Assembly: GCA_905221295.1 (NCBI GenBank)
Contig: CAJNCP010000017.1
Coordinates: 1 to 24,164, forward strand
Direction of reading: 5' to 3'
Origin: a bacterium
GTDB lineage: Bacteria; Bacillota; Bacilli; Lactobacillales; Streptococcaceae
DNA length: 24,164 nt
Position numbers and translations under genes: made by a program. Under the pieces are notes generated by a model. The model was not told the DNA's origin. It saw only the letters and a list, made by a program, of their open reading frames with translations, and did no database searches. Positions 1-24,164 of this stretch are shown here, piece by piece; position 1 is the stretch's first letter; each line of letters begins with the position of its first letter.

Positions 1-357
1 GGGGCGGTCGATTTTATCCTTGATGTAGGTGGGAACATTCCCAGCATACCGCTCCAAGGTAGAGAGTTTGGCTTGCAGAGTTTGGGCAGTGCTGGTTTCA
101 TCGTGATAGGTATAGGACACGACACCGTCCGTATCCTTTTCTTTGATGAGTTTCTGGACCTTCTCAGAAATCTTGACCAGATCCTCCACCCGTTTGGCAA
201 ATCCGGTCGAAGTTGTTCCAGTACTATAGGCTCCTGCTTGAGCATTGGTGTAATTTCCATAGCCACTGCTAGAGACTGTAGCATTTTCAGTGAGACCTGT
301 CAGGGCTTGTTTCATCGTCTTCCAGGTCGATGAATGAAGTTCTACATCTTTGGTCAT
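1..357 (-). CDS. Probable T7SS effector or accessory protein, N-terminal part (cut by window edge)
   Basis: Only the first 119 codons are present; the reading frame is open to base 1, so the C-terminus lies outside the window. The ATG at 357 overlaps the stop of the upstream gene (ATGA, 4 nt), showing translational coupling within the minus-strand operon. The N-terminus has no signal peptide or membrane segment. It contains a Gly/Ser/Thr/Tyr-rich stretch (about residues 30-50) followed by helix-forming, charged sequence. I do not recognise a family and it lacks the usual LXG N-terminus. As the last and apparently largest gene behind several small helical T7SS-type genes, it occupies the place where an effector normally sits; this is inference from position. 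Its GC content looks higher than that of the neighbouring replicon genes. Confidence 0.6.
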   Translation of the reverse strand, partial: MTKDVELHSSTWKTMKQALTGLTENATVSSSGYGNYTNAQAGAYSTGTTSTGFAKRVEDLVKISEKVQKLIKEKDTDGVVSYTYHDETSTAQTLQAKLSTLERYAGNVPTYIKDKIDRP

Positions 358-749
358 TGGTCACCTCGCGGAATGATTCCCAGAGTTTTTAAGTTTTGTA
401 CGAGAGCGGGATCAGCAACAAGACCATTTATAAAATCATCTCTAAGCTTGGTATCTTGTTCGATCATTTGATTCATCATGCTTAAAATCTCACTATTAGC
501 ACGTCGGTATAGGTCTCCGACTTCATTCACTTTGTTGAGCATATCAGCATAGTGATCCATTGCTTTCGAGGCTTCTCCACCTTCATAATATTTCGTTTCA
601 GATAGGCTCTTCAATTTTGGAGCCAAGTTATTTTGAAATGAAATTTCAATGTTGGTGATGTAAGACATGATTGCATGCATTTCATCAGGATTCATGGTGA
701 TTTCGTTAGATCCACCACCACCCATTACAGTCGTTTCAGTCACTACCAT
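354..749 (-). CDS. Small helical WXG100-like protein, T7SS associated
   Basis: 131 residues from the ATG at 749. I chose this start because GGGAGGAGG lies about 9 nt upstream; a longer in-frame start at 803 would lie deep inside the upstream gene. It overlaps the end of the 232-residue gene by 14 nt. The predicted fold is a helical hairpin: a long amphipathic helix up to about residue 50, a turn with Y55-E56-G57 where WXG100 proteins carry W-x-G, then a second long helix. A Gly-rich stretch sits at residues 10-13. It is probably a partner or targeting factor for the gene that follows. No family name can be given from sight. Confidence 0.65.
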   Translation of the reverse strand: MVVTETTVMGGGGSNEITMNPDEMHAIMSYITNIEISFQNNLAPKLKSLSETKYYEGGEASKAMDHYADMLNKVNEVGDLYRRANSEILSMMNQMIEQDTKLRDDFINGLVADPALVQNLKTLGIIPRGDQ

Positions 750-1434
750 TTTCAAAATCCTCCTCCCTAAACGGAATAGCAAGCCAGCTATACAATCTCT
801 CAAGGAAATAGTATTGGCTAAAGCGGTATAACTCTTCTTGATTTACATCAAATCCTAATAGTTCACCCTCTTCTTCAACGAATAGATACGAAGCTGTTAA
901 TAATGCTGCGTGTCTGGTCTCGCACATTTGTTCCAAAGGATAATACTGTACCATCAGTGCTCGATCTGATGCTAAAGCCGTTTCGATATCAGGAGTTAGT
1001 TGCTTTCTTTCAGTTAGAAAATCAATCTCATCTTCCAGAGGAATCCTTGTCACCAATGGGAGCTTGTCTTGAAGCAGCAATAAGCGACTCATAGGACTAA
1101 TCTTGACAAGTTGATATCCCTGACCAGTATCTACGATTAGGATAGAAAAGTTACTATCTCGGCTTTGCATGAAATAGAAATTATTTAGAATGACCAAAGT
1201 TCTACCTAAGCAATATTCTTTTAGAGTCTCAACTATGACAAACCCTGCTTTTGTTAGTGAACCATCCTCATTCACCAAACCTTTTTTCTCAAGATCTTCT
1301 TTGGCTATCGTCCATATGAGTTCAGAAGCAGTGACAATGTCATCTAGCGTTGGTAACCCGGGCATCAATTCCCCACCAAAGGCACCGATTAAATAATGGA
1401 GTTCATGAATAGAAAACGTTTCTTTATGTGACAT
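736..1434 (-). CDS. 232-residue protein of T7SS effector locus, possibly EspG-like chaperone (DUF5081-like)
   Basis: Cytoplasmic-looking protein of 232 residues with mixed alpha/beta character and no membrane segment. The ATG at 1434 lies 2 nt after the previous stop and has AAAGGGG upstream. The N-terminal third is helical with a Gly-Leu-Val segment near residue 53, and the middle contains alternating hydrophobic strands (about residues 80-115). The arrangement of helix, GL turn, then beta sheet, sitting between small WXG100-like genes, recalls mycobacterial EspG chaperones and a DUF5081-type Firmicute family. I make that comparison from general pattern only and hold it weakly. It overlaps the next gene by 14 nt, consistent with coupled translation. 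Confidence 0.6.
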   Translation of the reverse strand: MSHKETFSIHELHYLIGAFGGELMPGLPTLDDIVTASELIWTIAKEDLEKKGLVNEDGSLTKAGFVIVETLKEYCLGRTLVILNNFYFMQSRDSNFSILIVDTGQGYQLVKISPMSRLLLLQDKLPLVTRIPLEDEIDFLTERKQLTPDIETALASDRALMVQYYPLEQMCETRHAALLTASYLFVEEEGELLGFDVNQEELYRFSQYYFLERLYSWLAIPFREEDFENGSD

Positions 1435-1436
1435 AT

Positions 1437-1736
1437 TTACAACCCCTTTATTGATGCAACTTCTGATGAGTTATTGTAATTATCAATTGATTTTTTCAGA
1501 CCAGAGACTGCTTTTTCATGTTCGTTCATGATAGACCTTAGATCCTTATGGTATTTATGGATAATGTCTAAATAGGATTCAAAAGCTACCTTGGTCTTTC
1601 CTGACCACTTGGCGGATTGGAGATAACTTTTTAATCGGGTCACCGTTTGATAAGAATTCGTCAACTCTTGGTTAATCTCTTTTGAAAGCTGAATAGCAGT
1701 TTCCAAATCTTTATATTTGATTTTTAAGTCCGCCAT
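1437..1736 (-). CDS. WXG100/DUF5344-like small T7SS protein
   Basis: 99 residues, all helical, with a W44-S45-G46 motif in the turn between two amphipathic helices, which is the defining WXG100 feature; length is also typical (about 100). GGAGG lies 8 nt before the ATG. It follows the 133-residue gene by 5 nt and precedes the 232-residue gene by 2 nt. Pairs of a DUF5082-like and a DUF5344-like gene ahead of an effector are the known layout of LXG loci in Bacillus (ywqH-ywqI-ywqJ), and this gene takes the second position. Expected role: heterocomplex partner that targets the effector to EssC. Confidence 0.75.
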   Translation of the reverse strand: MADLKIKYKDLETAIQLSKEINQELTNSYQTVTRLKSYLQSAKWSGKTKVAFESYLDIIHKYHKDLRSIMNEHEKAVSGLKKSIDNYNNSSEVASIKGL

Positions 1737-1741
1737 AAATC

Positions 1742-2143
1742 TTACCTCCGTCTTTTATTTCTATTTCTACGTTCCTCAGCCTGACGTCTTGCTTCAGCTT
1801 CCCTCTCTCTGCGTTCTTGCTCAGCTAAACGCTCATAGTATTTGTATCGTTCATAGGCTGCATCAACAGCACTCGATAAGCTTTTTGCATCGCTAGACTG
1901 ATTGGTTCGTACAGTATCAACTTTTCCTTTTACTCGACCTTCGCTATCACTAAAAACATCCTCTGGAATAAAACTTGAACTCATTGAAGGTCGAGAATTG
2001 GTATAACTATCGACTTTTCCTTCCATTGTTTTTAATTTAGAATTAAAGCTTTTTAATTGACTGTTCAAATCGTTATACAATGCTTTATATTGTTCCCTTT
2101 TCTTTTCTGTATCTGTTCCAAACCACGCGTCCCATAATGACAT
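1742..2143 (-). CDS. Coiled-coil DUF5082-like T7SS accessory protein
   Basis: 133 residues; first gene of the minus-strand operon. AAAGGAGG is placed 9 nt before the ATG. The N-terminal half is a coiled coil (about residues 12-45), the middle is a linker rich in Ser and Pro, and the C-terminal third is a helix ending in a strongly basic tail made almost entirely of Arg, Lys, Glu and Gln. No signal peptide or membrane segment. Size, coiled-coil content and first position match DUF5082-type LXG partners (YwqH-like), but the W-x-G turn is not evident, so the family assignment is tentative. Confidence 0.65.
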   Translation of the reverse strand: MSLWDAWFGTDTEKKREQYKALYNDLNSQLKSFNSKLKTMEGKVDSYTNSRPSMSSSFIPEDVFSDSEGRVKGKVDTVRTNQSSDAKSLSSAVDAAYERYKYYERLAEQERREREAEARRQAEERRNRNKRRR

Positions 2144-2194
2144 ACTGAGTAGCCTCCTTTTTTATCATTATTCAATTCAGAAGATAGCGTAAAA

Positions 2195-2212
2195 TCCTGA
2201 ATCGAATCAGGA
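2195..2212. promoter_or_regulatory. Palindrome in leader of minus-strand T7SS operon
   Basis: TCCTGA-ATCGAA-TCAGGA, with 16 of 18 positions symmetric. It lies between the predicted promoter (2245-2272) and the first start codon (2143). It could be an operator or a leader hairpin; no U-tract follows. Confidence 0.4.
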
Positions 2213-2244
2213 CAAGTAACGCCATCTAACTCATCTAATTATTT

Positions 2245-2272
2245 ACTATACATATCCATTAACAAATGTCAA
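2245..2272 (-). promoter_or_regulatory. Sigma-A promoter of minus-strand T7SS operon
   Basis: On the minus strand: TTGACA (2272-2267), a 16-nt spacer, then TATAGT (2250-2245). A perfect -35 with a near-consensus -10 about 100 nt before the first gene. It lies downstream of the rep stop codon, so the operon need not depend on rep transcription. Confidence 0.7.
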
Positions 2273-2305
2273 AAAATAAAGCGACTATCTTCTATAAATC
2301 TCTCA

Positions 2306-3604
2306 TTAAGAATCTAATTTTTTTAGCATTTCTGCTTTTTTTCTTTCAAGTTCCTGACGCTGCTCTTCTGTTATCTCATTCCTATAGTTAGGATTTGACC
2401 AAGATGGAACATTGGTCTTTTGGGATTCGCCAAAAATTTCCCTTTCAGCGTTCTCAATATCTTCCATCTTCTTCACTCCTGCCTTTTCCCAATTTTCTAA
2501 CGTCTTAAACAGCCAGCCCGGACCTCGTTTTTTATTCATTGTTACCTTATCTAGGGCGGCAACTACTACTTCTTCAGACATACTTTGACAAAATTTAACT
2601 AGTCTTTGTCTGTTGTTCTTATTGTCATACTCTGGTTTATTACTAAAAGTTTTAAGAAAGAGCTGAATAACATTAAAATACTCTAAATGCTTATCGTCAC
2701 CTTTACTGTCGGATAATTCCTCAAAGACAATATTGCTTCCATCAATACTCTTAATATAATTCAGATCTATTGAAAATGGTTTAAATGAAAAAATGTATTT
2801 TACTATCTTTCTATTTTTTCGCTCAATAGTATACTCTAAATCTCTAATAATTTGACGTCCATCATCGTAAGTGAGACTCTGTAATTCTTTAATAGCACTA
2901 TTTAGAATTGTTAATTTATTTTTTTTAGCGTATGGCGTTGTGAATTTCATAATAATATTTTCAAATACTTCTGCATCAATGGATATTGGACGATTTATAG
3001 AACGATATTCAGCAATCCATCGATATAAATTTTGCCCATATTTTTTTAATTGATTATGTAGTTCACGACCAAATTTTAAATACTTTGTCTCAGACCAATC
3101 ATCATTATTAAATAAATCAACAACTCGTTTTTTATTCTGAATAATGTTCCCTGCTTCATCCAAAATCTCATTTTGATAAACAGCTTCTGAAATATGAACT
3201 GTCAATTCTTGATTGATATGATCTACTCTAAATTTTTCTGTAAATAAAGGATAATCATCAAAAACACTATTCCCTTTTTCATCCATCTTAATAAATTTTT
3301 TATATGATACGAGTTTTAACTTAGTCTGAATCTCCTCAATAAAACGATTGAAGTGTTTCCCTGTATTGGCATAATATACTCCATCAGAATTTTTTAAAAC
3401 ATTATCCGACATATACGCAATGTCAGAATAAGAGATAGTGATCCCATCAGGAGAATATTTATCACGAATTTCACCCAATAAAGCATATACAACATTTGCT
3501 TCATTCTTTGATAAATCCCCAAGATCAAAATATTTTGGAAAATCTCTATCATATTGAATAACAGCCCTATACTTTTTTTGATTTACATCTTTTAGTTTTG
3601 CCAT
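2306..3604 (-). CDS. rep: Rep_3-type plasmid replication initiator
   Basis: 432 residues. The protein resembles Rep_3/RepB-like initiators of iteron-controlled theta plasmids: an N-terminal winged-helix region (about residues 10-140) opening with a 'DLSKNEANVVYALLG'-type segment, a second winged-helix region (about 150-290), then a long charged C-terminal extension. Start ATG at 3604 has AAAGG 7 nt upstream. The gene is divergent from a 16-copy iteron array, the expected binding site of such an initiator, and from parA. Base composition is strongly AT-rich, unlike the T7SS effector genes nearby. Role: binds iterons, opens the origin and recruits host DnaA and helicase (family knowledge). No truncation seen, so the replicon may be functional. 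Most likely autoregulated by binding near its own promoter. Confidence 0.85.
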   Translation of the reverse strand: MAKLKDVNQKKYRAVIQYDRDFPKYFDLGDLSKNEANVVYALLGEIRDKYSPDGITISYSDIAYMSDNVLKNSDGVYYANTGKHFNRFIEEIQTKLKLVSYKKFIKMDEKGNSVFDDYPLFTEKFRVDHINQELTVHISEAVYQNEILDEAGNIIQNKKRVVDLFNNDDWSETKYLKFGRELHNQLKKYGQNLYRWIAEYRSINRPISIDAEVFENIIMKFTTPYAKKNKLTILNSAIKELQSLTYDDGRQIIRDLEYTIERKNRKIVKYIFSFKPFSIDLNYIKSIDGSNIVFEELSDSKGDDKHLEYFNVIQLFLKTFSNKPEYDNKNNRQRLVKFCQSMSEEVVVAALDKVTMNKKRGPGWLFKTLENWEKAGVKKMEDIENAEREIFGESQKTNVPSWSNPNYRNEITEEQRQELERKKAEMLKKLDS

Positions 3605-3658
3605 CTACTAACCTTTCTAACTCCGTTTTTTCTAAGGTTATACAGGAATCTCCCTTAT

Positions 3659-3667
3659 ATTTTATCA
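3659..3667 (-). promoter_or_regulatory. Possible extended -10 promoter for rep
   Basis: Minus-strand TGA-TAAAAT (TGn plus -10 hexamer), about 55 nt before the rep ATG. No good -35 lies 17 nt upstream, so this is a weak call. Confidence 0.3.
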
Positions 3668-3735
3668 TATTTTATACTCAAAGAAAAACTATGATAGACT
3701 TCCTAGCCTATAAAATTATTGACTCCCTTAGTTTA

Positions 3736-4250
3736 CCTTGCGTTTCTAGGACTTTCATTTTGTTCTATTCTTACTACCTTGCGTTTCTAGGACTTTCATT
3801 TTGTTCTATTCTTACTACCTTGCGTTTCTAGGACTTTCATTTTGTTCTATTCTTACTACCTTGCGTTTCTAGGACTTTCATTTTGTTCTATTCTTACTAC
3901 CTTGCGTTTCTAGGACTTTCATTTTGTTCTATTCTTACTACCTTGCGTTTCTAGGACTTTCATTTTGTTCTATTCTTACTACCTTGCGTTTCTAAGACTT
4001 TCATTTTGTTCTGTTCTTGTTACCTTGCGTTTCTAGGACTTTCATTTTGTTCTATTCTTACTACCTTGCGTTTCTAAGACTTTCATTTTGTTCTATTCTT
4101 ACTACCTTGCGTTTCTAAGACTTTGCCTTGCGTTTCTAAGACTTTACCTTACGTTTCTAAGACTTTACCTTACGTTTCTAAGACTTTGCCTTGCGTTTCT
4201 AGGACTTTACCTTACGTTTCTAAGACTTTGCCTTGCGTTTCTAGGACTTT
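3736..4250. repeat. Iteron array, 16 copies, origin of replication
   Basis: Sixteen copies of CCTTGCGTTTCTAGGACTTT or close variants (G/A changes at two positions). Copy starts read by eye: 3736, 3777, 3818, 3859, 3900, 3941, 3982, 4023, 4064, 4105, 4126, 4147, 4168, 4189, 4210, 4231. The first nine are followed by a fixed 20-21 nt filler (TCATTTTGTTCTATTCTTACTA-like, given here only as a type), so spacing is 41 bp; the last seven abut directly at 21 bp. The location between rep and the AT-rich region is that of a theta-plasmid oriV. Expected function: Rep binding and copy-number control. Confidence 0.9.
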
Positions 4251-4395
4251 AGACTCTCAAAAACCTTGGTATCACTAGCATTATACTATTCCCTAACTAA
4301 TATAATTTAAATAACTTATATAACTTATATATAATTAAAATTAACTAAAAATTATTAATATTTTTTTTCATAATCATTAAATATGTAACAAAAAG

Positions 4396-4404
4396 TTATC
4401 CCCA
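4396..4404 (+). promoter_or_regulatory. DnaA-box-like site
   Basis: TTATCCCCA differs from the consensus TTATCCACA at one base. It sits about 145 bp from the last iteron in the AT-rich region, which fits initiator-plus-DnaA opening. A single 9-mer is weak evidence alone. Confidence 0.45.
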
Positions 4405-4533
4405 TCAATACACAAAAACAGATATACTCTACTTTATGTGTTCCAACTAAATAATTTACATTATTTACATAAACTATGAAAATTATACAAATAATATAAA
4501 TATTCAAAGTGATATGAATGCTATATGTCTGAC

Positions 4534-4569
4534 ATTACTCATAAAACTTCGATCGTTTTTATGAGTAAT
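4534..4569. repeat. 13-bp inverted repeat (hairpin) in origin region
   Basis: ATTACTCATAAAA (4534-4546) pairs with TTTTATGAGTAAT (4557-4569) across a 10-nt centre containing CGATCG. Too AT-rich for a normal terminator. It may be a protein-binding or single-strand structure of the origin or partition site. Confidence 0.55.
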
Positions 4570-4629
4570 TAGAAAATAGAATGATTGTTTTAATTAAAAT
4601 AATTAAACAACGTATTTAAATTTATTTAT

Positions 4630-4666
4630 GTGTCATTTGACACGGATATCTAAATTTTGATAGAAT
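4630..4666 (+). promoter_or_regulatory. parA promoter with overlapping operator palindrome
   Basis: TTGACA (4637-4642), an 18-nt spacer, then TGA-TAGAAT (TG at 4658-4659, -10 hexamer 4661-4666). The 14-bp palindrome GTGTCATTTGACAC (4630-4643, 6-bp arms) covers the -35 hexamer, so a bound repressor would block the polymerase. Autoregulation by the partition proteins is the likely use (inference). The leader to the parA ATG is about 125 nt. Confidence 0.65.
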
Positions 4667-4703
4667 AGAAAAGTAATAGTGATTATATCAGATTGTCCCA
4701 TTG

Positions 4704-4715
4704 CTACACGTGTAG
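4704..4715. promoter_or_regulatory. Perfect 12-bp palindrome in parA leader
   Basis: CTACACGTGTAG, fully self-complementary, between the parA promoter and start codon. A candidate partition (parS-like) or operator site; only one copy was seen. Confidence 0.4.
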
Positions 4716-4797
4716 TAATTGAAGTATTAATCTAAGTTGTATATGCTTTTTAAATTATATACATATTATAAATAATGTACGTAAAGGAGTAATCTCT

Positions 4798-5631
4798 ATG
4801 AGTGTTAAAAATGGCTTCAAAACAGTTACTTTTTATATTGATAAAGGAGGAAGCGCAAAAACAACAAATACTTTTAATTATGTAAAAGATGCAGTTTCTA
4901 CTAGCAATATTAAAGCGTTAGTAATTGATGGAGATAGATCTCGAAATCTAACCAATGTCTTTGGAGTAAATGGTGACAAGACAATTGCTGATCTATTTAA
5001 ATCTGATGGAGAAGATTTCGCTATTTACCCAACCAGTGATCCAAGAATTGACATTATTGTTGGTGACAGTGATTTTACTGACGAGGGAGTTAATATTAGA
5101 GGGGCTTCTAGTCCTTATCTAGTCTTATTCACATGGTATTCAATGAATTACCAAATGTTGTCGGAAAAGTATGACTTAATTGTCATTGATACTCATAATG
5201 ATACCTCAATTGTTACTTCTAATTTAATTGCTGTTAGTGATGTTGTAGTATCTGTAACGACGCCAGATGGTCCTAGTTTTACAGCGTGGAGAAATCTACC
5301 GGAGTTTATTGAAAAAGTCAAAGCAAAAGCACGTAATCCATTTACGAAAGAGACAGTAGTTGATCTTAAGCTTGGATTGATAGCTAACAATATTATTTTT
5401 TATGGCAATAATGTTTCGGCTCCAAGTAAAGAATTCTTATCTTTAGTTGAAAATGATGAGCATTTCTTAGGACTTATTCCCAATCGTCCAATATTTGTAA
5501 GTACTTTGCTGGAAGGAAAAAGTATTTTCGAAATAGTAGATGAAATGCCAATACATAAGCAGCAGAAGTATCAGAACCTTCTTGCTGGAGTTAGAGGTAT
5601 CTACGCAAAAATCAATGCGATGTTAGAATAA
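4798..5631 (+). CDS. parA: ParA-family plasmid partition ATPase
   Basis: 277 residues. It has the ParA/MinD arrangement: a deviant Walker A with signature Lys K16 and P-loop Lys K21 (K16-G-G-S-A-K-T-T23), a Walker A'-type 'VIDGDRSRNLT' segment near residue 41, and Walker B 'LIVIDTHND' with the Asp near residue 131. The residue before the P-loop lysine is Ala (A20), where the family nearly always has Gly. No N-terminal helix-turn-helix, so it is the short (type Ib-like) form. AAAGGAG lies upstream of the ATG. The next gene begins 56 nt downstream. Role: ATP-dependent positioning of the replicon on the nucleoid with its ParB partner. Confidence 0.85.
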   Translation: MSVKNGFKTVTFYIDKGGSAKTTNTFNYVKDAVSTSNIKALVIDGDRSRNLTNVFGVNGDKTIADLFKSDGEDFAIYPTSDPRIDIIVGDSDFTDEGVNIRGASSPYLVLFTWYSMNYQMLSEKYDLIVIDTHNDTSIVTSNLIAVSDVVVSVTTPDGPSFTAWRNLPEFIEKVKAKARNPFTKETVVDLKLGLIANNIIFYGNNVSAPSKEFLSLVENDEHFLGLIPNRPIFVSTLLEGKSIFEIVDEMPIHKQQKYQNLLAGVRGIYAKINAMLE

Positions 5632-5687
5632 TAAATGCAATATTTACACAAAATGTATAACGTGATATAAATATAGGAGAAAATACA

Positions 5688-6008
5688 ATGGTAAAAAATA
5701 AGTTTGAAGCATTCAGTGGACAACTAAAAAGAAAAGAAAATAACCTCGAAGAGGAAGCGATAGAAGTCAATTCTAATAAAGTTTCAGAAGTAAAAAAAGT
5801 TGATGGTCGTTTGAAAAAACCAGAAGATAAAGTTAAGAGTAAAACAATTGCAATGGTACCTAGAGTTGCTAAAATGTTAACTCAACAGAGGTTGAAGAAT
5901 GCCCCCCTACTATCCGATAGTCAATACATCCAAAATTTAATCTGGATGGATGCTACTGGAGAACCATTCTTTGATAGTGAGACTAAAGAAATCTTACCTG
6001 GAAGATAA
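5688..6008 (+). CDS. Small ParB-like partition or DNA-binding protein
   Basis: 106 residues directly behind parA with AGGAGA before the ATG. The N-terminal half is highly charged and probably disordered. The region about residues 52-85 reads as a short strand (KTIAMVP) followed by two helices, the pattern of ribbon-helix-helix DNA-binding proteins that act as centromere-binding partners of short ParAs. I see the pattern but no diagnostic motif, so the assignment rests mainly on context. It probably binds the palindromes upstream of parA and represses that promoter. A terminator follows at 6100. Confidence 0.65.
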   Translation: MVKNKFEAFSGQLKRKENNLEEEAIEVNSNKVSEVKKVDGRLKKPEDKVKSKTIAMVPRVAKMLTQQRLKNAPLLSDSQYIQNLIWMDATGEPFFDSETKEILPGR

Positions 6009-6099
6009 AAAATGTAATAAATAGTTTAAATTATATAAATTATTTAAATGTTTTGTTAAAGTTGTAAAGATAGATTCGATTTTTAATTCTGTTACAAGC

Positions 6100-6150
6100 A
6101 AACCACAATATTAAACTGGATTATTTCTCTGTGTTTAATATTGTGGTTTT
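6100..6150 (+). terminator. Rho-independent terminator of parA operon
   Basis: A perfect 17-bp stem, 6100-6116 with 6133-6149 (arm AAACCACAATATTAAAC), 16-nt loop, ending in TTTT. The same stem could act in the other direction less well. The rest of 6009-6372 holds no gene; a small AACACAA/TTGTGTT inverted repeat lies at 6201-6219. Confidence 0.8.
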
Positions 6151-6312
6151 TAATATTTTAAAAGTTATCTTCCTTGAATTTTATTCAATCTGATAAATAC
6201 AACACAATTTTTTTGTGTTTACACATTGATTTGTTATATAAAGAATTAGCATTACAAGTTTTTGAAGGAACTATTATAGTGGGTGACAAGTCATAAATTT
6301 GGCTCTATTCTA

Positions 6313-6321
6313 TGGTATACT
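6313..6321 (+). promoter_or_regulatory. Extended -10 promoter of lipase module
   Basis: TGG-TATACT (TGn plus -10 hexamer), no recognisable -35, about 45 nt before the first ATG of the module. Extended -10 promoters without a -35 are common in streptococci. Confidence 0.55.
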
Positions 6322-6372
6322 ATAAGTAAATCAGTACATGATATATTTGTAAAATATCATAAAGGAGATGTC

Positions 6373-6756
6373 ATGAAGTCATTAAAAATTATAGGAATCA
6401 TTTTAGCTAGTTTGTTGGTTATCGTTGGGCTAAGCGTAGGAGGATATAAAGTAATGAAAAAAGTAGAACAAGACGAGATGGTTAGAATTGTAGAGAGTGA
6501 GGAAGCGAAAGAGATTTTTAAAGTACGCTTAAAACAAATAGATCCGAATGCTCTAACAGAAAAAGGAATTATTAAATCATATAAAGTTGATTCTTTTGAA
6601 CATAATCCAATGGGAGGAATAATTGTTTATTTGTATATAAATGATTCCTCAAGTTACAATGTTAGTGTATTCTTACATAAAGATAGTGATGGTAAATTAA
6701 GAAATGGCGGCGGGAGTAATCCGCCTCTGGAAAAATTAAAAGGAGACTCAAACTGA
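6373..6756 (+). CDS. DUF1310-like membrane-anchored protein, putative immunity protein of lipase effector
   Basis: 127 residues from the ATG at 6373, chosen because AAAGGAG lies 5 nt upstream; an in-frame upstream GTG has no such site. One N-terminal transmembrane helix (about residues 5-25) without a lipobox Cys, followed by a soluble domain predicted outside the membrane. The body, with segments such as 'RIVESEEAKEIF' and 'HNPMGGIIVYLYIND', matches my memory of the streptococcal DUF1310 family. Its stop overlaps the start of the lipase-like gene by one base (TGATG), so the two are translated together. An outward-facing anchored protein upstream of a secreted lipase is where the S. aureus TslA system has its TilA immunity lipoproteins; immunity function is inferred from that. 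Confidence 0.7.
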   Translation: MKSLKIIGIILASLLVIVGLSVGGYKVMKKVEQDEMVRIVESEEAKEIFKVRLKQIDPNALTEKGIIKSYKVDSFEHNPMGGIIVYLYINDSSSYNVSVFLHKDSDGKLRNGGGSNPPLEKLKGDSN

Positions 6757-7988
6757 TGAATTCTATGTATAGCGACTATGAACGAAAGTTAATCGCTGAA
6801 AAAGAATACGATAAAAAATTACAAGTTGACAATGATATTTATATAGAAACTCGAAAAAGCTCCATCGGCACAGTCCGTCAGGTGATCGAAAACGAGACAG
6901 GAATAAAGGTTTACGTAGTTGAGAGTCCAGACCATTCTGAAGTGTCTGTTCTCTATGAAGGTTCTAAAGCGCCATTTGAAGAAGGATGGGAAGTGGATTG
7001 GAAAGTCAATGATATTCCTATGGCGAAAAATATCATAACCAATAAGAAAGAAGTGACACCTCAGTTAGAATCAGCGGCTACAACACTGAATAACGTACTA
7101 GAAAAGTATCCGAACGCTAAAATCTCAGTTTATGCTCACTCTCTTGGCTCTATGGATGCGCAATACGCCCTAGCTAATGTTAGGGACATTTCACGTATTT
7201 CAGGAGCTTATATTTACCAAGGACCGAATATCTATCCGGTCTTGACGGAAGAACAACGGCAGCGTGTGGATGCGATGAAATACCGGATTCATAATTATAT
7301 CGATCAACGAGATACAGTTCCAATCGGATATACTAAGGATGGTCCAGGATACAAAGCAGAATTGAACAGTAAAAATGCTGTTGGAATCGTTCATCACGTA
7401 GATTCGAACTTTAACTGGGATCACGTGGCACAACACATGTGGGGCGGTTATGTTTTTAATGAGGATGGTAGCCTCAGAATCAAAAAGGATACCTCATCTT
7501 TTGAAAAACGTTATTCTTCTGGTTTGGATAAGGTTTCCAGTGGCTTGTATTACTATGCAAAGGCTAAAGAGGCATTGGCTTCAGGCGGTTATACGAGTGG
7601 TGAGGAACTCTTTTTAGACTCCGAACATGCCTTAACGATTTCGTCGGGATTGCATGAAGTCGCAAATGCTGGTCAGGAAGAGATTCGCTCCATAGTTCGT
7701 AAAGCTCACCAAAAAGCAGAGAAAATAGTAGCGAGTACCTATCAAGTTCCTTTTGGTTTTATTTTGTCACCTACAGAGGTGGCGACAGCCTATTCTGATG
7801 GAGGAGTATCTCGTACGACAATCGTAGATGATCTTGATCATTATTTCTATCCAAAAATCAAAAAAGCAGAAAAATTAGCTGAAGATTTTCAAAGTTTAGA
7901 AAAACAAATAGCAGATGGTGTCCAAAAGACATTAGATAACGATAAAGAGTTAGCAGGGAATTTTAAAGAATGGATGAAAATCAAGTAA
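6756..7988 (+). CDS. Lipase-like T7SS effector with C-terminal helical targeting domain (TslA-like)
   Basis: 410 residues, no signal peptide. The N-terminal half is an alpha/beta-hydrolase: the nucleophile elbow reads A-H-S129-L-G, a class-3-lipase-like 'RDTVP' segment gives a candidate acid D186 (D183 is the alternative), and a His-rich stretch 'WDHVAQH' gives H223 or H227. From about residue 245 the protein is helical and Lys/Glu-rich with no membrane segment. Enzyme first and helical secretion domain last is the reverse of normal LXG toxins and matches S. aureus TslA, a T7-secreted phospholipase whose genes run TilA-TslA-TlaA1-TlaA2. Here the same order is seen: anchored protein, lipase, two small helical proteins. 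Substrate is presumably membrane phospholipid of rival bacteria (inference). The elbow has Ala in place of the first Gly of GxSxG. Confidence 0.75.
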   Translation: MNSMYSDYERKLIAEKEYDKKLQVDNDIYIETRKSSIGTVRQVIENETGIKVYVVESPDHSEVSVLYEGSKAPFEEGWEVDWKVNDIPMAKNIITNKKEVTPQLESAATTLNNVLEKYPNAKISVYAHSLGSMDAQYALANVRDISRISGAYIYQGPNIYPVLTEEQRQRVDAMKYRIHNYIDQRDTVPIGYTKDGPGYKAELNSKNAVGIVHHVDSNFNWDHVAQHMWGGYVFNEDGSLRIKKDTSSFEKRYSSGLDKVSSGLYYYAKAKEALASGGYTSGEELFLDSEHALTISSGLHEVANAGQEEIRSIVRKAHQKAEKIVASTYQVPFGFILSPTEVATAYSDGGVSRTTIVDDLDHYFYPKIKKAEKLAEDFQSLEKQIADGVQKTLDNDKELAGNFKEWMKIK

Positions 7989-8380
7989 TCTGGCAGGAAT
8001 TAAGGACAAAGCAAAACAATCTAGATTCATTAGATGAACGCAATCGCTCTATTCGCCAACAAAGAGAAAAACAATATGAAGACCTTCAACAAAAACGGAA
8101 TCAATTGTTGCATATGATGGAGAGAAAGTACCAGATGATCCAGCATATCCTGGGACAAGTGGAAGTGGATACTACTGAAGAAAGAGGACGGCTAAATAGA
8201 ATAGCTTCGTACTTTAGTCAGACAGTATCCATGGGATTTACAAGGAATCAGCGTGCTTTGGAACAAAGGATTGAAAAAGAAGAGATTGAGTATAGACAAG
8301 AACGACGAAAATTGGAAGATGATATAGATACATTACATCGTCGAAAGATGAAACTCGATCAAGAAAAAAAGAAGGGATAG
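7970..8380 (+). CDS. Coiled-coil LXG-type partner protein (DUF3958-like)
   Basis: 136 residues, almost wholly charged coiled coil with a more hydrophobic middle (about residues 60-85). It overlaps the 3' end of the lipase-like gene by 19 nt; AGGGAA lies about 10 nt before the ATG. Size and composition fit the DUF3958 group of LXG accessory proteins described in Streptococcus, and the position equals TlaA1 behind TslA. Expected role: binds the helical C-terminal domain of the lipase-like effector and guides it to EssC. Family name given with moderate certainty. Confidence 0.65.
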   Translation: MDENQVIWQELRTKQNNLDSLDERNRSIRQQREKQYEDLQQKRNQLLHMMERKYQMIQHILGQVEVDTTEERGRLNRIASYFSQTVSMGFTRNQRALEQRIEKEEIEYRQERRKLEDDIDTLHRRKMKLDQEKKKG

Positions 8381-8383
8381 TCC

Positions 8384-8677
8384 ATGTTTGAAGAAATGAT
8401 TAATGACTTCTTTTCAGGAGCGAATAATAATATGACGGAGATTCAGAAGGGACTAGAATGTTTACTAATCAGCCATATCTATGCACCACTCAAATTGAAT
8501 GAGCGTAATAATTTGATGTCAGATGGTGATATCAAAATCAAAACAGAAGCGCAAGCAACGAAGACAGCATTGGGGATGATTTCTAGTCAAATTGATACAA
8601 CGATGGAGGGTCCTTATTCAACAAAGGTTGTTGAGACTTTGAAGACGAAAGAAAAAGATTATGATACGATTGTGTAG
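8384..8677 (+). CDS. Small helical T7SS partner protein
   Basis: 97 residues, 3 nt after the coiled-coil gene with AAGGGA before the ATG. Mostly helical; the second half (from about residue 45) reads like the N-terminal part of TIGR04197/DUF3130 small T7 proteins, but the typical C-terminal helix is short, so it may be a variant or slightly truncated. Position equals TlaA2 of the TslA module. No effector gene follows; the downstream DNA is decayed. Confidence 0.6.
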   Translation: MFEEMINDFFSGANNNMTEIQKGLECLLISHIYAPLKLNERNNLMSDGDIKIKTEAQATKTALGMISSQIDTTMEGPYSTKVVETLKTKEKDYDTIV

Positions 8678-8716
8678 GAGTTATTGTGCCTGAATAGGAG
8701 CGATATAAAAGACGAT

Positions 8717-8875
8717 ATGAAAAAAATTAAGGTTTAATTCGCTGATGGGAAAAGTGTTCTGAACGTTGATTTTTTTATTGCTAAAGAAGGTGCTGTTATA
8801 AGCAAATCAAAGCATGTTATGTTGGTAAAATTTTTATTAAATCATAATCAAATTTTGATATTTATCGGGCTATAA
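8717..8875 (+). pseudogene. Decayed small gene with internal stop
   Basis: An ATG at 8717 opens a frame interrupted by TAA at 8735-8737 (codon 7), then open for 45 more codons to TAA at 8873. Read through the stop, it gives M-K-K-I-K-V-(stop)-F-A-D-G-K-S-V and a plausible continuing protein. A single C-to-T change (CAA to TAA) would explain the stop. Family unknown. An AGGAG lies somewhat too far upstream (about 20 nt). It may be the remnant of a further module gene. Confidence 0.35.
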
Positions 8876-9265
8876 ATTGCTTGAAATATTTTAAAAATTA
8901 CTAGATTTTGAGACTCAATTTTTAACTCATATTTATTTTTTCATTGAAACATATTTAGTCAAATTCTCAAAGAATTTAGTGTAGTTAAAAAAATAAATCG
9001 TAGAACAGAATGGAACGTTTTTAAGGAGTGGCAGGTCGCTAATCTGCTCTAGAAATTTATCTCAGCGATTAGCGTTTGACTAAAAATAAAAATTATTTTC
9101 AGAGAGAAATTATAACTTAAAAAAATTTATTAAGGCTAACTTTTGATGGTGAAATGTTTCATAAACTTATAATCTTTTTTAATCGTTGGTATTTCAATTA
9201 TTAACTCAAAAAACGAATCAAATAAGAAATCTATTAGACTTAAAAATAAGAATTTTGAATGTTTT
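8876..9265. other. Intergenic AT-rich DNA without a gene
   Basis: No convincing reading frame on either strand, with many stops in all frames. The only structure seen is the inverted repeat at 9037-9074. Confidence 0.5.
9037..9074. repeat. Strong inverted repeat (hairpin)
   Basis: CGCTAATC-T-GCT (9037-9048) pairs with AGC-GATTAGCG (9064-9074): 11 pairs with a single bulged T, 15-nt loop. No T-run follows, so it is not a standard terminator. Its GC content stands out from the surrounding DNA. Confidence 0.5.
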
Positions 9266-9541
9266 ATTTTGGGACAGACTATTGTCTGTCTAAAGGACCC
9301 CTAAACCCTTGATATATCTAGTTTCATGGGGGTTGGAAACAGGGGGGACAAAACCACTTTTTATTTTGGGACAGACTATTGTCTGTCTAAAGCCCTCCTA
9401 ACCCCTTGATATATCTAGCTTTATGGGGATTGGAAACAGGGGGGAAAGTGCTCATTTTGTTTTGGGACAGACAAGTATAAGCTGAAACAACAGCTAACCC
9501 CTTGGTACACCTGGTTTTGTTAAGGTTGGAAACAGAAGGGA
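9266..9541. repeat. Three tandem copies of a ~97-bp-period structured repeat
   Basis: Copies at about 9266-9348, 9363-9445 and 9459-9541. Shared features in order: TTTTGGGACAGAC, a hairpin, AACCCCTTG..., an AT-rich segment with GATATATC in copies 1 and 2, then GGTTGGAAACAG (GATTGG in copy 2) and a G-run. In copies 1 and 2 the hairpin is GACAGAC-TATT-GTCTGTC. In copy 3 the right arm is lost, but a different stem, AGCTG-AAACAA-CAGCT (9480-9495), occupies the same interval. A second possible stem, AACC(C) with (G)GGTT, brackets the AT-rich part. About 14 nt separate the copies. A faint fourth half-copy may begin near 9554. Not a CRISPR (unit too long, unequal spacers). Confidence 0.7.
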
Positions 9542-10144
9542 CTTTATATGACTTCAACCCCTTTTTAAGTAAAGTTTGGTAGAAATAGATAAATTTCATG
9601 TCTAAAAATAGAAGTAATGTAGCTAGCAAGCGGGAATGAATAGGACGTATTTCAAAGTGTGTAATTGCTTGTTGATTATCTGAACTATAGGTGGAGAAAA
9701 AAATATTTTTTAACCAGAGTATGCTCTGGCTTATATACTATTTATTGTGACTAAAGTATTTATCAAGAACCTTCTCTTTTGATAAATATTATCTCTTGAT
9801 AGTTAAAGAGTTAGATATAAAAACACTTTGTTCTTTTTTTGGAAATGGGGTAATGATACTATCTCATTTTAAAGATGTTTACAGAATAGACAGGGCGGAG
9901 TTCTTATCTATTCCATAGTACTTCACTCTTGCTTGTTAGATATATTATTTCACAAGTTCAAGGTCTGTCTAAACTGAAAAATGTAGCATAGTACGAGGGG
10001 GATTATAGTTGTAATACGAATCGTATTAACTAGTAGTAAAAATTTACATTTAAGAAAATGAAATAAAGTTAAGACGGTGGTAAAATACATTGAAATAAAC
10101 AATAAATAATATGATTTTAAAATACCATTTTTAAATAAAAATAC
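9542..10144. other. Gene-free leader region upstream of esxA, with several hairpins
   Basis: No gene supported on either strand. Inverted repeats seen: CCAGAG-TATG-CTCTGG (9714-9729), flanked on the left by an A/T run and therefore terminator-like on the minus strand; TATTTATCA (9757-9765) with TGATAAATA (9780-9788); GAATAGA (9884-9890) with TCTATTC (9907-9913); and the palindrome at 10012-10028. Confidence 0.5.
10012..10028. promoter_or_regulatory. 17-bp operator-like palindrome upstream of esxA
   Basis: TAATACGAATCGTATTA: two perfect 8-bp arms around a single central base, about 117 bp before the esxA -35. Symmetric sites of this size usually bind a dimeric regulator. The regulator is not identifiable here. 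Confidence 0.5.
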
Positions 10145-10173
10145 TTGTCTAAAAGATTGAATAATGTTAAAAT
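10145..10173 (+). promoter_or_regulatory. esxA promoter
   Basis: TTGTCT (10145-10150), a 17-nt spacer, then TGT-TAAAAT (TG at 10165-10166, -10 hexamer 10168-10173). Good -35 match, correct spacing and an extended -10, about 25 nt before the AGGAG of esxA. Confidence 0.7.
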
Positions 10174-10202
10174 AAGATAAAAAAGAACATAGGAGTAAAA
10201 AT

Positions 10203-10505
10203 ATGTCAGGACAAATTCGTGTATCTACAGAAACACTTCGCTCACGTGCTCGTGAATATGGGAAAGCTGCTAATGATATTAGAGTTATTTTAAACAATCT
10301 TCAACGTTTGCAAGACACTCTACGTTCAGAGTGGGAAGGTGCTGCCTTCCAAGGTTTTGAGCGCCAATTCCTTGAATTGAAACCGAAGGTTGAAAACTTT
10401 GCTGATTTGATGCAACAAATCAATACACAACTTGATAAGACTGCTGAATCAATGCAACAAAATGACCAAGCTTTATCTAAAAACTTTGGCATTCAAAATA
10501 GTTAA
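10203..10505 (+). CDS. esxA: EsxA, WXG100 core substrate of T7SSb
   Basis: 100 residues, a helical hairpin with W44-E45-G46 at the turn, the WXG100 signature. AGGAG lies 7 nt before the ATG. First gene of the secretion locus, with its own promoter and followed by a terminator. It is secreted through the EssC channel, usually as a dimer, and is required for system function in relatives (family knowledge). Codon use looks like that of highly expressed genes (CGT for Arg, AAC and GAA), in keeping with an abundant secreted protein. Confidence 0.95.
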   Translation: MSGQIRVSTETLRSRAREYGKAANDIRVILNNLQRLQDTLRSEWEGAAFQGFERQFLELKPKVENFADLMQQINTQLDKTAESMQQNDQALSKNFGIQNS

Positions 10506-10510
10506 GGATA

Positions 10511-10538
10511 AAGTTGAGGATTTCTCCTCAACTTTTTT
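10511..10538 (+). terminator. Terminator/attenuator between esxA and esaA
   Basis: AAGTTGAGGA (10511-10520) and TCCTCAACTT (10525-10534) form a perfect 10-bp stem with a TTTC loop; T-run at 10533-10538. No separate strong promoter was seen before esaA, so read-through probably feeds the downstream genes at a lower level. Confidence 0.85.
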
Positions 10539-10562
10539 ACTACATTTATTTAAGGAGAACAT

Positions 10563-13500
10563 GTGAATAAGAAAGTTTTATTTAGCTTAGGGATGCTACT
10601 GTTATTTGTTACAATGATAGTATCCTTCTTTGCAGTTGTAAAACCAACACCTATCAGTCGAACGAACTCAGATTCCTCAGTGCAACAAGCCCCTATCAAA
10701 GTAGCTGTTGTGAATGAAGATACAGGTAAGGTATATAATGGACAACCGGTTAACATTGCGAATACTTTAGTAAACTCGTTCATAGCTAAAAATAATTACA
10801 AAGTAGAAGTTGTTTCTCGGTCAATCGCTGAAAGCGGTCTAAAAAATGAGACTTATCAGTTGATGATAGTCTTACCAAGTAAATTTTCAGAAGAAGCTTT
10901 AGCGATCGAATCAACTTCACCTGTTCAGGCGAAGTTTCAATATCAAATTCAATCAAGTGATCAACTGACTGTCAAACAGGCTGAACAAGCAGTAGTAGCT
11001 TTCAAAGAGCTCTTTAATAAAGACTTGATTAATATTTATTTCACTAGTATTATTGGGAATTTGAAAACAGCACAAGGCCAGGTTGCTGATGTGGTTACAA
11101 ATGAACATGAGTCACTAACGTCCTTTAATAATAAGTTAGTGGATCCTCTTGCTCAATATAGTCAACAATTTAATGGCTTAGGCTCATCACCGAATAATCT
11201 TTTATCATCGTATTTGTCATTTAACAAGACCCTGTTAAATACAAATGATGCCTTTAAATCAATTATTTCTGTTGACAAGACATATGAAGGAACAATAAGA
11301 CAAATAGATGAGCAACAAAAAAAATGGCAAGGTTCCTTGGATACTAGAGAACAGGCTTTGTCAAACTATGATAATGATTTTTCTAAATTATCAGTTGAAG
11401 AACAATTATCTAAACTAGCAGCTATAAACACCCAAGTTACCAAGAATTTATCAGAGCCGGCTATTTGGAAAGAAACCACTGATACGGCTTCTTCCTATAA
11501 TCAAGATATCGCAAAACTTCTCGAAAGCTTGAAGAATAATAACAAGGAAATTGATGACACCTTATCAAATTATGATAAAAAGATTAGAGAAGCAGTAGAG
11601 GCTTCCTTGGGCAAAAACTCCTCAGTGGTAGATGGAGCAAGTAAAACTCTCGGTAGTTACATCAAGTCGTTGAATACTAGTATGCAAAATCAAATTACTA
11701 GTAAATGGCCAAGTGTATACTACGATGATGCAGCTATAAATAATCTTTCTTTGTCAGATACTGATAAACAACATTTGAAAAATATTAGCGCTTTTATACA
11801 GTGGTATAGTAAAAAGACAGGGAAAGATTTGCCAACTTTGCAAGCTACAACACTTGAAAATGAAGAATTCTCTCAGTTAAAGAATGACATTAAATCTAAG
11901 AGCACAACAAAACGTGAGCTAACTTTACCTTCGTTTGAAGGGAAAATTTCAAAATTAACATTAACAGTACCAAGCGGATACTATCTGAAAGAATCAAACT
12001 ATGATTTTTCTGATCTTGGTGGAGGTAACTATAAAATAAATATTCCTGTTGACTCTTCTGCTGGTATGGCTATTTCTTATACACTAGGAATTAAGAAAGA
12101 AAATGATATCAGTGTCTTATCGCCTGTTGTCGTGAAGTATAAATTAGATACGACTGAGGATGTGAAGGTTGTAAAGGAAGATGCTCCATACGTAGAGGAA
12201 ACAACAGTGACAGATACAGCTCATGCAGCGCCTGTTAGTCCAGCTACTTCTGTAACGTCAAGTTCCTCTACGTCTGATGGGCAGAAACCAACAGAAATTA
12301 TCACAATTACGAAGACCATCACGACTACTAAGATAAATCAAACAGAAAAAAAAGTTTTGAATCGTCATTATGAGATGCAAGACATTATTTCTAACTGGGA
12401 GTACAATCCTACTAAGCTAACTCAAGCGATTTATAAAGATGTTGAGGCGTATCTACAGTTATCAGGACTTGTTACTGCGTTTTACGGCTTAGATTTATCT
12501 AAAAACACGTACTCAGACCAGACATTTGTTCCAGCGGAAGGTTCTCTTGCTGCCTTAGCAAATAATGATGACCTCAAGACCATTGTGACCAATCTAATCA
12601 AAGCGACCACAGTAGAAGCTCTAAAATCAGATTTGAAGATTTCTGATAAAAAATTGACGGATATTCAGTCTCGATTAGCTAACGCTGAGAAATTAACATC
12701 TAATATTGAACAGCTGAGAACAACAACCAAAGATTTAATGACTCAGTTAAGTCAGTTAATTGAACAAACCAAATTAGTGGATAAAACAATTAAAGATAAG
12801 CCTAGTTTTGTTGTAACAGAAAAAGTAGATAATACTAATATGGTTACAGTTAGTATGGATATGAACAGGGACCTAGATACACTGATGTCAGCTAGTAAAA
12901 CGTTGATGGACAATACAAAAGCAAACCAAGCTGTTTCTGAGACGATACAAGCTACTATGACTCAGTTGACGAATGATGTTAATACATTGGAAAGAGACGG
13001 AAAATCATTAAGTGAACGCGTTTCTGAGTTGAAGAAAGTCATGTCTAGTGAATATGGTTCAAACGAAGAATTTCTTAAAAACTTTTCTACTGTTTTAAGC
13101 AATACTAGAACAGGTAACACCAAAAATGAAGCTGTCTATGAATACTTGTCGAATCCTGTTGATGCTTCGAAAATTGGGAATGTCGTATCAGCCGCAACAA
13201 ATTCACCGTCACAGACTAATCGTCAAGATGAAAGGTCAGGACTTCTGATTATCTTAGTCAGCTATCTTGTTAGCTTGGTTGTTGCTTATCTTTTCCAACA
13301 TGCAGATAAAGAAGAATTGCAAAGATTAATCAGTTTGAAGGATCGTTTGTCATGGAGAAATTCTTCTGGACCAATGTTCTTCCTAAGTGTGATTTCAGTA
13401 GCAGCAGGTTCTATAATTGCGATTGTTTCTGGAGTTAAACTTGCTTTCTCTGTAAGTCAGTTGAGTTGGTTTGTAGTACTTCTTGTCTTGGTGAGTCTAA

Positions 13501-13799
13501 TGATGACATATGGTCTGAATATCCTTATGGATAAACTAAAAAGTCTTGGATTTTTGATAAGTATAAGTCTACTACTGCTTTATATCATTTCAGCAACCCA
13601 GTTGTTTGATGAATATTATGTTAACTCAGTTCCTATTTTAGCAATGCTTTCTCCTTTGACATATCTTGAAGGTGTAGTGAAATTGTTTATTAATCAACAA
13701 AGTGGAGTGGAACAGCCAATAGTTATGATTGTCGTTTTAACGATCGCTTTAGGTCTTGGGAATGTTTTCTTGTATCGACAAGTTAAGGATAGCAAGTAG
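10563..13799 (+). CDS. esaA: EsaA, T7SSb membrane channel component
   Basis: 1078 residues, the usual size for streptococcal and staphylococcal EsaA (YueB-like). One N-terminal membrane helix (about residues 5-27), a very large extracellular domain with coiled-coil stretches and a Ser/Thr/Val-rich segment near residues 540-580, then several membrane helices in the last 190 residues (from about 890). The start is GTG at 10563 after AAGGAG; the ATG two bases earlier runs straight into TGA. Relatives form a dimeric arrow-like structure reaching through the cell wall, and B. subtilis YueB is the SPP1 phage receptor. esaA ends 1 nt before essA, so the two are co-transcribed. Confidence 0.93.
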   Translation: MNKKVLFSLGMLLLFVTMIVSFFAVVKPTPISRTNSDSSVQQAPIKVAVVNEDTGKVYNGQPVNIANTLVNSFIAKNNYKVEVVSRSIAESGLKNETYQLMIVLPSKFSEEALAIESTSPVQAKFQYQIQSSDQLTVKQAEQAVVAFKELFNKDLINIYFTSIIGNLKTAQGQVADVVTNEHESLTSFNNKLVDPLAQYSQQFNGLGSSPNNLLSSYLSFNKTLLNTNDAFKSIISVDKTYEGTIRQIDEQQKKWQGSLDTREQALSNYDNDFSKLSVEEQLSKLAAINTQVTKNLSEPAIWKETTDTASSYNQDIAKLLESLKNNNKEIDDTLSNYDKKIREAVEASLGKNSSVVDGASKTLGSYIKSLNTSMQNQITSKWPSVYYDDAAINNLSLSDTDKQHLKNISAFIQWYSKKTGKDLPTLQATTLENEEFSQLKNDIKSKSTTKRELTLPSFEGKISKLTLTVPSGYYLKESNYDFSDLGGGNYKINIPVDSSAGMAISYTLGIKKENDISVLSPVVVKYKLDTTEDVKVVKEDAPYVEETTVTDTAHAAPVSPATSVTSSSSTSDGQKPTEIITITKTITTTKINQTEKKVLNRHYEMQDIISNWEYNPTKLTQAIYKDVEAYLQLSGLVTAFYGLDLSKNTYSDQTFVPAEGSLAALANNDDLKTIVTNLIKATTVEALKSDLKISDKKLTDIQSRLANAEKLTSNIEQLRTTTKDLMTQLSQLIEQTKLVDKTIKDKPSFVVTEKVDNTNMVTVSMDMNRDLDTLMSASKTLMDNTKANQAVSETIQATMTQLTNDVNTLERDGKSLSERVSELKKVMSSEYGSNEEFLKNFSTVLSNTRTGNTKNEAVYEYLSNPVDASKIGNVVSAATNSPSQTNRQDERSGLLIILVSYLVSLVVAYLFQHADKEELQRLISLKDRLSWRNSSGPMFFLSVISVAAGSIIAIVSGVKLAFSVSQLSWFVVLLVLVSLMMTYGLNILMDKLKSLGFLISISLLLLYIISATQLFDEYYVNSVPILAMLSPLTYLEGVVKLFINQQSGVEQPIVMIVVLTIALGLGNVFLYRQVKDSK

Positions 13800-13800
13800 T

Positions 13801-14262
13801 ATGAAAAAAACTATTGTCTTTATTTTTCTATTGTTTTCAATTTTTACAAAGTGGAGTGTTGTTTTTGCAAACGATGGTTCCTTGCAAATAGATACATCTT
13901 TAGATAAAAATACTAAGAAAACAGAGATCCAGTACTTTGAACAGGAGAGTAATTTAACAAAGTTATTTCGTCCTGAGACATATAAATTGATTGATACGAC
14001 TAAAAAAAATGATGAAGAAAAGTATCAATCGGTTAAAACAAACTTATTTATCAAGAAGGTAGAAACAGAGAATATTGTTAATGATTATCAATCTGCTTTA
14101 TTCACCAGTCAAATTCAAGTCAATCATAGTGATAAAAAGAATGTTTCACTTAATAACGTAAATTCTCCGGTTTCTTGGACAGCAATTTTATTGTTTATAC
14201 TAGGGGTAATTGTTACAATCTATTCACTCGTATATAAAAAATTACATAATTTTAAACAATAA
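13801..14262 (+). CDS. essA: EssA, T7SSb membrane protein
   Basis: 153 residues from the ATG at 13801. I chose this start because it gives a standard N-terminal hydrophobic signal (about residues 3-23, ending near Ala-Asn-Asp) and follows the esaA stop by one base. The middle is polar and predicted outside the membrane; the C-terminal helix (about residues 121-143) anchors it, followed by a short basic tail. Small size, two hydrophobic ends and position between esaA and esaB identify it; the sequence itself is poorly conserved in the family. A terminator follows. Confidence 0.85.
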   Translation: MKKTIVFIFLLFSIFTKWSVVFANDGSLQIDTSLDKNTKKTEIQYFEQESNLTKLFRPETYKLIDTTKKNDEEKYQSVKTNLFIKKVETENIVNDYQSALFTSQIQVNHSDKKNVSLNNVNSPVSWTAILLFILGVIVTIYSLVYKKLHNFKQ

Positions 14263-14282
14263 AATCGATAGAAAAATATTTT

Positions 14283-14310
14283 GAGGAGATACGGCTGTAT
14301 CTCCTCTTTT
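14283..14310 (+). terminator. Terminator after essA
   Basis: GAGGAGATAC (14283-14292) and GTATCTCCTC (14297-14306), a perfect 10-bp stem with a GGCT loop followed by TTTT. It separates the esaA-essA transcript from esaB onward. Confidence 0.8.
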
Positions 14311-14345
14311 ATAAGCAAAAAATTCTTTAATATTCATGTTTTGCG

Positions 14346-14354
14346 TGATATAAT
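14346..14354 (+). promoter_or_regulatory. Extended -10 promoter of esaB operon
   Basis: TGA-TATAAT (TG at 14346-14347, hexamer 14349-14354), with only a weak -35 (TTTAAT, 14326-14331) 17 nt upstream. A perfect extended -10, about 30 nt before the esaB start. This gives esaB-essB-essC and the effector genes their own transcript. Confidence 0.7.
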
Positions 14355-14385
14355 AAACATAATACTATAAGATTAGGAGATTTCC

Positions 14386-14628
14386 ATGGAAGAGTACATT
14401 AATATTAGTCTGGATTGTTCGCCTTTTTTATCTAAAATATTAGATTTAAGAGTCCCTGCCGAGTTAACGATTAAAGAATTGATAAAAATCGTCTCTGATA
14501 CTTATGGTATTGGGGTTAAGGTAATGAATCCAAGTGTAAGAAATCAACAGTCGGGAGAAATTCTTGCTAGTACGAGCAGTCTAGCATTGGTGAAAGACGG
14601 AGTTTTATTAAAACTGGAAAGAATATAG
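14386..14628 (+). CDS. esaB: EsaB, ubiquitin-like T7SSb protein
   Basis: 80 residues, matching YukD/EsaB proteins in size and pattern: an N-terminal strand 'YINISLDCS', a helix with 'TIKELIKIVSDTYGI', and a C-terminal strand 'DGVLLKLERI', as in the ubiquitin fold. It lacks the C-terminal Gly-Gly needed for conjugation, as usual. Cytoplasmic; in relatives it regulates secretion or binds the EssC motor region. It lies 14 nt before essB behind an extended -10 promoter. Confidence 0.9.
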   Translation: MEEYINISLDCSPFLSKILDLRVPAELTIKELIKIVSDTYGIGVKVMNPSVRNQQSGEILASTSSLALVKDGVLLKLERI

Positions 14629-14642
14629 TAAGGGAGTCAGGT

Positions 14643-15815
14643 ATGGACGTTCAAAAAATGGAATTAGTAGTTGGAGATATCAAGGGAAATCGAGAAATAG
14701 CTTATGCTCTATTAACAGCAACACAACCTTATTTTGTGAATCAAAATGTCGTTGAGGAAGAAGGTAAACTAACGATTGAAAGTCTTTTGACAGATGAATA
14801 TTATTCTTGGGATAAGTTGACTACGATGATTGATGAAGAAAAATTACGTCATCTAATCAATGTTGGTCAATTATTTAACTCGCTGAAGGATTCAATTTAT
14901 ACTTATGAGTTATCACCTAGTAATCTAGCATTTTCACGAAATGGTAATCCCTTATTCATTTTTCGTGGTGTTAAAGGGCAAGTGCCTCCCTATGATGCAT
15001 TAAATCTAGAAGCGTTTACAGTTAACTTTAAAGCCATGATAGTATCTCTACTAGATAAAAAGGTAAGTTATGAAAAATTAGTGGAGGGACAATCGCCATT
15101 TTATAAAGGAAAACTGTTTTGTGAGACCATCATGAAAGCTGAAGATTTGGAAGAAATCTTAGGCTTACTACTAGAAAAGTATCTGGAAGAAAAGGAACAA
15201 AATAAAGAAAAATTTTCACGTGTTCCTAATAAACTTGTTTTGCGGTTGAAGTGGACAACCATTATTGCATCATTTATTGGAGTGCTGTCAATTGTTGGAG
15301 TGCTTTACTTTGCATTGTTCGCTATGCCTAATCAACAAATGATATCAGATTTACGTCTAGCTTTTGTCCATCAAGATTATTCAACGGTTGTTTCGACTGT
15401 TAAAAATATGGATTCTAAATCACTTAGTCAGGACGATGCTTATATGGTGGCTTATTCAGTAATTAAAACTGAACCTTTAACTGAAGCACAAAAGACAGAG
15501 TTATCCAAAATATCAACTCAGTCAAATACAGACTACCTTCGCTATTGGGTGTTGATTGGTCAGTCGAAAATTGATGAAGCTATGGATATTGCAAGTTACC
15601 TAGATGATCCACAGTTATTGATGTATGGTATGACTAAAAAGATTGATGAAGTCCAGAGAAATCCTAACTTAACATCAGAACAACGTACGGGGCAACTAAA
15701 TAATTATAAGAGTAAATTGGAAGAGTTGAAGAAAAACTACCTAACACCTGAGACGAACAAGTCGAATACGACTTCGACATCAACTTCAACTTCAGCTTCA
15801 GCAGAGTCAAGATAG
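14643..15815 (+). CDS. essB: EssB, T7SSb membrane pseudokinase
   Basis: 390 residues. The N-terminal cytoplasmic domain (about 1-195) has the kinase-like fold of YukC/EssB, with the usual loss of catalytic motifs. A single membrane helix lies at about residues 205-228. The extracellular part (about 229-380) is helical, and the protein ends in a short low-complexity Ser/Thr tail. AAGGGAG lies before the ATG and the essC start follows 9 nt after the stop. Role: scaffold that links EsaA and EssC within the channel complex (family knowledge). Confidence 0.93.
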   Translation: MDVQKMELVVGDIKGNREIAYALLTATQPYFVNQNVVEEEGKLTIESLLTDEYYSWDKLTTMIDEEKLRHLINVGQLFNSLKDSIYTYELSPSNLAFSRNGNPLFIFRGVKGQVPPYDALNLEAFTVNFKAMIVSLLDKKVSYEKLVEGQSPFYKGKLFCETIMKAEDLEEILGLLLEKYLEEKEQNKEKFSRVPNKLVLRLKWTTIIASFIGVLSIVGVLYFALFAMPNQQMISDLRLAFVHQDYSTVVSTVKNMDSKSLSQDDAYMVAYSVIKTEPLTEAQKTELSKISTQSNTDYLRYWVLIGQSKIDEAMDIASYLDDPQLLMYGMTKKIDEVQRNPNLTSEQRTGQLNNYKSKLEELKKNYLTPETNKSNTTSTSTSTSASAESR

Positions 15816-15824
15816 GAGTGGTCT

Positions 15825-18800
15825 ATGAATTATTTATTTTTTGAAGGCAATGTTTATCCACTCTATGCAGGAAAAACCTATCAACTAGGGTCTTCTGTAG
15901 ATTCTAATATCTATCTTCCAATTTTTGAGAATGTGGTGCTGGAAGTCAAGGAAAATGGAGTTGAACTACTCGGGGAGACTTATTCTTATGGGTATCATTT
16001 GGTTTCTATAGCGGAAAATACAAATGTTTCCTTATTGATTATTGAAAACACAGCGCATTACCTTCTTCCTGAGAAAATACTTTATTTATCAGATAAGAAA
16101 GAAGCGACCATTCGCTTAGTTGATTTTCCTATAGAAATCATTTTGACCTTTGATGGGACAAATAAGACGATTTACAGTGTTAGTCCATTTTACATTAACG
16201 GTGAAAGAAAAACAGGAAAGCAAAAAATTCAAGATATGGATCAACTTGTTTTTGAACAAGGTCTAGGTTTATCCGTTCAAAAACAAATTCTATCGCTCCA
16301 TTCACTATTTTCTATTGAGACGAGCTTACTGCCTTTTTCTGAAGTAATGGTCGAAGATCGCTCAAAAGAATTCCATCGCTCTCCACGGATTATTCTAAGA
16401 GAACCCGAGGATAAAGTAACGATTGCTTCGGCACCAACAGATGATGAAGGAAACAAACAATCGTTACTAAGATTGATTATTACCCCTTTGGCGATGATTG
16501 TCTTTACGATACTGACCGTTTACTTTACACGTAGTGGTGGAATGATGTTTATGATGATGGGGATGTCTGTCATTACTATTGGGACTTCCATTCATACTTA
16601 TTTCTCTGATAAAAAATCACATAAAGAACTTCAGGAACAGAAAATTGATGAATATATGAAATATTTGGAAACCAAATATTCACAGCTGGCTGACTTGCGT
16701 GACGAACAAGTTGAGGCTCTGGTTTATCATTTTCCTGATACAGTTCGTATTTTGGAAATGGTAGAAAAAATAGATCGACGAATTTATGAGAAAACGCTCT
16801 ATCACTTTGATTTCTTGTCTTATCGCTTAGGATTGGGTGAAGTTAATTCTAGTTTCTCTATTGAGTATTCAGATTCTGAGTTGACAAAATACAATGCAGC
16901 TGCTAATCAAAAAATTCAAGAACTACTTTCCTACTATCGTGTGACTAAGCATGTACCTATTACTCATACATTAACGAGCCCCACAGGATATATAGGGACA
17001 CGTCAAATAGTGATTGAACAAGTTCAACAGATGATGATGCAATTAGCGACTTTCCAAAGTTATCATGATCTACAGTTTATTCCAATTTTCCGAGAGGAAG
17101 AGTTGGAGTTATGGGATTGGAGCCGTTGGTTACCTCATATGAAAATTAAAGCATTAAATAGCCGTGGCTTTGTTTACAATCAACGTACTCGAGATCAATT
17201 ATTAACGTCACTCTATCAAGTTATTAAAGACAGAAAATTAGACAGTGAGCAGGACAAAGGAAAAGAAAAGCAATACAGCCCTCATTATATTCTCTTTATT
17301 ACAGATTTAAGTCTGATGTTGGATCACAACATTATGGAGTATATCAATGAAGATTTATCCCATTTAGGGATTCATTATGTTTTTGTAGAAGAAGTACTTG
17401 AAAGTTTGCCAGAACATGTTAAAACAGTTGTCGATTATCGAGGAGATAAAAAAGGTATAGTGCTACTTCAGGATGGAAATTATATAAATAAAGAAATTAC
17501 GCCTCTTCCTCCTGTAAGTTTATCGGAAAAGGAAAATTTTGCGAGAAATCTTGCGAGTATTCATCATGTTCAGACTTTGCGTAATTCTATTCCGAATAGC
17601 ATTACCTTCCTAGAGATGTATGGAGTCAATAAGGTAGAGGAACTAGATCTTTTAAAACGATGGCAAGACAATGAGACTTTCCAAACAATGGCTGTTCCTC
17701 TAGGAGTACGAGGTCGTGATGATATTCTTTATCTAAACATTCATGAGAAGGCGCATGGACCTCATGGATTGATTGCTGGTACTACAGGATCAGGGAAGTC
17801 TGAGCTTATTCAGTCCTACATTCTATCTTTAGCTGTGAACTACCATCCGTATGAGGTTGCTTTCCTCTTGATTGACTATAAAGGTGGAGGGATGGCTAAT
17901 CTCTTTGCAGACCTACCTCACGTCGTTGGTACGATTACGAACCTGGATGGCAACCAGGCTAACCGAGCTCTGGTATCTATCAAAGCTGAACTTAAGAAGC
18001 GTCAGCGTATCTTTGCCGAAAATGATGTTAATCATATCAACCAATATATGAAACTCTTCAAAGAAGGGAAGGTCAAAGAACCATTACCACATCTATTAAT
18101 CATTAGTGATGAGTTTGCAGAGTTGAAGGCGAATCAACCTGATTTCATGGATGAATTGGTCTCTACGGCTCGTATTGGTCGATCATTGGGAGTTAAGTTG
18201 ATTTTAGCAACCCAAAAACCTAGTGGGGTTGTCAATGATCAAATTTGGTCAAACTCCAAGTTTAAAATAGCTCTTAAAGTACAGGATGTTGCAGATTCTA
18301 GAGAAGTAATCAAAACACCTGATGCTGCAGAAATCACCCAGACAGGTAGAGCCTATCTTCAAGTCGGAAACAATGAAATCTATGAGTTATTCCAAAGCGC
18401 TTGGTCAGGTGCGGATTATAATCCAGAAGGTCGAAACCATGTTCAAAAAAATACAACTGTGTATGAGATTACAAGTAATGGTCAATATAATGCCATTAAT
18501 AAAGATTTGAGTGGTTTAGTCAATAAAAAAGAAGCAAAGGCTGTTCCAACTGAATTAGACGCTATTGTAGAAAAAGCCCGTGAAATATTTGACGGTCTTC
18601 ATATTCATCAGGTAGCCAGCCCTTGGTTGCCACCACTTGAAGAAAAGATATATGCTAAAGATACACAATCGACTAACTTCAAGGATTATTGGGGACGTTC
18701 AGAGGCCTTACAGCCTATTTTGGTTGGGTATCAAGATATTCCTGAAAGACAGGAGCAATCCCCCCTTTATTTCAATATGGAACAAAGAGGCCATATTCTA

Positions 18801-20201
18801 TTAGTTTCGAGTCCAGGATTCGGGAAATCCACTTTTCTACAGAACTTTGCGATGGATGTGATTCGTAAGCACACACCAGACCAAGTCCATTTCTATCTCT
18901 ATGACTTTGGTACTAGCGGCTTGATCTCTATTTCTGATTTTCCTCATGTTGCAGATTATTTCACCCTGGATGAAACTGAGAAAATCATGAAATCTCTTCG
19001 ATTCTTGAATAGAGAGATAAAAACCCGGAAATATGCTCTTTCTCGGGCAAGAGCCACAAATCTAGCGCAATACAATCAGCTGTCAGATGAGAGTTTTCCA
19101 ACTATTTTCATCGAGATAGATGGATTTGATAGTGTGATGGATGCCCCATTCGTAGATGCCTTTTATGATACTTTAAATGTCATTGCTCGAGATGGAGCTT
19201 CTCTAGGAATCTATCTAGTCGTGACACTTTCTCGTCTCAATGCGATGCGTTTACAGTTACAATCCAACTTTAAGACCAAGATTTCGCTCTTCTTATTTGA
19301 TAACAGTGACTTATCAAGTGTAGTAGGACGTTCAAATATTCCACTCGATGAAATCAAAGGCCGTGCCATAGCTAAATTTGATGACATCGTCCAATTCCAA
19401 GTGATGTTGCCATACAGCAGTGAACATTATACGGACTACATAAAAGAAGTTCGTGCAGAACAAGAAGCCATGGCTGTGGCATACGATGGACCGCTTCCTG
19501 CAGGTATCCCAATGTTACCAGAAAAGGTAACCAAAGAAGTGATGGCAGGAATCTTAGAAAGCAGTCAAGACTTTATCTTGGGATTTGAAAGAGAAGCTGT
19601 TGTTCCAGCATTCTTTAGTTTTGAGAGACCTATTCTTATAGCCTCAGACAGTCCTGCTTTTGCAACGAATTACTATAAATTATTAGAGTATCACTTGGAA
19701 CGTTTGTCAGGTAAGTATAATACGGTTATTTTAGATCCTAGTCAGCGTATCAGCAACCAACTTTTTGATGGCATCCAACGTTTCGATACTTCTTTAGAAG
19801 TCGATAATGTGATGAAGACGATCTTAGAAGACTTTAAGAAACGAGTGGCTACGCCAAGTCAGGACTATCCAAAATGGTTAATTTTGATACCTGATATTGC
19901 GGCGACAGCTATGGCAGCAGGGATGAATGAAGCAGACTTCAAAGAACTTCTTACGGAAGGTTCTCGCTATGGAGTGACTTTAGTATTTGCTGGTGCTTAT
20001 CAGGATCTAGTAACCAATCAATACGATAATTTTGTCAAACTCGTTAATCAGCTAGTAGAACAAGTCTTCCTTGGTGTACGCATTAGCGATCAAGATCATA
20101 CTCGCTATCCTTATATCATGAATGAACCTGCACTGAAATCGAACCAAGGATACATTCTTTATCCAGATCGTTATGAATTTGTTCAATTATTAGAAATTTA
20201 G
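15825..20201 (+). CDS. essC: EssC, FtsK/SpoIIIE-type ATPase motor of T7SSb
   Basis: 1458 residues. Order of parts: two weak forkhead-associated-type domains (about 1-190), two membrane helices (about 214-234 and 238-260), a connecting domain, then ATPase domains. Domain 1 has Walker A G652-TTGSGK-S659 and Walker B 'LLIISDE' (D762, E763). Domain 2 has Walker A 'SSPGFGKS' (residues 995-1002). A third domain (about 1220-1458) keeps the fold but has no Walker A lysine ('ASDSPAF'), as in other T7SSb systems. In S. aureus the EssC C-terminus differs by strain and matches the effector genes behind it; the effector block starting 12 nt downstream fits that pattern. Confidence 0.96.
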   Translation: MNYLFFEGNVYPLYAGKTYQLGSSVDSNIYLPIFENVVLEVKENGVELLGETYSYGYHLVSIAENTNVSLLIIENTAHYLLPEKILYLSDKKEATIRLVDFPIEIILTFDGTNKTIYSVSPFYINGERKTGKQKIQDMDQLVFEQGLGLSVQKQILSLHSLFSIETSLLPFSEVMVEDRSKEFHRSPRIILREPEDKVTIASAPTDDEGNKQSLLRLIITPLAMIVFTILTVYFTRSGGMMFMMMGMSVITIGTSIHTYFSDKKSHKELQEQKIDEYMKYLETKYSQLADLRDEQVEALVYHFPDTVRILEMVEKIDRRIYEKTLYHFDFLSYRLGLGEVNSSFSIEYSDSELTKYNAAANQKIQELLSYYRVTKHVPITHTLTSPTGYIGTRQIVIEQVQQMMMQLATFQSYHDLQFIPIFREEELELWDWSRWLPHMKIKALNSRGFVYNQRTRDQLLTSLYQVIKDRKLDSEQDKGKEKQYSPHYILFITDLSLMLDHNIMEYINEDLSHLGIHYVFVEEVLESLPEHVKTVVDYRGDKKGIVLLQDGNYINKEITPLPPVSLSEKENFARNLASIHHVQTLRNSIPNSITFLEMYGVNKVEELDLLKRWQDNETFQTMAVPLGVRGRDDILYLNIHEKAHGPHGLIAGTTGSGKSELIQSYILSLAVNYHPYEVAFLLIDYKGGGMANLFADLPHVVGTITNLDGNQANRALVSIKAELKKRQRIFAENDVNHINQYMKLFKEGKVKEPLPHLLIISDEFAELKANQPDFMDELVSTARIGRSLGVKLILATQKPSGVVNDQIWSNSKFKIALKVQDVADSREVIKTPDAAEITQTGRAYLQVGNNEIYELFQSAWSGADYNPEGRNHVQKNTTVYEITSNGQYNAINKDLSGLVNKKEAKAVPTELDAIVEKAREIFDGLHIHQVASPWLPPLEEKIYAKDTQSTNFKDYWGRSEALQPILVGYQDIPERQEQSPLYFNMEQRGHILLVSSPGFGKSTFLQNFAMDVIRKHTPDQVHFYLYDFGTSGLISISDFPHVADYFTLDETEKIMKSLRFLNREIKTRKYALSRARATNLAQYNQLSDESFPTIFIEIDGFDSVMDAPFVDAFYDTLNVIARDGASLGIYLVVTLSRLNAMRLQLQSNFKTKISLFLFDNSDLSSVVGRSNIPLDEIKGRAIAKFDDIVQFQVMLPYSSEHYTDYIKEVRAEQEAMAVAYDGPLPAGIPMLPEKVTKEVMAGILESSQDFILGFEREAVVPAFFSFERPILIASDSPAFATNYYKLLEYHLERLSGKYNTVILDPSQRISNQLFDGIQRFDTSLEVDNVMKTILEDFKKRVATPSQDYPKWLILIPDIAATAMAAGMNEADFKELLTEGSRYGVTLVFAGAYQDLVTNQYDNFVKLVNQLVEQVFLGVRISDQDHTRYPYIMNEPALKSNQGYILYPDRYEFVQLLEI

Positions 20202-20212
20202 AAAGGGATACG

Positions 20213-20542
20213 ATGAAAGAAACGACCATGTTGCCACTCGGCAGTATCATTATACTAAAAGGAAATACAAAGAAGATGATGATCATTGCACGGGTCATCG
20301 CGGCGCCTGTCAAAGGGAATATTTATCGCTTTGACTACGGGGCTTGCCTCTATCCTGAAGGGATGGTAGGCGATAGCCTTATCTACTTCAATGACGAAGA
20401 TATTTTTAAGGTTGTTCAAGAGGGCTATAGTGATGAGGATAATGATCTCATGTTGGAAAATATTGCTGCGGTTATAGACCAGACAGAGATTCCTAAAGGA
20501 AATGTAGCCGAATTGAACGATGTAAATGAATTAGGAGGTTAA
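20213..20542 (+). CDS. DUF4176 family T7SS effector-associated protein
   Basis: 109 residues. The N-terminal 'LPLGSIIILKGNTKKMMIIAR', followed by 'FDYGACLYPEGM' and 'YFNDEDI', is a clear DUF4176 pattern. Soluble, small beta-rich fold, no signal. DUF4176 genes accompany LXG loci in Streptococcus and are commonly found just downstream of essC. Exact role unknown; accessory to LXG export is the family-level expectation. Overall GC rises from this gene onward compared with essC. Confidence 0.85.
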   Translation: MKETTMLPLGSIIILKGNTKKMMIIARVIAAPVKGNIYRFDYGACLYPEGMVGDSLIYFNDEDIFKVVQEGYSDEDNDLMLENIAAVIDQTEIPKGNVAELNDVNELGG

Positions 20543-20545
20543 GAG

Positions 20546-20980
20546 ATGGGAGAAGTTGATTATAATCAAATCTATTCTCTACAAAGACAGGTTAGTGCTC
20601 ACTCTTCCAGCATCTCCTCCGCCCAATCACGGATTACGACTATCGATGAAAAATTGGAACGTCTTCGTACGGCTAAGAAGTCTGTAGGGGAAATTCAAAA
20701 AAAGGTTCATGATATCAGGTATCCTATCAATCACCGTAATATCCAGCCGGATTGGCAAGGCAAACAAAAAGATGCCTTTACCAAGCAGTGGGAAACCTTC
20801 TCCAGTGACTACACGAGTTTCCAAACGGAGATGAATACCTTCTATGATGCCATCTGTGATGAAATCACTAGACTAGAGAACCAAAAGAACGAAGAAAATG
20901 GACTTATTGGCTGGTGTCAGAGTCAGATAAACAGTTTGGGAAATTTCATCGAGAAGCTATTACATACGAAGGAGGGGTAA
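20546..20980 (+). CDS. DUF5082-like LXG partner protein
   Basis: 144 residues, long antiparallel helices with W70-Q71-G72 at the turn in the middle, matching YwqH/DUF5082-type or related LXG accessory proteins. TAGGAGG lies before the ATG and the DUF4176 stop is 3 nt upstream. Together with the next gene it should bind the N-terminal LXG domain of the toxin to form the export-competent complex (family knowledge for class-2-type Lap proteins). Confidence 0.8.
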   Translation: MGEVDYNQIYSLQRQVSAHSSSISSAQSRITTIDEKLERLRTAKKSVGEIQKKVHDIRYPINHRNIQPDWQGKQKDAFTKQWETFSSDYTSFQTEMNTFYDAICDEITRLENQKNEENGLIGWCQSQINSLGNFIEKLLHTKEG

Positions 20981-20984
20981 GGTC

Positions 20985-21269
20985 ATGTATGGAACGATTC
21001 AATTATCTGAGGTTCTGTTTAACTCGCACATCAGTAGTTTGACCAAAGCCAAGACCAGTTTGGCAGGAGTTGGGAAACCGAGCTTTAACACGACAGCCAC
21101 ATCGAAAGGATTGGACTTGTATCAGGAACAATTCAATGAACTCCACCAGCTGGTGAAGACCTATACGACTTTGTTGGAGACAGATATCGCCTTGATGGTA
21201 GCCACAGGGAAAGAGATGCATCGGACAGATAGTGTCCTAGGGCAAAACATGTTTCCTGGTTTGCAGTAG
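20985..21269 (+). CDS. Small WXG100-like LXG partner (TIGR04197/DUF5344-like)
   Basis: 94 residues, two helices joined by a Pro-Ser-Phe turn. The C-terminal helix carries alternating hydrophobic residues and 'GKEMHRTDSVLG', typical of the TIGR04197 group of type VII small proteins; I cannot exclude DUF5344. AAGGAGGGG precedes the ATG; the gene begins 4 nt after the previous stop and ends 9 nt before the LXG toxin. Second targeting factor for the toxin. Confidence 0.78.
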   Translation: MYGTIQLSEVLFNSHISSLTKAKTSLAGVGKPSFNTTATSKGLDLYQEQFNELHQLVKTYTTLLETDIALMVATGKEMHRTDSVLGQNMFPGLQ

Positions 21270-21278
21270 GGGGGCTAT

Positions 21279-23240
21279 ATGAGTTACAATATAAAATTTG
21301 ATGATATCACCTCTGTCCAAGTGGAAAGTCAAAAGACCATGAATGCTTGGGGAGAGGGCATCAGTAGCCTAAACAAGGCCATGACAGACTTCATCAACAA
21401 TCAAAATCTACAAGGTCAGGCCATCTCGAGTATGCGAACTTACCTAGTAGAGGTGCATGGGACTCTTCTTCAAACTCTGGTCAACTTGATGAATGATTAC
21501 TCATCTAATCTCTTGCTTTACAAGGATGGTTACTATCAGATTGATTCGAGTAATCATGCAAAGCTACCAGGTCAGGTGTTTACAAGCCTTCATAGTGATT
21601 TAAAGAGTTCACGGGACAACCTAAAGAGTGAGATTGAGCTCTTGAACACGACCAAGGACAAGATTTCAGACTTGGTAAGCTATTCAGGAAGCAGTCATAC
21701 CAGCACGGTCATGGACTATAACTTTCTCATGAATCAGGTCAAGAACCTGGACAACTCCATTATCCAGTACGAAAGCAGCCATGCGGGTCAGGATTTGGTC
21801 GCCTTTAAGGAACTTCTAGCTGCGACCAAGGCCTTGATAGCAGAGCACGCAGGGAAGACACGTACGGTAGGGACTTATCAGTCAGGAGACTTTGCCAAAC
21901 TCCAATCTGTTCAACGCTTTGCGATGGCTTACCAACAAGCAACCAAGCAGATGGAGAGTCGCGTTGAGCGCGTAAAGGCGGCCCAGGAGCGGGACCAGGC
22001 TCGTTTTGAAGCCTTGGCTGCGGAGGAACGTGCCAAGAAAGGTTGGATAGACCTGGGTCTTGGTGTGGTGACCTTTGCGATTGGTGCTTTAGCGATTTGG
22101 GCAACTATGGGTGCAGCGACACCCTTGGTTGTTGGATTTGGGCTAACTGCAGGTCTGGGGACAACGGCCTATGGGGCGTCAAATATGTACGAGGCAGGTC
22201 AGAATATCAAACTTGGGAATGCGGGGGATATCCATACCAAGGCAAAAAATCCTATCCGAGATACGCTTTTCATGGGGAATGATAAGCTGTATCATCAGGT
22301 TGGTGGAATCTTTGTGACGGCGAGTGCCATCATGATTCCCATAGGGCAGACCCAGAGCGTTGTCAAGGGCTTGACCCAGTTTGCGATAGGGGAGGCTGGT
22401 GCCTATACAACGGGTCAGGTTGCCTATCATGGGACCAAGCTCCTAGGTGGAAATGAAGAAGATGCCCAAACCGCAAACTTTATCGGAAACCTGGTAGGAG
22501 GTTATGCGGCCTCCTCAGCAGCCAGCAAGTTTAGTCTCAATAAGGTGAAAGTAGAGGTCGAAGCACCGAAGTATAACCGAGAACAGATCCTGAAGAATCT
22601 GGAAGAAAGCAAGCTTGCGAGGGAGAGTTCAGGGTTTAAAGACTTTTCAACTCGAGAAAGATATCTAGAAAAAGTTTTTGACAAATTAACTCCTGAAGAA
22701 AGGGAATTAATTTTTAATATTTCTAAGGACTCACCTAAAGTCGAGTATCGTCCTGGCAAAACATCCAGAAGTGTGTTATCAATACCGAAAAAAGAGCGTC
22801 CAAGTGTCGAAAAGGTTTATAGCTCAGAATACATAAAAGCACACAGACAACAATTTGAGAATGGTGCTATTAAATTTCAGAAATTTACACCCGAAGAAGG
22901 TGGTTATAATAATGGTGCAGTTGGTAATGAAAAAGACCATGTTGCCTTTGTTATGCCTAAAGAATCTGGTGAAACGTTGATTAAAGTGACTAAGGGAGAT
23001 CCTGAATTGTTGGAAGACATATTAGGACTTCATCGAGGAGATCTAGGGTCTTCCCCTGTAGCTATTGAAATTCCACCAGAATCTATAAAAAATCCAAGAA
23101 TTCCAAGTGGAAATGAAGAGTCTGCTTTTGAAGGCTTTTGGAAACCAGGAGGACAAACCTTCCCAGGAAATATGCCAGAAGCAGTCATTGACGAAGTTCC
23201 ATGGGGAGAATTTACAATTAGAAAATTAGGAGGCGATTAA
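21279..23240 (+). CDS. LXG polymorphic toxin, T7SS effector
   Basis: 653 residues. The N-terminal LXG domain (about 1-200) begins 'MSYNIKFDDI' and has the L44-Q45-G46 motif; a charged helix spans about 200-255; a Gly/Ala-rich hydrophobic region (about 255-400) resembles the pretoxin segments of other polymorphic toxins; the C-terminal tip (about 450-653) is the likely toxic domain. Recognisable bits of the tip are 'HRGDLGSSPV', 'IPSGNEESAFEGFW' and 'PGNMPEAVIDEVPWGEFTI'. I do not recognise its activity. Base composition drops from relatively GC-rich to AT-rich near base 22620 (residue 448), marking a tip acquired by recombination. It is followed 1 nt later by the likely immunity gene. GGGGG lies before the ATG. 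Confidence 0.9.
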   Translation: MSYNIKFDDITSVQVESQKTMNAWGEGISSLNKAMTDFINNQNLQGQAISSMRTYLVEVHGTLLQTLVNLMNDYSSNLLLYKDGYYQIDSSNHAKLPGQVFTSLHSDLKSSRDNLKSEIELLNTTKDKISDLVSYSGSSHTSTVMDYNFLMNQVKNLDNSIIQYESSHAGQDLVAFKELLAATKALIAEHAGKTRTVGTYQSGDFAKLQSVQRFAMAYQQATKQMESRVERVKAAQERDQARFEALAAEERAKKGWIDLGLGVVTFAIGALAIWATMGAATPLVVGFGLTAGLGTTAYGASNMYEAGQNIKLGNAGDIHTKAKNPIRDTLFMGNDKLYHQVGGIFVTASAIMIPIGQTQSVVKGLTQFAIGEAGAYTTGQVAYHGTKLLGGNEEDAQTANFIGNLVGGYAASSAASKFSLNKVKVEVEAPKYNREQILKNLEESKLARESSGFKDFSTRERYLEKVFDKLTPEERELIFNISKDSPKVEYRPGKTSRSVLSIPKKERPSVEKVYSSEYIKAHRQQFENGAIKFQKFTPEEGGYNNGAVGNEKDHVAFVMPKESGETLIKVTKGDPELLEDILGLHRGDLGSSPVAIEIPPESIKNPRIPSGNEESAFEGFWKPGGQTFPGNMPEAVIDEVPWGEFTIRKLGGD

Positions 23241-23241
23241 A

Positions 23242-23664
23242 ATGAGTTTAACTAAAATAACATGGGAAGAGTTTGATACCTTTGAAAAGATTAAATCACC
23301 AAAAGGATATGATTTTCGAACACATGAAGGGAAATACTACACTTTTGGAGAGTTTGGAGTAGCTTCCGTTCGTCGTATCTTTGAGATTAATCCTTCTGAT
23401 TTTAACGAATATTTATTAGGTAGGAGGACGGCACGTGAAATTGATTTTAAAGCGGAGAACGATCGTTGGCCACCGACAGAAGAAGAAAAGAAGGCTAGTG
23501 AGAAACGATTTATAGAAGAGAGTCCTACATCATTAATTGATTTACCTGAAACTAGAGAGTTATTTACTCAGGAAGAGCTTGAAAGATTAATTCCAATTGC
23601 TGAGCAAATGTGGATTGACTGGAGAGGCAAACTTCCAGATGATTATGTATCGCCATTAAAATAA
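23242..23664 (+). CDS. Putative immunity protein for LXG toxin
   Basis: 140 residues, soluble, acidic, no signal peptide or membrane helix, so it should neutralise a cytoplasmic-acting toxin. AGGAGG lies upstream and the start follows the toxin stop by one base. AT-rich like the toxin tip and unlike the LXG N-terminus, indicating tip and immunity gene moved as one unit. Family not recognised; assignment rests on position and composition. Confidence 0.7.
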   Translation: MSLTKITWEEFDTFEKIKSPKGYDFRTHEGKYYTFGEFGVASVRRIFEINPSDFNEYLLGRRTAREIDFKAENDRWPPTEEEKKASEKRFIEESPTSLIDLPETRELFTQEELERLIPIAEQMWIDWRGKLPDDYVSPLK

Positions 23665-23671
23665 GCTTGTA

Positions 23672-23718
23672 AGGAACTTGTTTATTCACTTTCAGTTGTA
23701 GGCAAGTTCCTGTTTTTT
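23672..23718 (+). terminator. Terminator after toxin-immunity pair
   Basis: AGGAACTTG (23672-23680) pairs with CAAGTTCCT (23703-23711) around a 22-nt loop, then G and six Ts. Confidence 0.75.
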
Positions 23719-23730
23719 ACATTAGGTACC

Positions 23731-24164
23731 AATCTCCTACTTTACAAGGACGGTTACTACCAGATTGATAGTCACCTGCATACAAAGCTACCAGGTCAGG
23801 TGTTTACAAACCTTCATAGTGATTTAAAGAGTTCACGGGACAATCTAAAGAGTGAGATTGAGCTCTTGAACACGACTAAGAGTAAGATTTCAGACTTGGT
23901 GAGCTATGATGGGAGCAGTCATACCAGCACGGTCATGGACTATAACTTTCTGCTCAATCAGATCAAGAACTTGGATAGCTCCATCACTCAGTATGAAAGT
24001 AACCATGCGAGTCAGGATTTGGTCGCCTTTAAGGAACTTCTAGCTGCGACCAAGGCCTTGATAACAGAACATGCAGGGAAGACACGGACGGTAGGGACTT
24101 ATCAGTCAGGAGATTTTGCCAAACTCAAGTCTGTTCAACGCTTTGCGCTAGCTTATGACCAAGC
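23731..24164 (+). pseudogene. 5'-truncated second LXG gene (orphan LXG cassette), runs off the window
   Basis: Bases 23731-24164 align without gaps to 21507-21940 of the LXG toxin gene (constant offset 2224) at roughly 88% identity by my count. The frame is open throughout and equals LXG residues about 77-220, so selection on the sequence seems recent. The first 76 codons, including the start and the LXG motif, are absent, and upstream lies the terminator of the immunity gene, so it is unlikely to be expressed as it stands. It probably continues beyond the window into a different toxin tip and immunity gene. It matches the orphan-module layout known for Rhs and other polymorphic toxins. Confidence 0.8.

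What the first reader, a model, noticed from the sequence alone, without database searches (positions are those of the whole stretch)
2306..6008. Plasmid-type replicon (rep, iterons, parA, parB-like) lies between T7SS gene blocks
A Rep_3-type initiator, 16 iterons, an AT-rich origin region and a partition pair sit between a T7SS effector operon on one side and the lipase module plus full esx/ess machine on the other. T7SSb core loci are normally chromosomal. Either this is a plasmid carrying a complete T7SSb with several toxins, or a plasmid has integrated inside a T7SS island. A mobile, self-replicating antibacterial secretion system would be notable.
Basis: partly seen in the sequence, partly recalled or inferred. 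Interest (0 to 1): 0.8.

Follow-up and report, generated by a model that had tools for sequence, protein, structure and literature searches.

The report
Streptococcal plasmid-like carrier of toxin-secretion system
A DNA fragment from a streptococcus joins an apparently intact plasmid replication and partition unit to a full antibacterial type VII secretion machine with several toxin gene sets, so this weapon may travel on a plasmid instead of always sitting in the chromosome.

Summary
Between two type VIIb secretion (T7SSb) blocks lies an intact iteron replicon: a RepE-like initiator with a DnaD-like tail, 16 exact iterons, a 21% GC region, ParA and a small partner. The window is a whole 24,164-bp contig, open inside effector genes at both ends, so circularity and copy number cannot be tested. 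Contigs of 31,273 bp (Rep, TslA, EssB) and 22,830 bp (Rep, TslA) support linkage, inferred only from matching contig lengths. Rep at 89-100% identity occurs in 44 listed proteins (42 near full length) from 419 contigs, longest 46,694 bp, and looks constrained. Among 284 Streptococcus genomes only two hold near-identical rep; both copies are broken, keep one or two recognisable iterons and no par, yet adjoin the same esxC-esxB-esaE-esxD-like operon, one in a chromosome. Best reading: a plasmid of perhaps 30-47 kb carrying T7SSb, whose rep-effector segment has entered chromosomes and decayed (0.7). Recent integration remains open (0.2). Public records already hold T7SSb plasmids (Limosilactobacillus, Enterococcus); my EssB search found none in Streptococcus. 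A 2024 paper calls plasmid carriage outside T7SSa unclear, so this is a testable case.

The parts
2306..3604 (-). rep: replication initiator, two winged-helix domains (RepE/pi-like) plus C-terminal DnaD-like domain
3736..4250 (+). array of 16 exact iterons (20-bp core; spacing 41 bp then 21 bp)
4252..4797 (.). AT-rich (21.4% GC) presumed unwinding region; one DnaA-box-like site with one mismatch at 4396-4404, not convincing against the chance level
4798..5631 (+). parA: plasmid partition ATPase, best plasmid relatives 38-44% in Streptococcus
5688..6008 (+). small ParB-like partner of ParA (34% to the gene after parA on a closed plasmid)
6100..6149 (+). perfect 17-bp inverted repeat after the par genes; possible terminator or par site (inference; the consensus scan found no terminator-like site)
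1742..2143 (-). EsxC-like, by position and size only
   Evidence: synteny in PMC10653861 (passages)
1437..1736 (-). WXG100 protein, EsxB-like
   Evidence: above the Pfam cut-off; below the NCBIfam cut-off
736..1434 (-). DUF5081 protein, EsaE-like by position
354..803 (-). EsxD-like, by position; start codon uncertain
1..357 (-). N-terminus of an EsaD-like effector by position, cut by the contig end
6373..6756 (+). DUF1310 protein in the position of the TilA immunity lipoprotein
6756..7988 (+). TslA-like lipase effector
7970..8677 (+). two small proteins (7970-8380, 8384-8677), TlaA1/TlaA2-like by position; no Pfam match
9262..9552 (.). three 97-bp tandem units sharing period and core with arrays on streptococcal plasmids
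10203..20201 (+). T7SSb core: EsxA, EsaA, EssA, EsaB, EssB, EssC
20546..23664 (+). YwqH-like partner (20546-20980), LXG toxin (21279-23240) and presumed immunity gene (23242-23664, no Pfam match)

Best explanation
The window is part of a theta-replicating iteron plasmid of a streptococcus related to oral species. It carries a complete T7SSb with at least three effector modules. Rep binds the 16 iterons and, as RepE does on mini-F, opens the adjoining AT-rich region; its DnaD-like tail probably helps load the helicase. ParA and its small partner keep the plasmid in dividing cells, and the toxin-immunity genes would punish loss. The rep-effector segment has also entered chromosomes, where rep, iterons and par decayed. 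Shown: anatomy, fold of Rep, open frames, constraint on Rep, linkage on this contig, decayed relatives. Inferred: autonomous replication, circular form, size (perhaps 30-47 kb), secretion activity.
Against: Both contig ends are open and neither end sequence recurs. No relaxase, integrase or other transfer gene was recognised, though only 20 of the window's proteins were scanned with Pfam. No near match in 72,556 plasmid records. In relatives with EssC 92-97% identical whose flanks I looked at, the core is on chromosome-type contigs. TslA at 80-88% identity also occurs on contigs of 219-361 kb. The contig-size limit may reflect repeats in effector genes: five EssB groups with 110-174 contigs reach 61-419 kb, at least one holding isolate genomes, but some smaller EssB groups stay below 33 kb. 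Contig counts may count one sample more than once. The substitution test ignores kinship.
Confidence: 0.7

Rival explanations
1. The plasmid is integrated in a chromosomal T7SS island in the source strain, recently enough that rep and par are still intact.
For: The T7SSb core lies on chromosome-type contigs in the seven relatives whose flanks I looked at (G208, G132, G102, G067, G049, G001, G002). A decayed rep next to the same operon follows leuS-GNAT-GNAT in G001, where four relatives have ruvB.
Against: In four relatives with both modules (G208, G132, G102, G067) operon and core point the same way, and none of the four has rep at E 1e-20; in the window they diverge from the replicon, with par and TslA between. 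Rep intact in many contigs, none over 46.7 kb, fits a free element better. No chromosomal gene was recognised in the window.
Confidence: 0.2
2. An integrative element (ICE or IME) that carries a rep-par unit and alternates between circle and chromosome.
For: Integrase-like genes lie beside T7SSb in G132 and G067, and G208 and G102 carry T7SSb directly after rpsI (own reading of the sequences).
Against: No integrase or excisionase was recognised in the window; att sites were not searched for. A replicon this rich in iterons is more than such elements usually keep (recalled).
Confidence: 0.07
3. Assembly chimera that joins a plasmid to a chromosomal T7SS contig.
For: The source is not a held genome and no read data are at hand.
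Against: The left junction recurs in L001 and L002; the right one is supported by two other contigs through shared lengths.
Confidence: 0.03

Closest known systems
pSNU175-4, Limosilactobacillus fermentum (NZ_CP019033), circular 29-kb plasmid
   Same: Replication and partition genes with T7SSb genes (WXG100, EsaA, EsaB, EssB, EssC annotated) on one circle
   Different: Other replicon and partition type (RepA, ParM), MobQ relaxase; EssC 43% identical; its EssB was not matched by the window's EssB
Enterococcus sp. PLM3 plasmid1 (AP025691), circular 68-kb plasmid
   Same: RepS, a partition-type gene and T7SSb, with a lipoprotein gene and a gene whose C-terminal part resembles the window's TslA before the core
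   Different: Conjugative; EssC 38%, EssB 26% identical; the TslA match is 20% over 131 residues, C-terminal only
Rep_3 iteron plasmids (mini-F RepE, R6K pi)
   Same: Two winged helices, iterons, AT-rich region
   Different: Extra DnaD-like C-terminal domain; sequence identity about 16%
Streptococcal plasmids with a related Rep (S. equinus, S. ruminicola, S. salivarius and others, 11 records)
   Same: Rep 33-40% identical over 88-96% of the query
   Different: None of the 11 is among the five EssB matches
S. aureus esxC-esxB-esaE-esxD-esaD and tilA-tslA-tlaA1-tlaA2 modules
   Same: Gene order (PMC10653861, PMC10730906; passages)
   Different: Here they flank a replicon; the immunity position holds a DUF1310 protein; apart from WXG100, DUF5081 and lipase matches the names go by position

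Membership tests
Rep_3-type iteron replicon | Initiator with two winged-helix domains | tested here: met
Rep_3-type iteron replicon | Direct-repeat iterons next to rep | tested here: met
   16 exact copies
Rep_3-type iteron replicon | AT-rich unwinding region | tested here: met
   21.4% GC; unwinding itself not tested
Rep_3-type iteron replicon | DnaA boxes in the origin | tested here: inconclusive
   one site with one mismatch; 12 such matches in the window, 7.1 expected
ParA-type partition locus | ParA ATPase | tested here: met
ParA-type partition locus | DNA-binding partner protein | tested here: inconclusive
   34% to a plasmid homologue; model confidence too low, pLDDT 63
T7SSb | EsxA, EsaA, EssA, EsaB, EssB, EssC | tested here: met
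   EsaB below its curated cut-off
T7SSb | EssC-dependent secretion | not testable with these tools
   needs culture
Free plasmid | Closed circle | not testable with these tools
   open contig, end sequences do not recur
Free plasmid | Intact replication and partition genes | tested here: met
Mobilisable plasmid | Relaxase or origin of transfer | tested here: inconclusive
   no relaxase among the 20 proteins scanned; array at 9262-9552 resembles plasmid arrays
EsaD module | esxC-esxB-esaE-esxD-esaD order with C-terminal toxin | tested here: inconclusive
   order and sizes fit; EsaE fold not tested; toxin domain lies beyond the contig

The most novel reading that the evidence does not exclude
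Oral streptococci share a family of roughly 45-kb T7SSb plasmids that are mobilised in trans by larger conjugative plasmids through a shared 97-bp repeat array, and that seed chromosomal T7SS effector loci, leaving dead rep genes behind: an antibacterial secretion system spread as a plasmid and a source of chromosomal systems.
Probability: 0.25. Interest if true: 0.82.

Novelty: new variant of a known kind. Interest (0 to 1): 0.6.

Why it matters
T7SSb toxins shape competition among Gram-positive bacteria, yet how whole systems move is poorly known. A 2024 comparative study states that plasmid carriage is known for T7SSa and unclear for other variants (PMC11217815, Discussion read). A streptococcal T7SSb plasmid, with decayed copies of its replicon beside chromosomal effector genes, would give one concrete route: plasmid to chromosome. 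It would also make immunity genes transferable together with the weapon.

Tried and rejected
Empty-site idea for the two halves in G002: in the relatives I compared by eye, G237, G116, G123 and G095, PPIase and the matching tRNA-Ser array are 330-750 kb apart (each searched 98 genomes), so rep-operon and core are separate loci there. The PPIase-rep join in L002 crosses a run of 154 N, so I do not use it as proof of a chromosomal site. L001 has no such gap, and its bordering IS30-type gene is the only intact copy found in that genome at E 1e-50.

Frameshifts in L002 as sequencing error: rejected as the whole cause, since two of its stops come from base changes. L001 and L002 share a one-base loss in an A run, which may be common ancestry or chance.

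Searches of viral contigs: Rep, no relative; iteron core, 5 stretches with one match each and no window rep, par or lipase-module match in them; the 97-bp unit in two forms, none. Plasmid records: megablast of 2300-6100 and of 6200-24164, none; blastn of 1-8000, only a 338-bp rep stretch on two plasmids at 67%; blastn of the window's 97-bp array, none. The closed plasmid with the best ParA has a Rep that is not convincingly related (E 0.029). Folding the 106-aa partner alone gave a poor model. PADLOC: no match for 5 proteins. PDB by sequence with Rep: none.

Dropped rows. The 2,304-bp length shared by a Rep and a TslA row: too short to hold both genes as spaced in the window. Rep fragments P0049, P0055 and P0077 (97-100% identity, 63-75% coverage) are not in the count of 44, and P0043 and P0044 in it cover 87-90%. 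The table shows only pieces over 150 bp or within the replicon. The EssC search gave 676 plasmid records, 25 listed, many with only the FtsK-type ATPase in common; I did not go through the rest. Of the 8 loci I listed genes for four.

Papers: the listings (25 of 47; 6 of 6; 7 of 7; 15 of 46; 10 of 13; 10 of 10; 12 of 60; 3 of 3; 12 of 1,420) showed no title or abstract start that reports a streptococcal T7SSb plasmid. Passages only were seen of PMC10653861 and PMC10730906, passages and the Discussion of PMC11217815. One paper search was left unused.
Full report
What was checked. The window is the whole of a 24,164-bp contig: its Rep and its TslA are listed with exactly that contig length. No genome is held for it. 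Both ends lie inside T7SS effector genes, the left one so named by position, and the end sequences do not recur.

The same layout on a larger contig. G001 also has a 77.9-kb contig (C3) with an intact Rep 69% identical, eight 21-bp iterons of another sequence, a ParA, a 102-aa gene after it, a TraG-like protein and a weak Replic_Relax match below its cut-off. It is plasmid-like by content; its closure was not tested. I take it as the family's usual setting.

Decayed copies beside the same T7SS operon. Among 284 genomes of the genus, Rep at E 1e-20 is found in five. Three hold only distant copies (33-41%). The two near-identical copies, G001:C19 and G002:C16, are broken: G002 has two stops made by base changes plus two frameshifts; G001 has internal deletions and a frameshift. 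With up to one mismatch they keep two and one iteron, and these are the only genomes of 284 with any. No window parA or partner is encoded beside them; G001 has ParA relatives at 37% and 30% on other contigs. In both, rep abuts the same operon as in the window, at 85-91% identity over the matched pieces. In G001 the setting is chromosomal by my reading: leuS-GNAT-GNAT, an IS30-type gene, then the relic, without a gap. In G002, G133, G208 and G049 the same genes are followed by ruvB, the site without insert (four of eight loci listed; where ruvB lies in G001 was not checked). In G002 the join to PPIase crosses a scaffold gap and proves nothing. In both genomes the T7SS core sits elsewhere, next to tRNA-Ser genes, and homology to the window stops at the same place, 10102.

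Arrangement. In G208, G102, G132 and G067 operon and core lie in the same direction, and none of them has rep; in G208 only about 0.2 kb of unmatched DNA separates them, and in G208 and G102 they follow rpsI. In the window they point away from each other with rep, iterons, par and the lipase module between. A single crossover between plasmid operon and chromosomal operon would not give this order (inference); two arms leaving a replicon would.

Is it free? For: 44 listed proteins at 89-100% identity, the window included, come from 419 contigs, and the longest contig is 46,694 bp; 42 of the 44 cover at least 96% of Rep. Contigs may repeat between source collections. Their substitutions avoid columns conserved in 33 distant relatives (8 of 61, 20.8 expected, p = 0.0004; kinship not corrected). 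Only the copies beside chromosomal genes or a scaffold gap have decayed. Linkage to T7SSb on other contigs comes from lengths that recur in separate protein searches: 31,273 bp for Rep, TslA and EssB, and 22,830 bp for Rep and TslA. Jittered controls (lengths 8-60 kb) give means of 0.014, 0.033 and 0.10 for the three pairs of lists (EssB list 118 of 120). Against: no circle, no depth, no transfer gene recognised. The size limit may reflect effector repeats: five EssB groups with 110-174 contigs reach 61-419 kb, while some smaller ones stay below 33 kb. TslA at 80-88% identity occurs on contigs of 219-361 kb.

Cargo. Left: an esxC-esxB-esaE-esxD-like order and the start of an EsaD-like effector, the order described for EsaD in S. 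aureus (PMC10653861, passages); identification is by WXG100 and DUF5081 hits and otherwise by position. Right: a TslA-like lipase with two small partners, as in PMC10730906 (passages), but with a DUF1310 protein where TilA would be. Then all six core genes and an LXG toxin.

Known or new. In 72,556 plasmid records an EssB search gives five: three Enterococcus records, two of them of equal length, and two Listeria records of 2.9 Mb and 569 kb. That search is not exhaustive: it misses the EssB of a circular 29-kb Limosilactobacillus plasmid with a nearly complete annotated T7SSb, found with EssC. So T7SSb on plasmids exists in records, apparently rarely, and no EssB match is streptococcal. A 2024 study calls this unclear for variants other than T7SSa (PMC11217815, Discussion read). 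The paper listings (several capped) showed no streptococcal case.

Verdict. A real, intact plasmid replicon linked to a complete T7SSb; most likely a plasmid (0.7), with recent integration as the main rival (0.2).

Noticed in passing
window 9262-9552; L019:1631-1899; L170:5253-5517; L171 near 7934: A 97-bp tandem array upstream of the T7SS core shares period and core with arrays on a 78-kb plasmid-like contig, directly upstream of a gene with a weak Replic_Relax match near a TraG-like gene, and with intergenic arrays on two circular S. anginosus plasmids without an annotated relaxase. Local alignment scores beat all 500 shuffles of the window stretch, but narrowly (18 against a maximum of 17; 23 against 21). 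Possibly an origin of transfer or recombination site.
   Followed up: partly
G208 and G102 (L065, L069): T7SSb lies directly after rpsI, a place known from recall as an integration site for streptococcal mobile elements; integrase-like genes lie beside it in G132 and G067.
   Followed up: no
L017, L018: In G001 and G002 the T7SS core begins next to tRNA-Ser genes and homology to the window stops at the same base, 10102.
   Followed up: partly
window 6373-6756: A DUF1310 protein stands where the TilA immunity lipoprotein stands in S. aureus; DUF1310 proteins may be lipase immunity proteins in streptococci.
   Followed up: no
AP025691 (L137): A conjugative Enterococcus plasmid from an ant host carries T7SSb with a lipoprotein gene and a gene with a TslA-like C-terminal part just before the core, the same order as in the window.
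   Followed up: partly
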